From: Ardenticatenaceae bacterium
Lineage (GTDB): Bacteria > Chloroflexota > Anaerolineae > Promineifilales > Promineifilaceae
Direction: 5' to 3'
DNA: 64,000 nt
Assembly: GCA_020634415.1 (NCBI GenBank)
Contig: JACKBT010000019.1
Coordinates: 40,454 to 104,453 of the forward strand
Part shown: piece by piece, positions 1 through 64,000 of the stretch
Layout: each line of letters begins with the position of its first letter
Numbering within the stretch: the stretch's first letter is position 1
Notes under the pieces: model-generated
The model's database searches: none
What the model was told of the DNA's origin: nothing
The model's input: only the letters and a program-made list of their open reading frames with translations
Position numbers and translations under genes: made by a program

Positions 1-321
1 ACCATAACGTTCAAATAGTTTGGCTACTTTCTTGGATGAATCAATGATGCTTTTAGCCGCAGTTTTTGGGCCATCACCATTATTTATAACCAGATAGTAT
101 GGGTGCTTTTTTCGCTTAGTGTAGGTGATGAAATCGGAACCAACTTTAGTGAAGTAACTAGCGTTACTTTTGAAAATGCGACCTGATGTACCAAAGGATT
201 CAGGCTCCGGTAAATTTCTTTTAATCTCTATGATTTTTGCGACCCGGTCTTCAATTTCACGACGTAGTTCTGTCTTGTCAGGCTCTTTGTTGCTGCCCGG
301 GCTAGGAAATGTTGACCGCAT
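1..321 (-). CDS. Unknown protein, N-terminal 107 residues (cut by window start)
   Basis: An open frame runs from an ATG at 321 leftward through position 1 without a stop, giving 107 visible residues. The N-terminal third is hydrophilic and charged (ELRREIEDRVAKIIEIKRN), and the rest contains TYTKRKKHPYYLVINN and a Lys-rich helix. I do not recognise the family. It lies just downstream of a 48-codon frame on the same strand, which may be cotranscribed. No strong Shine-Dalgarno sequence precedes the ATG, so the start is tentative. Confidence 0.5.
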   Translation of the reverse strand, partial: MRSTFPSPGSNKEPDKTELRREIEDRVAKIIEIKRNLPEPESFGTSGRIFKSNASYFTKVGSDFITYTKRKKHPYYLVINNGDGPKTAAKSIIDSSKKVAKLFERYG

Positions 322-371
322 CTTGTTTTAACCCTACAAGTAACTTGAGGTGGTCACAAACAGTTGGATTT

Positions 372-518
372 TTATTTCAAATAAATCTTTCTAGGTCGTA
401 GCGCAAACTCAATTCGATAATTCGGCAGGGCAATTTTGTGGCGGTGAATATCGGGCAGCAATGATTCTAACGTCTCTGATTTGGGTGTAAAAAGATCGCC
501 TTCACTGGGTAAATTCAT
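372..518 (-). CDS. Small unknown protein, 48 residues
   Basis: This short frame begins at an ATG at 518 preceded by AGAAGGA eight bases upstream, a good ribosome binding site, and ends at TAA at 372. The product is 48 residues and begins MNLPSEGDLFTPKSETLESL, with a basic C-terminus (RPRKIYLK). It is 50 bases upstream of the partial gene at the window start on the same strand and may form an operon with it. No family is recognised. The ribosome binding site and the absence of a competing frame are the main support. Confidence 0.45.
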   Translation of the reverse strand: MNLPSEGDLFTPKSETLESLLPDIHRHKIALPNYRIEFALRPRKIYLK

Positions 519-617
519 TGAAATGTTCCTTCTGTATTTGTCATATTTCCGAACTAAATCTAGGTTCAGCTACCTATTTGCAGATATTTGGACAAAGGTG
601 AGCTATAGCTGTTGGAT

Positions 618-1568
618 TTAGCTGCGTAGTCCTAATCTTCGACGTAGTGTATGCCATAACCTCCGTTTCCGTTCGATTGTCGGCATCTGGTTGACATCAT
701 CCAGATGCCACCAGTCGCCATCTTTGTCTTCAAATAAAGGCACGCTGTAATCCTGCCGCACGCGCAAGCGATAGCCTAAATGACGCGCCATTCCCTTCTT
801 TTCGGCTAATGAGTAGGTGCGTTTTTCATGGATATGAAATTGTTCAAGAAGAGATTTTGCTTCTGCACAAGCAAACAATACTGTCCGATTGGCCGTCTCC
901 GTTGCCAAAAATAAATCTACATAGGAGAAAAGTTGCCGTAACAACCTCAGAGACAAAAAGAGGGCTATGATGGCACCTGCTAAGTTAAGAACAATCTCTA
1001 TCCATGTTGGCATCGTTAGTAAGGTTGGAGAAACTTGCATATTAATAGGTGTTTCCCCTGCTTTCTGTAATAAATCGCGCAACCTGTTTAAAGCTTGTGG
1101 CGGTTCCAATATCGTTGCCACTACACCCAACAAAACACCAACAATGATGAGATTGAAGAAATTACCACGCCAATCGGCCGATCCTTGTTCTAGTTCGGCT
1201 ATTTGTTGCATACGGGACAAATCATCGTAACTTAAACCACGCTGACGACGATACGGCCGTTCTACAGCCACCAACAGCCGAGCAGCCAGCTTTGACACAT
1301 CATTTGCCGGGTTACGACTGCCAGCCCAGGCCAGATAAAAAAGCCAGTAAACAAGACCAACAAATAACCAGAAAAATGTCAGTGCTATGCCCAACTGTAA
1401 AATCAAAATAAAGCGCGGCTGTCCACGCAGCAAAATAACAACCAGAAACGCCACCAACCAGCTTAGGCCAATAAATCCTGCCAGGAATTTGCTCACGGAA
1501 TCCCAAATATGCTGATGTTTGAGTTCAGCAATAAGTGTGAAGTAAAGGTGAGTATACCCGTCTTTCAT
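618..1568 (-). CDS. Integral membrane protein of unknown function, 316 residues
   Basis: The protein has two strongly hydrophobic segments near residues 28-48 and 51-77, a third near 133-155 and a fourth near 186-212, followed by a charged C-terminal tail of about 100 residues rich in Arg and aromatic residues. It is probably a four-helix inner-membrane protein with a cytoplasmic tail. No catalytic motif is visible and I do not recognise the family. There is no clear Shine-Dalgarno sequence before the ATG at 1568. It lies in the element next to defence genes, where membrane effectors are common, but nothing in the sequence shows an effector role. Confidence 0.7.
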   Translation of the reverse strand: MKDGYTHLYFTLIAELKHQHIWDSVSKFLAGFIGLSWLVAFLVVILLRGQPRFILILQLGIALTFFWLFVGLVYWLFYLAWAGSRNPANDVSKLAARLLVAVERPYRRQRGLSYDDLSRMQQIAELEQGSADWRGNFFNLIIVGVLLGVVATILEPPQALNRLRDLLQKAGETPINMQVSPTLLTMPTWIEIVLNLAGAIIALFLSLRLLRQLFSYVDLFLATETANRTVLFACAEAKSLLEQFHIHEKRTYSLAEKKGMARHLGYRLRVRQDYSVPLFEDKDGDWWHLDDVNQMPTIERKRRLWHTLRRRLGLRS

Positions 1569-1620
1569 GACCAGTGTTTTATATATCCCGCACTAATTGA
1601 GCCCTTGCAACTCTTTGCTT

Positions 1621-1714
1621 GTAATCGTTCAGTTCCTCGAGCGAAAAATCCTCCCGGAGGCTCCTTTTACGGAGGCTCTTTCTAGGGAAAACCTCCGGGA
1701 GGGTGAACGGTTAC
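1621..1714 (+). repeat. 94-bp interspersed palindromic repeat, copy 1
   Basis: This copy matches those at 35329-35422 (same orientation) and 50506-50599 (opposite orientation) over the full 94 bp with few differences. The ends are imperfect inverted repeats (GTAATCGTTCA at the left, TGAACGGTTAC at the right). Inside are two 11-bp palindromes, CCTCCCGGAGG and CCTCCGGGAGG. It has no coding capacity of its own and looks like a MITE- or REP-type sequence. Confidence 0.85.
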
Positions 1715-1924
1715 CTTTGCTTTGCGCACAGAAACGGCCGTTTCGTTCACCACCACCAAACCATCATACAGGACGTAGCAAATCACGTTGAAACATAAGC
1801 ACGTCATGGCAACACCCAGACCCTTACACAATAAATTTGAGAGCAGCAACTCAAAGATTTCTGATTTAGAGATAAAGCGATTTCCGTTGCTGATTAAATT
1901 CCAGGTCGAGATATGGCTCATCAT
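1682..1924 (-). CDS. Possible small protein whose C-terminus reads into the 94-bp repeat
   Basis: Two consecutive ATG codons at 1924 follow AGGAG by five bases, a strong ribosome binding site, and lie 10 bases after the stop of the HTH/GIY-YIG gene. The 80-residue frame has a hydrophobic stretch near residues 26-55. The last ten residues (VTVHPPGGFP) are encoded by the 94-bp repeat, so the original C-terminus may have been replaced by repeat insertion. No homology is recognised. A truncated remnant or a chance frame are both possible. Confidence 0.4.
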   Translation of the reverse strand: MMSHISTWNLISNGNRFISKSEIFELLLSNLLCKGLGVAMTCLCFNVICYVLYDGLVVVNETAVSVRKAKVTVHPPGGFP

Positions 1925-1933
1925 GAGATACTC

Positions 1934-2653
1934 CTATTGGTTCAACAAATCATAACCTTGCTGTTTATGATAATCAATTAGCAACTCTTCCAGAACCAGA
2001 CGACGGGCTTGTGAACGTATGTGATAGGGCATCTGGATGTCAGCATCAGCTTGCACATGACACTTACCCAAAATTTCCAGATAAATCATATACCCTTCAC
2101 GGCCGTATTCATGAAACAAACCCGCCAATCGCTGATTGGTATTGCCTGTAGGCTGTAAATAACCTTCCAACCTGTCTGGGCAAAGTCTCTTGGTTGTGCC
2201 AATGTACATAAGAGCTGGCTTATCACTATCCTCTTCACAAACCAGCCAACGATAAACCACAGCTCGGTGGTAACGATGGCGCATATAAGGCGTGATTGAT
2301 TGCGGAAAACAGTAGGGCTGGGTGACATTCCGGAACACAGTATGCCACTGAAACACAAATTGTAGCCTAAACGACTCGCCCGTTATTTGCTGATGTTCCT
2401 CTAATGGCGGTTCTGGTTGAGGCATGTTGCTGACAGGTGAGGGGACAGGGGGGCGGCTATCCAAATGACGTTTTCTCATCCGGCTTCGGATAGCTCCAGG
2501 TTGGCGTTGCAAAGCAGCAGACATCTCTGCCATAGAAAGGTCTGCCAGAAACATCTCGGCCAGTAATGCCTCATCATCCTCAGACCACTGCTCATAGGCT
2601 CGTGGATAACGGGCTTTGATTTTTGCCATGCGTTGATGATATGCCTCAGACAT
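1934..2653 (-). CDS. HTH plus GIY-YIG-like nuclease-type protein
   Basis: The start is taken at the ATG at 2653 (MSEAYHQRM), preceded by an AGAGGG ribosome binding site and placed 33 bases after the neighbouring methylase stop; an upstream in-frame start at 2695 would overlap that gene. Residues about 20-65 resemble a SANT/Myb-like helix-turn-helix (WSEDDEALLAEMFLADLSMAEMS followed by an SRMRKRH helix). The C-terminal half carries VVYRWLV, then LMYIGTTKRL, then RLEGYL, the spacing expected of a GIY-YIG-like fold. It follows the methylase gene on the same strand and may be a nuclease or specificity partner. The GIY-YIG assignment is by eye. Confidence 0.55.
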   Translation of the reverse strand: MSEAYHQRMAKIKARYPRAYEQWSEDDEALLAEMFLADLSMAEMSAALQRQPGAIRSRMRKRHLDSRPPVPSPVSNMPQPEPPLEEHQQITGESFRLQFVFQWHTVFRNVTQPYCFPQSITPYMRHRYHRAVVYRWLVCEEDSDKPALMYIGTTKRLCPDRLEGYLQPTGNTNQRLAGLFHEYGREGYMIYLEILGKCHVQADADIQMPYHIRSQARRLVLEELLIDYHKQQGYDLLNQ

Positions 2654-2685
2654 ACCTAAACCCTCTCTTTTTGGTTGACCATACC

Positions 2686-5600
2686 TTACCCCCAATGACT
2701 GCCCACATACCCCACCAAATCCCCACCCTGCAACTCCTTGCTTTGCGCACCGGCGCGGACGTAGAGTTTGTTATTGACGTAGGCGGGGGCGGGCGTGGGT
2801 TGGACTTGGATTTGGGCGATGTCGTGATTGTGCAGGGTGTGGCGCGTAATGGTGAAATAGTGGAACGCCGTGGCCACGCTGAGGCTTTTGTTGAGCAGGT
2901 CGGCCAGGAACAATTCGTAGCCGTCCCAGTTGGCTTTGCTGGGGTTGGCGAGGGCGTATTCGTCCTCGATGCCGGTGATGATGCCATCGTCGGCGATGCC
3001 GATGAGGAGGGTGCCGCCGCTGCTGTTCATGAAGGCGGCCACGGCTTTGCTGATGTTGTCGCGCATACTGTTGTCTTGTTTGCCGGTGTAGGGATTGCGG
3101 CAGGCGGCTTGCTTGAATTCGATGCTTTCGCTTTCGCCGCCCCCGATGAGGGTGAGGAGTTCGGGGTTGGGGGCGAGTTGGCGATATTCGTGGAGGGCGG
3201 CTTCTTTGACTTCATCGGCGACGAGGGGGAAGGTGCTGAGGATGTGGCTGAACTCGGCTTCGGTGAGGCCGTAGACGTGGGCGATGAGGCCGTCGAGTTC
3301 GGCGCGGAGTTGGGCGCGTTGGGTGGGGTCGGTGACACCGTGGGCGTGGCTGCCGAGGCCGACAGCGGCGGCCAGGTCATCGAATTCGGGGGTAGTGCAA
3401 ATGAGCTGGGCGACGCGACTAACGATGGCTTGGAAAGTAGGGTCTTGTTCTGTAAAGCGTGGCATGGCAAGCTGATTAAGATAAAAGTAATTGAGGTGGT
3501 ATGTTACTTTCTGACGAGCCTGCCAATCCATTGCAAAACTATTCCAGATACCACAAACGAAAAGTTGCTTTGCATTGTCTATCAGCCGATTATCATCAGC
3601 ATCAAATATCTTTACCGTTGGCACTGTATTACCATGAAAGGCAGTCGGTATAACAGTACAGATGACAGTACGCATGTCTGTATTACGTGCAACATCTCTG
3701 AACGCCAAGCGATACGTTTGGTAGTCTAAGGGTTGTTCTACATCTTCTCTACGACCCAAAACGGCCGCTCGCCCTTCCCTTTCTTCCACCCAATAGCGAG
3801 GTTCAGAAAAATTGTGGTCAAACTGGTGAATCATTTTGCCTTCATACAAAGGCAAACAAGTATCACATGGTTCGGTGCGGAACACATAGCTGTGATTAGT
3901 CATGTCAAACTCACGGGTAAACGACAATTGCCAAGCCCCTTCTACCTCTTCGCCCAAAAGGGGGAAAGCCAACATCTTTTTAGCGATCTGCACGTCTAGT
4001 GGGTGAGTAAATTCCATCAAGCTTAATGGTTCTGGTGACAAACGACGCACCAACGACAAAGACATCTCAAGGGTATTGCCAGGGAAGTTGTCTAATTCGG
4101 CTACATCATGTTGCATGAAAGTGGCTGGGAATGTTTCAGTTTTGCCACCCTTACGGAAAGTCAAAACTACGAACTTAAAGCGACTATCAACCCCTTCAAA
4201 AATCGCACGACGGTTTTCAAAGCCAAATATCCCCATCAATTCTGTCTGCTCAAACAACATATAGCGCAAACCAGTCGCGCCTAAATCAGTGTAAATTCCG
4301 CTGGGAATCACTGTGCCGCACAAACCACCATTGCGGAGCAAGTTGTTGCACTGTTCAGTAAACAGTTTGTACAAGTTGAGATCACTGCCCGTTTTGCGTC
4401 CGCCGACAACGGCCGTTTGGTTTTTGTATTGACCAGCAGTACGGAAATAAGCACTTTGGTGCGGAAAACGACTCAAATAATCTAGCCATGCGGCACGGAT
4501 TTCCTGATTTTGTAGCAACCCTTGCTGTTCCTTTTGGAATTCCTCAATCCGCATCTTATTCTTGGTAACAACTTCGGCATAATCAGCGAAAAACTCTTTG
4601 GCTTGTGGCTTCCAGATTTCCCAGGGCGGGTTGGTAATAATGGCATCAAAACCGCCGCGTGTGTTCATCACCTCGTCAAATTCATAGCCCCAATGGAAGG
4701 GCTGTAAGGCAGCAATATCGGCCAACTTGAGGGCGCGTTTTTTCGCTTTGCCCTCTTTGTTCTTTTGGCTGTCCCAGGTGGCCTGCTCATACTTGATGCC
4801 CAATTCGCCAAACTCATCCAGCAAAATCTGGTTCAGCGTGCTTTGGGCACGGCGGCGGTGCTCTTCAATGTCAGCCCGCAGCTTTTCCACATCATCGGTC
4901 AGGGTGCTGGCCAGCCGGTAACTTTGCACCAGCCGCTCCTTCTCCTCCACCATCTGCCGATAGGAGTGCTGTCCCATCAAGCCCAACAAGCTGCCCTGCT
5001 TCATGGCCGGAAACATCCCTTTTTGTTCCAACGCGCCACCCGCTTCGGCGGGCGTCATCTGGTTAAAAGTCTCCTCATCCACCCTCAGCAGACCAATGAG
5101 GGAGTTACCAGGCAAAATGTTGAAATCTATATTGGGCAGCGGCTCTAAATCTTGGGGGCGGCGAATGGTGGCCACCAGGGCTAAGAAGAGGCGCAGACGG
5201 GCAATCTCCACGGCCTCGTCCATAATATCCACACCAAAGAGGTTGTGGCTGATAATCTTCTTGCGGATGTAATAGTTTCTGTTCGGATGGCCGTGCAGCT
5301 CCTTGTCCAAGTATTGGCGCAGCGCGGCAAAATCCAGATAGTCGGCTCGTCCCAAGGCACTCTGGTAAATGGCGGTGAGGGTCTTCAAAGCGGCTACCAA
5401 AAAAGCACCAGAACCACAAGCGGGGTCGAGCAGGCTCAATTTGGGTAGTATGTCTTGGAGGAGAATGAGGGCGCGACGGCCGTCCATCTTACGCAGCAGT
5501 TCATGCACATCTTCATAATCGAGCGGCGGCAGGATGCCCAAATCATGTTCATCCACCTCGCGCATCTTCTCCAGCACCAGCCGCTCAATCGTCTGTTCAC

Positions 5601-6666
5601 ACAGATATTCGGTAATTTCTGGCCGCGTGTAATAGGCTCCAAAGGCTTTTTGGTTGATGTATTTCTCGAAGATGTAGCCCAAGACATCGGGGTTAATCTC
5701 CCGATTGTCCTTGCCGGGACGGTCATCTAGATGCCAGGTGTAACCATCGAGCAGGCTAAACAACTCCGTAAAAGCCTGGTCAGGAATCTGTATCTGCCCC
5801 TTATATTTCAGTTCGATGGGGTGGTGCAAAAAGAGGCCGCCATTGAGATAGGGGATTGTGCCTAAAACGGCTTTGGCCTGTGCCGAGCGTTTGCTTTCGG
5901 GCAGGGCAAAGCCTTCAAAAAAGAGGGGGTGCAAGAAGGCGCGGTAATAGCCATCTTGCCAGTCACGCTCCTGCAATTTGTCATGCAAATAGCCGGTAGC
6001 ACCCTTGTCAATGAGCCGCTGCCGCTGCAAGAAGTAGATAAACATGAGCCGATTGAGCAGGGCCGAGGTGTACCAACGGCGATCTTTTTCGTCGGGGATG
6101 CTAGGTTCCAAGTAGGCCATGAAGGTGTCATGCACCTGCTGGAATTCACCATAAAAGCGTTTGGTGACGCGCTCGATATCCAGCGCCCCCTGCACCCGCT
6201 GCACCACCTTGGTGATTTCGATGCGCCCCGTCGGGTCTAGCTCGCTCATGGCCACAAAGAGGCCACTTATCTTGCCCAAATGGAAGTCGGGGTCTTGCCA
6301 ACGGTCGTAATGGTGGGTGCGGGGATAGCTCTTGCCGCCGTCACGCTTGACCCAATACCAGATACTATGGGCGCGGGATTCGTCTATGAAGATGAGCAGG
6401 TTTTCGTGATAGTTTTGGGCGATGGCTTGATAGACGGCTTTGCGCTTTTGGCTGTAAGGGATTTGGCCGTCGGCGGCAGTGACTTCAAAGACGACCATGC
6501 CGGAGAGTTCGGCGATAGGCTGGCAGGTGTAAGCCATGTCGTTGACGGTGAGGTTGAGGGGCTGGTGGAAGGAAGGGTTATTCCAGCCGAGTTCGTCACG
6601 AAATAGATCAGCAAACTTAAACTCTTGTAACCATTGGCGGGAACGGGTGATGTTGAATTGGCTCAT
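2686..6666 (-). CDS. Eco57I-type adenine DNA methylase fused to an AlbA_2 domain
   Basis: A large N6-adenine methyltransferase. Around residue 410 is the SAM-binding motif I (LDPACGSGAFLVAAL), and around residue 680 the catalytic motif IV TNPPW. Upstream is the conserved block INPDVLGYIFEKYINQ and GAYYTRPEITEYL, typical of Eco57I-like restriction-modification methylases. The N-terminal 170 residues precede the usual WYTSALLNRLMFIYFLQ core. The last ~140 residues are a separate AlbA_2/Schlafen-type domain (ESIEFKQAA, then GGTLLIGIADDG), not normally part of these methylases. ATG at 6666 gives 1326 residues; a GTG six codons upstream is the alternative. Its neighbour is a PLD-SNF2 helicase, so the pair looks like a methylation-guided defence system. 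No clear nuclease motif is visible in the methylase part. Confidence 0.88.
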   Translation of the reverse strand: MSQFNITRSRQWLQEFKFADLFRDELGWNNPSFHQPLNLTVNDMAYTCQPIAELSGMVVFEVTAADGQIPYSQKRKAVYQAIAQNYHENLLIFIDESRAHSIWYWVKRDGGKSYPRTHHYDRWQDPDFHLGKISGLFVAMSELDPTGRIEITKVVQRVQGALDIERVTKRFYGEFQQVHDTFMAYLEPSIPDEKDRRWYTSALLNRLMFIYFLQRQRLIDKGATGYLHDKLQERDWQDGYYRAFLHPLFFEGFALPESKRSAQAKAVLGTIPYLNGGLFLHHPIELKYKGQIQIPDQAFTELFSLLDGYTWHLDDRPGKDNREINPDVLGYIFEKYINQKAFGAYYTRPEITEYLCEQTIERLVLEKMREVDEHDLGILPPLDYEDVHELLRKMDGRRALILLQDILPKLSLLDPACGSGAFLVAALKTLTAIYQSALGRADYLDFAALRQYLDKELHGHPNRNYYIRKKIISHNLFGVDIMDEAVEIARLRLFLALVATIRRPQDLEPLPNIDFNILPGNSLIGLLRVDEETFNQMTPAEAGGALEQKGMFPAMKQGSLLGLMGQHSYRQMVEEKERLVQSYRLASTLTDDVEKLRADIEEHRRRAQSTLNQILLDEFGELGIKYEQATWDSQKNKEGKAKKRALKLADIAALQPFHWGYEFDEVMNTRGGFDAIITNPPWEIWKPQAKEFFADYAEVVTKNKMRIEEFQKEQQGLLQNQEIRAAWLDYLSRFPHQSAYFRTAGQYKNQTAVVGGRKTGSDLNLYKLFTEQCNNLLRNGGLCGTVIPSGIYTDLGATGLRYMLFEQTELMGIFGFENRRAIFEGVDSRFKFVVLTFRKGGKTETFPATFMQHDVAELDNFPGNTLEMSLSLVRRLSPEPLSLMEFTHPLDVQIAKKMLAFPLLGEEVEGAWQLSFTREFDMTNHSYVFRTEPCDTCLPLYEGKMIHQFDHNFSEPRYWVEEREGRAAVLGRREDVEQPLDYQTYRLAFRDVARNTDMRTVICTVIPTAFHGNTVPTVKIFDADDNRLIDNAKQLFVCGIWNSFAMDWQARQKVTYHLNYFYLNQLAMPRFTEQDPTFQAIVSRVAQLICTTPEFDDLAAAVGLGSHAHGVTDPTQRAQLRAELDGLIAHVYGLTEAEFSHILSTFPLVADEVKEAALHEYRQLAPNPELLTLIGGGESESIEFKQAACRNPYTGKQDNSMRDNISKAVAAFMNSSGGTLLIGIADDGIITGIEDEYALANPSKANWDGYELFLADLLNKSLSVATAFHYFTITRHTLHNHDIAQIQVQPTPAPAYVNNKLYVRAGAQSKELQGGDLVGYVGSHWG

Positions 6667-6685
6667 AGACCGTAATCTATCCACA

Positions 6686-6767
6686 TGTCATTCCGAGGTC
6701 TGCCGAGGAATCCCGACGGATCAGCAAATTTAGAGAGATTCCTCCTCGAAGACTCGTCGGAATGACA
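6686..6767. repeat. Inverted repeat with TGTCATTCCGA ends
   Basis: Perfect 11-base terminal arms (TGTCATTCCGA at the left, its complement at the right) enclose imperfect inner arms (GAGGAATC and GATTCCTC). It lies directly upstream of the methylase start and downstream of the helicase gene. Repeats beginning with this word are known in several bacterial phyla. It is probably an interspersed palindromic element that could form a long hairpin in the methylase leader. Confidence 0.7.
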
Positions 6768-6798
6768 ATTTGTAAATGCGGCGTGTTGTGTAACGTCC

Positions 6799-6860
6799 AG
6801 ACCCAAAGGGTTTTAGGTCAAGGATATGGCAATGACCAGGGTATAAAACCCTTCGGGTCT
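6799..6860 (-). terminator. AGACCC-type nested hairpin after the helicase gene
   Basis: The outer arms run from AGACCCAAAGGGTTTTA to the near-complement at 6844-6860, and an inner stem GGTCA/TGACC closes the loop. It begins four bases after the helicase stop at 6864 (minus strand). A sequence-related hairpin occupies the same position after another minus-strand gene at 40888-40948, so this is a recurring terminator-like cassette. Confidence 0.55.
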
Positions 6861-6863
6861 CGC

Positions 6864-9800
6864 TTAAATTAGACCTAACGAACAGATGATTTCCGGCTCA
6901 TCATCGGCCGTTTCTTCCTCCTGCACCAGACAGAGCCGCCCTTCTTCATACAACGTCACCACCAGCGCAGCTAGACCTTCATCGGAGATATTGCTGCGTA
7001 ATTGGCGATTGAGGGTGTTTTTGGCGGCTTCTTGCAGGGGGAAGCGGAAAATCTCATCCAACGCTTTGAGCAGGTTTTCGGCCTCGTGGGCAAAAAGCGT
7101 CTGTTGAATCCGCTCGGCGTAGGCTTTGAGCCGTTCGTATGTTTTGAATCGCGCCCCAGACGGCCGTCCCAACTGCCCCCCTACCACCGTGCGCTCCGTC
7201 ATCACATGGCGCACCGCCTGCTCCACCAACTCATGATGGTTCTCCTGGCGGGGTAGGGCCGGTTCATCAAGGCTGCAAGCGGCCGCTTTAAGAATGGCAA
7301 ATTGGGATTCGGTCACACTTTGCCCCTGCTGGTCTAACCAGGCTAAAGCTTTGTTGCCCTGCGCCGTGTTCAAATAAACCAGGACACCAGGCGGACTGTC
7401 AGGCGCGGGGTGCTCCAGGGTTTTGGTGGCATAGACAACAGAAGGCAGGCGCGGGATGATGGTACGCAGGGCGGGGTTGGCATCGGTGGCGTTCTTCCAA
7501 ATTTGGTAGGCGTAGGAGGTGAGGTCAATCTCCGTCTCACTGTCGGCCTCATCATCCAAAACACCCGCTTTTTCATGGTACAGGTCGAGCAAAGGCTGGT
7601 CGCTGCCTTCATCCTCAAAAAAGGCTTCATCCGTGCCCACCACTTCGGCATTCTGGCGCAACCGCTGCCGCAGCCGTTCGCGCAGCCGAATGAGCCGCTC
7701 CACCCCATCGGCCGGCCAGAAGGTGTAACAGAGAATATCGGCCGCTTGCTGCCCAATGCGGTCTACACGTCCCGCCCGCTGGATGAGGCGAATAATGGCC
7801 CAGGGTAGATCGTAGTTGACGACGATGTGGCTGTCCTGCAAATTCTGCCCTTCGCTGAGGACATCGGTAGCCAGCAGCACCCGCAATTCTTCATCAGGGC
7901 TGATGGCCTCGCGCTTGCCATTGCTGTACGGACTAAAGCGCCAGGCCAGGGTGGTAGGGTCGGCCGAATCGCCCGTAGCTTGGGCAATACGACGCACACC
8001 GCGCTGGCGCAACTGCGTCTCTAAATAGGTGACGGTATCGGCAAACTGGCTAAAGACCAGCACCTTCTCCTGGGGATGCGTCTGGGTGATCAGTTCGTGC
8101 AGCGTATTGAGTTTGGCATCCTCGTTGACCGACCAATCGCTAAATTGCTGCAAGATGTGCAGCAGAGCCTGGGCATCGGCCAACAGGTGTTGGCGCAGCC
8201 GTTTGTCGAAGAGGTTGGCCCGAATCCATTTGAAGCGGCGGCGGTAACGGCCGTTATACTCAGCATACACAGCCGCCGCCCGTTCTAAAAAGGCCGCTTC
8301 GGAACGGGCCGGAGCCATGTCAATGACGACGGTGGCTGTTTCCATTTCTTCGCCTGTGTCATCGTCAAAGAGAGCGGCCGTGTCGTAGTCGAGGGCTTCG
8401 GCATCGTCATCCTCAAAGCGGGTGTCGAGCATTTCCGCGCCCTGTGTGCCGATGGGCAAATCGAGGCCATTGTTCAGGGCGTGGAGGAAGATGTAGTTGC
8501 GTAAAATGTGGCGTTCGACGGAGAGCAGGAAGGCGTAGCCGCTGCTTTCCAGCCGCTTAAAGAGGTTGGTGCGGCTAAAGCCCATCAAACGGCGACCGCC
8601 ACGGGAGAGGTCGTCTATGAGGCGTTGTTCGCGGGGCGTGGGTGGTGGCGACGGCCGTTTGCTGACGTAGTTGCCCAGGCCATAACGGGGCAGGTTGAGA
8701 GCATTGATGGCATCCACCACCGCCTCATCGTACATGCGGGCATATTGGTCACTGGGGTCGCTGTCGTCTACGGGGAAGTTGATTTTGAGAGGCATCCGCG
8801 TGGGGAAGTAGGCGCGGCCACCGTCAGCGAATTGGAGGTATTTACGGCCGTTGCTGGGATCATCATGAGCGTAATTGTCGCGGATGAAGCTGCGGGTACG
8901 GCGTACCATGAAGAGGCTCATCAGTTCGCGCCAGTCATCGGCATGTTCGCTTTTCTCGAAGGCTTGCAGGGAGCGCAGGTTGGCCTGATGTTGGCGCACG
9001 AATTCGACTTCGCTCATTTCGCGCAGTAACCGTTCGGGGCGGATACCGAGATCGGCCGTTTCCGGCACAAAGAGGCGCAACTGGCTGGACAAATCGAGGT
9101 AGGTCTTGTTGTAGGGCGTGGCCGACAGGAGGATGCAGCGGCTGTCATTCTTTTGGATGTACTCCTGAATGGCGCGATACCGTTTACCTTCACGGTTACG
9201 CAAGTTATGGCTTTCATCAATCAGCACCAGCCGATAGCGGCGCAGTTCGGGCAGTTCCCCCTGCACTCGGCTCACAGACAGCACTTTGGCGTGCAGGCGA
9301 TATTCAGCCGCGTACCACTCCCACATCTTGACCAGGTTCTTGGGGCAGATGATGAGGGTGTCCATGAGGTAATCTTCTTCAAAGATTTTGGCAACGGCTG
9401 TGGCCATGATGGTCTTGCCTAAGCCCACGACATCACCAATCAGGACACCGCCGCGCTGGTTAAGATGGCGTGCCGCGATTTTGACGGCGGCAATCTGGAA
9501 GTCGAACAGCTTCTCGCCAAATTCGCGGGGAATGGCGAATTCGCTCAAACCTGCCCGTGCCTCGCGTGAGAGGTGGTAGGCCATCTTGAGGTATATGTGA
9601 TAGGGGGAGCGCAGTTGTTCCCCTGCCCAACTTTCCTCGATGATTTGGATGAGTTCTTCGGAAATATCAATGCACCAACGATCTTGCCAGCGATCTTCAA
9701 ACCATTGGGCTAATTTCTTAGCCGCATCCTGCTCTAATACATCCAAATTCAATTCACCCTGACCTGACAAACCAGAGAAGGTGAGGTTGCTGCTGCCGGT

Positions 9801-10271
9801 GTAGCCGATGATGGGCGTGTGATAGCTATCACCAAAAAGCAAATAGAGCTTGGCATGAAGGGGATGGCGCAAGAAGAGTTTGACGACGAGTTTGCCTTCA
9901 CGAATGTGTTGGGCTAATCGTTGCAGCCCGGCTTCGTCGGCATTGGTGGGCGCACCGATGGTTAACTGGTTGCGAAATTCGAGGGCGAGTTCTTGGCGTA
10001 GACGAACGGCCGTTTTGTTGTCCATGCGTTCGCCATTTTCGCTAAAAGAGAAGGCGGCTTTGAGTTCGTCTTGGGGACGGCGCTGCATACCCACCAGGAG
10101 CCGCACTTGTGAGCCTTCGCCGCCTGTCCAGGCTTGTACTTTGTCATCAATCTCACGCCAGCCGCGCAAGTTGAAGTAGCCTACGCAGAAGTCGGCCCGG
10201 TAGGAGACGTCCAGGGTGTTACGGAGGGTGGGGAGTAACGGCCGTTCGATGTTATCAAATATTGTCGGCAT
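6864..10271 (-). CDS. PLD-domain SNF2 family helicase
   Basis: The 1135-residue protein has an N-terminal phospholipase-D-like domain with a half-site motif HAKLYLLF and downstream Asn/Ser ([12 protein letters not shown]) near residues 135-160. This is followed by a full SNF2/RapA-type helicase: Walker [10 protein letters not shown] near 282, DESH box near 350, SATPYN motif III, FSQF near 720 and the C-terminal [14 protein letters not shown] with [11 protein letters not shown] near 835. Such helicases translocate on duplex DNA. With the downstream methylase it resembles the helicase-methylase half of DISARM-like and related defence systems. A single HKD-type motif suggests a dimeric PLD nuclease if it is active. 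Confidence 0.88.
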
Positions 10272-10416
10272 AGGCTTGGCTCATATTATTGGCTATCCAG
10301 TACCCAAACACTCCTTCACTTGTTCTGTGACACCACAAAACAATCCATTCAGCCACATTGAGCCAACATTGTAATCAGCAATAGTACGAAAGGCAAAAAA
10401 GGCAACCCTCTCCCAA

Positions 10417-13400
10417 CTAAGGCAATTCCTCCTCCGGCACCGAAGGGTGCGGCGGCAAATTGGGGCAAGTTTGCCGATACGGTATAGTCGGCAAATAAAG
10501 TTGCCATTCTGCCCAAGTAAGGTTCCGAATAGCGCGTTCACAGGCAACAGCCATCAACTGATCTAATCGTGTGTAATATACCTGAATAAATCCATCAATT
10601 GTTATCAGGAGAATTCGATCTTCGCTTTCATTCCAGCGCACATCGGTAATAAATTCCCCATCACCTAGTAATTGTAATAGCAATTCCCCTGTAGCAGCAT
10701 TCCAAACCTTAGCTGTGCCATCACGACTACGAGTCAAGATTTTGCTTTCGTCTTCATTCCATTGGGCTTCTAGCACTTCATCATCATGATGAAAACCATT
10801 TATTAGAATTCCACTTGAAGCATCCCAAAGTTTAGCTGTCCCATCAGTACCGTGTGTCAAAATGAAACTTTCATTTTTATTCCATTGTGCTGAAGCAAGT
10901 CCATTTGCATTGTGGATTAGCATATGTACTAAACTGCCATTCGTTGCATTCCAAAGCTTTGCAGTTCCATCCCAACTGCTTGTAAGGATAAGGCTTTCAT
11001 CGCTGTTCCATATTGCTCCTTTAACCCATCCATTATGAGCAAAAGAATGGATCACATTTCCATTGAAGGCATCCCATTCCTTTATCATTCCGTCTGAACC
11101 ACTTGTTAAGATCCGACTCCCGTCCTCATTCCATCGTGCTTCCAAAATATGCTCTTCATGAGTCAAGGTATATAGTAAAGTACCATCAGTTGCATCCCAA
11201 ACCTTTGCTATTCCTTGTTCTGTTACATATTCTGGATCAGGGGTATAGGTTAATATTAAACCTTCATGCTCATTCCAAAGTCCAATTGCAGGACCATCGT
11301 CATGCTCAAGTGTGTATAATAAACTTCCTGTGTGAGCATCCCAAACTGTGATTAAGCCAGTATTTGGTAAAACCACTCCACTGCCAGCAGGTTCTTCAAA
11401 ACCACCATTTCTTATTAAGATTTTGCTTTCATCCTCGTTCCATAAGGCACCATAGACAGTAGCCTCATGAAGAAATTCCTGTAGCAAAGCCCCCGTCATA
11501 GCATCCCATAATTTCACATACTTGCCGCCATAAGTTAGGATTCGGCTTTCATCTTTGTTCCATTTAGGATTCCAACCACCTCCCGCCTCATTTAGGGTTT
11601 GCAATAATTCTCCAGTCCTTGTATCCCAAATCTGAACCGAATGGTGACCAATGGTCATTATTAAACTTTTATCGTGATTCCATTGAGCGTGTCTGACAAC
11701 ATCCCCTTGAGCGAGGGTGTAAAGTAATGACTCATTTGTTGCATCCCATATTTGGGCAATCCAATTACCTGTAGTCAGGATGCGGCTCCCATCTGAGTTC
11801 CAACTAGCTTCCAGTATACCGCCATCATTATGCAAACCATTCCATAACGCACCATCAGCCACATCCCAGACTTTGACACCACTTCCATCATTGATAAGAA
11901 CTTGATCTCCTGCTTCATTCCACTGGGGTGTGCTTGAATTATTATGAGTAAGAATCTGTAATAAGGCACCGTTGCTTGTGTCCCAAATCTTTGTCTTCCT
12001 GTCATCAAAAGTTAGAATTCGGCTCTCGTTCCTATTCCATGAGGCTCCTCTAATAGAAAGGCCATCATCGTGTATTAAAGTATGCAACAGTGTGCCAGTC
12101 GTTGCATCCCATACTTTAGCTGTTCCATCTTGGCTTACAGTTAAAATGAGGCTCTGATTCGCATTCCATTGTCCTTCATTAATCCTGCTTCCATGATTAA
12201 GAGTGTGCAATAGTTCACCATTGTTCATATCCCATATTGTAGAATCCTGATTACCACTAATTAGAAGCAAGTTCTCATCATTGAATTCCATGTGATCAAT
12301 AAAAGGCGGATGTTCGAGTGTATATAACAGATTCCCGTTGTCAGTATCCCATATCTTGACAATCTGTCCACCTACGGACACGATTAGACTTTCATCTTTG
12401 TTCCAATGTGCTTCCTCAACATTGCTCCACGGTGCTTCTTGTGTATCATCATGAACGAATGAGTTTTGCAGTGTACCACTATTTGCATCCCATACATTTG
12501 TCAAATTCGCACTGACCGTGAGGATTAAAGTTCCGGCTCGGTTCCATTTCGCGTCTCTAATTTCTTCTTGATGCGCAAAGTTGTGCAATAAACTTCCATC
12601 AGCCACGCTCCATACTTTAACCATCTGTGTGCCAAGAGATAACACCATTGTATTATCTCTATTCCATTCAGCTTTCCAGACTCTTTCTTCATGATTAAAC
12701 GTGTGTTGTAGTGAACCATTGTCTGTCTGCCATAGCTTGATGGATTCATCCCCCGCGGTTAGGAGCAGTCGCTCATCACTGCTCCATTGTGCTATTCTGA
12801 CGGATTCTTCATGGTTAAGTGTGTGTAAAAGTGAACCATTGTCTGTCTGCCATAGTTTGATCAACCCACCGCCTACAGTTAAGAGTAAGCTTTCATCACT
12901 ATTCCATTGCGCTGGCCCAACAGACTCGCCATGAAAAAATGTTTGCTCAAGAGACCAATTACTCGTGTTCCACACCTTTGCTGTGCCATCAAAACTGTAA
13001 GTCAAAAGAAGTGCTTTATTGTTGTTCCATTGAGTTCCCCTGATTGAACTTTCATGAGCGAGATTAGTTTCTGGCTTGGCCATAAGCGGCAGTTGGTTGT
13101 GGAGGACGGTAAACGCTTGTGTGGTTGTTGCCATGCGACCAGCTTCAATCGCTAATAATAAAGCTCGCATATCATCTTGGCCGCGAACCTCTTCTGAATT
13201 TACGGCTAGGGCTTGAGATATGGAAATAGCAGCTTGCATTTCAGCATCATCACGAGCTTCATTTGCTTGCACTACAGATGTAGCTCGTGCATCAGACTCT
13301 ATCACCACTAAGTTAAGTGCTGCTATAGCTGTAGCTGCTATATTTTCATTTTCTTCCGCTAATTGGGCATTTTGGTTGGCTGTCTCTTCATTATCTTCAG

Positions 13401-15402
13401 CCAATTGGAAGTTTTGGGTTGCTTGAGCAACAGCAGTACCAGCTATATTTTCATTTTCCTGGGCTAATAGTGAATTCTCAAGTGACTGACCTTGAAATAT
13501 GGAAGTCGCTATGATCAAGCTAATAATAATGAAAATGACAACGACACCTACAGTGATATTGCGTAGGCGTTTGATGGTGGCTTCGCGTTTTTGTTGTGCT
13601 TGACTCTTCTCGATAAAAGCGTGTTCAGCTTGGCTTAATTGATCATGATGTGTTTCAAACCAATCAGCGGCAGCGGCTAAGAGACTACCTTGCAGTAGGT
13701 CGTTATCATCTTGGGTCATTTGCCATTGGCGTAAGATAACCCGCAGTTGTTCTTGCCAAATACGGAAAGCACGGTCTTGGTTCAACCAACTTTGTAGCTG
13801 CCCCCAACGTTGGATCAGAGCTTCATGGGTCACTTCGGCTGTTTCCTGCTCCGTCTCGTCCCGTCCCGTCACAATCAGGCGGTGCGTCGCTAATTGTTGA
13901 ATCAATGCCCAGTCCGCCTTGCTCAACTCGGTCCGCAGTGCCACCCGCCGTGTGTCCTCCATGCCTTGCCCCGGCTGCACAAGCTGCCCAAATATGTATT
14001 GGGCGCGGTCTTGTTCTTCTGGTGATAGTGCATTGTAAACCTGGTCAGCATAAGTAGCCAAAGCCCCTGAAATATTACCAATTTCTTCATAGGCCATATG
14101 GGTCAATTGCCTATTGCTGGGACGTTCCCAAAGCAGGTCAAGCGCAAATTGCAGCAAAGGTAATGAACCAGGTTGCGCTATTACATCCTCCAGAATGCGT
14201 TCCACCAGCCCTGCCTCAAATGTCACATTGAGGTCAGTCGCCGGTTGGACAATGGCTTGGCGCAGCTCCTCTGGGGTCATAGGCCCTAGTTTCAGGTCAT
14301 TTCCTTGCAAGGCATCAGCCAACGGCCGGTAGGCCAGGGCTTGCCCCAGAAAGTCCGCTCGCAAAGTCAGCAGCAAGTGGCAGTTAGGGCTAGTCGTTGC
14401 CGCCAGTAGCAGGTCAAGAAAGCGGTGTGGTGGGCTGGTCTCTGATGTGAGGGTATATAGTTCCTCAAACTGGTCAACAATGAGCAGGAAGTGGGTTTGG
14501 GAATGTTTTTCCAGAATCCGTTGCAATATGTCAGCCAGAGTCAGTTCAGCTTCCTGCCAATCAGCCGCCAGATGTCGCTGTTCCTTGAGCCGTTCCCGTT
14601 CGCTCATACCTGCTTCTAGCAGGGGCAGTAATGCCGCCGCCAGGGTTTGGTAAGGCTGCCCTCCAGGACGAAGGGTAGCAGTTAGCCAGTCACCTTGCTT
14701 TTGTAGTTGTGCCAGCAAACCAGCCTGCACTAACGAAGATTTGCCGCTACCGGAGGGGCCGAGGAGAGCGACGAAAGGCTTGCTTTGCACAGCTTCCAGC
14801 AGTTGTTGGGTATACCGTTCGCGGCCGAAGAAGCGATCCACATCGGTAATGGTGAAGGCATGGAGTCCTTTGTAGGGGGAAGGAGGATGGGGATGCAGGG
14901 GAGCAGAGGGGATGAGGAGCGGGGGGGAGAGTTGGTCGGCGGTAGTGTGGATATTGTACTGAATGCCGATGACGGTGGCACCGGATTGGGCTTCGCCGAC
15001 ATGTTGTTTTATATCTGTATGGGATTTGGGAGAGGGGTCTTTGGGTGCAGGGAGCAAGTGATCAATGGGCAATGGGCGATTGTCAATTGTCAATTGAAGT
15101 TGGTCAGTGAGGATGTGGAGGTCTTGGTGGCAGGCGGTGGCAGGGTCTTGGCGGTCGGCCAGAACGTGGAGGAGGTTGATGAGGGCGTTGTGGCCGTCAG
15201 CGGTTTGTTGTTGGGAAAGGAGGCTGATGAGGCTTTCGGCACGTTGTCTGGGGCTACCAGCGTCAGGAATTTCGTCAGCCCAAGGGCTAATGCGCTCATC
15301 GGTGAAGATGACTTGCAGCTCTGCCTGATTGGCAAAGGGGCCGCAGCGCAGCAGGGTGCTGACGAGTTGGTTGCGAAGGTCGGATGGAAGGCCGTAACTC
15401 AC
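10417..15402 (-). CDS. EAD-nSTAND NTPase-WD40 protein, about 20 WD units
   Basis: A 1661-residue STAND-type protein. Residues 1-105 form a small helical domain like the effector-associated domains of bacterial conflict systems. A low-complexity linker leads to an nSTAND1 module starting PYKGLHAF, with Walker A GPSGSGKS near 215 and a Walker B-like LLIVDQFEE. One hydrophobic segment follows near 615-637, then an Ala/Glu/Asn coiled stretch. From about residue 775 to 1615 there are about 20 units of roughly 40 residues ending in KVWD-like motifs, enough for two or three propellers. The C-terminus (LTWAEWQLYLP) is typical of such proteins. Known relatives sense a ligand with the WD part and activate an effector. 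Here an obvious enzymatic effector is missing, so EAD-mediated recruitment of a partner is inferred. Two adjacent WD units are nearly identical in DNA at a 120-bp spacing. Confidence 0.85.
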   Translation of the reverse strand: MSYGLPSDLRNQLVSTLLRCGPFANQAELQVIFTDERISPWADEIPDAGSPRQRAESLISLLSQQQTADGHNALINLLHVLADRQDPATACHQDLHILTDQLQLTIDNRPLPIDHLLPAPKDPSPKSHTDIKQHVGEAQSGATVIGIQYNIHTTADQLSPPLLIPSAPLHPHPPSPYKGLHAFTITDVDRFFGRERYTQQLLEAVQSKPFVALLGPSGSGKSSLVQAGLLAQLQKQGDWLTATLRPGGQPYQTLAAALLPLLEAGMSERERLKEQRHLAADWQEAELTLADILQRILEKHSQTHFLLIVDQFEELYTLTSETSPPHRFLDLLLAATTSPNCHLLLTLRADFLGQALAYRPLADALQGNDLKLGPMTPEELRQAIVQPATDLNVTFEAGLVERILEDVIAQPGSLPLLQFALDLLWERPSNRQLTHMAYEEIGNISGALATYADQVYNALSPEEQDRAQYIFGQLVQPGQGMEDTRRVALRTELSKADWALIQQLATHRLIVTGRDETEQETAEVTHEALIQRWGQLQSWLNQDRAFRIWQEQLRVILRQWQMTQDDNDLLQGSLLAAAADWFETHHDQLSQAEHAFIEKSQAQQKREATIKRLRNITVGVVVIFIIISLIIATSIFQGQSLENSLLAQENENIAGTAVAQATQNFQLAEDNEETANQNAQLAEENENIAATAIAALNLVVIESDARATSVVQANEARDDAEMQAAISISQALAVNSEEVRGQDDMRALLLAIEAGRMATTTQAFTVLHNQLPLMAKPETNLAHESSIRGTQWNNNKALLLTYSFDGTAKVWNTSNWSLEQTFFHGESVGPAQWNSDESLLLTVGGGLIKLWQTDNGSLLHTLNHEESVRIAQWSSDERLLLTAGDESIKLWQTDNGSLQHTFNHEERVWKAEWNRDNTMVLSLGTQMVKVWSVADGSLLHNFAHQEEIRDAKWNRAGTLILTVSANLTNVWDANSGTLQNSFVHDDTQEAPWSNVEEAHWNKDESLIVSVGGQIVKIWDTDNGNLLYTLEHPPFIDHMEFNDENLLLISGNQDSTIWDMNNGELLHTLNHGSRINEGQWNANQSLILTVSQDGTAKVWDATTGTLLHTLIHDDGLSIRGASWNRNESRILTFDDRKTKIWDTSNGALLQILTHNNSSTPQWNEAGDQVLINDGSGVKVWDVADGALWNGLHNDGGILEASWNSDGSRILTTGNWIAQIWDATNESLLYTLAQGDVVRHAQWNHDKSLIMTIGHHSVQIWDTRTGELLQTLNEAGGGWNPKWNKDESRILTYGGKYVKLWDAMTGALLQEFLHEATVYGALWNEDESKILIRNGGFEEPAGSGVVLPNTGLITVWDAHTGSLLYTLEHDDGPAIGLWNEHEGLILTYTPDPEYVTEQGIAKVWDATDGTLLYTLTHEEHILEARWNEDGSRILTSGSDGMIKEWDAFNGNVIHSFAHNGWVKGAIWNSDESLILTSSWDGTAKLWNATNGSLVHMLIHNANGLASAQWNKNESFILTHGTDGTAKLWDASSGILINGFHHDDEVLEAQWNEDESKILTRSRDGTAKVWNAATGELLLQLLGDGEFITDVRWNESEDRILLITIDGFIQVYYTRLDQLMAVACERAIRNLTWAEWQLYLPTIPYRQTCPNLPPHPSVPEEELP

Positions 15403-15510
15403 TACTCTCTCCTGTTTGTTACTCGGCTATATGCTCTCATGTGGCATTTTTGACCTTGTGCCGGACTCAATAAGGGAATGATACTTTTGCAGGGCAGGGT
15501 TGTCAAAGAT

Positions 15511-15560
15511 GAGCAGGGGAGCAGGGGAGCAGGGGGATAGGGCAGGGGAGCAGAGGGGAT
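15511..15560. repeat. GAGCAGGGG iterated purine-rich tract
   Basis: The word GAGCAGGGG and variants are repeated about five times in the divergent intergenic region between the nSTAND gene and the 343-residue gene. A closely related tract (GCAGGGGAGCAGAGGGGAT) is found inside the nSTAND gene near 14893, where it encodes part of the Pro-rich linker. The rest of the 15403-15692 interval contains two AACGGCCGTT palindromes at 15639 and 15663 and presumably both promoters. Confidence 0.6.
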
Positions 15561-15692
15561 TTGAAACAGATGTGCTACGTGGTATCATTGTCGTACGTTA
15601 TGAGAACGCTGATAACTATGTGGGAGAGTAATTTGTGTAACGGCCGTTGATACTTTGGTGTTAACGGCCGTTTTTATTTGAGGAATCCAATT

Positions 15693-16724
15693 ATGGCTGA
15701 AAAAGAAGACGATGAAGTATCAAGAATGAGAGAGGTTGGAATCTTACCCGAAAGCGGCAGAATAGAATTAGATAATTTGCCAGAATGGCAATCTCAATCA
15801 GCAGCCGAAGAATTTGAAATATTGTCTAGATATGACGGTTGGAAAAAGGCTTCTGAAGCTTTGCCCACTAAAGAGGGTGCAGAATTCAGTCATTTATTGC
15901 CTTCGATTAATGCTCAAGGGGCTGAGTTTCCATTAGCTGTAGACATCTTGAAAGCAAAAGATGATGACCCGCCACCACCTTCTCATCTTATGGATATACC
16001 AACGCCTTTACCGTCCGGTGGGACAGAGGTCTTGTTAATTCAAGTTAAAGGTGGGTCAGTTAGTCAAGTTGAGGATGTACTAGATGAGTTTAGTATGATG
16101 AATAGACCTCATTACCACTTGATTAGGCATGGCGACCCTGGTTACTGGTATATTCGTATTTTTGCAGATAATGATGAGAATAAAAAAGCAGAGGCTTTGC
16201 TCGAAACAATCAAGCGTGGCGTTTTGCGAGAAGCTAGTACAGCACGAGCCCAATTTGAGAGAAGGTCTGTCAAGGTTGGCTATGTAGTGATAGGAGATCG
16301 GCCTGTAATACCACTTCGTTTTTTTGCACTGGATGAACAATATAAGGATAGAATTAGGTTTTTAGCTCAAGAGGTAGGAAATGAACTGGTAAAATGGGGA
16401 TTTACTCTGGTTGACGGTAGTAAGGTTGCGAATAGAAAAGGTGAGCAGACGAGCGTAGCTGCCGCTGAAGACGAAGCCACACCACATAAAGGTAAAAAAC
16501 GGAAACGCGGCCCAAATATAGCTACAGTAGTAAGGCTGGAAGAGTTAAGAAAAAAACGCGAGGAATATAGAGCAAAGGATGGCAAAATAAATATCTCAAG
16601 AACACAAGCTTGTCAGCTTGTAGGCATTGACCCTGGGACTGTAAGGGTAAACGATCCTGAATTATGGGGAAAATGGGACATTAAGGAATTTTATAGTGAC
16701 AAGCATACAGATACATCTGCATAG
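15693..16724 (+). CDS. Unknown protein of mobile element, 343 residues
   Basis: The ATG at 15693 (MAEKEDDEVS) follows GAGG by eight bases; an in-frame TTG at 15678 is less likely. The protein is acidic at the N-terminus, has a central alpha/beta-looking region (VLLIQVKGG, then GYWYIRIFADND), and ends in a basic segment (HKGKKRKRGPN) followed by a helical region with RTQACQLVGIDPGTVR that resembles an HTH. It may bind nucleic acid. No family is recognised. It is the first plus-strand gene after the defence block and stands apart from the replication operon. Confidence 0.65.
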   Translation: MAEKEDDEVSRMREVGILPESGRIELDNLPEWQSQSAAEEFEILSRYDGWKKASEALPTKEGAEFSHLLPSINAQGAEFPLAVDILKAKDDDPPPPSHLMDIPTPLPSGGTEVLLIQVKGGSVSQVEDVLDEFSMMNRPHYHLIRHGDPGYWYIRIFADNDENKKAEALLETIKRGVLREASTARAQFERRSVKVGYVVIGDRPVIPLRFFALDEQYKDRIRFLAQEVGNELVKWGFTLVDGSKVANRKGEQTSVAAAEDEATPHKGKKRKRGPNIATVVRLEELRKKREEYRAKDGKINISRTQACQLVGIDPGTVRVNDPELWGKWDIKEFYSDKHTDTSA

Positions 16725-16755
16725 AAAGAAGCTAAAACGAAAACTTTTGTGCGAA

Positions 16756-16792
16756 AAACGCTATAAATATTTCTTTTACAGCGTTTCTTGTT
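16756..16792 (+). terminator. Weak stem-loop after the 343-residue gene
   Basis: AAACGCT at 16756 pairs with AGCGTTT at 16780, followed by a T-rich tail (CTTGTTTTC). It lies about 30 bases after the stop at 16724 and is a plausible but short intrinsic terminator. Confidence 0.4.
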
Positions 16793-16822
16793 TTCTGACC
16801 GTATTTTGCATTAAGAACGGCG

Positions 16823-16848
16823 GGATTTAAGGAATTTAAGGAATTTCC
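16823..16848. promoter_or_regulatory. Tandem GGAATTTAA repeats upstream of the RHH operon
   Basis: Three head-to-tail units, GGATTTAA, GGAATTTAA and GGAATTTCC, lie about 85 bases upstream of the ribbon-helix-helix gene start. RHH proteins commonly autoregulate by binding short tandem repeats, and plasmid replication origins use similar iterons. Either role would fit. The repeat is seen directly; the function is inferred. Confidence 0.4.
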
Positions 16849-16876
16849 GTACAACAAAATCTGACATTATTTATAC

Positions 16877-16916
16877 TGCCCCACAATTGGTAATTGCTCC
16901 GATTGTGGGGCATTTT
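16877..16916 (+). terminator. Strong stem-loop in the leader of the RHH operon
   Basis: TGCCCCACAAT pairs perfectly with ATTGTGGGGCA across a 14-base loop and is followed by TTTT. It ends about 17 bases before the RHH start codon, so it could act as an attenuator or as the terminator of an upstream transcript. Confidence 0.6.
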
Positions 16917-16932
16917 AATTTACGAGGTTGTA

Positions 16933-17136
16933 ATGACACGATTAGGTACGTTCACGTTTCGAGTAGATGATGATGAAAAGCAATTGATAGCAGCTTTGGC
17001 AGCCAGGTTGCAACGTAATCAGTCGGACACTATGCGCTTGTTGCTGAGAGAATCAGCTCAAGCTTTAGGAGTGATTGGACAAGATAAAAAATCAATTCTC
17101 TTGCAGGAGGTGCAACATGCAGAAACCCCAAGTTGA
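16933..17136 (+). CDS. Ribbon-helix-helix DNA-binding protein
   Basis: Starting at the ATG at 16933, six bases after GAGG, the 67-residue product begins MTRLGTFTFRVDDDEKQLIAALAARLQRNQSDTMRLLL split across a beta strand and two helices, the classic RHH/CopG pattern (strand, helix, turn with Ser-Asp, helix). It probably represses the replication operon or acts in copy control or partition. The gene overlaps the next start by 20 bases. An in-frame earlier ATG at 16894 lies inside the leader hairpin and is unlikely. Confidence 0.7.
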   Translation: MTRLGTFTFRVDDDEKQLIAALAARLQRNQSDTMRLLLRESAQALGVIGQDKKSILLQEVQHAETPS

Positions 17137-17356
17137 TCAGGAAGCACTGGCGTTGGCACGTTGTTATGCCTTGCTAATTCGCAAAGCACAGGAACATCAG
17201 ACAGAACTGGCGGCACAGGCAGCCACGGAAAACGCCGAATCTGATGCCATCAATAGTATAGATGATGAGCATGTAGAGCTTGACAGTGCAGTTGATACAT
17301 TACAAGAGGCTGGGGCTGTCGAAAGCCCTCGAGAAATAGTGGAGGTACAAAGATGA
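17117..17356 (+). CDS. Small acidic protein of replication operon
   Basis: The ATG at 17117 follows a GGAGG by five bases, inside the end of the RHH gene. The 79-residue product is helical and acidic (TENAESDAINSIDDEHVELDS), without Cys clusters or membrane segments. Its TGA overlaps the ATG of the following HTH gene, so translation is coupled. No family is recognised. It could be an accessory factor of the RHH or replication proteins. Confidence 0.6.
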   Translation: MQKPQVDQEALALARCYALLIRKAQEHQTELAAQAATENAESDAINSIDDEHVELDSAVDTLQEAGAVESPREIVEVQR

Positions 17357-18090
17357 GTATCAAAGCTATGAATGCTGTCTGGCAGAACTCCCAACAGAAA
17401 GGTTCCCGTCGTTTGATATTGATTGCGCTGGCCCACTTTGCTGATGCAAACGGCCGTAACTGCTATCCAAGCCTAAAGACGATAGCCCAAATGGTGAATT
17501 TATCGGTGCGCCAAGTGCAAAGCAACATCTTGGCTCTTGAGCAATCTGGGGAAATTAAGATCGAGCGGGGAAACGGCCGTAGCCGTTCCAATCAATACGA
17601 CTTATCCCTTTTAATAAAAGGTGAAGGAGGGTTCACTGTTTCTGAACCAGAAAGGGCGAAGTCTAACGCAAAAAGGGTGAAGTCTAGCGCAAAAAGGGTG
17701 AAGTCTAGCACCCAAAAAGGTGAAGGTAACTTCACCCGATCTGAGAATGATCTTTTAAAAGACTCAAAAGATAAGAGTGGAGCAGCAAGTGAATCACGGC
17801 AAATAGATTTTCCCTCTCACTTGGATACCCAAGAGTTTAGAGATATATGGCTGCGCTGGGAACAACACCGAAAAGAAGCCGGAGCACCAGTGAGTGCCAC
17901 GATGCGAAACGAGTTGTTACGTGAAGCAGCGAAGCATACGGCTGAAGATGTATGCTGGTTGATTAGTTTGTCCATCCAGAATGGCTGGAAAGGCCTCTTC
18001 TGGGAAAGATTAGATAAGCGCAGGAATTCTGCTAGTGTATCCAAACAGGGTACGACCACCGATATTGTTGCGCACAAATTTGGAGTTTGA
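17353..18090 (+). CDS. Winged-helix replication initiator-type protein
   Basis: The 245-residue protein begins with an HTH_36-like winged helix (residues 1-85): ALAHFADANGRNCYPSLKTI, AQMVNLSVRQVQSNI, then the wing with IKIERGNGRSRSN. This architecture is common in phage and plasmid initiators that pair with a DnaC-type loader, which is the next gene. A central Lys/Ser-rich stretch repeats AKRVKSS-like units (encoded by near-identical AAAAAGGGTGAAGTCTAGC repeats at about 17670-17720). The C-terminal ~90 residues are helical and DnaD-like in position. The start overlaps the previous stop as ATGA. Confidence 0.75.
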   Translation: MSIKAMNAVWQNSQQKGSRRLILIALAHFADANGRNCYPSLKTIAQMVNLSVRQVQSNILALEQSGEIKIERGNGRSRSNQYDLSLLIKGEGGFTVSEPERAKSNAKRVKSSAKRVKSSTQKGEGNFTRSENDLLKDSKDKSGAASESRQIDFPSHLDTQEFRDIWLRWEQHRKEAGAPVSATMRNELLREAAKHTAEDVCWLISLSIQNGWKGLFWERLDKRRNSASVSKQGTTTDIVAHKFGV

Positions 18091-18091
18091 C

Positions 18092-18820
18092 ATGAAACAT
18101 ATTCGTAACATTCTCGATGATTCAAATCCTATTCACACACATGAGGAAACTCCTCAAGTTAGGGAACAACCAATTCGTGGTTTTCAAGCAATCTCACTTG
18201 ATCAGTTTCGTTTCGATCACTTAACAACAGAAGAACAAGTTGATCGGCTTAGGAACGCTCTGGAAAAAGCTCGTGATTGGAACACAGCATGTCGCCAGCA
18301 GCCTGGTCTTAGCTTTTGTATCACTGGAGGTGTGGGGACAGGAAAAACAACCATTGCTTATAACCTGATGCAACCCTTTACCGAACAGGTTTTTCCAGAA
18401 GGTTTGCCAGATGTCCAGTCGGAATATTTGAAAGGTCGGCTTTTTGAGGCCACAGAACTTATGAAAATATTAGATGACGATCTGCCTATAAGTCATCACT
18501 TTAAGCACTATGAAATCATTGTTGTTGATGATGTTGGCACCGAAGAAATCCCTTTTGCTACTGAGAGAAATGAGACCACCAAGAGACAAAATCGTTACGG
18601 CCGTTTCTTCGACTATTGTTACAAGACGAAAAAGCATCTTGTAGTGACATCAAATGTACCACTTATCACTCAAACTTCTAATGGGTATGAAATAGATTCT
18701 GCGTTCATGGAGATTCTGGGTGAGAAGGCACTTGATCGTCTTTACCAGATGGGCAAGGGGTATATGTGCGATCTAACAGGCTTGCCCAGCTACCGTCGGT
18801 ACATCGTCAAAGACACATGA
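18092..18820 (+). CDS. DnaC-like helicase loader ATPase
   Basis: ATG at 18092, one base after the previous stop, with GGAG upstream, gives 242 residues. The AAA+ core has Walker A GGVGTGKTT near residue 85 and Walker B IIVVDDVGTEE near 150, with sensor-1-like VVTSNV near 190, as in DnaC/IstB proteins. It would load the replicative helicase at the element origin together with the upstream winged-helix protein. The length agrees with DnaC homologues. Confidence 0.85.
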   Translation: MKHIRNILDDSNPIHTHEETPQVREQPIRGFQAISLDQFRFDHLTTEEQVDRLRNALEKARDWNTACRQQPGLSFCITGGVGTGKTTIAYNLMQPFTEQVFPEGLPDVQSEYLKGRLFEATELMKILDDDLPISHHFKHYEIIVVDDVGTEEIPFATERNETTKRQNRYGRFFDYCYKTKKHLVVTSNVPLITQTSNGYEIDSAFMEILGEKALDRLYQMGKGYMCDLTGLPSYRRYIVKDT

Positions 18821-18837
18821 GGTATGAGAAAAGAATC

Positions 18838-19044
18838 ATGAACAAACCACTAGACTATGGACAAGTTGCCTTCCCTCCACAAATGAATGATTTGGAGATC
18901 GAGCAAACATCTCAATGGATTTATTGTTCACACTGTGAAGAGATGTCACCAGATTTAGAGGATTGTCCTATTTGCGAAGATATGCGGAATATTCAAGCTG
19001 AACCAGATTATGAGCCATATGTGCCAAGACAATGCCCCAGTTAG
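18838..19044 (+). CDS. Small double-CxxC zinc-ribbon protein
   Basis: The product of 68 residues contains CSHCEEM and, 13 residues later, CPICEDM, a likely zinc ribbon. It follows the loader gene by 17 bases. An ATG at 18817, overlapping the loader stop, would add seven residues. Small zinc-ribbon proteins occur with replication modules of phages and plasmids. The specific role is unknown. Confidence 0.6.
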   Translation: MNKPLDYGQVAFPPQMNDLEIEQTSQWIYCSHCEEMSPDLEDCPICEDMRNIQAEPDYEPYVPRQCPS

Positions 19045-19195
19045 GCCAATAACAATGATTTCCGTATTTAGTTTTCTGGCGAAATAGTTTGTATGCAAAT
19101 AAGCGGCTTCTGATTTAGAAGACCTTTAGAACTTTGATAATTGTATAGTTGTAGGGCTGGATTGCGTCCGAAGAGTAAGAGGATAGAATTTCTTC

Positions 19196-19393
19196 ATGGT
19201 TGAAGATTGGATCACGACAGCTGAAGCGGCCGCAATAAGCGGTTATCATCCTGTTTATCTACGTGAGTTGATACGGGATGGCAAAATCCGCGGACGGAAA
19301 TGGGGAGCTGCGTGGCAGGTAAGCCGAGAATCATTATTGGCTTATTTGCACGAGGCCACAAGTGCCGAAGATAAACGACGGGGACCAAAATAG
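19196..19393 (+). CDS. Excisionase-like MerR/HTH_17 DNA-binding protein
   Basis: The 65-residue protein begins DWITTAEAAAISGYHPVYLRELIRDGKIRGRKWG in the pattern of helix-turn-helix and wing used by excisionases (HTH_17, AlpA/Xis-like), with WQVSRESLLAYL closing the domain. It is on the integrase strand, 1.6 kb upstream, and is a good candidate recombination directionality factor for the serine recombinase, or a transcription regulator. No strong ribosome binding site is seen before the ATG at 19196. Confidence 0.75.
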   Translation: MVEDWITTAEAAAISGYHPVYLRELIRDGKIRGRKWGAAWQVSRESLLAYLHEATSAEDKRRGPK

Positions 19394-19425
19394 GTATTGG
19401 GGGTAGCATCTTCCTCAAAAATCTG

Positions 19426-19431
19426 TATAAT
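19426..19431 (+). promoter_or_regulatory. Consensus -10 box TATAAT for candidate RNA gene
   Basis: A perfect TATAAT at 19426 stands immediately upstream of a stem-rich non-coding segment that ends with an intrinsic terminator. The -35 region is weak (GTAGCA about 17 bases upstream). Confidence 0.5.
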
Positions 19432-19436
19432 ACCTT

Positions 19437-19595
19437 TCGGTATTGAAAGGTATTTAGTCCAAAAAACGGGTCACGAGAGTGCTGGTAACACTGATCGTGA
19501 CCCTGACCTAACCGCCAAAAGAGGCTTGGCGCTAGGCTGAACCCATTTTACTCGATGGGGCAACCCTACGCACATAAGGCGGGGTTGCCCTTTTT
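19437..19595 (+). ncRNA. Candidate structured small RNA, about 160 nt
   Basis: Between the TATAAT box and a T-rich terminator there is no start-bearing reading frame of note but a series of stems: ACCTTTCGGTATTGAAAGGT at the 5' end, GGGTCACGA/TCGTGACCC (19468-19503) with an inner AGTG/CACT, CGCCA/TGGCG (19513-19531), CCCAT/ATGGG, then the terminator. It does not match tmRNA, 6S or SRP RNA signatures that I know. It could be a regulatory antisense RNA for the element's replication or a leader. The boundaries are inferred. Confidence 0.45.
19558..19595 (+). terminator. Intrinsic terminator with 9-bp GC stem
   Basis: GGGCAACCC at 19558 pairs with GGGTTGCCC at 19582 and is followed directly by TTTTT. 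This is a textbook Rho-independent terminator, upstream of rather than after a protein gene. Confidence 0.75.
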
Positions 19596-19752
19596 GGTTT
19601 CATGGGATGAAACAGCTCTGCCGCTTGCTTGGTGGTAGGGCTGTTTTGTTTATGGAGGTGGCTATGAGGTAAGTGAAAAGGAGTTAAAAGATGGGGTAGG
19701 GAAACGGCCGTTTCCCTTGCCCCGTTACGAAACAAAGGAAACGGCTCGAAGG

Positions 19753-19792
19753 GTAAGCAATCCCAAAGTGTGGAAGCGAGGGGATTGCTTAC
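19753..19792 (+). promoter_or_regulatory. 12-bp perfect inverted repeat before membrane protein gene
   Basis: GTAAGCAATCCC at 19753 and its exact complement at 19781 flank a 16-base loop and end 16 bases before the start codon at 19809, next to its ribosome binding site. It may sequester translation or be an operator. The 19596-19752 stretch also holds the 18-bp palindrome GGGAAACGGCCGTTTCCC near 19701. Confidence 0.5.
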
Positions 19793-19808
19793 TAGAGGAT
19801 TATACAAC

Positions 19809-20564
19809 ATGGAAAACATAACCAAATGGTTATTGGTGCTTTTCGGGGCATTGGTCGTTTTGCTCAATGCCGCCGAGACTGCCTTGTTTGGGGCTACTTA
19901 TCTACCAGCTGCTTTTGGCAATCCGAATAATGGTCTGAGTGCTTTACTAGCAGCGGGCTATGTGCTGCTGATGTTGGATGTAGCTTATGTGATCTGGTTC
20001 AAGGTGTGGCTGTCGGGGGAGCAAGCCACAGCCCAGCGGGACACCGCGTTGGCATTGGCCGTCTTGTCGCTCATCGGCTCCATCATGGCGACGGTGACAC
20101 AGTTGGCAACCAACACGACATTGGCCCCTTATCTCATTCCTTATCGCGCCACTATTGGCACGATTGCCTTCTTCATCATTTTGGCGGTGACAGTGGCTCA
20201 CATTGTGGGGCTGGCGGTCTACAAGTATTCCGAGCCAGACCAGCAGATAGCGACCAAGACGGCCAAGATTCAAGGTACGGTTATCAAACAAGCCTTGAAG
20301 GAACTGGAAACCAGAGCCAATGAGGATAAGGATGTGCTGGTAGACATTTTAGCCAAGGAATTCCGTGTAGATATGCTCAATGCGTTGGGCTTTAGCCAGA
20401 AACTCACGCGAATTGGCAAGCAACAAGCTCTACTCGCCGAACCTAATGAAGATGAGGATGAAGACGGCGAAGGCTACGACTTGGACACATTAATTGATTA
20501 TCTGGTTGAGGAGCGGTTGCGGGAACGGACAAGCCCTTCAACTAATGGTGCGCCGACGAGGTAA
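19809..20564 (+). CDS. Four-helix membrane protein of mobile element
   Basis: ATG at 19809, with GAGGA upstream, gives 251 residues. Hydrophobic segments lie near residues 6-30, 45-70, 80-103 and 115-140, followed by a long cytoplasmic helical tail that ends in an acidic run (EDEDEDGEGYD). No catalytic motif is visible. Membrane proteins at this place in integrative elements are often entry-exclusion or conjugation accessory factors, but no conjugation gene is in the window, so the role is open. Confidence 0.65.
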   Translation: MENITKWLLVLFGALVVLLNAAETALFGATYLPAAFGNPNNGLSALLAAGYVLLMLDVAYVIWFKVWLSGEQATAQRDTALALAVLSLIGSIMATVTQLATNTTLAPYLIPYRATIGTIAFFIILAVTVAHIVGLAVYKYSEPDQQIATKTAKIQGTVIKQALKELETRANEDKDVLVDILAKEFRVDMLNALGFSQKLTRIGKQQALLAEPNEDEDEDGEGYDLDTLIDYLVEERLRERTSPSTNGAPTR

Positions 20565-20566
20565 AT

Positions 20567-20677
20567 ATGATTCATGAGATGGGGTTCTTAATTTTGATGT
20601 TATGGACTATACGATATTTATCTCTCTGTACCGCTTTGGTCGGGGTGATGGTGCTGGTGAAAAGTGAAGCACCATGA
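20567..20677 (+). CDS. 36-residue single-helix membrane peptide
   Basis: GAGG lies six bases before an ATG at 20567, three bases after the previous stop. The frame encodes 36 residues with a hydrophobic core (GFLILMLW and ALVGVMVLV), and its TGA overlaps the ATG of the next gene. The ribosome binding site and the ATGA coupling argue for real translation. It could be a coupling leader peptide or a small membrane protein. Confidence 0.5.
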   Translation: MIHEMGFLILMLWTIRYLSLCTALVGVMVLVKSEAP

Positions 20678-20901
20678 TTGAGGCTGAGTTGGAAAGAATG
20701 AGTGACCTGATTGATGCGGTTTTGGAGCGTTATGGGCTGAACGGCCGTGTGTGCGGTGGCTATGTGGCTGGCAATGGCATTCTGTTTTCATTGCATGATG
20801 GGACGTTTGTAAGGGAAACGGCCGTTTTGGATGAGATTCAGAAAACACTGGGGGCTAGGCAGATTGTTACAGCCCCAGGCGCGGTAATGGTACAAGCTTA
20901 G
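20674..20901 (+). CDS. Small protein with FtsK-alpha-like look, 75 residues
   Basis: The product begins with a helix (EAELERMSDLIDAVLERYGL) followed by strands GRVCGGYVAGNGILFSLHDG and LDEIQKTLGARQIVTAPG. The order helix, GG-containing strand pair, helix and strand recalls the small alpha-like domain that precedes FtsK/SpoIIIE motors, but this is a weak visual similarity. The gene is translationally coupled to the small membrane peptide upstream. A strong hairpin follows its stop. Confidence 0.5.
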   Translation: MIEAELERMSDLIDAVLERYGLNGRVCGGYVAGNGILFSLHDGTFVRETAVLDEIQKTLGARQIVTAPGAVMVQA

Positions 20902-20907
20902 TAAATC

Positions 20908-20942
20908 AAGTCGGATAAGCGTGTGATGCTCTTATCCGGCTT
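20908..20942 (+). terminator. Stem-loop between small gene and integrase
   Basis: AAGTCGGATAAG pairs with CTTATCCGGCTT with one mismatch around an 11-base loop, after the stop at 20901 and 22 bases before the recombinase start. The tail is not a pure T run, so it may be an attenuator for the integrase rather than a full terminator. Confidence 0.55.
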
Positions 20943-20963
20943 GTATCGAAAAAGGATTAAACA

Positions 20964-22339
20964 ATGACTGAAAAAGCAGTTTTATACGCAAGGGTGAGTG
21001 GTGATGATAGCAAGTATGCAACATCCGGCATTGATAGCCAGTTAGAGGACTGCCAAAAGTACGCTAAGGAAAAGGGCTACATAATTGTAGGCAAGTTTTT
21101 TGAAGAAAAAGACCGGCAGACATCTGGTGCAGTCTGGTTGCCTGAATTGGAAAAGGTCTTGAAGTTGGCGGAACAAGAGGCATTTGATGTGTTGGTTGTA
21201 CGCGAGGTAGATAGATTAGCACGTAATCGGTTTAAACAATTGTCCGTAGAAAACAGTTTGGAATCATGTGGAATCAAAGTCGAATACGTCATCGGCCAAT
21301 TCGAGGATTCAGCATCGGGACGGTTATTGAAAGGAATGATGGGGGAGTTTGCAGAATTTGAGCGGGAACTCATTAGAGAGCGAACAATTCGCGGCATTGA
21401 AAACTCGGTAAGGGCGGGTAATGTCAGAATTGGGGGAAGTAATGCGCCATATGGTTATGATATTGTCAAGATAAACGGCCGTCGTACATTGAAGGTTAAT
21501 GAACAGGAAGCAGCAGTGATTCGCTTAATGTTCGATCTATATGTAAATCATCACTACAGTCTAAACAGCATTGTCAATTATTTGAATAAGCATAATGTGC
21601 CAAAACCATCAAAAGGCAACAACCATAAAGCGGCTCAACACAAGACCAGGAAACTAGGGTGGGGAATTGGAACACTGTATGCAATGTTCTGTAATGAAGT
21701 TTATGTGGGTCGCTGGTATTATCGTAAGACTAAGCAAATCAAAGATCCTAAGACTGGCAAAAAAATGCGTGTCAAACGTCCCAAAAGTGAATGGATACTA
21801 GTAGAAGTGCCCGGAATTTTGAGCGAGGAAATTTTTGACAAAGCAACTGACCGTTTAGAAGAAAATAGGCAAAAAATGGGTAAGCATCGCAAATACTTTT
21901 ATGCGTTGGGTGGTATGCTCAAATGTGGTCATTGTCAGAAAAGCATGACAGGTCTCACTTTTGTTAAAGGCAGATTACGGGGTCAACATTACTTGTGTAA
22001 TGCAACCCATAATCACAAACGTTATGGATATAAATGTGATAATGCTACTTATTGTGCAGAAGACGTTGAGAATAGTGTATGGTTTTGGATTAAGTCAATC
22101 CTACTTTCCCCTAAACAACTTAGCGATGCCTTGGCTCAATATCAAGAAAAACAGTTGGCAGTTCAGGAACCTGTTCAGCGGATGATTGCAGCTAATCGGG
22201 AAAAGCTGAATGATTTTATAGGTGAGAAAAAGCGTTTAGTTAAGGCATATAAGGCTGGTATACTTGAACTGGATGACATTGCTTCGGAAAAAACTGAACT
22301 AGACAAAAATATTCATGAGTTACAGGAAGCGATAGGGGC
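20964..22339 (+). pseudogene. Large serine recombinase, 5' part, interrupted by IS
   Basis: The N-terminal catalytic domain has the nucleophile serine in YARVSGDD (residue 12), then VVREVDRLARN and the GEFAEFERELIRERT helix. The Recombinase domain follows, and a zinc ribbon with CGHC and a later C..C pair near residues 318-360, then a coiled coil. The frame continues artificially to 22406 inside the inserted IS. Precise removal of the two IS, keeping one copy of each duplication, joins this part to 23820-23840 and 25319-25559 in frame and gives 545 residues, a normal length. The missing tail is the end of the coiled-coil and C-terminal DNA-binding region, so the current product is probably inactive. 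Confidence 0.9.
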
Positions 22340-23813
22340 CACTAACTTTGCAGATTTCACTCAGAGGCTTGCTCCGGTAAGTTCGAGATATAAATCGGCA
22401 GGCTGATAGCCAAGTCTGAATTTCTGATGAAGCCAATCAATAAAATGACACCAATGAATCGCCTGTACTTGACGCCAAGCATCACCAATAGTGGTGTGTC
22501 GGCCAGTCTGCTGCTGCTGTCGATACCGCTCTTGGTCAAGAAAGTAGTAAGCAGCCATAACCAAAGTCCAGAAGCGACAAATGGCATTGGCGGTCATCAG
22601 CTGGTATTGGTCCAAGCCCAGAATCTCTTTGGTATCAGCAAAAAGTACCTCAATATCCCATCGAGTAGCAATATGCTGCAACAACAGGTCACGATTGGCC
22701 GTCAAATCAGACGAGGCCCAGAAACGAATCTTGTCTTTTTTGTCTTCCTCTTCAATCTGACCTCGAATGATGACCAGTTGAGCCTTGTACAACTTCTTGA
22801 TGCGGGTTGTTATCACATGAATATAGACCCATCGCTCTTGGTTACTGGGCCAGCGGACATAGTGCCAATCGGCCTCAGACAAACTGTGAGCATATTCATC
22901 CACTCGTTGCCAATACCAACCCTTTCTCCGCCTGGGAGTCTTCTATACGGAGGTAACGATTGCATTTGAGACCGCTGGTGATAAGAAACCCCGTTGCCGA
23001 GCCGTGCGCCAAATCCGTTTGCACGTGTACCAGGTATCCAACAAGACATGGTTACCGTATCGGGTACTGGCTCAAAGGTGGCGATGTTTTCTACCATGAG
23101 GTCAATCTTGCTGGCAAAAGGAATGCCTTCATCTGCACAGACAGCTTTTTGCCGATACATCTGCGGCGGCAAAGGACAACGCTGTCCCAACAAGAGGTAC
23201 AAATCCCTGTACCAAACTATGTCCTGTAACCCGTTTGCCCTCTGTGCTAGAGTGATGTCGTCCCAAGCCTTCCATCTTTTGCCTCGTTCTTGCTTATGGT
23301 CGAGTCATCCCCTATCAAGTAACCTGTCACGACGGTTTTCTTAGGTCTGCCCCTTCCTTACCACGACGCTTTCGCTTCAATCGGACTTGTTCTGCTTGGA
23401 CTTGTCTTCTCATCTCTTGCTGGAATTGGTCTTGCCAGCCCTGGCTAACATCTTCAGCCGACCATGGGTGCTTGGCTCATAAAACGGCTCACTCCCGACA
23501 AACTAATCGAAGCTGTCACCTGGCGCAACAAGCCCGTCATTGTCCCACTTCCTTGGTTCAACATCAGCCCCAGCAGTATGATCACGAAATACTTGAACTG
23601 GGGCTGACTAAAACAACCACGAAATTGGCTCAAATAATGGCGCAACCGTTCATCCAGACATATGATTGGCATTCGCATAGCTCACCTCGAGTAGTTGATT
23701 GTTTTTTGCTAACCATCTTCTACCTCAAGGTGAGTTATGTGGCTACTATTTCATTGGTTATGTGTTATTTTTATCAATTCCTTGTTATGTCAATGAAATC
23801 TGCAATCTTAGTG
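22340..23813 (-). mobile_element. Insertion sequence A (IS4/IS701-like), degenerate transposase
   Basis: The ends are 20-base inverted repeats (CACTAA..TTGCAGATTTCA) that match at 18 of 20 positions. They are flanked by the direct duplication AGGGGC at 22334-22339 and 23814-23819. The element is 1474 bp. It lies in the recombinase gene at the codons for Ile-Gly-Ala. The transposase is on the minus strand and has several frameshifts. The family is judged by transposase appearance only. Confidence 0.85.
22361..23678 (-). pseudogene. Frameshifted DDE transposase of insertion sequence A
   Basis: The N-terminal part (23678-23454) reads CFSQPQFKYFVIILLGLML and the C-terminal part (22903-22361) reads ATRWDIEVLFADTKEILG, the E-containing end of a DDE fold. 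Between them, pieces such as HVLLDTWYTCKRIW and FLITSGLKCNRYLRIE appear in different frames, so at least two or three indels have broken the gene. The stop TGA lies near the left inverted repeat. Confidence 0.8.
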
Positions 23814-23840
23814 AGGGGCGCTAGAAAGTGAACTTAATTA

Positions 23841-25312
23841 CCTAAATTTGGCGCAAATTAGCGACAGTTCCATCACGAGCCAAGAAAGAAGCAAAGGCAG
23901 TGATGAAAGCAGCAGCTAAATCATACGCTTGATTGAGTGAAATTTGAACAAGATGACCATGAGCATCAAAAGAAATACGCCCAGGGATATGAAAAGCATC
24001 CCGCACCATACGCAACATACCAAACTGTTGGAGTTTGGCTCGGCAAGAGGCCAAGCCATTCCGCACCCAACTGATCACATTGTAAGCCAGTTGCCCCAAC
24101 AAGAGGAGCATTTCTTGGGCGTGAAAAGATTTTTTGTTGCGTTTGGTGATGCCCAAACCTTGTTTAGAACCTTTGATAGCTATCTCCACAGCGCCGCCGC
24201 GCAGGTCATAAGCGTAAACAGCCAACCAGATGGGGTCAGCGGGAGAGGCCAACGGCCGTTTACCTTGTTGGTTGAGCCAGCCAAGTTGGTCATCATCAAG
24301 ATTGAAGACCAGAATAGCTGTGCGCCATTTACCTTTCTTGGTTTGACAACGGACAGCCAGTTGGCGGGTTGGCTGGTCATAAGCAAAGGGTGTTTCCACC
24401 CAGCCTGCTTGGCGACGAGGGTCTTTGGGATCTGTGTGCCAAGTCTCAACAGTGGTCACCAATTTCTCGACACGCTTCCAGTGAGTGACTTTGACCAGCA
24501 ACTGATAACGCTGTTGCAGCAGCCAGTTGATGTCGCTGTCATTGCCACCGCCGCCATCAATGCGCAGGATGGTTCGTTTACGAAAACCAGGATTGAGATT
24601 CAGGACAGTTTCAGCATCAGCCACCAGTGCCAGCAAGCTGCGATTGAGTTGCGTCTTGCCGCAATAGAGCCGTTCAGTGACGATTTCATCATACAAGGTG
24701 GCATAGACCCGTCCCAATTGTCTACCTCGTTTGTTCTTTTGCTTGGCAAAATACCCTTTCTCAACCCCATCCCCCTGGCGACCAGCAGGCATCCCACTCA
24801 TATCAATATCCAACAATTGCCAACTGCGACCATAATCATGGCGATAGCCTGCGCCATATCGTTGATAGATGATCGCCATCGCCTGCCGCATCTGCTCTAT
24901 ATTGTCTGCCTGACAAGCATTCAAAGTGGTGCTGACACCCGACTGGTCAGCACACCTCTGCCGTCCGAAGGCTGCCGACAACCCAGCATCTGTTTTGACC
25001 CGTTGATTCACTTCCACGATGCCCTCTCCACCAGCCATGATATTGATAAAGGCATCCTGCAATTTTTGCAGCGGCGTGTGAATCACTGTTTTCTGTTGGA
25101 TTTTGACCTGTTGCCCGATCATCTGCCAGATCCCCATTTGTTGCATGTTCATGCCCACGATAGCCAAACTAGCCCGTGGCGAATAGCTGATACAATTGTT
25201 CATGATGACAGTTCTCCTTCTGCAAGTGTTTGGTTGCTACTTACATTCTTGCTGAGAAAACTGTCATCGTCATCTTTTTATGACTTGTACCCTTATTGGT
25301 ACAAAATTTAGG
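23841..25312 (-). mobile_element. Insertion sequence B with intact transposase
   Basis: Inverted ends CCTAAATTT.. at 23841 and ..AAATTTAGG at 25312 are flanked by TAATTA on both sides (23835-23840 and 25313-25318). Because the duplication is itself palindromic, the exact edge may shift by one or two bases. It lies 27 bases right of insertion sequence A, in what was the same recombinase codon run. Length about 1472 bp. Confidence 0.85.
23842..25203 (-). CDS. DDE transposase of insertion sequence B
   Basis: The 453-residue protein looks complete. Acidic residues fit a DDE fold: LLDIDMSGMPAG near residue 122, ILRIDGGGGNDSDINWLL near 218, and a later VEIAIKGSK region. A conserved KGYFAKQKNKRGRQLGRVYA block follows the first Asp. 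The stop codon sits inside the left inverted repeat and the start lies 110 bases inside the right end. The family may be IS1380-like (ends beginning CC, short duplication), but I am not certain. Confidence 0.82.
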   Translation of the reverse strand: MNNCISYSPRASLAIVGMNMQQMGIWQMIGQQVKIQQKTVIHTPLQKLQDAFINIMAGGEGIVEVNQRVKTDAGLSAAFGRQRCADQSGVSTTLNACQADNIEQMRQAMAIIYQRYGAGYRHDYGRSWQLLDIDMSGMPAGRQGDGVEKGYFAKQKNKRGRQLGRVYATLYDEIVTERLYCGKTQLNRSLLALVADAETVLNLNPGFRKRTILRIDGGGGNDSDINWLLQQRYQLLVKVTHWKRVEKLVTTVETWHTDPKDPRRQAGWVETPFAYDQPTRQLAVRCQTKKGKWRTAILVFNLDDDQLGWLNQQGKRPLASPADPIWLAVYAYDLRGGAVEIAIKGSKQGLGITKRNKKSFHAQEMLLLLGQLAYNVISWVRNGLASCRAKLQQFGMLRMVRDAFHIPGRISFDAHGHLVQISLNQAYDLAAAFITAFASFLARDGTVANLRQI

Positions 25313-25318
25313 TAATTA

Positions 25319-25559
25319 CAAGTTGTTAACCCAGGAAGAAATCAGAACAGTTGAATCGTATGCGGCTGAAATACGCAAAGGGGCAGATTTAACAGACAAT
25401 GATCCGAAGGCACAGCGAGAGATTTTTGAATTGTTGAATGTACAGGTGACTCTTACTTGTATTGATAGAGAAAAATGGGCTGATATTGTTTGTATTTTAG
25501 GCGAAAAGCACTTACCAACAAATTCTAATACAGCACGGTGTAACGATAGTTGTAAATGA
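25319..25559 (+). pseudogene. Large serine recombinase, 3' part
   Basis: After the right TAATTA, the sequence encodes LLTQEEIRTVESYAAEIRKG and AQREIFELLNVQVTL, the typical end of a large serine recombinase (helix, then the ELLNVQV strand motif). In the restored gene the junction reads ..AIGALESELNYKLLTQEE... The last eight or so codons and the TGA lie on DNA that, on the other strand, encodes NUDIX residues. The integrase therefore ends at the attachment site and its tail depends on the chromosomal target. Confidence 0.85.
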
Positions 25560-25731
25560 GAACCACATCGCCGTTAGCAAGAACAGGCACAATCCAAACG
25601 GCCGCTTCCTTTTCCACCACGTTATACACCCCCGGCTGGCCGTTGGGGGTAATGATTTCATCCTGGCGAATGCGATACCAGGGGGATGACCAGGCGATGC
25701 GGGAGGATAGGGTTTGGTAGGGTTTTTTCAT
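25525..25731 (-). pseudogene. NUDIX hydrolase, N-terminal fragment at element junction
   Basis: The fragment begins MKKPYQTLSSRIAWSSPWY and continues with IRQDEIITPNG and VWIVPVLANGDVVLIYNYRYT, the usual N-terminal strands of ADP-ribose pyrophosphatase-like NUDIX proteins. It stops three residues after RYT, before the NUDIX box (GX5EX7REUXEEXGU) that should follow. The C-terminal half is not found in this window. It lies 66 bases from trpF on the same strand. Loss by element integration is the simplest explanation. Confidence 0.8.
25528..25552. other. Likely attR region of the element
   Basis: NUDIX similarity (minus strand) ends between the RYTV codons and the following CTG TAT TAG at 25525-25533, while the recombinase frame (plus strand) closes at 25559. 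The crossover should therefore lie near 25530-25545, around CACGGTGTAACG. The core cannot be fixed without the left end. Confidence 0.5.
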
Positions 25732-25738
25732 GGGCGAA

Positions 25739-25797
25739 AGTTCCTCCGAGTTCCCCGCAGTTCCTCTTTGGGGGAACTCAGAGGAGAGGGGACGAAC
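25739..25797. repeat. Iterated-word inverted repeat between trpF and NUDIX fragment
   Basis: The words AGTTCCTC, AGTTCCCC and AGTTCCTC on one side face GGGGAACTC and complementary words on the other, forming an imperfect hairpin just after the trpF stop. It is one of many such repeats at gene borders here. A similar GAACTGAGG-based one lies at 49509. Confidence 0.55.
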
Positions 25798-26463
25798 TTA
25801 GGGGGCTGCCATTCCTTTGGCTTTTTGGATAAACGCCCGCACCAACGCCGGGTCTTTCTTGCCCGGTCTGGCTTCCACGCCGCTGGCGACGTCTACGGCG
25901 TAGGGCTGCACCTGTTGGCTGGCGGTGGCGACGTTAACGGCCGTTAATCCCCCCGCCAGCATAAAGCGCGGCACCGTCTGTGCCAACTGCGCCCCGATGT
26001 ACCAGTCGCCCGTTTCGCCCGTGCCGCCGGGCAGGCTGGGGTGATAGGTGTCCATGAGCAGGGCAGGCTGGCCTTCGTGCAGCAGGGGGGGCGTGTACCA
26101 CTCGGCTTCGGCCTCGGCTTCGGCCAGGGTGGTGGGGCGCAGGGCTTTGTAGGCACGGCCATAGATGGGCGACCGCTCATCCCCCACCAGATAAGGCACT
26201 TCGCTGCCGCTCAGTTGCGCCAGATCGAGTTGGCAGGTGTCGAGGATGTGGGCCATGTGATCGGCCGTTTCATCCACAAACACACCCACCAGCAAGGGGC
26301 AGGTGGGCAGGCGGCGCAAGTGGCTCACAATCTCTTGCGCCGCTTCGGGGGTGATGCTGCGTTTACTGGGTGGATAGAAGATAAAGCCCAGATAATCAGC
26401 CCCAGCCTCGGCCGCTACCAGCGCATCTTCTAAATTGGTGATGCCACAGATTTTTACTTTCAT
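25798..26463 (-). CDS. trpF: Phosphoribosylanthranilate isomerase
   Basis: TrpF converts N-(5'-phosphoribosyl)anthranilate to the carboxyphenylamino-deoxyribulose phosphate in tryptophan synthesis, by Amadori rearrangement in a TIM barrel. The N-terminus KVKICGITNLEDALVAAEAG contains the general base Cys of KICG, followed by ADYLGFIFYPPSKR. VGVFVD and the phosphate-loop region LAGGLTAVNV lie in the expected order, and the Asp of VDVASGVEARPG is the general acid. Length 221 fits. It stands alone, without other trp genes in the window. Confidence 0.95.
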   Translation of the reverse strand: MKVKICGITNLEDALVAAEAGADYLGFIFYPPSKRSITPEAAQEIVSHLRRLPTCPLLVGVFVDETADHMAHILDTCQLDLAQLSGSEVPYLVGDERSPIYGRAYKALRPTTLAEAEAEAEWYTPPLLHEGQPALLMDTYHPSLPGGTGETGDWYIGAQLAQTVPRFMLAGGLTAVNVATASQQVQPYAVDVASGVEARPGKKDPALVRAFIQKAKGMAAP

Positions 26464-26547
26464 GTATGAGGGTTTTATCCTTGAAGTGCTGTAGTCGAGC
26501 CACCAGTCTGGCTCGGTGTGACACCGGCCAGAACAAGCCGTAGAGCA

Positions 26548-27444
26548 TTATCTTTCTTGCTGAATCTCCACACCCGCCAGATGCTCCAACGCTTTCACCA
26601 GGGCATGGTTGCCTTCAGCCCCCAGCCCCTGGGCCTGCAAGGCGCGATACAGGTTAAACACCAGGCTCGTGCCAATGGCTGGCAACCCCATCTGATCGGC
26701 CGCTTGCAGCACCAGCCGCAAATCTTTTTGCTGCAAATCAATGGTGAAACCGGGTCGCCAATCCCGCTGAATAACCTGCGGCCCGCGATTGCTCAACATC
26801 CAACTGCCTGCCGCGCCTGCGGTAACGGCCGATAACGTCTTCTCTAAATCCAGCCCGCCTGCCTGAGCAAAGAGCAGGGCTTCGCCTACGGCCAACATAT
26901 TGATGACGACCAAAATCTGGTTGACCAGTTTCACCGTCTGGCCCGCGCCCGTGCCGCCGACATGGGTGATGGCTTTGCCCATCGCCTGGAAAGCGGGCAT
27001 GGCTCGCTCCACCTGGGCCGCGTCGCCGCCCACCATGATGCTGAGTGTGCCTTTTTCGGCGCCTTCGCTGCCGCCGCTGATGGGGGCATCGAGCATGTGT
27101 ACGCCTTTTTCGGCCAGCTTGGCGGCCATGTCGCGGGTGGCCTGGGGGCTGATGGTGCTCATGTCAATGACCAGTGAGCCAGCTTTGGCCCCGTGAATGA
27201 CCCCGTTGGGGCCTAAAATGACGGCTTCGACATCGGGGGTGTCGCTGACACAGGTGATGATGATGTCGCTGTGGGCGGCGACATCGGCGGGGTTGGCCCC
27301 GGCGATGGCCCCGTGAGCGATGAGGGGGTCAAGGCGGCTGGCGGTGCGGTTCCACACGCTGACGACGAAGCCTGCTTTGAGCAGGTTGGCGGCCATGCCG
27401 CGCCCCATGATGCCCAGTCCGATAAATCCTATTTTTTCGTTCAT
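26548..27444 (-). CDS. Beta-hydroxyacid dehydrogenase (3-hydroxyisobutyrate / tartronate semialdehyde reductase family)
   Basis: The 298-residue protein has the NAD(P) Rossmann signature IGFIGLGIMGRGMAANLLKAG near the start, the substrate loop DAPISGGSEGAEKGTL near residue 120 and the catalytic Lys in GQTVKLVNQ near 170. Family members reduce tartronate semialdehyde or oxidise 3-hydroxyisobutyrate; the exact substrate cannot be told. It is followed 9 bases upstream on the same strand by the histidine kinase gene end, possibly a shared transcript. Confidence 0.88.
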   Translation of the reverse strand: MNEKIGFIGLGIMGRGMAANLLKAGFVVSVWNRTASRLDPLIAHGAIAGANPADVAAHSDIIITCVSDTPDVEAVILGPNGVIHGAKAGSLVIDMSTISPQATRDMAAKLAEKGVHMLDAPISGGSEGAEKGTLSIMVGGDAAQVERAMPAFQAMGKAITHVGGTGAGQTVKLVNQILVVINMLAVGEALLFAQAGGLDLEKTLSAVTAGAAGSWMLSNRGPQVIQRDWRPGFTIDLQQKDLRLVLQAADQMGLPAIGTSLVFNLYRALQAQGLGAEGNHALVKALEHLAGVEIQQER

Positions 27445-27452
27445 TGTGTCTC

Positions 27453-28664
27453 CTAGTTGGTGGGGTTGAGGGGCAGGTAGAGGGTGAAGGTTGTGCCGTA
27501 GCCCGGTTGGCTGTTGACTTCGATACGGCCGTTATGGGCTTCCACCAGTACCTTAACGATGTATAAACCAAGACCTGTCCCCGATATGGAACTTTCTACC
27601 GCTTCTTGGGTGCGGTAAAAAGGTTGAAAAAGTCGCTCCACTTGATCGGCCGTCATGCCCTTGCCATTATCACTGATATACAAAACAACCTCTTGCTCAA
27701 CCTGCTGGCCCACAATGGCAATCTCCCCTTGCTCCCCCGTGTATTTGATGGCATTGCTAATGAGGTTGTAGAGGATTTGCCACAGCCGCATCGTATCCGC
27801 CCGCATGGTAATAGGGGTGGGCATCCCCACGCGGACTTTTTGCCTGGCCCGCTGCACCAGGGCCTGCATAGATTTGACGACTTCATTGACCAGATCATTC
27901 AGCACAAATGGTTCGAGATTGAGAACAAGCTGCCCCTGCTCCAGGCGCTCTAAATCCAGTAGATCGTTGATGAGCCGCTCCAGCTTGTCGGCCTGGGCAC
28001 GGATGACATCCAGGCCAGAGGTGGAGGAGCCAGCCAGGTGGGGGGATATTTGCCGCAGCAATGTTTCCACTTGCAGTTTGATGACGGTTAACGGTGTGCG
28101 TAAGTCGTGGGCGGCCATGGACAAGAACAGGGATTTGATTTGATTGAGCTGTTGCAGCTCTTTGTTGGCTTTGGCGAGCTTGTCTTGCAGCAGTTGTAGT
28201 TCGTTGCGGTCTTGGATGAGCCGCTGTTGCAGCCGCCCCGATTCGGTGGTGTCTTCTACCAGCAGGAGCAGCCCGCGCTGGGGTTTGGTTTCGTCCATGG
28301 GGGTGATGTGGAAGGTGAGGTAGACGATGGAGCCATCGGGCTGGGGGCGGTTGATGTATTCCAGGCGAAAGTGGGGGATGTCGCCTTGTAAAACGGCGGC
28401 CATCATTTCTTTGGTGCCGAACATTTCATCGAGCAGGTTTTCGACGAACATGCCCATTGGCTGGGCAACGGGGGGATCGATGAGGTCGAGGAATTTGGGT
28501 GATGCCTGGAGGATGCGGAAGTCGGGCGAGATTTGGGCGTAGGCGAAGCGTTGGGCGACACGTACTGTTTGGGCTACATGGGCTGCCAACAGGATGGGGT
28601 CTAGATTGAGGGGACGTGTGGTCAAATCAATTTTCCAATTGAGCCGCCAGCAAATGAAAAGCAT
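27453..28664 (-). CDS. PAS-containing sensor histidine kinase
   Basis: The soluble kinase has a PAS domain at about residues 35-140 (FRILQASPKFLDLI through LLLVEDTTESG), a coiled-coil linker, a HisKA domain with the phospho-acceptor in MAAHDLRTPL near 185, and an HATPase domain with N box ISNAIKYTGEQG, G1 ISDNGKGM and G2 GTGLGLYIVKVLVEAHNG. No transmembrane segment is seen. The first codons overlap the end of the Ras-like GTPase gene by 38 bases; a TTG start at 28625 would remove the overlap. The overlap suggests coupled expression and a functional link with the GTPase. Confidence 0.88.
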   Translation of the reverse strand: MLFICWRLNWKIDLTTRPLNLDPILLAAHVAQTVRVAQRFAYAQISPDFRILQASPKFLDLIDPPVAQPMGMFVENLLDEMFGTKEMMAAVLQGDIPHFRLEYINRPQPDGSIVYLTFHITPMDETKPQRGLLLLVEDTTESGRLQQRLIQDRNELQLLQDKLAKANKELQQLNQIKSLFLSMAAHDLRTPLTVIKLQVETLLRQISPHLAGSSTSGLDVIRAQADKLERLINDLLDLERLEQGQLVLNLEPFVLNDLVNEVVKSMQALVQRARQKVRVGMPTPITMRADTMRLWQILYNLISNAIKYTGEQGEIAIVGQQVEQEVVLYISDNGKGMTADQVERLFQPFYRTQEAVESSISGTGLGLYIVKVLVEAHNGRIEVNSQPGYGTTFTLYLPLNPTN

Positions 28665-29133
28665 CTTCTACCCGTTCGCCGGTTTTGGCACTGGTGGAAA
28701 GGTAGGGGCATTTTAGATTTTTGCTATGAGCGGACAACATAAGGTCGCTGATGATGCGCTCGTTAGATAAATCTGCTTTGTTGCCAACGATGACGAATAC
28801 GGCCGTTGGGTTTACCTGTAACATCATTTGGGCGTAAGTAGCCAGGGTTTCCAGGGTGTTTTCGCGGGTCAGGTCACAAACAAGAATGGCTCCCGCAGCC
28901 CCGCGTAGATAGTTTATGGTGGAGGATGCGGTGAAGTCTTCGCCACCGGCTAAATCCCAAACCAGTAGTTTGAGCTGATGATTTGCTTGGGTGATCACCT
29001 TGCGTGAGACGTGTACACCCATGGTGCTAAGATATTTGTCGTCGAAGATACCTTCTACAAAACGTCTCACGAGGCTGCTTTTCCCCACAGCAATATCGCC
29101 CAACAAACAGACTTTCTTTTGTATTTCTTTCAT
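28627..29133 (-). CDS. Ras-like small GTPase
   Basis: The 168-residue protein keeps all G motifs: G1 GDIAVGKSS, G2 Thr in STMG, G3 WDLAGGEDF, G4 NKAD and G5 TSAK. This is a bacterial Rab/Ras-like GTPase rather than an Era or EngA type. Such GTPases act as switches with kinases or membrane scaffolds. The gene overlaps the downstream histidine kinase, making a two-gene signalling unit. G3 has Gly-Gly in place of the usual Gly-Gln, so the catalytic Gln is absent and intrinsic hydrolysis may be slow. Confidence 0.88.
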   Translation of the reverse strand: MKEIQKKVCLLGDIAVGKSSLVRRFVEGIFDDKYLSTMGVHVSRKVITQANHQLKLLVWDLAGGEDFTASSTINYLRGAAGAILVCDLTRENTLETLATYAQMMLQVNPTAVFVIVGNKADLSNERIISDLMLSAHSKNLKCPYLSTSAKTGERVEDAFHLLAAQLEN

Positions 29134-29249
29134 GATGTTCTAGATTGGTTCGATGAATTCATGTCAGGTTGTGACGATAGGTGCCACAAGACGAGCTAAT
29201 TATACCGCGATCTGAAAATTTGTCTGTGTTGGTCAAGGGTTTGGGACGC

Positions 29250-29266
29250 ACGAACAACTTGTTCGT
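29250..29266. promoter_or_regulatory. 17-bp palindrome, possible operator
   Basis: ACGAACAA and TTGTTCGT flank a single C, in the divergent region between the GTPase gene and the solute-binding lipoprotein gene. The symmetry and location fit an operator for a dimeric regulator. Confidence 0.4.
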
Positions 29267-29355
29267 AGGCCGCAGGGGTTTTGTCCCCGAAAGTCATGTT
29301 GAGGTGTGTCTTTCAAATTAGTAGAATGGTCTCATTCCAAGAAGGAGTTACCACC

Positions 29356-30666
29356 ATGAGAAGGTTTGTATTATTCTTGATTTTGCTCCTGACGGCATGT
29401 TCACAAACGGCCGATATTCCCGCCGCCGACAGTGTGACCCCCCAGGTAACGGCCGTTACCCAAACCCCGCGCATCATCACCGTCGCCGGCCGAGCCGGCT
29501 CCATCGCCGACGGCCTGCGTTCCGTCATCCCCGAATGGGAAAAGGCCAGCGGCTATCAGGTGCAGCTCCTGGAACTCCCCTACGCCTACCTGCAAGAAAA
29601 AGTATTCACCGACGTTCTGACCGGCTTGGGCCATTACGATGTGGTTTTCATTGATGATCCCTGGCTGCCCGCTTTGGCTGGCGGCGGCCATCTGGTGCCG
29701 CTGGCCGAATTTGGCTACCAGCCCGACCCCGATTTTGTGGGGCGTTCGCTGGATGTGTCTCGGTGGCCGCCGCCCTTTGGCCCGCAGCCCCCCGGCCAGG
29801 CCGCCGATGCCCAGCCGGAACTGTATGCGCTGCCCCTCATCGGCAATGTGCAGATGTTTTGGTATCGCCAGGACTTGATTACGGAGGAGCCGCGTAACCT
29901 GAATGAATTGATGCGCGTGGTGGAGCAAACGGCCGATCCCGACAACGGCCTCTACGGCTACGCCTACCTCGACGGCTGGGGCAACCCCATCGTCACCGAA
30001 TTTAACGCCTGGAACTGGTCCTACGGCGGCGACATCTTCGACGACGAATGGAACGTCGTCATCAACCGCGAAAAATCCGTCCGCGCCCTCACCGACTTCA
30101 TCAACTACACGCACACAGTAGCCCCCCAACAAGGGTACGATTCCGGCAACAGCGTGTTAGATGCCATGCTTAACGGAGCTTCCCTGACGGCCATCGTTTG
30201 GCCCAACCAAAACATGCTGATTGATGATCCGGCGCAGTCCAGCGTCTCGGGCAAAATCGCCGTCATCCCCTTCCCTGGCGGCGAGCGCCAGACCAGCCAG
30301 CTTGGCAACTGGCTGCTGGGCATTCCGGTTACATCCGCCCACAAACAAACGGCCTTCGATTTCATCGTCTGGGCCACCAGCCGTGAGACGATGTACCAAT
30401 TGGCAGAAACGGGTCTGCCGCCGACGCGGGAAAGCATCTTTGAGGATGAAGCCCTGGCGGAAGATTTTTGGTGGCTGCCCGAAACCCATCATGCCCTAAA
30501 GAATGCCACCTGGCGGCCCCGCACCCCGGAATGGAACAAGGTGGAGAGTATTTTGGGCAACTATCTGGTGCAGGCTGTGAATGGGCAGATGGAGCCTAAA
30601 CGGGCGCTAGATCAGGCGGCGGCAGAGATAACGGCCGTTATGCAGCAAGCGGGTTATTTTGACTAA
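29356..30666 (+). CDS. Extracellular solute-binding lipoprotein (ABC type)
   Basis: ATG at 29356, eight bases after AAGGAG, opens a signal peptide with the lipobox LLTAC (Cys 16). The mature 420 residues have the family 1 solute-binding fold: AGSIADGLRSVIPEWEKASGYQ near the start, YDVVFIDDPWLPALA and a late segment VTSAHKQTAFDFIVWATS as in maltose-type binding proteins. The likely ligand is a sugar or oligosaccharide. No permease or ATPase genes are adjacent, so partners must be elsewhere. Confidence 0.88.
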   Translation: MRRFVLFLILLLTACSQTADIPAADSVTPQVTAVTQTPRIITVAGRAGSIADGLRSVIPEWEKASGYQVQLLELPYAYLQEKVFTDVLTGLGHYDVVFIDDPWLPALAGGGHLVPLAEFGYQPDPDFVGRSLDVSRWPPPFGPQPPGQAADAQPELYALPLIGNVQMFWYRQDLITEEPRNLNELMRVVEQTADPDNGLYGYAYLDGWGNPIVTEFNAWNWSYGGDIFDDEWNVVINREKSVRALTDFINYTHTVAPQQGYDSGNSVLDAMLNGASLTAIVWPNQNMLIDDPAQSSVSGKIAVIPFPGGERQTSQLGNWLLGIPVTSAHKQTAFDFIVWATSRETMYQLAETGLPPTRESIFEDEALAEDFWWLPETHHALKNATWRPRTPEWNKVESILGNYLVQAVNGQMEPKRALDQAAAEITAVMQQAGYFD

Positions 30667-30716
30667 AACGTAAAACGTAAAACGGAAGCCAATAAACTTC
30701 TACGTTTTACGTTTTA
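30664..30716. terminator. Iterated AAAACGT hairpin between lipoprotein gene and dnaX
   Basis: TAAAACGTAAAACGTA at 30664 pairs exactly with TACGTTTTACGTTTTA at 30701 around a 21-base loop. The stem overlaps the lipoprotein stop codon. It is a plausible bidirectional terminator, and its word AAAACGT differs from those of the other borders. Confidence 0.6.
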
Positions 30717-30765
30717 CTCCTTCCTCTCCCTTGCCCACCCACCCCCACAATGTTATATTAACTTC

Positions 30766-32334
30766 ATGTCTCAAGCCCTCTACCGCAAATGGCGACCGGC
30801 TCGATTTAACGATGTTATCGGTCAGGAACATGTGACGCGCACCCTGCAAAACAGTGTGGCAGCGGGACGTGTGGGTCATGCTTATCTCTTTTGCGGGCCA
30901 CGCGGTACGGGTAAAACAACTTCGGCGCGATTGGTGGCCAAAGCGGTCAACTGTTTGCATGAGGATGTGGCGCAACGGCCGTGTAACACCTGCGAAATTT
31001 GTAAGTCAATTGGAGACGGCCGTTTCCTCGACCTCATCGAAATAGATGCCGCTTCTAACACAGGCGTAGACGACATCCGCGACCTGCGCGACAAAATCAA
31101 CTTCGCCCCCAGCCAGGGCCGCTTCAAGGTCTACATCATAGACGAAGTACATATGCTCTCCACCGCTGCCTTCAACGCCTTGCTCAAAACATTGGAAGAG
31201 CCACCGGCACACGCCATGTTTGTGCTGGCTACCACCGAAGAGCATAAAGTGCCCATGACGATTAAGTCGCGCTGCCAGCAGTTCAACTTCCGCCTGCTCA
31301 CCGTCACCGAAATTAAAGAGCGGCTGCAATGGCTGGCCGATCAGGAAGGGCTGACGATTGAGCCGGATGCACTGACGTTGATTGCGCGGCAGGGGGCTGG
31401 CAGCATCCGCGATGCGGAAAGTTTGCTGGATCAACTGGTGACGGTTCCGGGTGACACGATTACGCTGGAACGGGCGCAGATGGTGTTGGGAACGGCGACG
31501 GATACGGCCGTTACCGAACTCACCGCCGCCTGGCTTAAAGCCGATGGCGCGGCTGGGCTGAATATCATTCACGATGCCCTCACTTCGGGCACGGATGCCC
31601 GCCAATTTTGCCGCCAAATGGTGGCCTACCTGCGCCAACTGCTGCTGCTGCAAGCCGCTGGTGATCAGCTGGATTTTGAAGGGACGAGTGAACAAAAGGC
31701 TGATATGGTGCAGCAGGCCCAACGGGCCTCGCGCCAGATGTTGATTGATGCTGTAAAAATGTTTAACGAAGCGGCCCTCACACCAGCCAATAGCTGGCAG
31801 CCGCAGCTTCCCCTGGAACTGGCCTTTGTGCAACTGCTGCCCGATGCGCCCATGCCGATGGTGACTGTGCCGGTGAAAACGGCTCCCACTCCAGTGAAAA
31901 CGGCCGAATCACCCCCCCCAGACCCCCAGACTACCACCCCCCCCGACCCCCCGACGCATTCTCCCCCGCCGCCGGTGGCAAAGGTGCGGGAAACGGCCGT
32001 TATTCCCCTCTCCATTGACCAGGTAACAGGCCACTGGCAAGCCATGTTGGATAATGTATCCCAAGCCAACAAAAACCTGCCGCCTTTGCTGGCAATGAGC
32101 AAGCCCCTCGCCATCGAAAACGAGACGATTGTGTTGGGCTTCGATTACCCCATTTTTCGAGATAAATTCAACAATACAGCCGATGCCGCCGCTGTCATTG
32201 GCGATGCTTACACCCATTTGCTGGGCAGAAAATGCACTGTGCGCAGTGTTGTTACCAGTGAATACAATGTAGCCATTTCCAAAGATGAATTCCAGGCTTT
32301 AGCCGATGAATTGGGCGGCGTGGTGAGAGATTAG
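30766..32334 (+). CDS. dnaX: DNA polymerase III gamma/tau subunit
   Basis: The clamp-loader ATPase begins ALYRKWRPARFNDVIGQEHV, with Walker A GPRGTGKTTSA near residue 45, the zinc-binding Cys set CLHEDVAQRPCNTCEIC, Walker B YIIDEVHML near 125, sensor 1 TTEEHKVPMTIKSRCQQF near 165, and the domain III helices. A Pro/Thr linker follows at about 365-405 and the tau-like C-terminus. At 522 residues it is shorter than E. coli tau. It heads the classic dnaX-ybaB-recR order. Confidence 0.96.
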   Translation: MSQALYRKWRPARFNDVIGQEHVTRTLQNSVAAGRVGHAYLFCGPRGTGKTTSARLVAKAVNCLHEDVAQRPCNTCEICKSIGDGRFLDLIEIDAASNTGVDDIRDLRDKINFAPSQGRFKVYIIDEVHMLSTAAFNALLKTLEEPPAHAMFVLATTEEHKVPMTIKSRCQQFNFRLLTVTEIKERLQWLADQEGLTIEPDALTLIARQGAGSIRDAESLLDQLVTVPGDTITLERAQMVLGTATDTAVTELTAAWLKADGAAGLNIIHDALTSGTDARQFCRQMVAYLRQLLLLQAAGDQLDFEGTSEQKADMVQQAQRASRQMLIDAVKMFNEAALTPANSWQPQLPLELAFVQLLPDAPMPMVTVPVKTAPTPVKTAESPPPDPQTTTPPDPPTHSPPPPVAKVRETAVIPLSIDQVTGHWQAMLDNVSQANKNLPPLLAMSKPLAIENETIVLGFDYPIFRDKFNNTADAAAVIGDAYTHLLGRKCTVRSVVTSEYNVAISKDEFQALADELGGVVRD

Positions 32335-32401
32335 GGTGGCAGGTGGCAAGTGGCAGCTGGCAACTAAGCCCTACCTGCCGCTTGCCACCTACCACTTGCT
32401 A
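32335..32401. repeat. Iterated GGTGGCAAG/CTTGCCACC inverted repeat
   Basis: Words GGTGGCA, AGTGGCA and CTGGCA on the left face TGCCGC, TTGCCACC and ACCACTTGC on the right, giving an imperfect hairpin between dnaX and ybaB. The arms are built from short variants of one word. Confidence 0.5.
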
Positions 32402-32421
32402 CATTTTAACAAGGAGTAACT

Positions 32422-32817
32422 ATGTCTAGACGAACAAATCGCGGTAAACCAAAAGCAAAAGGAATGAAAACACCGCCCAAAAGCAAAACCAATCCCAACG
32501 CCCTCATGGCCCAAATGCAAAAGATGCAAGAGGATATGGCTAAGGCGCAGGACGAACTAAAAGATGAAAGCATCACTGTCACCTCTGGCGGCGGGGCGGT
32601 TTCCATCGTCATCAGCGGCCATCAGCGCGTGGAATCTATTACCATTAATCCCGAACTGCTCGATCCGGAAGAGGTGGAACTGCTGCAAGATATGTTGGTA
32701 GCGGCCGTTAACCAGGCCATCGAACAATCCCAGGCGATGTCGGCACAGCGTATGGAAGGCATTACGGGCGGCATGGGCGACCTGGACAGCTTGCTGGGCG
32801 GACTGCCGGGTATGTAG
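32422..32817 (+). CDS. ybaB: YbaB/EbfC nucleoid-associated protein
   Basis: The 131-residue protein has an N-terminal basic tail (MSRRTNRGKPKAKGMKTPPK), then the helix MAQMQKMQEDMAKAQDEL and the strand motif ITVTSGGGAVSIVISGHQRVESITINPELLDPEEVE typical of the family. It forms dimers that bind DNA. AAGGAG lies five bases before the ATG. The location between dnaX and recR is conserved in bacteria. The basic N-terminal extension of about 30 residues is longer than in E. coli YbaB. Confidence 0.9.
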   Translation: MSRRTNRGKPKAKGMKTPPKSKTNPNALMAQMQKMQEDMAKAQDELKDESITVTSGGGAVSIVISGHQRVESITINPELLDPEEVELLQDMLVAAVNQAIEQSQAMSAQRMEGITGGMGDLDSLLGGLPGM

Positions 32818-32828
32818 GGTTAATTACG

Positions 32829-32850
32829 CAATTACGCCATGGCGTAATTG
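32829..32850. repeat. 22-bp perfect palindrome
   Basis: CAATTACGCC and its mirror meet at CATG between ybaB and recR. The sequence is related to the arms at 54392 and 54515 (GCGTAATTACG). It may be a terminator or an element end. Confidence 0.5.
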
Positions 32851-32876
32851 CTCAATGACCCCCTTATCTTTCACCA

Positions 32877-33485
32877 ATGGCTATAAATGTACTCCCTATC
32901 CCCGTTCAACGTCTGATTGATGAGTTTGCCCGCCTGCCAGGGATTGGGCCAAAGTCGGCTTCGCGGCTGACGTTTTATCTGCTGCGTGGGGCGACGGATC
33001 AGGCGTTAGACCTGGCGGACGCGCTGCGAGAGTTGAAGGAGCGCACGCAGTTTTGTTCGGTCTGCTTTAATATTACGGAAGCGGACCCTTGCCTCATCTG
33101 CCAATCGGCCGATCGTGACGCAACGCTTCTCTGTGTGGTGGAGGAGCCGCTGGATGTGTTGGCGATTGAGCGGGCACGGGTGTATAACGGCCGTTACCAC
33201 GTCCTGCACGGTGCCATCTCTCCCGTCGAAGGCATCGGCCCCGAAGACCTCAAAATCGAAGAGCTTGTCAACCGCGTGGCTCGCGGCGACTTCCACGAAG
33301 TCATCCTGGCCACCAACCCCACCCTCGAAGGTGAATCCACCGCCCTCTATTTGCAGCGGCGGCTGACAAACGAAGGCATCAAACTCACCCGCCTGGCTCG
33401 CGGTCTCCCCGTCGGTGGCGATTTAGAATACACCGACGAAATTACCTTAGGCCGCGCTCTAGAAGGCAGGCAGGAATTACAGTAA
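32877..33485 (+). CDS. recR: Recombination mediator RecR
   Basis: RecR with RecO/RecF loads RecA at gaps. The sequence has the HhH motif FARLPGIGPKSASRL, the Cys4 zinc finger CSVCFNITEADPCLIC, the TOPRIM strand CVVEEPLDVLAIER and the Walker-B-like end LARGLPVGGDLEYTDEITLGRALEGR. Length 202 fits. The ATG at 32877 lacks a strong ribosome binding site. It is third in the dnaX cluster. Confidence 0.95.
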   Translation: MAINVLPIPVQRLIDEFARLPGIGPKSASRLTFYLLRGATDQALDLADALRELKERTQFCSVCFNITEADPCLICQSADRDATLLCVVEEPLDVLAIERARVYNGRYHVLHGAISPVEGIGPEDLKIEELVNRVARGDFHEVILATNPTLEGESTALYLQRRLTNEGIKLTRLARGLPVGGDLEYTDEITLGRALEGRQELQ

Positions 33486-33489
33486 GTCG

Positions 33490-33544
33490 GCAATCGGTAA
33501 TCAGATCACGGATTACCGATTACCGTTCACCGTTCACCGATCAC
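33490..33544. repeat. Iterated ACCGATT/AATCGGT inverted repeat
   Basis: ATCGGTAATC pairs with GATTACCGAT, followed by ACCGTTC and ACCGATC variants. The repeat is in the short gap between recR and the esterase gene and again uses one iterated word. Confidence 0.5.
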
Positions 33545-33551
33545 AGGAAGT

Positions 33552-34271
33552 ATGAATCGAGAATATCATCGTTGGTACAGCCCCTCTTTACAGCGGGATA
33601 TGGAGATGCTCATTTTTGGGCATAGTGGCGCACGGGTGCTGGTTTTCCCCACCTCCAAAGGTAAGTTTTATGAATGGGAAGATCGCGGCATGATTGCTGC
33701 CTTGGGCGAGCATTTGGAGCGGGGCTGGCTGCAGCTTTACTGCGTAGACAGTGTGGACGCTGAAAGCTGGTATGCGCGTTGGGCGCATCCCGGTGGCCGG
33801 GCCTATCGCCATGTTCAGTATGAAAACTATCTGTTGTATGAAGTGCTGCCCCTAAGCTGGCAGAAAAATCGCACCCCATACCTCATCACTGCTGGGGCTA
33901 GTTTTGGTGCGTACCATGCCATGAACTTTGGTCTGCGCCACCCCGACATTACCAACCGCATTCTGGCGATGAGCGGTATTTACAGCATTGATATGTGGGC
34001 GGATGGGTATTCGGATGAAAACATCTACTTTAATAACCCCACCGCCTATGTGCCTAATGAACATGATGGGCATCGTCTGCACCAACTGCAGCAGTTGGAC
34101 ATCATCATGGTCGCAGGCCGCGATGATCCCAATATTGACCATAACCGCTATTTTTCGGGGCTGTTATGGTCGAAGCATATTGGGCACGCTTTCCGCGAGT
34201 GGGATGGCTGGGCGCATGATTGGCCCTGGTGGATGAAGATGTTGACCTTGTATATTGGGGGGCACGACTAG
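33552..34271 (+). CDS. Esterase-family alpha/beta hydrolase
   Basis: The 239-residue protein has the nucleophile elbow GASFGAYHAM (Ser near 117) with strand ITAGASFGA, an Asp in VAGRDDPNIDHN and the His in GWAHDWPWW near the C-terminus, completing a catalytic triad. The overall order matches the esterase D/antigen 85-like family. Substrate unknown. AGGA lies five bases before the ATG. No signal peptide, so it is probably cytoplasmic. Confidence 0.8.
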   Translation: MNREYHRWYSPSLQRDMEMLIFGHSGARVLVFPTSKGKFYEWEDRGMIAALGEHLERGWLQLYCVDSVDAESWYARWAHPGGRAYRHVQYENYLLYEVLPLSWQKNRTPYLITAGASFGAYHAMNFGLRHPDITNRILAMSGIYSIDMWADGYSDENIYFNNPTAYVPNEHDGHRLHQLQQLDIIMVAGRDDPNIDHNRYFSGLLWSKHIGHAFREWDGWAHDWPWWMKMLTLYIGGHD

Positions 34272-34320
34272 GGAATTATGAATTATGAATTATGAAGGGC
34301 GTTTCATAATTCATGATTTT
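34272..34320. repeat. Iterated GAATTAT inverted repeat
   Basis: Three GAATTATGA units face TTCATAATTCATGA across a short loop. They are in the gap between the esterase and reductase genes. Confidence 0.55.
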
Positions 34321-34327
34321 TGTGATT

Positions 34328-35323
34328 ATGACAGAACAAACTTTTCAGGCGTTGGTTGTGCGGGAAACGGCCGATAATCATTTCACCCGCACCATCGAAA
34401 CCCGCAGCATAGATACTCTGCCCCCCGGTGATGTCCTCATCCGGGTACATTACTCCTCCTTAAACTACAAAGATGGCCTGTCCGCTTCGGGTAACAAGGG
34501 GGTGACGCGCACTTATCCCCACACGCCGGGGGTGGATGCGGCCGGTGTGGTGGCGGCCAGTGACAGCCCTGATTTTGCGGTGGGGGATGAGGTGATTGTT
34601 ATCGGTTATGATTTGGGCATGAACACGAGCGGTGGTTTTGGGCAATATATTCGTGTGCCAGCGGGGTGGGTGGTGAAACGGCCGTCTACCCTCACCCTCC
34701 GCGAAAGTATGATCCTGGGCACGGCCGGTTTTACGGCCGCCATGTGTGTGGAGCGGCTGGTGGGGCATGGCCTTACACCCGATAACGGCGAGATATTGGT
34801 CACCGGCGCGACGGGCGGCGTGGGCAGTGTGGCGGTGGCCCTGCTGGCGCACCTGGGCTACACCGTTGTGGCCGTCACGGGCAAGGCCGATAAACATGCC
34901 TTTTTGCGGGAGTTGGGAGCCAATGAAGTGGTGGGGCGAGAGGCGGTGCAGGATGATGGCAAACGGCCGTTGCTCCGCACCCGCTGGGCTGGTGTGGTAG
35001 ATTGTGTCGGTGGTGAGATGTTGGCCCATACCCTCAAAACCACCAACTATGGCGGTGCTGTTGCCTGCTGCGGCCTCGTAGCCTCCCCCAATTTAGCAAC
35101 CACCGTCTTCCCCTTCATTTTGCGTGGCCTCACCCTCTATGGCATAGATTCCGTCCAATGCGACATCAGCCTTCGTCCCCCCCTCTGGGCCAAGTTGGGC
35201 GGCGCATGGCATCTGAATAATCTCGAAGCCCTGGCCACGGAGCGCACGCTCGGCCAGTTGGACGCGGAGATTGAGCTTATTTTGCAAGGCCAGCAGACAG
35301 GCCGTGTTTTGGTAAAGTTATAA
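34328..35323 (+). CDS. YhdH/AcuI-type acrylyl-CoA reductase (zinc-free MDR)
   Basis: The protein lacks the zinc ligands and has the typical YhdH signature: VHYSSLNYKDGLSASG, GVTRTYPHTPGVDAAG, GYDLGMNTSGGFGQYIRV, the NADP motif VTGATGGVGSVA, GEMLAHTLKTTNYGGAVACCG and SVQCDISLR. It probably reduces acryloyl-CoA or related enoyl compounds. ATG at 34328 is preferred over the upstream in-frame ATG at 34313, which lies in the inverted repeat. Confidence 0.9.
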   Translation: MTEQTFQALVVRETADNHFTRTIETRSIDTLPPGDVLIRVHYSSLNYKDGLSASGNKGVTRTYPHTPGVDAAGVVAASDSPDFAVGDEVIVIGYDLGMNTSGGFGQYIRVPAGWVVKRPSTLTLRESMILGTAGFTAAMCVERLVGHGLTPDNGEILVTGATGGVGSVAVALLAHLGYTVVAVTGKADKHAFLRELGANEVVGREAVQDDGKRPLLRTRWAGVVDCVGGEMLAHTLKTTNYGGAVACCGLVASPNLATTVFPFILRGLTLYGIDSVQCDISLRPPLWAKLGGAWHLNNLEALATERTLGQLDAEIELILQGQQTGRVLVKL

Positions 35324-35328
35324 AACCA

Positions 35329-35422
35329 GCAATTATTCAGCCCCTCGAGCGAAAAATCCTCCCGGAGGCTTCTTTTACGGAGGTTCTCTCGAGGGAAAAC
35401 CTCCGGGAGGGTGAACAGTTAC
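35329..35422 (+). repeat. 94-bp interspersed palindromic repeat, copy 2
   Basis: Same orientation as copy 1. Six bases separate it from the reductase stop. Differences are mainly in the left terminal 15 bases (GCAATTATTCAGCCCC in place of GTAATCGTTCAGTTCC) and at a few internal sites. The two 11-bp palindromes are intact. Between this copy and the regulator start, an iterated CAATTGACAATTGACAATT lies at 35471. Confidence 0.85.
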
Positions 35423-35516
35423 TAAAACCAGAGCCATAGTCCACAACCGCGAACCGGTTATTTTCGGTGGCAATTGACAATTGACAATTACCCGTTGACC
35501 CTCTTTAATCACGGTC

Positions 35517-38500
35517 ATGTTTGATCTATCTATTTCTTTGTTGGGACCTTTTGTAGCGGCGTTGGGTGAACGGCCGTTATACAAATTCCGCACCAACAAA
35601 GTCCAGGCACTCCTCATCTACCTGGTCATGGAAGCCGAACAGGTTCATCGGCGCGAGACCCTCATGAACCTCCTTTGGCCTGATTTGCCCCAGCCCTCGG
35701 CCCAAGTCAACTTGCGCCAAACCATCTACCGCCTGCGCCAGGCCATCCCCGAAGTGTCGCCCAAAAAGGGTAAAAAAGCCGTTCCCTTCCTCATTGCCGA
35801 GCGCCAGACCGTGCAGATCAACCCCGAGGCCGCTTACTTTCTGGATGTTACCGCCTTTACGGAGCAGATTGACACCAATCCGGCCGATGCTGTCGCCCTC
35901 TACCGAGATGACTTTTTGAGTGATTTCTATCTATCAGACAGCAATGAGTTTGAGGAGTGGGCGCAGACGCAGCGCGAAGCCCTGCGCCGCCAGGTTTTAG
36001 ATGCGCTGGAAGCATTAACGGCCGATTGCCTGCAAACGGCCGATTACGACAACGCCCAAACCTACGCCTGGAAACAGCTAGAAATTGACAACCTGCGCGA
36101 AATTGCCTACCGGCAGTTGATGATCGCCCTCATGCAGAGCGGCCAGCGCAGCGCGGCCCTGGCCCAATACCACATCTGCCGCGACCGCCTGCGCGACGAG
36201 TTGGGCGTGGAGCCAACCAACGTGACCCAGACACTTTATCAACAAATCCAGGCCAACACCCTGCCCCAAGAGGCACAGCCCGTGACCAAGGAGACGAAAG
36301 CCAAAAACGGCCGTCTCGCCAGTCTCGGCGCAGGCTTCCACACCTACCTCCTCACCGACATCGAAAGCGTTGTGCAGCTATGGGATCGCTATCAACAAGA
36401 CATGATCCCCGCCCTGCACCGGCACAACACCATTTTAGAAGAGCAGATTAGCCAGCACGGCGGGCGCATTTTAGAGCTGCATGGCGATAAAGTGCGGGCT
36501 GTTTTTGCCAACGGCCGTCCCCTCACCTGCGCCCTCGCCATTCAAGAAGCCTTTGGCCGGGAGAAATGGGGGCGCATTGGCGAACTGCGCATCAGAATTG
36601 GTTTACATGGCAGCGCGGATATTCCCGATGAAACGGGGATTATTCAGACAACACCCATCACCGCTGCCGCCTGGGGCGGGCAAATTCTGGCTTCCGCCGC
36701 CGTGCATCAGGGCCTCAAACTGCCCGCCGGTGCTTTTTGGCAGATATTGGGCGAGCACCAACTGCAAGATGGGGATGCACCCATCGCACTCTATGGCCTG
36801 CTGCACCCCGACCTGCCCCACCAGAACTTCCCGCCGCTGCGCACCCTTTCCCATCAAGAAACGGCCGTTCCCCTCACCCCCCTCGCCCCCGCCATCCCCC
36901 ATAATTTGCCCCAGCAGCCAACCCCCTTCATTGGCCGCGAAGAAGAGTTGGCCGCCCTGGATGAACTGCTTATTGATCCCGAAACCCGGCTCATGACCAT
37001 TGTTGGCCCTGGGGGGATGGGCAAAACCCGGTTGGCTTTGGCTTCGGCGGAACGGCAGTTGGCGCAAACGGCCGTCTTCCCCCACGGTGTTTTCTTCGTC
37101 CATCTGGCCCACATCCAAAGCACCGAGCAGATGATACCCACCATTGCCCATGCGCTGGGCTTTGCCCTCGAAGGCAGTTGGCAAGAAAATCGCCCCGATC
37201 AAATGCCGGGCGATACTCGCACCGCCAGAGCACAGATTATTGATTATTTGCGGCACAAGCAGCTTTTGCTCATCCTCGACAACATGGAGCATTTACTCGC
37301 TGGTGCGCCGCTCATTGCCGAAATCCTGCAAACTGCCCCCCTCGTGCAAATAATGGTCACATCCCGCGAGCGGCTGCAACTGCGCGAGGAGCAGGTGTAT
37401 CCGATTCAGGGGTTGGACTTTCCGGCCTGGGAAACACCCGAAGATGCGCTGCAATATACGGCCGTTCGCCTCTTCGTTCAGGCCGCCCACCGCGTCCAGC
37501 CCAATTTTGAAATAACGGCCGATGATCTCACCTACCTCACCCGCATCTGCCGCGCCGTCGGCGGGATGCCCTTAGGGCTGGAACTGGCCGCCTCCTGGGT
37601 AGATATGCTCTCCCTGCCCGACATCGCCGCCGAAATCCAAAACAGCCTCGATTTGCTGGAGACCGATGTGCGCAATGTGCCCCAACGCCACCGCAGCATT
37701 CGCGCTGTATTCGACTATTCCTGGCAGCAGCTTACCGCCGACGAACAGACGATTTTCGCCCAATTTGCTGTATTTCAGGGCGGCTTTTCGCGGGCGGCGG
37801 GCCAGAAAATCACGGGCGCGTCCATCCGCCTTCTGGCTAACCTGGTCAGCAAATCCTTTCTGCAATACAACCAGCAGCGCGACCGCTATGAACTGCATGA
37901 GTTGATGCGCCAATATGCGGCGGAGAAGCTGGCTGAGGATGAGGTTCAGGCAACGGCCGTTCGCAATCACCACAGCCATTACTACTGCCACGCCCTGCAA
38001 CACCGCGAAAACAAAATCCGTGCTGGCTATCCCCAAGAAGCCCTGCTTCAAATCGAAGCCGACCAGGATAATGCGCGGGCAGCCTGGCATTGGGCGGTGG
38101 ATCAGGGCGATTTAGAAGGTATTGACCGCGCCATTAATGGCCTGTGCTTCTTTTGCGAATGGCGCGACCGGCTGTTCGATGGTCTGGCGATTTGTGAAGC
38201 AGCCAGCAAAAACCTGCGCCAGATGCCGCCAACGGCCGGGCGGCAGCGTGTTTTAGCCAAGACGCTCATCTGGCACGGCCGTTTCATGAGCTACCTGGGG
38301 CAGATTGAAACGATTCAGGACATGATTCAGGAGGCCATCAACCTGCTGGACCGTGCCGAAGAAGCAGGTGAAGATGCCCGCGCCGAGCGGGCCTTTGCCC
38401 TCCTCACCATGAGCCATCTGCTGTCGCTGGAAGAGGGAGACCGCGATTTGGCCTGGCAGCAGTTGGAGCAATGTCTGGAGTTGTTCCGGCAGCTTGGCGA

Positions 38501-39605
38501 TCAGTGGGGTGAATTTTCGACCCATAATGCCCTGGGCAATGTGGCCCGGCGCATGGGCAATTACCACGAAGCCCGCCACCGCTTTGAGAAGAACCTAAAC
38601 CTGGCCCGCTCCCAGCGCAACCAGTGGGAGATCATTCGGGCGCTGGTACAGTTGGGCTGGGTGGCACGCGATCTGGTGGCTTACGATGAAGCGCGGCAAC
38701 TATTTGAGGAGTGTCTGGCGTTGTCGCGCACGCAAAATAATTTGTGGGGCGAGGTGCGGGCGTTGGAGGCATTGGCCTATCTCACGCTGTTCCAGGGTGT
38801 GTTCGCGGCCAGCGGCCGTTATTTAGAGCAGGCTTTTATCGTTTCCCGCAACAATGGTTTTCGCAGCGACATGATGACGCAGCGGGTGAATATCGCTGTT
38901 GTCCACTGGTTCTCCGGCCATTTTGAGCAGGCCCATGATTCGCTGATAGAGGCCAGGGCTTTGGGCCGCGAATTGAACTATCCCTGGACGATTGCCTTCC
39001 CCACGACCTTGTATAGCGAACTGCTGGCCCTAACTTGCCAGTATGAGGCAGCGCGTGAACATGTGCAGCAGGGTCTCTCCATTTTGCGGCGGGGCATCTC
39101 TAATCCTTTTGTGGTGGGGCGGGCGTACCGCACGTTGGGCTGGCTGGCATTGGCGGCGGGGCAATATGGGGCAGCTCAGGATTGGTTCAGGCAAAGTATC
39201 GAAACGTATCGTTCTGACGGCGATGATGAGGCCATTGCTTGGTCAACGGCGGGGACGGGCCACGCGCTGTTGGGTTTGGGCAATGTGGCTCAGGCGCGGC
39301 GGGTGGTGGCCGATGCGTTGTGGACGGCCGTTGAACTGCAAGCCTTTATCCCGCTCCTCTTCCTCCTGCCCATCACCATCCTGCTTTTAACCAAACAAGG
39401 GCAGGACAAATGGGCCGAGCGGCTGCGCCTGTTAGCCATGCGCACCCCCTTCCTGGCTAAAGCCCCACTGTTTGCTGAATTGGTTTGGTCGCAACTGCCC
39501 CGCCTCAAAAAAGCACCGCCCATTGAGGAGACGGCAATGGCCGAACTACGGCGGGAACTGTGGACGGCCGTTGCCCAACTCCTGGCCGAAGATGTTCTGG
39601 TTTAA
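35517..39605 (+). CDS. SARP-type regulator: BTAD-cyclase-like-STAND-TPR fusion
   Basis: A 1362-residue multidomain regulator. N-terminal winged helix (about 1-95) and BTAD (about 100-245) are of the SARP/AfsR type. A class III nucleotide cyclase-like domain (about 275-430) contains TDIESVVQLW, which retains the first metal Asp, and ELHGDKVRAVF, with GDK where active cyclases have GDG. A STAND-type ATPase follows, with FIGREEELAAL, Walker A GPGGMGKTRLAL near 497 and LLLILDNMEHLL. The rest (about 830-1320) is TPR-like. The family integrates signals to control transcription. Cyclase activity is uncertain. Confidence 0.88.
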   Translation: MFDLSISLLGPFVAALGERPLYKFRTNKVQALLIYLVMEAEQVHRRETLMNLLWPDLPQPSAQVNLRQTIYRLRQAIPEVSPKKGKKAVPFLIAERQTVQINPEAAYFLDVTAFTEQIDTNPADAVALYRDDFLSDFYLSDSNEFEEWAQTQREALRRQVLDALEALTADCLQTADYDNAQTYAWKQLEIDNLREIAYRQLMIALMQSGQRSAALAQYHICRDRLRDELGVEPTNVTQTLYQQIQANTLPQEAQPVTKETKAKNGRLASLGAGFHTYLLTDIESVVQLWDRYQQDMIPALHRHNTILEEQISQHGGRILELHGDKVRAVFANGRPLTCALAIQEAFGREKWGRIGELRIRIGLHGSADIPDETGIIQTTPITAAAWGGQILASAAVHQGLKLPAGAFWQILGEHQLQDGDAPIALYGLLHPDLPHQNFPPLRTLSHQETAVPLTPLAPAIPHNLPQQPTPFIGREEELAALDELLIDPETRLMTIVGPGGMGKTRLALASAERQLAQTAVFPHGVFFVHLAHIQSTEQMIPTIAHALGFALEGSWQENRPDQMPGDTRTARAQIIDYLRHKQLLLILDNMEHLLAGAPLIAEILQTAPLVQIMVTSRERLQLREEQVYPIQGLDFPAWETPEDALQYTAVRLFVQAAHRVQPNFEITADDLTYLTRICRAVGGMPLGLELAASWVDMLSLPDIAAEIQNSLDLLETDVRNVPQRHRSIRAVFDYSWQQLTADEQTIFAQFAVFQGGFSRAAGQKITGASIRLLANLVSKSFLQYNQQRDRYELHELMRQYAAEKLAEDEVQATAVRNHHSHYYCHALQHRENKIRAGYPQEALLQIEADQDNARAAWHWAVDQGDLEGIDRAINGLCFFCEWRDRLFDGLAICEAASKNLRQMPPTAGRQRVLAKTLIWHGRFMSYLGQIETIQDMIQEAINLLDRAEEAGEDARAERAFALLTMSHLLSLEEGDRDLAWQQLEQCLELFRQLGDQWGEFSTHNALGNVARRMGNYHEARHRFEKNLNLARSQRNQWEIIRALVQLGWVARDLVAYDEARQLFEECLALSRTQNNLWGEVRALEALAYLTLFQGVFAASGRYLEQAFIVSRNNGFRSDMMTQRVNIAVVHWFSGHFEQAHDSLIEARALGRELNYPWTIAFPTTLYSELLALTCQYEAAREHVQQGLSILRRGISNPFVVGRAYRTLGWLALAAGQYGAAQDWFRQSIETYRSDGDDEAIAWSTAGTGHALLGLGNVAQARRVVADALWTAVELQAFIPLLFLLPITILLLTKQGQDKWAERLRLLAMRTPFLAKAPLFAELVWSQLPRLKKAPPIEETAMAELRRELWTAVAQLLAEDVLV

Positions 39606-40621
39606 TCAGGCATCACCGCACTCTTAATGCCCTGCCGCGAACGCAGCGCCGCCAGTGCCTCGCCATAACCCGACAACGGAAAAACCTGCGTCACCACCTC
39701 ATCCACCTTCACCTGCCCACTTTCCAGATAAGACAAAGCCCGATCCAGGCAGTGCGTCTGCGCAAACGACCCCTTGATTGTCAACTCGCGCCGAAAAATC
39801 TCTGTCGGACTCCAGCTAATCCGCGCCGATTCGGGATAAACGCCGTAAACAATCACCTGCCCGCCCATGCGGGCATATTGCAGCGACTCCTCACACAACT
39901 GGGCGGCGCCGGTGGCCTCAATCACCGTGTCAAAACCATGTGGATGTTTGTCCAGCAGATAAGCGCGATGCTGCGCATAATCATTGCGGTCAATGGCGAC
40001 CACCGCGTCGGCGGCTAACTTGGCGGCTAAATCCAGCTTGGGGCCGGCCGGAGCCGCCACCGTCAGGTGAGCCGCGCCATTGAGCTTGAGCAGTTGGGCC
40101 AGCACAATGCCCGTCGGCCCTGCGCCGAACAGCAGCACATCGTTGCCTGGCTTCAGGGCGATCACATCCATGCCATGCACGGCGCAGGCCAATGGTTCAG
40201 CCATAATGGCCTCACGCCAGGAGAGGTTGTGCAGGCGGAACAGCTTCTCGGCAGGAATGGCGACGTATTCGGCCAGGCCGCCAGCCATGTTGCAGCCGTG
40301 TGAGCCGAAGTTTTCGCAGTAAAGGGGCTGGTTGCGGCGGCAGTAGAAGCAGTGGCCGCACAGTTCGGTGTTGTCTACGGCTACTTTATCACCCACGCGC
40401 CAGCCGAAAACGGCCGATCCCACTTCCGCCACCTCACCGGCTACCTCATGGCCGGGAATCAGCGGGAACTCCGCCAAAAACTCGCCTTCGTGGATGTGCA
40501 AATCTGTGCCACAAATGCCACATGCCCGCACCCGAATCAACACTTCATGCGGCCTGATTTGGGGATCGGGGACATCGGTATAACTAAATTTCTCTGGTGC
40601 TTCATAAACAATTGCTTTCAT
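39602..40621 (-). CDS. Zinc-dependent alcohol/sorbitol dehydrogenase family
   Basis: The protein has the catalytic zinc ligands in CGICGTDLHIHEG and GHEVAGEV, the structural zinc cluster CGHCFYCRRNQPLYC, and the NAD motif LLFGAGPTGIVLAQLLK. The closest architecture is sorbitol, threonine or galactitol-type dehydrogenases of the MDR superfamily. Substrate not known. Its stop overlaps the stop of the convergent regulator gene by four bases. The 40622-40954 gap after its start contains only repeats and hairpins. Confidence 0.9.
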   Translation of the reverse strand: MKAIVYEAPEKFSYTDVPDPQIRPHEVLIRVRACGICGTDLHIHEGEFLAEFPLIPGHEVAGEVAEVGSAVFGWRVGDKVAVDNTELCGHCFYCRRNQPLYCENFGSHGCNMAGGLAEYVAIPAEKLFRLHNLSWREAIMAEPLACAVHGMDVIALKPGNDVLLFGAGPTGIVLAQLLKLNGAAHLTVAAPAGPKLDLAAKLAADAVVAIDRNDYAQHRAYLLDKHPHGFDTVIEATGAAQLCEESLQYARMGGQVIVYGVYPESARISWSPTEIFRRELTIKGSFAQTHCLDRALSYLESGQVKVDEVVTQVFPLSGYGEALAALRSRQGIKSAVMPD

Positions 40622-40677
40622 TTTGTTCCTCTTTGGTAACTATACTCAACGCGGTCACAAATTGACATTCTGAAAAA

Positions 40678-40738
40678 GGAGATTGGAGACTAAAGACTAG
40701 AGATTGACCAGTCTCCAGTCTCTAGTCTCTAATCTCCA
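40678..40738. repeat. Iterated GAGACT/AGTCTC inverted repeat
   Basis: GGAGATTGGAGACTAAAGACT on the left faces AGTCTCTAATCTCC and similar words on the right. The same GAGACT/GAGATT words recur at 47671, 52508, 53258 and 56500. Confidence 0.6.
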
Positions 40739-40805
40739 AGAAAATGTCAGTTTATGGCCTTAAACAGTATACTGGACACTGGCGTTTTTTGAGTTTTCCA
40801 GAGTA

Positions 40806-40826
40806 GGGCGATTTTCAAAATCGCCC
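40806..40826. repeat. 21-bp palindrome GGGCGATTTT-C-AAAATCGCCC
   Basis: A perfect hairpin with a one-base centre in the gap between the dehydrogenase and MprF-like genes. A related GCGATTT...AAATCGC motif occurs at 54443-54487. Confidence 0.5.
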
Positions 40827-40887
40827 CACATACCAGAGAGAACTATAAAATTCGCCAGACTCTACCAGTATAGATGCGTTTGTCTAA

Positions 40888-40948
40888 AGACCCGAAGGTT
40901 TTTATTTATCGGTAATTGCACTGCAATGGCCTCAAACCCTTTGGGTCT
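40888..40948 (-). terminator. AGACCC-type hairpin after the MprF-like gene
   Basis: AGACCCGAAGGTTT at 40888 and AAACCCTTTGGGTCT at 40934 form an imperfect stem with inner palindrome AATTGCACTGCAAT in the loop. It lies six bases from the stop of the minus-strand gene, as does the related hairpin at 6799. Confidence 0.55.
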
Positions 40949-40954
40949 GCCGCG

Positions 40955-43585
40955 TCAGGCGGGTGGGGCGGGGGCACGGGTGCCGGTGGTGCGGGCCAGG
41001 GCGGCGGAAATGGCGGGCAGGCTGGTGGGGCCGGGGATGATGAGGTAGCGGGGCTGCCAGGTTGGTGCTAGTTTGGTTTTTAGGGCATGGAGATCGTCGT
41101 GGTCGTGACGGCCGTTTCCCCGCCGCATCATGTGCAAAAGGTGCTCCATCGTGGAGCGTGTGGTCTCCTGTTCAGGCTTGGTTTGGCTAAAACCCAAATT
41201 GAGGTGGGCAAACCCCTGCTCCCTGGCCCATTGGGCCAGAGCCGACAGTAAGGCCAACAAAGCGCCCTCATGGGCATCGCGCCCGTAGCGCAGCAAACCC
41301 AGCATCACCTCCTCGCCATTGGGCGAAATCACCACCGAAGCAAAAGCCACACCTTTGCCCGTCTCCTGGGATACCACCAACAAGGGGCTTACCTGTAAAT
41401 AAGTCTGGTCGAACCAGTCGGGGACGAAGGGCTGTTCGCGCCGCCCGGTGGCGGCCAGCCATTCATCGCTGATGAGCCGTAGCTGTTCGAGGAGGGCTTC
41501 GCTGTGGGGGGGATTGTAGACGGCCGTTTGCCAGCCACCTTCTCCCGCACCGTGCATCGGCGTAAACTCGTCGAGATTCAAGACCGCCTCCTGCCCAATC
41601 CGCACCGACGATAAGCCTGCCTCTTTATAAGCGGTTAATGTCTCGGGCGGTGTACGGTAAAAAACTGCCTGCCAATCATAATGCTGGCAGTGGGCGCGAA
41701 AGCTCATAATGGCTCCCGCCAAATCCTCAGCCGGCCCAATGGGGTCGCCCAGGGCGATGGCTGTGCGCCGCGAGTGGGTGTAGGCAATGACGGAGCCGCC
41801 AGGAGTGAAGTAGTAGGATTTGCCTGGTAATGTTCCCACGGTGGCCAGGGCGGAACGGCCGTACTGCTTCACAATGGCCTGGGCCTGGCGGCGTTCGCGC
41901 TCGGTGGCTGGGGCCGAGGTTAACACAGGCCGCAGCAGCATGAATAGGGCATAGGTGAGTGTGGATAAGCCCACGATGTAGATGGAGGCGGCAAAAAAAT
42001 CGGTGGCCGTTGCCAGGCGAAAATCGGGTGTGGTGATGGTGGTGAATAGGAGAAGTGTTTGCTGCCAGGAGGTGAGCAGGCTAAACGGCCGTCCCTCAAA
42101 CGAAGCCAGCACATAAAAGCCAATTACCCCATAGGCCAGCGTAAAACCCAGGGCCGCCAGCAGCACCCGCACCCCCACCCACACCGAGGGCGGGTCAGAC
42201 AAGGCCAGAAAGTGGGTGCGCTGGCTGACCAGATAAGCCCCCAGCAGCAGCCCCAATGTGGCGGCGGCATAATCCCCTTGCAGCAAATGGCTGACGATGG
42301 AGGGCAGCAGCATAATCAGCGTTAGCCACCAGGCCACGCGCTTGTGCCGCCACAAGCCATGTGCCAAAATGAGCAGCACAAAGCCGGTGACAGCGGCCGT
42401 AACGCGGCTGCTTTGCTGGATGATCACCGGGGAGTAATTGGTTAAGGTCGTTATAGGGTCTAACAAAGCGGGGCGCAGCGCGGCCAGAACGTTTAACAGG
42501 CCCATGAGGGCCGTGAGGAAGGCCAATAGTCGTACTTGCCCCGCCGTTGCCAGCGAACGCCCCGATCCGCGAAACATCTGCAACTGGCGCAGCACCACAA
42601 AACCGATCATCATGGGCAGCCAAAAGGTGAGGCCGCGAAAGGCGAAGGTGATGAGAACGCCCATATCGCTGCGGATGCCGAAGGAGGTGTAGACGAGGGG
42701 TACGACGGTCTCTACCACGCCGATGCCGTTGGGCGTGGGGGAGATGATCATGAAGAGGATGGTCATGGTGTAGCCGACGAGCAAGGTGCTGGGGGTGATG
42801 GGCTGCTCGAAGGCGAGGAAGAGGGCCAGCAGCAGGCCGATATGGATGAGGTGGATGAGAAGGGCCAGCAGTACCAGGCGTACCAGGCGTAGGGGATGGG
42901 CGGCAATGGCATCGGCGGCGGCGATGAAGTCGGTGGCGTTTTTCTCGGCCCAGTTGTTGGGGAGCAGAGACGGCCGTTTCACCAGCCGTCCCACGCGATT
43001 GGCAGTACCCTGCACGAACGCCAACAATCGTGCCAACGCCTGCGGCCAGCGCATGGCTAAGACCAATACCAACACCATGCCCAAAACCAGCAAAAACAGT
43101 AAAGATGCACTGACAATCTCCAGGCTGGTGAGGTTGTGTTGCAGGAAGAGGGAGTAGATGCCGATGCTTAACAGCAAGGCAAATATGGCGTAATTGGTGG
43201 TATGGGCCAGCAGTGTGCCTGCTGCCGCCCGGGCGACGGATTCACCCCGCCGCCGAATATCGTCTATGAAGAGGGCCAGCCCGGCTGTGCCGCCAGAGGC
43301 GGCGGTGGTGTTGACGAAGAGGAAGGCGAAGGCGATGGGGATGAGGTGGCGCAGATGGGTGCGGATGTCTAGTAGGGTGAAGGCACTTTGGAACAGGGTG
43401 GCGAGGACGATGTAGTAGAGGATTTCCAGGCTAACGGCCGTTGCAATCCACAACGGCTTGCCTTGAATGAGAATACCGGCCAACTGTTGAATATCGGCAA
43501 AGCGCTGTGCCAGCACCCACAAAAAGGCAACAGCCAATCCCGCAAAAAGCCAACGCTGCCAGTTTGAAAAAAATCCCGATCCCAT
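40955..43585 (-). CDS. mprF: MprF-like lysylphosphatidylglycerol synthase/flippase
   Basis: The 876-residue protein has the MprF layout. The N-terminal ~330 residues are an LPG flippase domain (UPF0104) with many helices, including NTTAASGGTAGLALFIDD and SPTPNGIGVVETVV. Further helices extend to ~550, and a soluble C-terminal DUF2156 acyltransferase-like domain has GSVIAYTHSRRTAIALGDPIG and LNLGFSQTKPEQET. Such enzymes transfer an aminoacyl group from tRNA to membrane lipid and flip it, changing surface charge. The amino acid and lipid used are unknown. Confidence 0.82.
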   Translation of the reverse strand: MGSGFFSNWQRWLFAGLAVAFLWVLAQRFADIQQLAGILIQGKPLWIATAVSLEILYYIVLATLFQSAFTLLDIRTHLRHLIPIAFAFLFVNTTAASGGTAGLALFIDDIRRRGESVARAAAGTLLAHTTNYAIFALLLSIGIYSLFLQHNLTSLEIVSASLLFLLVLGMVLVLVLAMRWPQALARLLAFVQGTANRVGRLVKRPSLLPNNWAEKNATDFIAAADAIAAHPLRLVRLVLLALLIHLIHIGLLLALFLAFEQPITPSTLLVGYTMTILFMIISPTPNGIGVVETVVPLVYTSFGIRSDMGVLITFAFRGLTFWLPMMIGFVVLRQLQMFRGSGRSLATAGQVRLLAFLTALMGLLNVLAALRPALLDPITTLTNYSPVIIQQSSRVTAAVTGFVLLILAHGLWRHKRVAWWLTLIMLLPSIVSHLLQGDYAAATLGLLLGAYLVSQRTHFLALSDPPSVWVGVRVLLAALGFTLAYGVIGFYVLASFEGRPFSLLTSWQQTLLLFTTITTPDFRLATATDFFAASIYIVGLSTLTYALFMLLRPVLTSAPATERERRQAQAIVKQYGRSALATVGTLPGKSYYFTPGGSVIAYTHSRRTAIALGDPIGPAEDLAGAIMSFRAHCQHYDWQAVFYRTPPETLTAYKEAGLSSVRIGQEAVLNLDEFTPMHGAGEGGWQTAVYNPPHSEALLEQLRLISDEWLAATGRREQPFVPDWFDQTYLQVSPLLVVSQETGKGVAFASVVISPNGEEVMLGLLRYGRDAHEGALLALLSALAQWAREQGFAHLNLGFSQTKPEQETTRSTMEHLLHMMRRGNGRHDHDDLHALKTKLAPTWQPRYLIIPGPTSLPAISAALARTTGTRAPAPPA

Positions 43586-43662
43586 AATATAAAAGAGATT
43601 GGCATTTAGAACTTAACCAATCTCTTTATCGCATTTATTCCCCCATAATCTCGATTTCTTCA

Positions 43663-45291
43663 CTATCCCTCTAATTCTACAAGAACGCCTTCAAACGGCC
43701 GTAAGGCCAGCCCCCCACTCACCGCTTCGGCCCGATCCAGATGCGTGGAGAGAACGAGACGGCCGTTGCCGACCCCGCTGATGTCCAACTCGATGGCCTC
43801 ATCTACAAAATTCAGGGCGATTAGGCAGCGAGCAGCGGCCGTTTCGCGCACATAGACAAAACAATTCTCATGCAAATTCACCGCCTGGTAACTGCCACCT
43901 GGCAAAACGGCCGATTGCCGACGATACCACAGCAGGTGGCGGTAAAGATTGAGGATGGAGTGGGGATCGGCCGTTTGCACTGCCACGTTGCGCGTTTCGT
44001 AGTCATCGGAAAGGGGCAGCCAGGGTTCACCCGTCGTAAAGCCAGCCCCGTCACTGGCATCCCACTGCATAGGTGTGCGGCACACATCTCTTGTATGGGC
44101 TACGCCCAAATTAATGCCCTGCGGGTCTTGCATCTGTTCCGGCTTGATGTCGCCATTTTCCAGGCCAATTTCATCGCCGTAGTAGAGGGTGGGTGTGCCG
44201 CGCAGGGTGAGCAGCATGAAAGCGGCCGTTCGCGCCTGCGCCTGCCCCCCAAAACGAGAGGCCAGCCGAATGCGGTCATGATTGCCCAGCACATAATTGG
44301 GCCAGGCAAAGTCCGGCAGCACCCCTTCCATCGCATCCACCAATCCTTGCAGCCGTTTGGCGTTCCATTCGCCTTCATCCATCAAGCGAAAGTTAAAGGG
44401 CAAATGCAACTCTTCGCCCTGTTCGCCATAATATTTCACCCAACGATCCAACGGCCCCCACAATTCGCCAATCGCCACCCGCTCATCATACTCATCAAAC
44501 AACTGCCGAATCTCTTTGAGGATGTCATGTACCTCATCCTGATCCATGTTATAGACCTGTAACAGCCGGTGAAAAATGGCATTTGCGGGCAAATCGGCTG
44601 GGGCGTGGGGATTGGGTGGATTGTCCCGCAACTGCTCATCTTTAATGATGAGTCCGATCACATCCATGCGGAAGCCATCCACACCCCGATCCAGCCAAAA
44701 GCGCAATGTATCATACATTGCCCCCTTCAACTCAGGGTTGCGCCAATTGAGTTCGGGCTGTTCCGGCACAAACTGGTGCATGTAATATTGCCCCGTGGCC
44801 TCATCCCACGTCCAGGCTGGCCCGCCAAAAAAGCTGCCCCAATTATTGGGCGGCGAGCCATCCGACTTCGCATCGCGCCAGATGTACCAATCCCGCTTGG
44901 GGTTGTCGCGGCTGCTGCGCGATTCCTTAAACCAGGCATGTTGATCAGAGGAATGGTTGGGAACCCAATCTATGATGATCTTGATCCCGCGTTCGTGTGC
45001 CGCTGCCACCAGGCGGTCGAAGGTTGCCAAATCGCCAAACATGGGGTCCACATCACAGTAATCGGCCACGTCGTAACCAAAGTCCTTCATCGGCGAAGGG
45101 TAAAAGGGACTGATCCAGATAGCATCTATGCCCAATGAGTTGGGTGTGCCATCGTTTAGATAGTCCAGCCGCTCGATAATGCCTTGCAAATCGCCAATGC
45201 CGTCGCCGTTGGTATCTTGAAAACTACGTGGGTAAATCTGGTATACCACGCCAGATTGCCACCAAAGAAGATGTGAATTCAGTTTGCTCAT
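43663..45291 (-). CDS. GH13 alpha-glucosidase / oligo-1,6-glucosidase family
   Basis: The start is taken at the ATG at 45291 (MSKLNSHLLWWQSGVVYQIY), six bases after GAAAGGA; the frame is open for 49 further codons upstream. The TIM-barrel motifs are present: DWVPNHSS near residue 109, GFRMDVIG with the nucleophile Asp near 203, GELWG with the acid/base Glu near 277, and NHD near 338. Calcium-loop residues DTNGDGIGDL are near the N-terminus. Length 542 fits cytoplasmic GH13 enzymes acting on small alpha-glucosides. Confidence 0.92.
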   Translation of the reverse strand: MSKLNSHLLWWQSGVVYQIYPRSFQDTNGDGIGDLQGIIERLDYLNDGTPNSLGIDAIWISPFYPSPMKDFGYDVADYCDVDPMFGDLATFDRLVAAAHERGIKIIIDWVPNHSSDQHAWFKESRSSRDNPKRDWYIWRDAKSDGSPPNNWGSFFGGPAWTWDEATGQYYMHQFVPEQPELNWRNPELKGAMYDTLRFWLDRGVDGFRMDVIGLIIKDEQLRDNPPNPHAPADLPANAIFHRLLQVYNMDQDEVHDILKEIRQLFDEYDERVAIGELWGPLDRWVKYYGEQGEELHLPFNFRLMDEGEWNAKRLQGLVDAMEGVLPDFAWPNYVLGNHDRIRLASRFGGQAQARTAAFMLLTLRGTPTLYYGDEIGLENGDIKPEQMQDPQGINLGVAHTRDVCRTPMQWDASDGAGFTTGEPWLPLSDDYETRNVAVQTADPHSILNLYRHLLWYRRQSAVLPGGSYQAVNLHENCFVYVRETAAARCLIALNFVDEAIELDISGVGNGRLVLSTHLDRAEAVSGGLALRPFEGVLVELEG

Positions 45292-45417
45292 CAATAATCC
45301 TTTCTTATTTTCTGTACCCAACCCATCATAAGCTAAATGTTCTTTTTTGCCCAAAATTGTTAGACCCGTTCCCCCCCTTATTTTGTTCGCATTCCAGAGA
45401 ACAAGTAAACTCATTCT

Positions 45418-46323
45418 ATGTTCAAACGAAGTACACACCCTGAGATAGTTGTGGCCGCGGCATCGGCCGTTTGGGGATTATTTTGGCTGCCACTACGAGC
45501 TTTTGAGCGCGGGGGGCTAGAACCCGGTTGGATCATCATCTGCCAATTCACCGTGCCTTGCCTTGTCCTGTCGTTTCCAGCCCTAAGGCGTTGGCGAAGA
45601 GGCCAAGCCACTGGCATCGCCCAGATGGCAACCGGGCTGCTTGTGGGTGGTGGCGTGGTGTTGTATTCCGAGAGCTTGCTGCAAACAAATGTGGCCCGGT
45701 CGCTCATCCTTTTCTACGTCATGCCAGCCTGGGGGACATTGGTGGAGGTTGGGCTGATGGGACGACGCTTTACCCTGTGGCGCTGCTTGGCCTTGTTCTT
45801 GAGCCTGGCTGGCTTGTTTGCTCTGTTGGGTCTGAACGATTCCTTTGCTTTTGCCCTAAATCTCGGCGATTGGATGGCACTGTTGGCTGGCCTTGTCTTC
45901 ACCTTTGGTGCGATGCGGATACGGGAAATGCCGCAAGTGTCAGTTTTTGAGCAGGTGTTTGCCTTCTTCCTGTTTGGCTCGCTGGTGGCGGTGGGGCTAT
46001 CCTTGCTGCCCATTGCTGCGTTGGGGCAGCCGCCCACTTTTCCATCATTACTTGCGCTTACTCCCTGGCTGGTGTTGATGACGGCCGTTCTCATTCCCGT
46101 TATGTGGGGAATCTATTGGGGTTCTCGCTTTGTGGATCCCGGTCGTTTGGGCATTGTTTTGCAATTAGAAGCAGTGGTGGGTATTGGCAGTGCGGCTCTT
46201 TTGGCTGGAGAGCCATTTGGTTGGGCTGAGACCATTGGCGCACTTTTTGTTATTGGCGCTGGTTTGGTTGAGGTTTGGGGGAATAGGGAAGCTAGCAGTT
46301 TGTCGGAGAACCCCAATTTGTAG
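45418..46323 (+). CDS. DMT/EamA family transporter
   Basis: The 301-residue protein has about ten hydrophobic segments in two repeats, e.g. VVAAASAVWGLFWLP, AQMATGLLVGGGVVLY, SLILFYVMPAWGTLVEVG and IPVMWGIYWGSRFV. The Trp-Gly and Pro-containing helix patterns are typical of EamA carriers, which export metabolites or amino acids. The substrate is unknown. It is divergent from the glucosidase gene. Confidence 0.85.
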   Translation: MFKRSTHPEIVVAAASAVWGLFWLPLRAFERGGLEPGWIIICQFTVPCLVLSFPALRRWRRGQATGIAQMATGLLVGGGVVLYSESLLQTNVARSLILFYVMPAWGTLVEVGLMGRRFTLWRCLALFLSLAGLFALLGLNDSFAFALNLGDWMALLAGLVFTFGAMRIREMPQVSVFEQVFAFFLFGSLVAVGLSLLPIAALGQPPTFPSLLALTPWLVLMTAVLIPVMWGIYWGSRFVDPGRLGIVLQLEAVVGIGSAALLAGEPFGWAETIGALFVIGAGLVEVWGNREASSLSENPNL

Positions 46324-46407
46324 CCGCGAAATCCCTTTTGCGCTCGGGGAACGCGGTAGGGATACCGCGCCTACGGCCACTTTTCCGACAGCCTGCTAGT
46401 GGTACGC

Positions 46408-47193
46408 TTAAACAGTGACAACCAAGCCATCATCGGCCAAATCCACCTTATCGCCTAAGATGGCTTTGGCTTTGGCTCGTTCGCCTTCGTAATCGGCTAA
46501 TACAGTTAAGCCGTGATGGATGAAGAGGAGACGGCCGTATTGCCACCCGTTCTCCTTCACAAAGGTACACACCTTCGCTACATCATGGTGTCCCGTCTCC
46601 ATCAACAGCAGATCGCAGCCATCTCCCACCAGGCCAGCCAGTTCGCTGATATGCTTCACATCACCGGAATGGACGAGGGAACGGCCGTTCACCCCCTCCA
46701 CCCGATACGAAAACGAGCGCCACGCCTCTCCCGGCTCCGGTACACCCATATGCTCATTATGCTGCGCCACCACCCGCAGCCCATCCTGCTCATACACCAG
46801 CCCATCGGCTACCAGATGCGGCACAAACTCAAAATCCAGCTCAAAGTTGCCCTGCGTCCGCCGCAGCATCTGCATCATCCCCGCCCAAACCTCCATATCT
46901 GGCACATGCACCTCAATGCGCTGGCCCGACAAACGGGGTGCCACAAACAGATTCAACTTGCGGCACGTCCACAACAGGTTGGGCAGCCCGCCAATATGAT
47001 CCATGTGTGGGTGCGTGATAAAAATCGCCCGCGTCGCCAGCACGTCCACACCGGTGGTGTGCGCCGTATACGAACAGCTCTCCCCCGCATCGAACCAATA
47101 AACGCCGCCATTCATCTCCAAAACAAAGGAACTGTGATGATAACCAGGCATTGGCTCCGTGCCGCTGCCTGTGCCGAGAAACGTAATTTTCAT
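46408..47193 (-). CDS. MBL-fold metal-dependent hydrolase
   Basis: The start at 47193 (MKITFLGTGSGTEP) is chosen because the beta-lactamase-like fold begins there; the frame is open upstream but reads through the spacer into the VOC gene region. The zinc motif THPHMDHIGG lies near residue 60, the second His in RVVAQHNEH near 155, then VHSGDVKH with Asp, and a late IHHGLTV. It resembles RNase Z-like/arylsulfatase-like MBL proteins that hydrolyse esters or phosphodiesters. Function not determined. Confidence 0.85.
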   Translation of the reverse strand: MKITFLGTGSGTEPMPGYHHSSFVLEMNGGVYWFDAGESCSYTAHTTGVDVLATRAIFITHPHMDHIGGLPNLLWTCRKLNLFVAPRLSGQRIEVHVPDMEVWAGMMQMLRRTQGNFELDFEFVPHLVADGLVYEQDGLRVVAQHNEHMGVPEPGEAWRSFSYRVEGVNGRSLVHSGDVKHISELAGLVGDGCDLLLMETGHHDVAKVCTFVKENGWQYGRLLFIHHGLTVLADYEGERAKAKAILGDKVDLADDGLVVTV

Positions 47194-47282
47194 GTTGTGT
47201 TGTATGGTAGGGGCGGGACAGGCGGGAGAGATGCTTGTTCTTAACCAACACTGTTTCTCCCGCCTGTCTCGCCCCCCTCTGT

Positions 47283-47654
47283 CTACAAAATCGTCGTAAA
47301 TTCCACCAAATTGCCAAACGGATCGCGGCAGAAAAAGCGGGGTCTGCCCGGAATAGGTGTCGTATCCCGTGTCGTGTGACCATCCGCTTCCAAACGCGCT
47401 CGCATGGCCTCCACATCTGCCACCGCAACGCAAAAATGATGCTCCTGCCCGCCGCCGGCAAACGTCTCAATAAAAATATGCAATTCTGTGTTGCCCAACT
47501 GATACCAGATGAGGCCGCGCCCTTGCAGCGTCTCCGGCACAGCAATCTCCGGCAGCCCGACTGAGCCGCCATAAAATGCTCGTGCCGCTTGCGTGGCTTC
47601 TTCACCAAACGGCCGATGAATGCTCACATGTTGAATGCGGGGAAGGGTGGTCAT
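47283..47654 (-). CDS. VOC/glyoxalase family protein
   Basis: The 123-residue protein has the paired beta-alpha-beta-beta-beta halves: IQHVSIHRPFGEEATQAARAF with a His ligand near the start and HHFCVAVADVEAMRARL in the middle, ending in FFCRDPFGNLVEF. The family covers glyoxalase, dioxygenase and resistance proteins; the exact role is unclear. Confidence 0.85.
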   Translation of the reverse strand: MTTLPRIQHVSIHRPFGEEATQAARAFYGGSVGLPEIAVPETLQGRGLIWYQLGNTELHIFIETFAGGGQEHHFCVAVADVEAMRARLEADGHTTRDTTPIPGRPRFFCRDPFGNLVEFTTIL

Positions 47655-47670
47655 AAAAGCTCCAAGGAAA

Positions 47671-47722
47671 TTAGAGACTGGAGACTGTATGAGCCTTAGT
47701 CTCTAGTCTCTAGTCTCTAGTC
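47671..47722. repeat. Iterated GAGACT/AGTCTC inverted repeat
   Basis: TTAGAGACTGGAGACTG faces three to four AGTCTCT units. Its right arm includes the stop codon of the oxidoreductase gene at 47717. Same word family as 40678 and 53258. Confidence 0.6.
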
Positions 47723-48814
47723 ATCCAGTCTGCCAGCCATTAGCCCCAACGGCAGGGCCGCGGGCCGTTCGCAGCGGCTCTCAATCGTTACATGCTGCCC
47801 ACTGTTAGAGGATTCCTCGAAGGACTGCATTAAATCCAGCACATGGAAGGCCATATCACCGTTGGCACGATGGGAACGGCCGTTCACAATCCCATACGCC
47901 AAATCCGCCACCCCAATACCACGCCCCACCTTGTCACTGTGCGTCAACGGCACTTCAGACCATTCACTCGCGCCAGCGCGGCGCACCTTCACCGGCCCGC
48001 CAAAGATATTGGGGTCCGGCACACTCAGCGAGCCTTCCGTGCCATAAATCTCAATGCGCGGCATACTGTGCGCCCAAATATCAAAGCTCATAATCAGCGT
48101 GGCAATGGCCCCATTGGCAAAGTCTATCAATCCAGCCACATGGGTTGGTGTGTTCACCGGAATGCGTTCGCCATAACGAGGCTGGCTGGTGACAATGCGT
48201 TCGGGGAACGAGGCTTTTACCGCGCCCGTGGTGCGCACGGCAGGCCCCATCAGATGCACCATTGCCGTCAGGTAATATGGCCCCATGTCGAACATCGGCC
48301 CCGCGCCGGGTTGGTAGAAGAAGTAGGGGTTGGGATGCCACATTTCCATACCATGCCCCATCATAAAGGCAGTGGCGGCAATCGGTTCGCCAATCCAGCC
48401 ATCATCAATCAACTTGCGGCAGGTTTGCAAGCCGCCACCCATGAAGGTGTCGGGCGCACAACCCACGCGCACGCCTTTGGCTTTTGCGGCATCTAGAACT
48501 TTACGGCCGTCTGCCCGCACCGTCGCCAATGGTTTTTCACTATGCACATGTTTGCCCGCCTCAATAATGGAGAGACTGACGGCGGCGTGAACGGCCGGAA
48601 TCGTCAAATTGATGACAATCTGAATCTCATCATCAGCCAACAACTCCTCTACCGACATAGGCCGCAGATCATATTCCTGGGCCAGCTTTTCCGCCGCCAC
48701 TGGCTCAATATCCGCACAGGCCACCAAATCCAAAATCTCAAACGCCCGACATCCTTTCACGTAGGCCGGGGCAATATTGCCACAGCCCAAAATGCCAACT
48801 TTTACTTTATCCAT
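47717..48814 (-). CDS. Gfo/Idh/MocA family oxidoreductase 1
   Basis: ATG at 48814 with AGGAGAACAGG upstream gives 365 residues. The Rossmann motif VGILGCGNIAPAYV opens the protein, the dinucleotide-binding HVHSEKPLATV contains the conserved EKP, and CAPDTFMGGG leads into the C-terminal alpha/beta substrate domain. Such enzymes oxidise sugars or cyclitols with NAD(P). It heads a set of similar genes. Confidence 0.9.
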   Translation of the reverse strand: MDKVKVGILGCGNIAPAYVKGCRAFEILDLVACADIEPVAAEKLAQEYDLRPMSVEELLADDEIQIVINLTIPAVHAAVSLSIIEAGKHVHSEKPLATVRADGRKVLDAAKAKGVRVGCAPDTFMGGGLQTCRKLIDDGWIGEPIAATAFMMGHGMEMWHPNPYFFYQPGAGPMFDMGPYYLTAMVHLMGPAVRTTGAVKASFPERIVTSQPRYGERIPVNTPTHVAGLIDFANGAIATLIMSFDIWAHSMPRIEIYGTEGSLSVPDPNIFGGPVKVRRAGASEWSEVPLTHSDKVGRGIGVADLAYGIVNGRSHRANGDMAFHVLDLMQSFEESSNSGQHVTIESRCERPAALPLGLMAGRLDD

Positions 48815-48836
48815 CCTGTTCTCCTTGTTCGTGATA

Positions 48837-48907
48837 ACTACAGCGGATAAAGAAATCAACGGATTTCTGACTCGTTTTCATCCGTTTATTTCTTTATCTG
48901 TTGTAGT
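48837..48907. repeat. Long imperfect inverted repeat between oxidoreductase and hydrolase genes
   Basis: ACTACAGCGGATAAAGAAAT on the left faces ATTTCTTTATCTGTTGTAGT on the right, with ATCAACGGAT/ATCCGTTT in the inner arms. It occupies most of the gap 48815-48921. Confidence 0.6.
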
Positions 48908-48921
48908 CACCATACTGCCAA

Positions 48922-49500
48922 TTATAAATTTACCCCGTTGGGGATTTCGATTTCATACTTTGCCCGAAATTCATTGTCAGCCGTCACAGTGCGCAGCCAT
49001 TCGTAGTAGAGGCTCTTGACGGTGACGAGTAGGACACCCGCCCGGCGCATACGCTCCAGACCAATAGCATGACCTTCATCAGGTGAAGCAGTAGCATTGG
49101 TGACGGCGACGACGTTGTAACCTTTTTGCAAGAGGCCCAGGGCGGAGTGGACGATGCAGACATCGGTTTCTAGGCCCACGAGTACGGCCGTTTTCCTTCC
49201 CATCCTCGCCACTGCCGCCAAAATATCTGGCTGATCAGCTAACCCGAAGACCATTTTGTTGTAAACGGTCAGTCTCTCCGCAATGGGCGCAACCAAACCG
49301 CCATGCTTACTCATCTCCTCGGCCGTACCGAGCATCGGCACACTCAACATCTCCGCCACCTGCACCAGCCAGCCAATACGATTAACCAGCAGTTCGCTTT
49401 CTGCTTCTGGCAATTTCCGCAAAAACGACTCCTGCACATCAATCACGATGAGCAGGCAGTCGTCAACGTTAATCAGGTGGGTGAGGGGAGAATGGATCAT
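48922..49500 (-). CDS. Isochorismatase-like cysteine hydrolase
   Basis: The 192-residue alpha/beta protein has the catalytic Asp in LIVIDVQESFL near residue 20, Lys near VYNKMVFG and the nucleophile Cys in VLVGLETDVCIVHSA near 115. Members hydrolyse amides such as nicotinamide or cleave isochorismate. Its place in a sugar-oxidation group may suggest an ancillary role. Confidence 0.88.
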   Translation of the reverse strand: MIHSPLTHLINVDDCLLIVIDVQESFLRKLPEAESELLVNRIGWLVQVAEMLSVPMLGTAEEMSKHGGLVAPIAERLTVYNKMVFGLADQPDILAAVARMGRKTAVLVGLETDVCIVHSALGLLQKGYNVVAVTNATASPDEGHAIGLERMRRAGVLLVTVKSLYYEWLRTVTADNEFRAKYEIEIPNGVNL

Positions 49501-49508
49501 GGAATATG

Positions 49509-49578
49509 TAGGGGAACTGAGGGGAACTTGGAGGAACTTAAGCTCCCCTCAGTTCCCCCAAGTTCCTACGAGTTCCTA
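49509..49578. repeat. Iterated GGGGAACT/AGTTCCCC inverted repeat
   Basis: GGGGAACTGAGGGGAACTTG on the left faces AGCTCCCCTCAGTTCCCCC on the right. The right arm runs to the stop of the isomerase gene at 49576. Compare the related word set at 25739. Confidence 0.6.
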
Positions 49579-50337
49579 GACCTTTCCCCGTCCCCAGCCG
49601 TTGTTGGTCAAATAGGCGTAGCTTTCCTGAACGGCCGTCAGCATATCCGTCGCGCACCTGTCCAACTCCACCACCAGCCATTCGGGGTGATGGGCGGCTT
49701 CAAAGAGGGCAGAGAAGTTCATCTCACCCTGACCGAGTGCCACCATATCCCCTTCCGGCGTGGCTGGGCCATCTTTAATATGCAAAAACGGCACACGTGA
49801 GCCTAATTCGCGCAAAACGGCCGCTGGATCCAGCCCACCCGTCAGTGCCCAATAGGTGTCTATTTCAAAAAAGATACTCTCATCCATCTCCGCCGCCAAA
49901 ATGCGGTAAGGGTACGTGCTGCCCACCGGTTCAAACTCCCACCAGTGGTTGTGAATGCCAAAGCGGAAGCCATTGGCCTGGGCAATGCGGTTGGCCTCAT
50001 TATACTTGGCCGCCAACCGCTTCACGCCATCCACCGTGTCGTGGTCATCGTGGCGCGGCCAGCCGTGCCAAATCATCACATCCGTGCCGGCATCGGCCAT
50101 AATTTCCAGCATTTTCTGTTGGTCATCGCCCAGCGGCAGTTCCACATGGGCCGAGGCCACCGTCAGGCCATTGGCCTGAATGATTTTGGTGGCTTCGGCT
50201 GGCGACATCGTTTCGGTGAAGAAGGCGCGTTCCACGCCCACATAGCCCATCTCCGCCACTTTTTCAATGACACCAGTAAAATCCTCAAGTAGCGCGTCGC
50301 GCAAAGTGTACAGTTGTAAGGCAATTGGTGTTGTCAT
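49576..50337 (-). CDS. Sugar phosphate isomerase/epimerase (TIM barrel) 1
   Basis: The 253-residue protein begins TPIALQLYTLRDALLEDF and contains GYVGVERAFF, a Glu in DESIFFEIDTYWALTGG, HLKDGP-like FLHIKDGP and WLVVELDRC, matching xylose isomerase-like (AP endonuclease 2) barrels with Glu/Asp/His metal ligands. It probably isomerises a keto or hydroxy sugar. A paralogue lies upstream at 50662-51420. Confidence 0.88.
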   Translation of the reverse strand: MTTPIALQLYTLRDALLEDFTGVIEKVAEMGYVGVERAFFTETMSPAEATKIIQANGLTVASAHVELPLGDDQQKMLEIMADAGTDVMIWHGWPRHDDHDTVDGVKRLAAKYNEANRIAQANGFRFGIHNHWWEFEPVGSTYPYRILAAEMDESIFFEIDTYWALTGGLDPAAVLRELGSRVPFLHIKDGPATPEGDMVALGQGEMNFSALFEAAHHPEWLVVELDRCATDMLTAVQESYAYLTNNGWGRGKV

Positions 50338-50411
50338 GATTACCCCCTGTAGAGACGTAGCATTTGGTCTTTAAGAAAATAATCCGGCAATAAAACTGGG
50401 CGAATGAATTC

Positions 50412-50486
50412 GCAGCAACGACTACGAAGCCCGCCTACGCGGGCTGAGTCTCAGTCGGCGTAGGCCGACTTGGTAGTCGTTGCTGC
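50412..50486. repeat. 75-bp cloverleaf-like inverted repeat
   Basis: Arms of 14 bases (GCAGCAACGACTAC and exact complement) enclose AGCCCGCCTACGCGGGCT and AGTCGGCGTAGGCCGACT, each a hairpin. The single-strand form could fold as a three-way junction. Confidence 0.65.
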
Positions 50487-50505
50487 GGTTTCAACCGCCG
50501 GAATT

Positions 50506-50599
50506 GTAACCGTTCACCCTCCCGGAGGTTTACCCTCGAGAGAGCCTCCGTAAAAGAAGCCTCCGGGAGGATTTTTCGCTCGAGGAACTGAACGATTAC
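50506..50599 (-). repeat. 94-bp interspersed palindromic repeat, copy 3
   Basis: Inverted relative to copies 1 and 2; its reverse complement matches copy 1 over 94 bp with only a few differences. The ends are GTAACCGTTCA and TGAACGATTAC. Confidence 0.85.
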
Positions 50600-50661
50600 C
50601 CGGAATTTATTACCGATGTAATTTTTTAATCTCCAATTGCAACGTCTCTACGAAAATTGGA

Positions 50662-51420
50662 TTAACGCCCTTGCGCCAACCCGTTGCTGGTCATATAGGC
50701 ATAACTCTCACGAACGGCCGTCATCATATCCGTCGCGCATCTATCCAGCTCCACAAACACCCACTGCGTATGCGCACCGCCAGCCGTAATGAGTGCCGGA
50801 ATGTCCATTGCGCCTGTGCCCAAAGCCGTCATATCATCTTGGCGGTTGTGGGCCGGGCCATCCTTAATGTGCAGCAGCGGCGAACGGCCACCCATCTCCG
50901 CCACAACTTTGGCCGGATCAACACCCGCTACTTTTATCCAGTAGGTGTCCAGTTCAAACTTCACGGCAGGGTCTACTTTTTCCATGAGTGAATAGATGGC
51001 GGGACGGCCGTTCAAATCACCATACTCAAAATCATGGTTGTGATAATGGATCGTCAGCCCATTGGCCTGCCCCACCTCATTGGCCTCATTCAAAATATCA
51101 GCCACCGTCTTAAGGCCATCCTCACTGGTAAAAAGTTCAGGATTAATAAAAGGCAAAATCACATGCTGGCAGCCCAACTGCGCCACATCATCCAAAACCT
51201 TGTTCTTATGCTCACCCACCGGCAGTTGGTAATGCACACTGGGCACAGTCAGGCCCAAATCATCATACACCTTCTTCTTGGCAGCGATGTCCGTCATCAG
51301 CCCGCCCCAGGGTTCAATCCCCACATAACCGATCTCCGCCACCTGGCGGATCGTCCCATCAAAATCCTCTGCAAACGCCTCGCGTAATGAATATAGTTGT
51401 AAACCAATTGGTGCTGTCAT
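50662..51420 (-). CDS. Sugar phosphate isomerase/epimerase (TIM barrel) 2
   Basis: Starting at ATG 51420 (MTAPIGLQLYSLREAFAEDF), after AAGGAG, it gives 252 residues. GYVGIEPWGG, FELDTYWIKVAGVDPAKV, LLHIKDGP and WVFVELDRC correspond closely to the neighbour, so it is a tandem paralogue. The in-frame upstream codons read through the iterated repeat and are not counted. Confidence 0.88.
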   Translation of the reverse strand: MTAPIGLQLYSLREAFAEDFDGTIRQVAEIGYVGIEPWGGLMTDIAAKKKVYDDLGLTVPSVHYQLPVGEHKNKVLDDVAQLGCQHVILPFINPELFTSEDGLKTVADILNEANEVGQANGLTIHYHNHDFEYGDLNGRPAIYSLMEKVDPAVKFELDTYWIKVAGVDPAKVVAEMGGRSPLLHIKDGPAHNRQDDMTALGTGAMDIPALITAGGAHTQWVFVELDRCATDMMTAVRESYAYMTSNGLAQGR

Positions 51421-51435
51421 CTTAAACTCCTTATA

Positions 51436-51511
51436 AATTGGTATATTAGTGTATTGGATATTGGTATATTTGATTGACTCAATACACCAATATACCAATA
51501 CACCATTACAC
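51436..51511. repeat. Iterated ATTGGTATA inverted repeat
   Basis: ATTGGTATATTAGTGTATTGG on the left faces CCAATATACCAATACACC on the right. It is AT-rich and lies between two minus-strand genes. Confidence 0.55.
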
Positions 51512-51513
51512 CC

Positions 51514-52497
51514 CTATTCCATCGGATATTTCATCCCCCACTGCGCCCGAATCGCATCCATCGTTCCCATAATTTGCAGCGATTCGTCGAGGGGCATAAT
51601 CTCACTCTCTAATTTGCCTGCTCGCAAGCAAGCCATTAATTCTTCCGCTTCATAATTCCAGCCATTGCCCACAAAGGCTGGCTGAATCTCTTCATCGGGC
51701 TGGCCGTTGACGGAGACCGTCAGGCTTTTGCCCACCCACCAGGGCGAGGGGATTTTGATACGGCCGTTTGTGCCTAAAATAAAGGCTTCGTGCGGCGTAT
51801 TGGTGCGAACGGCCGTCGTGCAAACCGCCATCGCCCCACCCTCATAGCCCAACACAAAAGCCGCCTGCTCATCCACCCCCGTCTCGCCCAACTCCGCCAT
51901 ACTGCTAATGCGACTCGGCTGCCCCAAAACCATATAAGCCAGCGAAAGCGGGTAAATGCCCACATCCAGCAGCCCTCCGCCGCCCAGATGGGGGTCGAAA
52001 GCACGGCTCTGGGGATTAAAACTAGCGCGGTAGCCAAAATCGGCCGTTATCATCCGCATCTCGCCAATCACCTTTGCCGCCAGCAGTTCCCGCAGCTTCA
52101 CCATAATGGGCAGATAGCGCGTCCACATCGCCTCCATCAAAAACAGACCCTTCTCACGGGCCTTGTCCACCATCTTTTGCGCCTGCGCCGCGTTAATGGC
52201 AAACGGCTTCTCGCAGATCACTGCCTTACCCGCTTCCAGAGCCAGCAGCGTGTTGTCCATGTGCAAATGGTGCGGTGTCGCCACATACACAGCCTGCACA
52301 TCCGCATCATTCACCAACGCCTCATAGCTGTCATAGCGGCGCGGCACATCGAATTGGTCGCCAAAAGCATCGGCCGTTGCCTGCGACCGTGACCCCACCG
52401 CCAACAACCTGGCTTCCGGCAACACCTGCAGCCCCGTCGCAAACTTCTTGGCAATATTGCCTGGGCCGATAATGCCCCAGTTAATAGTCTCACTCAT
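51514..52497 (-). CDS. Gfo/Idh/MocA family oxidoreductase 2
   Basis: The 327-residue protein starts [21 protein letters not shown], with [15 protein letters not shown] and [22 protein letters not shown] substrate-domain sequence (here ADFGYRAS and [14 protein letters not shown]). GGAGA precedes the ATG at 52497. It resembles dihydrodiol dehydrogenase-like members more than the other three. NAD(P)-dependent sugar oxidation is likely. Confidence 0.9.
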
Positions 52498-52507
52498 ATC
52501 GTCTCCT

Positions 52508-52588
52508 GCTTTCTGGAGACTAGAGACCGGAGATTAGAGACTACCCCAGTCTCCAGTCTCTAGTCTCTAGTCTCCAATCTCCCAATCT
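52508..52588. repeat. Iterated GAGACT inverted repeat, long form
   Basis: GGAGACTAGAGACCGGAGATTAGAGACT faces AGTCTCCAGTCTCTAGTCTCTAGTCTCC split over short stretches. The right arm continues as TCTCC words into the stop of the ThuA gene. Confidence 0.6.
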
Positions 52589-53248
52589 CTAATTTCCAAT
52601 CTCCACTCCCGCCGCCCACAACAACCCCCGCCGCTGAATCTCCTTCGCTTCGGGGACGTTAAAGTCGGCAGCAACATGGCCGAGAGAGGAGTAGAAGATA
52701 CGGCCGTTACCATACATCCGCTTCCAAACCACTGGCATCACCACGCCGTCAATCCAAAAGGCATGTTCGCCGCTAAACGTCGTCGTCGCCAGCACCTCAT
52801 TCGCGGGGTCCACGTGCATATAATATTGCTCCGAGTGCATATCAAAATCAGGAATACCTTGTGTGATGGGATCATCCTGATTGGTCACATTCACCCGATA
52901 ATCAATAATATTGCCGGGGTGCGCCACCCACTGCCCGCCCACCATAAACTGGTAATCCACATTGTTGCGGAAGGCATCGGCCGTGCCGCCATGCCAGCCA
53001 CCGAGGTTTACGCCATTGCGAACGGCCGTTAACAGCCCCAACTCCTGCTCTCTCGTAATCGTCCCCATCGTCCAAATCGGCACAATCAAATCCAGCGCCG
53101 CCATCTTCTCTGCATCCAGATAGACATCCAGCGTATCACGAATCTCCACAGCCATACCCGCCGCCTCTAACAGCGGCGCAAAAATCTCCACACACGTCTT
53201 CGGTTCATGTCCAGGCCAACCGCCCCAGACCATTAATGCTTTTTTCAT
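52589..53248 (-). CDS. ThuA-domain protein 1
   Basis: The 219-residue glutamine amidotransferase-like fold begins [21 protein letters not shown] and contains [15 protein letters not shown] and [11 protein letters not shown], typical of ThuA (trehalose utilisation) proteins. Family members lack a proven reaction. The gene lies between two oxidoreductase genes. Confidence 0.85.
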
Positions 53249-53257
53249 AATTCAAAG

Positions 53258-53315
53258 GGGAGACTGGAGATTAGAGATTGGAGATTGTTAGTCTCCAGTC
53301 TCTAGTCTCCAATCT
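53258..53315. repeat. Iterated GAGACT/GAGATT inverted repeat
   Basis: GGAGACTGGAGATTAGAGAT faces CTCCAATCTCTAATACG and AGTCTCCAGTCTCTAG. It ends at the stop of the next oxidoreductase gene. Confidence 0.6.
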
Positions 53316-54380
53316 CTAATACGCAATCATCACTTCCCGCCCCGTCTCCTGACTCTTATAAACCGCATCCAAAATCAAGGCCACTTGCAGCGATTGCTCG
53401 GCGGGAACCAGCGACTCGCCACCTGTAGCCACCAAATCGGCAAACTCAATAATTTCCTGATGATGGGGACGGTTGGGTTCGGGCTGCAGCAGCAATTGAC
53501 GATTATAATGCTGCTTGGTCACATTGTTCGATTGATAAATCTCATTCTTCGGCCAATGTGCCCCGCCCTTTGTGCCATAAAGCCACATCTGCATATCCTC
53601 ATACGTTTCCACAGGATGGTGCAGCATCCAGCTCACTTCCAACATCAGCGTCGCGCCATTGTCAAAGCGCACAAACGCTGCGGCAAAATCTTCCACATCA
53701 TATTCAGGCGGAATATCGGCCGTGCCCCAAATGCTAAACGCGCCCGGTTGATGCACCAACTCGGCCCGCGCCACACCCGTCACCGACACGGCCTTGGGGC
53801 TGCCCATAAACCACATCGTCAAGTCCAAAATGTGAACACCGATGTCCACCGTTGGCCCCCCGCCGCTGTGTTCTTTGAGGATGAAACCAGGGCGCACCGG
53901 CACGGCCGCTCTTCTAAGCATCCAACTCCGCGCATGGTACACATCCCCCAACGCCCCCGCATCAATCTCCGCCTTCAACGCTTTGGACACGCCGCTAAAG
54001 CGATGGTGCTGCGCCGTCATCAACGTCATGCCCGTGCGATCCCGCACCTCAATCATCTGCCGAATTTCAGCGGGAGTCGAGGCCAGCGGCTTCTCGCACA
54101 ACACATGTTTGCCTGCTTCCATCGCCCGCATCGCCAGCGGCGCATGGTAATTGTTGGGCGCACAGATGTCTATGATGTCAATATCGGGGTCGTTGAAGAT
54201 TTCATCGGGATCGGCCGTTGCATATTTGAGGCCATATTTCTCTTGCCAGCGGGGGAAAACGGCCGTGTTCACATCACTACCCGCCACCAACTCCGCATTC
54301 GGCGCAATCCCCCAACCCTCAGCGTGCAAATTCGCAATCCCCCCCATACCAACCAAACCAACTTTTAATTTGTCTGCCAT
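53316..54380 (-). CDS. Gfo/Idh/MocA family oxidoreductase 3
   Basis: The 354-residue protein has VGLVGMGGIANLHAEGW, NNYHAPLAMRAMEAGKHVLCEKPLAS, the His-containing AQHHRFSG and the substrate-domain sequence GGGPTVDIGVHILDL. The layout is that of glucose-fructose oxidoreductase-like enzymes. It probably handles the same substrate class as its paralogues. Confidence 0.9.
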   Translation of the reverse strand: MADKLKVGLVGMGGIANLHAEGWGIAPNAELVAGSDVNTAVFPRWQEKYGLKYATADPDEIFNDPDIDIIDICAPNNYHAPLAMRAMEAGKHVLCEKPLASTPAEIRQMIEVRDRTGMTLMTAQHHRFSGVSKALKAEIDAGALGDVYHARSWMLRRAAVPVRPGFILKEHSGGGPTVDIGVHILDLTMWFMGSPKAVSVTGVARAELVHQPGAFSIWGTADIPPEYDVEDFAAAFVRFDNGATLMLEVSWMLHHPVETYEDMQMWLYGTKGGAHWPKNEIYQSNNVTKQHYNRQLLLQPEPNRPHHQEIIEFADLVATGGESLVPAEQSLQVALILDAVYKSQETGREVMIAY

Positions 54381-54391
54381 GATTCTTGTAA

Positions 54392-54531
54392 GCGTAATTA
54401 CGTCATTGGTCTTTAACTAATTGATCGGGCAATTAATGTAGAGCGATTTTGTAAATCGCTCGGACGATTTACAAAATCGTCCCACACCCATTACCCGATT
54501 TATTTCTTAAACTGCAATGACGTAATTACGC
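54392..54531. repeat. 140-bp long-range inverted repeat with inner hairpins
   Basis: Outer arms GCGTAATTACGTCATTG (54392) and its exact complement (54515) enclose a second pair (TTAACTAATT / AATTTATTTCTTAA type, imperfect) and GAGCGATTTTGTAAATCGCTC plus GACGATTTTACAAAATCGTC hairpins. It fills the gap between two genes. Confidence 0.65.
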
Positions 54532-54539
54532 AATTATTT

Positions 54540-55322
54540 TTAATTAAAACTCTCGTCAGGATGCTCAATCTCAATGCCACCATCCCCTTCACCCTTCACT
54601 GGGCTAAGCGGATGCGGATGATGCCCATACACCATCTTCGGCCCCCCGCTGGGGGCTGCCCAATGCACACCATTGTGAATCACCTTCAACACATCAGCGT
54701 GATGATAAATGGGGTAGGTTTCGTGGCCCGGACGGAAATAAAAAATCTTCCCATGCCCCCGGAAGAAACAGCAGCCACTGCGGAACACCTCACCACCTTC
54801 AAACCAACTCACAAAAACAAGCTGGTCAGGTGCCGGAATATCAAAATGCTCCCCATACATTTCCGCATGAGGAATCTCAATATACTCACCCAAGCCTTTG
54901 GCAATGGGGTGCCCAGGTGACACCACCCACAAACGCTCCTTGTCCCCTGCTTCACGCCACTTCAAGTCACACGATGTCCCCATCAACTTCTTGAAAATCT
55001 TAGAAAAGTGACCTGAATGCAGCACAACCAACCCCATGCCATCGTCAATAATGCGCTTATGCACCTTCTCCACCACCTCATCACTTACCTGCCCGTGCGC
55101 CATATGCCCCCACCAAATGAGAACATCGGTATTCGCCAATACCTCATCTGTCAGACCATGTTCGGGCATATCCAAGGTGGCGGTTTGCACAGTTAACCCT
55201 TGTTGGCGCAAGTGGTTGGCAATGGCCCCGTGCATCCCTTCTGGATACATCTTGCCAATGGCCTCCACGCGCCGCTCGTGAACGAATTCATTCCATACAG
55301 TTACTCTTGGTAAATTTGTCAT
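54540..55322 (-). CDS. ThuA-domain protein 2
   Basis: ATG at 55322 after AAGGAAG gives 260 residues. [59 protein letters not shown] and [14 protein letters not shown] follow the pattern of ThuA-type proteins (trehalose utilisation family). It is longer than the other ThuA copy and only distantly similar. Confidence 0.85.
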
Positions 55323-55346
55323 GTTACTTCCTTCTTGTTGATACTG

Positions 55347-55407
55347 TTGTAGGGGCGTACCCTTGTGGTCGCCCCCAATGGGCGGGCACAAGGCCACGCC
55401 CCTACAA
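55347..55407. repeat. TTGTAGGGGCGT palindromic repeat
   Basis: TTGTAGGGGCGT and ACGCCCCTACAA are exact arms; the middle reads ACCCTTGTGGTCGCCC and its approximate complement. Repeats of this GTAGGGGCG...CGCCCCTAC kind are known in many Chloroflexota and cyanobacterial genomes. Confidence 0.65.
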
Positions 55408-55430
55408 TGCCAGCATAAATTTTGTTAATC

Positions 55431-56441
55431 CTACTGAATGCTGCTTACCGAAACAGGCTGCCCCTTCTGTGCCGCTGAGGCCCGAATGGCATCCCACAAC
55501 AACGACATACGCAGCCCTACTTCGGGTGGAGAGGGGTTCTCAATGCTGCCAGTACGCACAGCCTGAAACTGCTCCCAAACGCCCAACGAAGGCGGCACAG
55601 GCACTTTCTGCCAGCCATCTTTTTCATGGTACTGGATTTCCAGAAAATTGCCCCATACCCCCGTGCGCAGCATGGCTTTGGTGCAGATGACGCGCACGTC
55701 GGAGGCGCAAGAGGGGATGGTATCGCCGCAGGCGTTGAGGGTGACGAGGGTGCCAGAAGCCAAACGGCCGATCACCACCCCCAAAATATCCACTGGCCGA
55801 TTGCGGTTATCCAACCAGGCCGCCACCTCCACAAACGGCTCGCCCGCCAGGTCGGCAACCGTATTCAGCATATGCGCCCCCGTGTCGAACATAAAGCCAC
55901 CGCCAGCCAGATGGGGCTGCTGCCGCCAGGTATTGGCCGTATTCGTGGCCCAATTTTGCCAGACCAGACCATTAATGTTGAGGATGGGGCCAAGCGTGCC
56001 GGAGTGCAGCATGGAAGCCGCCATGCGCACCTCTGGCGATAGGCTGCCCTGGAAAGCCACCACCAAATGCTTGCCCGTCCGGTCACGCACGGCCATCAGG
56101 CTCCTGGCTTCGGCCGCGCTCATCACCATTGGCTTCTCCAGCAGCACATCCAACCCTGCTTCCAGGCAGGCTTGGGCCTGATCATGGTGCAGAGCATGGG
56201 GCGTGATGATGAAGGCCGCATCAAGCTGATCGCCATAGTCGGCCAGGAGCTTTTCTAAATCTGGTTCGTTGTGGGGAATGGGGCGGTTGAGACTGGTAAA
56301 CAGTTCCGCTGATGCCGCAGCTTGCGCCGCAGACGGTTCACAGATGACCGGAACGGCCGTATCCTTAAAATGCGTCAACATCTGGCGCAAATGGTGACGA
56401 GCCATGCCGCCACAGCCAATCATTACGACGTTTGTGGACAT
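55431..56441 (-). CDS. Gfo/Idh/MocA family oxidoreductase 4
   Basis: The ATG ([18 protein letters not shown]) follows AAGGAAGG by nine bases; the longer in-frame TTG start reads through a repeat. The EKP motif ([14 protein letters not shown]), [12 protein letters not shown] and [13 protein letters not shown] are conserved. The N-terminal NAD fold has [13 protein letters not shown]. This is the first gene of the oxidoreductase-isomerase-ThuA group in transcription order. Confidence 0.9.
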
Positions 56442-56499
56442 AATGGGAATCCTTCCTTTGTTGAGAATCAGATGTGGGGGTTTGTTGGTTCGTAACTTG

Positions 56500-56550
56500 C
56501 GGAGACTAGAGACTGGAGACTGGGGCTTCCTTGTTAGTCGCCAGTCTCCC
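56500..56550. repeat. Iterated GAGACT inverted repeat
   Basis: GGAGACTAGAGACTGGAGACTGGGG faces CCAGTCTCCCC with loop GCTTCCTTGTTAGTCG. Fifth member of the GAGACT word group. Confidence 0.55.
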
Positions 56551-56667
56551 CAACTTATTTGCGGGCAAACCCTCAATTTAGAGATGAATTTTAACGAACA
56601 TTTGGGAAGTTACAACCTTATTGAGGCGATTTCGTGACCGGTAACGGAACCATTGCCAAGTGACGGC

Positions 56668-56701
56668 AGAAGTTCAACTTCTTCTGAGAAGTTGAACTTC
56701 T
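56668..56701 (-). terminator. 15-bp perfect stem hairpin after the spermidine-synthase-like gene
   Basis: AGAAGTTCAACTTCT pairs exactly with its complement across a TCTG loop and touches the stop codon at 56700-56702. The stem is itself nearly palindromic. Confidence 0.6.
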
Positions 56702-59144
56702 AAACGGGCAAAGTCACCACGGCCACATCCCTGCTGGCCCGCGCCCAGGCCAGCAGAGCCACCGCCAACGCCAGCCCATAACAGGCCATCCCCACCAGCG
56801 ATACCATCCGAAAGCCAACTGCGAGCCCCACAATGGTGGCCATCGCCGAACCAATGACAGAGGTAGCCCCATTGACTGCCCACAGCCAGGGCACAATGGC
56901 TGGCGTGTGGCTGCTGACCCACTTCATGCCCAGCGGGAAGGGCTGCCCCATCAGGAAGCCTGCCGGGAAAATGAGCAGAATCACCAGGGCGATGCGCCAG
57001 CCAAACAGCCAGGATTGGGTGGCTTGCACCAGCGGCGGAATGATAAGTAGATGCAGGGCGATGACAATGATGAGCGCGATGATGACGAGCCGCAGCCGCC
57101 GCTGCACATCTGCCGGTTCCAGACTGTGGGTGGTGCGGCTGCCGATGCCGCTGCTGAGGAGAATGGTGAACAGCCCAACGGCCAGGGCATAGGTGGGCGA
57201 TCCCAAATAGACGGTGAGACGCTGGATAGAAGGAACCATCACCAGCATGAAGCCGATGCCGAGGGCGGCGAAGTAGAGCAGGGTGGGCCACTGCCCTGCC
57301 ATGATGGCTGTGCGCTGCCGTCTGGCGGCCAGAGGGAGCAGAATGAAGAGAACGGCCGTTACCGCCGAAATCGCCAACACGGCCAACAAGGCATAATTGG
57401 CCTCCGCACTGGAGGTATAAGCCGGGTTGTCCTGGAAAGCAGCGTTGCCTAAGGTGCTGTAACTGGCAAAGTCGAAGAAAAACGGCCGATTATCCGTCGG
57501 CACCGAAATATCCAGCGGGTATTGGGCGATGGCCTCGTCCAGATTCGGCGTTACCATCAGGTCATGCACCGGGTTGGCGATGGCCTCATAACCCGGCGCG
57601 TGTAACACCGTAAACTCCAACTCCTGGCTCAATTCGGCTAAAGTGGCTACTTCTTCTGGCGTAAACGGGGTTCGTTTCAGCAGCATCGTCGCCAGCCCCT
57701 TATCCGCCGAGCGGTTCTGGGTAAAATTGGCAATCACCACCATATGATCGCCTACGTTGGTGACACCGGCGGCTTCCCAACTGGCCCGGCCCAAAGCCAC
57801 CATGCGTAAGCTTTCGGTGGGGTCGGCAATGAAGTACCAGCGCGAATAACTGACCATGCCGCGGTCGGTAAGACGGCCGTAAAAAGTCAAAAACGCCTCC
57901 TGTGTGTACAGCCCATTTTCCGAGAGGGAATACGCGCCCGAAGAAGAGGCCGCCCAGGTATCAATCAACGAAGCCTGAATCAGGTCAAACTGCTGCCCGG
58001 TGCGGCTGAGATAGGTGCGGGCATCTTCGATTTCCACATGCACATTGGGGTAGTCATACACACGGCCGGCATAGTCGCCAAAGGTGTCACGCGCCGCCGT
58101 GACAATGGCCGGGTTCAATTCCGCGCCAGTGATGCTGTTGGCCCCAAACAGCAGTCCGGTGAGAATGTCGCGCCCGCCGCCTGTGCCGATGACAAAGGTG
58201 TTGGCCTGGGGCAGGATGTGATAGGCCAATGAGGTCAGGTCGTAACGGAGAAAATCTACCATTGCCCACGAGCCATCCCACTTTTGGATGGGTGTGCCTG
58301 CGTTGGCATCAATCAGCAGCATCAAATGGCCGGGATCGGGGCCAACGTAAGTGGGGCTGAGTCCCCAGCCAAAGGGCTGTAACCAGTAGGGGTCTTCGTA
58401 GACGGTTACGCGGGCCAGGGCATTCCATTTTTCGTAGACCATCACGTTTTTGGCATCATAGCCGCCGCGGGTGCGCACTTGCAGCCACTGCCCAGACAGG
58501 TTGCTCAGCAGCACGCCCAGCAGGAGGAGCACGGTGAGGCCGCTGAGCCAGCGCCAGCCGCGCTGCGGTGTGGCCCAGGCGAAGAGCAGGGCAGCTACGC
58601 CGCCCATCACGCTCACCAGCAGCACGGCACTGCCCGCGCCCATCACTGTCAGGGCCAGCACGCTGAGTAAGCAGCCCAAACTGGCCCCAATGAGATCGTA
58701 GAAGTAGACCTGCCCCACGTCGCGGCTGAAGCGGCTGATGGCCAGGGCGATGGTGGCGCCGCCCAGCAGGAAGGGGATGGACAGTACCAGGTAGATGAGG
58801 GCCAGCCAGCCGACGGTTTGCCAGTGCAGTCCTTCTTTGCTGATGGTTTTGAATTCAAAGGGGATTTGCAGGTAGAGGAGGAAGGCGGCGATGGTGCCGA
58901 AGGCGAAGAGGAGGGCGAGGAGGGTGAGTCGTTCGTTGATTTTGGCAGGGGGGAAACGGCCGTCTGCCAAATATAACCAGACCCCCGCCGCCCCGCTGCC
59001 CAACAAGGCCAGCGAGATGACCATAAAGGCAAAGTGATACCACATCAACACGGAAAAGACGCGGGTGAAAACAATCTCCAACGTCAATATGGCTAAACTG
59101 GTTAACAAAACTCCCATAAGTGTTGCCCGCTGCGGTTGGTTCAT
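56700..59144 (-). CDS. Membrane spermidine-synthase-like fusion protein
   Basis: ATG at 59144 after AGAGGGG gives 814 residues. The N-terminal ~240 residues have about seven helices (TLEIVFTRVFSVLMWYHF). A SAM/polyamine synthase-like domain lies at about 310-470 (TFVIGTGGGRDILTGLLFG, then AELNPAIV and VEIEDARTYL). The C-terminal ~220 residues form another helical bundle. This is the fused MFS/spermidine synthase arrangement. Activity is unproven; the Asp of GGGRD and AELN remain. Confidence 0.82.
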   Translation of the reverse strand: MNQPQRATLMGVLLTSLAILTLEIVFTRVFSVLMWYHFAFMVISLALLGSGAAGVWLYLADGRFPPAKINERLTLLALLFAFGTIAAFLLYLQIPFEFKTISKEGLHWQTVGWLALIYLVLSIPFLLGGATIALAISRFSRDVGQVYFYDLIGASLGCLLSVLALTVMGAGSAVLLVSVMGGVAALLFAWATPQRGWRWLSGLTVLLLLGVLLSNLSGQWLQVRTRGGYDAKNVMVYEKWNALARVTVYEDPYWLQPFGWGLSPTYVGPDPGHLMLLIDANAGTPIQKWDGSWAMVDFLRYDLTSLAYHILPQANTFVIGTGGGRDILTGLLFGANSITGAELNPAIVTAARDTFGDYAGRVYDYPNVHVEIEDARTYLSRTGQQFDLIQASLIDTWAASSSGAYSLSENGLYTQEAFLTFYGRLTDRGMVSYSRWYFIADPTESLRMVALGRASWEAAGVTNVGDHMVVIANFTQNRSADKGLATMLLKRTPFTPEEVATLAELSQELEFTVLHAPGYEAIANPVHDLMVTPNLDEAIAQYPLDISVPTDNRPFFFDFASYSTLGNAAFQDNPAYTSSAEANYALLAVLAISAVTAVLFILLPLAARRQRTAIMAGQWPTLLYFAALGIGFMLVMVPSIQRLTVYLGSPTYALAVGLFTILLSSGIGSRTTHSLEPADVQRRLRLVIIALIIVIALHLLIIPPLVQATQSWLFGWRIALVILLIFPAGFLMGQPFPLGMKWVSSHTPAIVPWLWAVNGATSVIGSAMATIVGLAVGFRMVSLVGMACYGLALAVALLAWARASRDVAVVTLPV

Positions 59145-59328
59145 TGGCCCCTCTGTCAGATGGATTAGATTAGCTGCTGCTGCCACCTGATCCAAGCAAC
59201 CTTTAGGATAACATCTGCGGTAGTAAGTACCAAATAGCTAAGGGGTGATTTCAACCGTGCTTAGGGGGCAAACTCATTAAAACGCTTGCCCTGGACGTAT
59301 TACCCACTAAATCACTTTGAGGAGATGA

Positions 59329-60441
59329 ATGATGAAGCGTTACTGGCACTTTACTGTTTTACTGGGTTTCCTGCTGACGGCCGCTTGCAGCACACCGGCC
59401 AATGAGGTGGCCCCGGCCACACCCCAACCTGCTGCCACCGAACTGCCGCCCACCCACACGCCCGAACCTACGGCCACACCGCGGCCAGAGCCAACGGCCG
59501 TTCCCCAACCCATCCTCTTCACCCCCGTCAACCCGCCCACACAGCCCATGCTGCCCAAGCCCGAAGCGGACAGCCCCTTCGATGCCATCTACACCGATAC
59601 GGGCGCAGTTGTGTACCACGATGGCCTTTTCCACCTGTTTTATAACGCCATTCATGGCTGGCCGCCTAGTGAAATCCTCGTCGGTTATGCCACATCGCCC
59701 GATGGCCTGAACTGGACGCGCCAGGGCGATGAGCCGGTGATTCGGGCTGAAGATGTTGGCTATGCGGGACATACGCTGCTCGTCTCTAATGTGTTTGTGG
59801 AAGATGATGGCACGTGGGTGATGTATTTCTATACCTGGCCGACGATGAGTGGTGTGGTGCCCAGTGCTATTGGTCGGGCAACGGCCGTTTCGCCCACCGG
59901 CCCCTGGACACCTGATGCAAGCCCCGCTTTAGAAGCTGATGCCGATAGTTGGGACAGTTTTTCCATAGCCAATCCGTATGTGGTGCGGCACGATGATGGC
60001 ACATATTACCTCTATTACACAGGCAACACCAATGCCAATCTCGATGCCGCCATTGGTCTGGCCACCTCAACCGATGGCATGACGTGGACAAAGCAGGACG
60101 GCCCCGTGCTGGAAGCGGGTGATGCGCTCTGGAGTGAACGCAAGATTTTTGGCCCTAAAGTGTGGCGCACGGAGGATGGCTGGCGCATGATCTTCCGCAA
60201 CGATCCGCTTTCGGGTGCGCCAACGACGCTTGCTTATGCTACTAGCGAAGATGGCCTGAGTTGGACAGTGATGCCCCAGGCAACACCCATTTTCAAGGCG
60301 ACCGACGTGACTCCCTGGCGGGCGGTTTATGCCACAGATATGGCCTACTTAGACGGCACTTATTTCTTGTATGCCGAAATTGCCGATGGTACAGGCACGA
60401 ATATTCATGTGTTGACGTATGAAGGGGAGTTTGGGGAGTAG
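59329..60441 (+). CDS. Beta-propeller glycosidase-like lipoprotein
   Basis: GAGGAG lies upstream of two ATG codons (59329, 59332). The lipobox LLTAAC is near residue 20, followed by a Pro/Thr/Glu linker and then repeated strand units with DGLFHLFYNA, LVGYATSPDGLNWTRQGDEPV, IGLATSTDGMTWTKQDGPV and TLAYATSEDGLSWTVM. These four-to-five DGxxW-type repeats match GH43/GH130-like five-bladed propellers. A glycosidase or phosphorylase activity on extracellular glycans is possible. Exact substrate is unknown. Confidence 0.85.
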   Translation: MMKRYWHFTVLLGFLLTAACSTPANEVAPATPQPAATELPPTHTPEPTATPRPEPTAVPQPILFTPVNPPTQPMLPKPEADSPFDAIYTDTGAVVYHDGLFHLFYNAIHGWPPSEILVGYATSPDGLNWTRQGDEPVIRAEDVGYAGHTLLVSNVFVEDDGTWVMYFYTWPTMSGVVPSAIGRATAVSPTGPWTPDASPALEADADSWDSFSIANPYVVRHDDGTYYLYYTGNTNANLDAAIGLATSTDGMTWTKQDGPVLEAGDALWSERKIFGPKVWRTEDGWRMIFRNDPLSGAPTTLAYATSEDGLSWTVMPQATPIFKATDVTPWRAVYATDMAYLDGTYFLYAEIADGTGTNIHVLTYEGEFGE

Positions 60442-60443
60442 GG

Positions 60444-60475
60444 GGAATGGGGTGATGGCCCAATCACCCCATTCC
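60444..60475. terminator. 13-bp stem bidirectional terminator
   Basis: GGAATGGGGTGAT and ATCACCCCATTCC are perfect arms in the 38-base gap between convergent genes, followed by TTAATTA on the right. Confidence 0.6.
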
Positions 60476-60479
60476 TTAA

Positions 60480-62366
60480 TTACCCTTTGCGGCGCACCAG
60501 CCGCCAGAGGGTGAATGATTCGTTGTCGAAGCCTTTGAGTTCTTCCATGAAGGAGTGGGTGTGCAGCCGTTGGGTTTGGTGGGTGAGGTATTCTTGCACT
60601 TCGGGGTCATGGTAGATGGTTTCGGTCATGATGACATCGCCGCCTTGTGAGAATTTCTCCAGGCGGGCGGCCATGTTGACGGTGCTGCCGAAGTAGTCGA
60701 GGCGCTCGTTGAGATTGACGGCGATGCTGGGGCCGTAGTGGAGGGCGGCTTTGAGGAGCAACGGCCGTTCTCCCGGCGGTGGCGTACTCAAAGCATCTTG
60801 TGCGGCCAGAATTGCCCGCAAGGCGGCCACGGGATGGCGGAAGACGGCCATGACAGCATCGCCAATGGTTTTGACGATGGCCCCATTTTCGGCCGTAATC
60901 GTCTCGCGCAGCACATCAAAATGGTTCATCACCAGGCCAAAGGCGGGGGCGTCGCCAATTTCGCGGTACATGCGCGTGGAATCGCGCAAGTCGGTGAAGA
61001 GGATGGTGAGGCTGCCGACGGAGATTTGTTCACCGGGGCGCAGGGCCTCATCGGCGAACAAGTCGCGGAACTGCTGTAAGGTGGTGACTTCAGCAGCGGT
61101 GGCGGCATCGTCGCTCCAGGCCATGCGCTCTAAAATGAGGAGCTGTTCTTCATCGGTGCGGTTTTCTAGGGCCAGGGTGGGTTGGGCGGCAAGCTGCAGC
61201 TCTTCGGCCAGCCAGCCTTGTTCATCGGCGAAAATTTCGACTTGGGCCAGGCCATTGTTGCTGACTTGCAGGTATTGGCTGCCCGGTAGGGAGAGGGTGC
61301 GGCAGCGGTAACGGCCGTTTTCCAACTCGGGCATCACGGTGCGGCGGGAGCGTGGCGGCAGCAGCTGCTGGCTGATGATGTGGGGGGTTACGTTGGGGCC
61401 AGCAATGCAAAATTCCAGCCGTTCTATGGGGCGGATGTTCTCGTTGGGGGCGAAGGTCAACTCGACAGATTGGTTGAAGTTGACGTTGAAGTCTATCTGG
61501 CAACTGCTGCAATGGACGTTGGTTTCAATATCTGACAGATGATCGTGGGTTTGTTGGGCACCGCGGCAGAAGGGGCAGAGGACATCCCACTGCAAGGTGA
61601 GCAGCCCTTCACGGGTGGCAAACAGGAAAAGCTGTAAGGCTTCGTGGCGGGTGATGCCCCATTCACGGGCGAAGACGTAGGGGCGCAGGCGGGCGAGGGT
61701 CATGTCATCGGCGGTGGTGATTAATTCGGTAAGTTTTTGGACGAAACGGCCGTCTTGCTGCTGAGTCAGCAGTCGTTGGGTGATTTGTGCCAACCGGGCC
61801 TGCCCGCCAGAGGCAAATTTGCCAGAAGCCCGGCTCATCGGCATCTGATTTGCCAGAGCCATTTCATCATATTGGGCATAAACCCGGCCAAATTGCTGTT
61901 TGGAGTAGGTGGCGACGAACGGCCAGCCAAAACGGCCCAACACATTGCGCGGCTGAATCCATACCTCATAGGTCAATTGCGTGCCGCCTTGGGGTAAGGG
62001 TTCTAGTTGGGTGAGGGTACGCATTTGCCGCAGCGGGCCAGTGAGATAGTTGCGAATGACTCCGAATTGGGTGGGGTAGCTCCACTCGAATGGTTCTTCT
62101 TCCCAGATGATGTTGACGAGAGGCAGACGAAACTTGAGGCGGCGACGGGCATTGTTCAAGGTTTGGGAGCCGTCGTCGCTTAGGATTGGGGACACGGGTG
62201 GCAGCAGTGTGTCTCGGTTGAAGCGGTCTGTGTCGGCCACATAGGGCCATAGGGCCTGGGGGGATGCTTGTAATTGCCACTGCCAGCGATTGTGTTGTTC
62301 GTTGCTCACTTGTTTTGTTTGTCCTGATGATTGGTTTGTAAAAGGGGTTGCGATGTTGGTGTTCAT
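60480..62366 (-). CDS. SRPBCC-zinc-class III cyclase protein
   Basis: The 628-residue soluble protein has a START/SRPBCC-like domain at about 20-170 (WQWQLQASPQALWPYVADTDRF), a Cys2-Cys2 zinc site (CPFC near 265 and CSSC near 285), and a class III nucleotide cyclase domain at about 455-590. The latter contains FTDLRDSTRMY and IGDAVMAVF, keeping both metal Asp residues, and a late NMAARLE motif. The middle resembles DUF5939. The product is likely a cyclic nucleotide; the ligand of the SRPBCC domain is unknown. Confidence 0.85.
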   Translation of the reverse strand: MNTNIATPFTNQSSGQTKQVSNEQHNRWQWQLQASPQALWPYVADTDRFNRDTLLPPVSPILSDDGSQTLNNARRRLKFRLPLVNIIWEEEPFEWSYPTQFGVIRNYLTGPLRQMRTLTQLEPLPQGGTQLTYEVWIQPRNVLGRFGWPFVATYSKQQFGRVYAQYDEMALANQMPMSRASGKFASGGQARLAQITQRLLTQQQDGRFVQKLTELITTADDMTLARLRPYVFAREWGITRHEALQLFLFATREGLLTLQWDVLCPFCRGAQQTHDHLSDIETNVHCSSCQIDFNVNFNQSVELTFAPNENIRPIERLEFCIAGPNVTPHIISQQLLPPRSRRTVMPELENGRYRCRTLSLPGSQYLQVSNNGLAQVEIFADEQGWLAEELQLAAQPTLALENRTDEEQLLILERMAWSDDAATAAEVTTLQQFRDLFADEALRPGEQISVGSLTILFTDLRDSTRMYREIGDAPAFGLVMNHFDVLRETITAENGAIVKTIGDAVMAVFRHPVAALRAILAAQDALSTPPPGERPLLLKAALHYGPSIAVNLNERLDYFGSTVNMAARLEKFSQGGDVIMTETIYHDPEVQEYLTHQTQRLHTHSFMEELKGFDNESFTLWRLVRRKG

Positions 62367-62618
62367 TATAGCCTATCTGTTTGGCTCCTCCATAAAGAGT
62401 TTGTGAATTGGTGTATGAACGGGGACTGCGTGTTCAACTTTTCTATGGACGCTGTGTGAGGTGGGTTTTATGTGTTTGTTCTCAGGCGCTTCTTATTTTA
62501 GGTGGGTGTATGGGGTGCATTGCGTGTGGCCCAATTGTGGAAAAAAAATTGGATGGCGTGGCTGAACGGCCGTATAATTTACACAAATCGTTTTCAGACT
62601 ATTAAAAGAGGTGCCTAA

Positions 62619-63374
62619 ATGAAGAAGTTGTTTTTGTTGTTGTTCCTTTTGTTGGTGGCTTGTGCTAATCCAGAGGCGATTGAGACGGCCGTTCAGCAAA
62701 CCCTGGCGGCCCAAACCCCCGTTGTCGAACAGGTGGAAGCCACTGTCATCATGGAAGTCCCCGTGACGGTAGAAGTGGTTGTAACCGAGGCAGTTATTCA
62801 AGAAGTAGAAGTGACTCGTGAGGTGGTGGTTGAAGTAGAAGTGGCAGTGGAGGTAACGCGCATTGTGGAGCAGGTGGTAACAGCTACGCCCGAGCCAACC
62901 GAACCCCCCACGGCCGTACCAACGGCCGTGCCCACCAATACCCCCGCACCCCAAACAGCCAATCCCCAGCCGACCACGCCACCGGTATCTTCTATCGAGG
63001 AGCAGGTCGTGACGGCCATGCGCCTGACCCATGACCGGATGCTGTCTTTTGGCGGTATGATTGACACGGCTTTAGGCATGGGTTTCATTGACTGCAATGA
63101 AGTGGTGAACACTTATGATGCTATCGTCCTGGCTCCCACATTTGATGTGTCGGGGACGAGTCAATTGATTCAGTATGGCTATGGGGCTTACCGGGAGGCG
63201 ATCCAGGTGTTCTCTGTGGGAGCCTGGGATATGACCCAAAATTGCCGCGATTTTCTGGCGAATCCTGGCGGTGGGGGTATTCCCTCTCAGCAGTGGGGTG
63301 CAGCCCGCCAAAATGTGAACAATGCCACCGATATTCTCTCGCCCGCACTCGATGCTGTGGAGTCTGGCGGCTAG
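62619..63374 (+). CDS. Lipoprotein with VEV linker, unknown function
   Basis: The signal peptide ends in LLVAC (Cys 15). A long Val/Glu/Thr segment (residues 38-90, repeats of VEVVVTE, VEVTREVV, VEVAVEV) and a TPEPTEPP linker lead to a C-terminal helical domain of about 120 residues with IEEQVVTAMRLTHDRMLSFGG and an ANPGGGG loop. Two Cys (FIDC.., MTQNC) could form a disulfide. The linker style is characteristic of Chloroflexota lipoproteins. Function unknown. Confidence 0.75.
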   Translation: MKKLFLLLFLLLVACANPEAIETAVQQTLAAQTPVVEQVEATVIMEVPVTVEVVVTEAVIQEVEVTREVVVEVEVAVEVTRIVEQVVTATPEPTEPPTAVPTAVPTNTPAPQTANPQPTTPPVSSIEEQVVTAMRLTHDRMLSFGGMIDTALGMGFIDCNEVVNTYDAIVLAPTFDVSGTSQLIQYGYGAYREAIQVFSVGAWDMTQNCRDFLANPGGGGIPSQQWGAARQNVNNATDILSPALDAVESGG

Positions 63375-63382
63375 ATGAATTC

Positions 63383-63420
63383 AGGCGGATGATGGCCCGT
63401 TAAAGAGCCATCATCCGCCT
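63383..63420. terminator. 14-bp stem terminator between convergent genes
   Basis: AGGCGGATGATGGC at 63383 pairs with GCCATCATCCGCCT at 63407 around CCGTTAAAGA, in the gap between the lipoprotein and response regulator genes. Confidence 0.65.
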
Positions 63421-63423
63421 GGT

Positions 63424-64000
63424 CTATTCATCATCTAAAGAGGCGATGCCCTGGCGCAGGGCGTAGAGGGCCACCTGGGTGCGGTTGGCCAGGTGGAGTT
63501 TGCTGAGGATGTTGCTGAGGTGGGTGCGCACGGTGCGTTCGCTGACGATGAGTTTGTCGGCGATGGCCTGGTTGGAAAGACCCTGCGCGACGAGTTTGAG
63601 GACTTCTACTTCGCGCTCGGTGAGGGGTTCTTCGGTGAGGGGCAGGTGGGCGGGGGGTTTGTTGAGTTCGCGGATGACTTTGAGGGCGATGTCGGGATGG
63701 AGGGAGGAACGGCCGTTATGCACGTTCCTTATGGCCTGAATCAATTCCTGTGGCGATGAATCTTTTAACAGATAGCCCAAGGCCCCTGCTTTAATGGCGG
63801 CAAAGACGGTATCGTCTTCGCTAAAGCTGGTGAGGATGAGGATGCGGGCCTGGGGATCGGCCGTTTTGATTTCCTGAATGGCCTCCAAACCTGTCTTGCG
63901 CGGCATTTGCAGGTCGAGCAAGATGACATCGGGGTTGAGGGTGGCTGCTTGTTGGATGGCATCTTCACCATCAACGGCCGTTCCCACCACCGTCATATCA
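63424..64000 (-). CDS. LuxR/NarL-family response regulator (N-terminus outside window)
   Basis: The receiver domain has the phospho-acceptor Asp in VILLDLQMPRKTG, the Thr/Ser in ILTSFSED and the Lys in YLLKDSS. The C-terminal HTH LuxR domain has LTEREVEVLKLVAQGLSNQAIADKL and SERTVRTHLSNIL. The Asp codon before the first internal ATG and the missing first strand show that the start is beyond 64000. It is a DNA-binding regulator of a two-component system; the partner kinase is not in view. Confidence 0.93.
   Translation of the reverse strand, partial: DMTVVGTAVDGEDAIQQAATLNPDVILLDLQMPRKTGLEAIQEIKTADPQARILILTSFSEDDTVFAAIKAGALGYLLKDSSPQELIQAIRNVHNGRSSLHPDIALKVIRELNKPPAHLPLTEEPLTEREVEVLKLVAQGLSNQAIADKLIVSERTVRTHLSNILSKLHLANRTQVALYALRQGIASLDDE

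What the first reader, a model, noticed from the sequence alone, without database searches (positions are those of the whole stretch)
20964..25559. Integrase gene split by two insertion sequences; removal restores a 545-codon frame
The 5' part ends at IS A (inverted repeats of 20 bases, duplication AGGGGC). A 21-base gene remnant follows (23820-23840), then IS B (duplication TAATTA), then the C-terminal part. Keeping one copy of each duplication leaves 1376 + 21 + 241 = 1638 bases, exactly 546 codons with the stop, reading AIGALESELNYKLLTQEE across both junctions. The element was mobile, then was immobilised by two independent insertions only 27 bases apart.
Basis: seen in the sequence. Interest (0 to 1): 0.8.

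Follow-up and report, generated by a model that had tools for sequence, protein, structure and literature searches.

The report
Integrase gene split by two insertions
A mobile DNA element has had its integration enzyme gene cut in two places by two small jumping elements, and the gene's far end runs into the host gene that the element landed in, so the enzyme's last few codons appear to be host DNA.

Summary
Confirmed base by base. A large serine integrase gene (20964-25559) is interrupted by a decayed IS701-like element (22340-23813, duplication AGGGGC) and, 27 bp on, by an IS1380-like element (23841-25312, duplication TAATTA). Of 120 listed homologues, 105 match both end pieces; in 97 of 105 the spacing is exactly the 6 residues predicted. 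Both breaks fall near the end of the coiled coil's return helix. By itself this is ordinary IS damage.

In relatives, the open frame of a recognisable host gene overlaps the integrase 3' end at 19 of 30 loci, and the homology itself reaches over it at 15 of 30. In 5 of 6 relatives with both ends found, an intact, diverged copy of the broken gene lies beside the far border. The window's far end was not seen. The family pattern is the more interesting result; the recA island of Vibrio cholerae is a published precedent for the carried copy.

The parts
20964..22339 (+). 5' part of a large serine integrase gene (458 codons plus 2 bases): catalytic, recombinase and zinc-ribbon domains and most of the coiled coil
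22334..22339 (.). left copy of the 6-base duplication AGGGGC of IS A
22340..23813 (-). IS A, IS701-like; transposase broken over several frames; 20-base terminal inverted repeats 90% complementary
23814..23819 (.). right copy of AGGGGC
23820..23840 (+). 21-base remnant of the integrase gene between the two ISs (its last 6 bases are the left TAATTA)
23841..25312 (-). IS B, IS1380-like; transposase ORF 23842-25203, 453 aa, open
25313..25318 (.). right copy of TAATTA
   Evidence: 6-base length from the frame
25319..25559 (+). 3' part of the integrase gene; the last ~26 bases, stop included, are host DNA
25534..25731 (-). N-terminal part of a NUDIX-like host gene cut at the element border (68-aa ORF 25525-25731); homology to intact relatives stops at 25534
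   Evidence: the fragment itself has no Pfam match
15678..20564 (+). genes before the integrase, probably the element's own: 17353-18090 replication-initiation O-like, 18035-18820 DnaC-like helicase loader, others without a useful family match
1934..15402 (-). possible cargo (not proven to lie in the element): type IIG restriction-methylation protein 2686-6684, HKD+Snf2 helicase 6864-10271, nSTAND1-WD40 protein 10417-15402

Best explanation
An integrative element entered the chromosome of a bacterium, probably a Chloroflexota, by large-serine-integrase recombination inside a NUDIX gene. The crossover lies at or inside the 3' end of the integrase gene, so the integrated gene reads into host DNA for its last ~8 codons and stop (shown by NUDIX homology up to 25534; the exact crossover bases are inferred). 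An IS701-like and an IS1380-like element then inserted 27 bases apart near the codons for the end of the coiled coil's return helix, separating the last ~80 residues from the rest (shown). The gene can no longer make the full integrase, so the element most likely cannot excise by its own enzyme (inferred). The lack of other damage in the first 458 codons says that the breaks are recent or that the 480-aa frame still makes a useful product (inferred). The order of the two insertions is not known.
For: Spacing of the pieces in homologues, 97 of 105 exactly 6 residues. Duplications and terminal repeats. IS families. Integrase domains; nearest solved structures are large serine integrases (SPbeta YokA, Bxb1, phiC31). 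Model of the uninterrupted relative P0001 (mean pLDDT 84.9, pTM 0.54): coiled-coil helices 380-427 and 433-464; by the alignment the breaks lie near residues 454-456 and 461-463. Border: NUDIX homology runs to residue 66 of 68 (25534), and the 20 best of 80 matching genomes, all 20 fetched, read on into the rest of the NUDIX protein; the matching tail of P0001 has pLDDT below 50 (533-547); G+C is 0.45 at 20-22.5 kb and 0.56 at 25-27.5 kb. No decay of the N piece: 4 deviations at 86 highly conserved positions against a median of 2 (38 of 98 relatives have 4 or more).
Against: The other part of the NUDIX gene was not found in the window (tblastn of two intact relatives; one weak match, E 0.005, inside an 876-aa ORF on the host side at 43268-43453), so the far end was not seen and a deletion is possible. 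The fall in integrase conservation at the border is not sharp: 0.24-0.37 in the five columns before 25530, 0.49 at 25530, then 0.22 and 0.14. G+C left of the border varies from 0.44 to 0.57. The C piece has only 1 column fit for the decay test. No genome is held for the window. A decayed IS A inside an undecayed gene fits a long stay there poorly, unless it arrived already broken.
Confidence: 0.9

Rival explanations
1. Assembly artefact: the IS copies joined unrelated contig pieces.
For: ISs are repeats, and the window's genome and reads are not available.
Against: Two exact 6-base duplications, and three gene pieces whose order, frame and spacing match 97 of 105 homologues.
Confidence: 0.04
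2. The 480-aa 5' frame is kept as a working shortened recombinase, so the insertions modify rather than kill the function.
For: No stop or frameshift in 458 codons and conserved positions kept; all three Pfam domains present; coiled-coil-deleted LI integrase keeps about 2% activity (PMC10754689, passages).
Against: The closing strands and the end of the coiled coil are missing; phiC31 integrase without its coiled coil is inactive (same passages). A recent break explains the lack of decay equally well. 106 of 120 listed relatives are at least 520 aa; whether the short ones are natural was not tested.
Confidence: 0.1
3. The 3' end does not overlap host DNA; the NUDIX-like reading on the other strand is chance.
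For: The fragment has no Pfam match by itself.
Against: Intact relatives match at up to 73% identity over 64 residues; 20 of 20 fetched ones continue past the border; relatives at other loci show the same geometry with other host genes (15 of 30).
Confidence: 0.03

Closest known systems
Large serine integrases (SPbeta YokA, Bxb1, phiC31, A118/LI)
   Same: Same domain order; best sequence match among solved structures is YokA (9dxh, E 6.6e-38); SPbeta-type serine integrase complexes also lead the fold search (global TM-scores only 0.38-0.45).
   Different: Broken here by two ISs; its 3' end lies on the border, so the tail and stop are host DNA.
Large serine recombinases that integrate in conserved coding genes (Durrant et al. 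2022, PMC10083194; 12 of 24 matching passages seen)
   Same: Targets are conserved coding genes; Mg-chelatase is a frequent target there and is the target at L082 here.
   Different: The passages seen do not mention host-supplied integrase tails or element-borne copies of the target gene.
recA genomic island of Vibrio cholerae S24 (PMC4405046; abstract and section 6 read)
   Same: An element that breaks a host gene and carries a divergent intact copy of it.
   Different: Another phylum and target; only the principle is shared. Its integrase was not compared with this one.
IS701 and IS1380 families
   Same: IS A and IS B match the NCBIfam models.
   Different: Both are below the NCBIfam cut-offs (65 of 150 bits; 101.6 of 180). 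A 6-base duplication for IS B differs from the 4-5 bases that I recall for IS1380 (recalled, no call).

Membership tests
large serine integrase | N-terminal resolvase domain with catalytic serine, recombinase domain, zinc-ribbon domain | tested here: met
   Three Pfam domains over cut-off; S12 among the invariant columns; that S12 is the nucleophile is recalled
large serine integrase | coiled-coil hairpin in the C-terminal region | tested here: met
   model of the uninterrupted relative P0001; in the window both insertions fall near its end
large serine integrase | recombination between attP and attB | not testable with these tools
   only the right border is in the window
IS701 | matching transposase, terminal inverted repeats, target duplication | tested here: inconclusive
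   E 7.2e-18 but below the cut-off; transposase decayed
IS1380 | matching transposase, terminal inverted repeats, target duplication | tested here: inconclusive
   E 3.7e-29 over positions 9-407 of 419 but below the NCBIfam cut-off; PF13701 over its cut-off
elements that carry an intact copy of the gene they break | intact copy of the broken gene inside the element at the far end | not testable with these tools
   far end of the window's element not seen; met in 5 of 6 relatives with both ends found

The most novel reading that the evidence does not exclude
A family of Chloroflexota integrative elements places its attachment site inside the 3' end of its own serine integrase gene, so each integration gives the integrase a new host-coded, unstructured tail and stop. 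The family lands in conserved host enzyme genes and usually carries a divergent intact copy of the gene it breaks next to the far border. The tail swap could mark the integrated state of the enzyme; the carried copy makes the break harmless and lets the element replace host alleles. The window's element is a member whose integrase was later broken by two ISs, and its unseen left end should carry an intact NUDIX gene.
Probability: 0.45. Interest if true: 0.65.

Novelty: new variant of a known kind. Interest (0 to 1): 0.42.

Why it matters
The split gene alone is ordinary. The border matters more. It names the target gene of this element, shows that part of an annotated integrase C-terminus can be host DNA, and leads to relatives in which an element breaks a conserved gene and brings its own copy. 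That makes allele replacement by mobile elements in an understudied phylum directly testable, and warns users of serine integrases that natural C-terminal tails may be accidents of the landing site.

Tried and rejected
Searching the window's own genome for other IS copies and for the NUDIX rest failed because no genome is held. A DNA search of 298 genomes of one class found only partial matches to IS B (8 of 298) and IS A (7 of 298); only 2 candidates a genome were scored; the best was 90% over the last 121 bases of IS B, twice in G002. Ten of eleven window ORFs left of the integrase, the replication genes among them, have no tblastn match in L001-L026, L074 or L075 at 1e-5 (hits of the eleventh, 10417-15402, were not printed), so the type of element stays open. 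A tRNA attachment site was rejected (0 tRNAs in the window).

Results against the family pattern. Carried copy: L001 (aldo/keto reductase) has both halves about 11 kb apart and no intact copy between; the nearest others in G001 are 51% identical or less. G010 RecQ has no second full copy and its far end was not found. The diphosphomevalonate decarboxylase genes of G013 and G007 look complete; G013 has a second copy at 41%. Tail: of 19 loci whose host frame overlaps the integrase end, the matched family stretch does not reach the integrase in 4 (L008 by 16 bases, L076 by 7, L080 by about 200; L014 cannot be told because its domain ends earlier). 11 of 30 loci show no host gene over the integrase end (L002, L004, L007, L013, L019, L023, L025, L026, L081, L083, L084); Pfam scans of frames near that end were made for 9 of the 11, L007 and L083 not; genes found there start beyond the stop (L002, L004, L019, L084).

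Full report
WHAT WAS CHECKED. I tested the interruption without rebuilding the gene. The piece 20964-22337 (458 residues) found 577 homologues at E<=1e-3, of which the best 120 are listed; 106 of the 120 are at least 520 aa, and the six rows that name an organism are Anaerolineae, Chloroflexi or Ardenticatenaceae. The N piece and the C piece (25314-25556) were aligned separately to those 120: 105 match both, and in 97 of 105 the matches are exactly 6 residues apart, the number coded by the remnant with one copy of each duplication. The exceptions are 5 at 8, 1 at 7, 1 at 10 and 1 at -145 residues. Five of 106 homologues of at least 520 aa lack a C-piece match. 20 shuffled C pieces gave 0 hits.

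THE TWO INSERTIONS. IS A (22340-23813) is IS701-like (E 7.2e-18, below the cut-off); its transposase is spread over several frames with stops. IS B (23841-25312) is IS1380-like (E 3.7e-29, below the NCBIfam cut-off; PF13701 above its cut-off) with an open 453-aa transposase. Neither has a second copy in the window. Two contigs of G002 begin inside an IS B relative (90% over the last 121 bases) and end it at the same base as here, followed by TAACTA and TAGTTA. With TAATTA here this suggests a TANNTA target; the frame kept in homologues excludes the only other duplication length that fits (2 bases). The N piece shows no other damage: 4 deviations at 86 columns conserved in at least 90% of 98 relatives, which themselves have a median of 2 and a range of 0-29, 38 of them having 4 or more; the C piece has only 1 such column. 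So the breaks look recent, or the remaining frame is still useful. A decayed IS A inside an undecayed gene suggests that IS A arrived already broken (inference). The order of the insertions is not determined.

WHERE THE GENE IS BROKEN. A model of the uninterrupted relative P0001 from a 52-sequence alignment (pLDDT 84.9, pTM 0.54) shows the coiled-coil hairpin (380-427, 433-464), then helices and three strands (505-531), then a tail with pLDDT below 50 (533-547). By the alignment the two breaks map near 454-456 and 461-463, the end of the return helix. The nearest solved structures are SPbeta YokA, Bxb1 and phiC31 integrase complexes. In published single-molecule work a coiled-coil deletion leaves about 2% activity in LI integrase and none in phiC31 integrase (PMC10754689, passages). 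'Immobilised' is therefore likely but not certain.

On the minus strand 25731 to 25534 encodes the first 66 residues of a NUDIX-like protein. Of 298 genomes of one class, 80 have a match at 1e-6; the 20 best loci (L027-L046) were fetched and 20 of 20 read on past the point where the window stops. The integrase frame ends at 25559, so its last 26 bases lie in host DNA. Three weaker signs agree. Integrase column conservation is 0.49 at 25530 and then 0.22 and 0.14 at 25533 and 25536, though the five columns before 25530 are already at 0.24-0.37. The matching tail of P0001 is disordered. G+C rises from 0.45 (20-22.5 kb) to 0.56 (25-27.5 kb), though it varies from 0.44 to 0.57 further left. The rest of the NUDIX gene was not found in the window; the only other match worth telling (E 0.005, 28% over 62 residues, 43268-43453) lies in an 876-aa ORF on the host side. 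The element thus reaches past the window's left end or has lost that part. The genes left of the integrase (a replication-initiation-like protein, a DnaC-like loader, a type IIG restriction protein, an HKD-Snf2 helicase and an nSTAND1-WD40 protein) are probably element genes, not proven.

IS THE BORDER GEOMETRY GENERAL? Relatives came from genome contigs (22 loci), viral contigs (4) and further integrases in the same genomes (9 stretches). Thirty loci have a complete integrase 3' end and at least 300 bases of flank; L006, L016, L020, L022 and L024 were dropped. In 19 of 30 the open frame of a recognisable host gene overlaps the integrase 3' end (L012 is below the Pfam cut-off): L001 aldo/keto reductase, L003 ABC ATPase, L005 and L010 radical SAM, L008 MFS, L009, L011, L018, L080 and L015 class-V aminotransferase-like, L012 and L021 pseudouridine synthase, L014 and L077 DUF255, L017 RecQ, L082 Mg-chelatase, L076 CobU, L078 and L079 diphosphomevalonate decarboxylase. 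Frames can run on by chance, so I recounted by where the homology itself ends: it reaches 8-143 bases over the integrase end in 15 of 30, and not, or not decidably, in L008, L014, L076 and L080. In 16 of the 19 the gene is cut at the border (for L014 this rests on its likeness to L077); L076, L078 and L079 look complete. Against an intact copy, host homology covers the last 62, 143 and 56 bases of the integrase frame in L021, L009 and L011. Targets recur: L009, L011, L080 and L015 are cut at positions 200-204 of the 371 of PF00266, and L018 at position 222 of the SufS model, as L009, beside a YK or HK that I take, from memory, to hold the PLP lysine. In the other 11 no host gene was found over the integrase end (see Tried and rejected).

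THE CARRIED COPY. For six elements both ends were located. In five an intact copy of the broken gene lies inside the element, 77 to about 1,340 bases from the broken half at the far border: RluB in G013 (one contig, element about 115 kb; halves match 36-166 and 168-285 of the copy's 298 residues), the aminotransferase-like protein in G007 (18-238 and 237-435 of 437) and in G008 (10-239 and 232-431 of 433), DUF255 in G008 (30-297 and 294-708 of 713) and the ABC ATPase in G003 (37-157 and 155-376 of 381). The copies are 55-95% identical to the halves. Four of the five (all but G013) span two contigs each, so that both ends belong to one element is inferred from the matching halves. DUF255 and ABC were examined after the first three, as a check. 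The sixth, L001, has both halves about 11 kb apart (its C-half is cut by the contig start) and no copy between. RecQ in G010 has no second full copy, and its far end was not found.

COMPARISON WITH WHAT IS KNOWN. Integration of large serine recombinases in conserved coding genes, Mg-chelatase among them, is published (PMC10083194, passages). A recA island that carries a divergent recA is published (PMC4405046, abstract and section 6). Ten literature searches ran. Those aimed at stop codons or tails over attP (56, where 15 of 967 papers were listed, and 76, 8 papers) and at carried copies (57, 77, 87, 88) showed, in titles and abstract starts, no host-supplied tail of a serine integrase and one carried-copy precedent, the recA island. 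Passages of two papers were read: one is not relevant (PMC3516476), the other tells of haloarchaeal proviruses with a CDS over attP that exists only in the circle (PMC7911831), a related idea. The library is open-access only, so absence here is weak evidence.

VERDICT. The finding is real and correctly measured; by itself it is an ordinary IS-split integrase. What raises its interest is the border next to it and the family pattern it exposes, which this window supports on one side only.

Noticed in passing
25534-25559: The last ~8 codons and stop of the integrase frame are the antisense of a bisected NUDIX gene: the right border of the element lies in the integrase 3' end.
   Followed up: yes
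L021/L071/L072 (G013), L009/L067 (G007), L011/L068 and L077/L085 (G008), L003/L092 (G003): Five relatives carry an intact divergent copy of the host gene they break, just inside the far border; a sixth (L001) does not.
   Followed up: yes
L009, L011, L018, L080, L015: Five loci are cut at about the same position of class-V aminotransferase-like genes, next to a YK/HK motif; orientation differs in L015.
   Followed up: partly
L012 and L021: Two integrases sit at the same profile position (74 of 152) of a pseudouridine synthase gene in opposite orientations; the L012 match is weak.
   Followed up: partly
1934-15402: Likely defence genes: type IIG restriction-methylation protein with a Schlafen AlbA_2 domain, HKD+Snf2 helicase; also an nSTAND1 protein with WD40 repeats.
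   Followed up: partly
17353-18820: Replication-initiation O-like protein and DnaC-like loader upstream of the integrase, suggesting an element that replicates when excised.
   Followed up: no
L069 and L070 (G002): Two contigs begin inside an IS about 90% identical to the end of IS B; the next bases read TAACTA and TAGTTA, pointing to a TANNTA target.
   Followed up: partly
L078, L079, L076: Integrase 3' ends overlap or abut the 5' ends of seemingly complete same-strand genes (diphosphomevalonate decarboxylase, CobU), as if the element supplies a new gene start.
   Followed up: no
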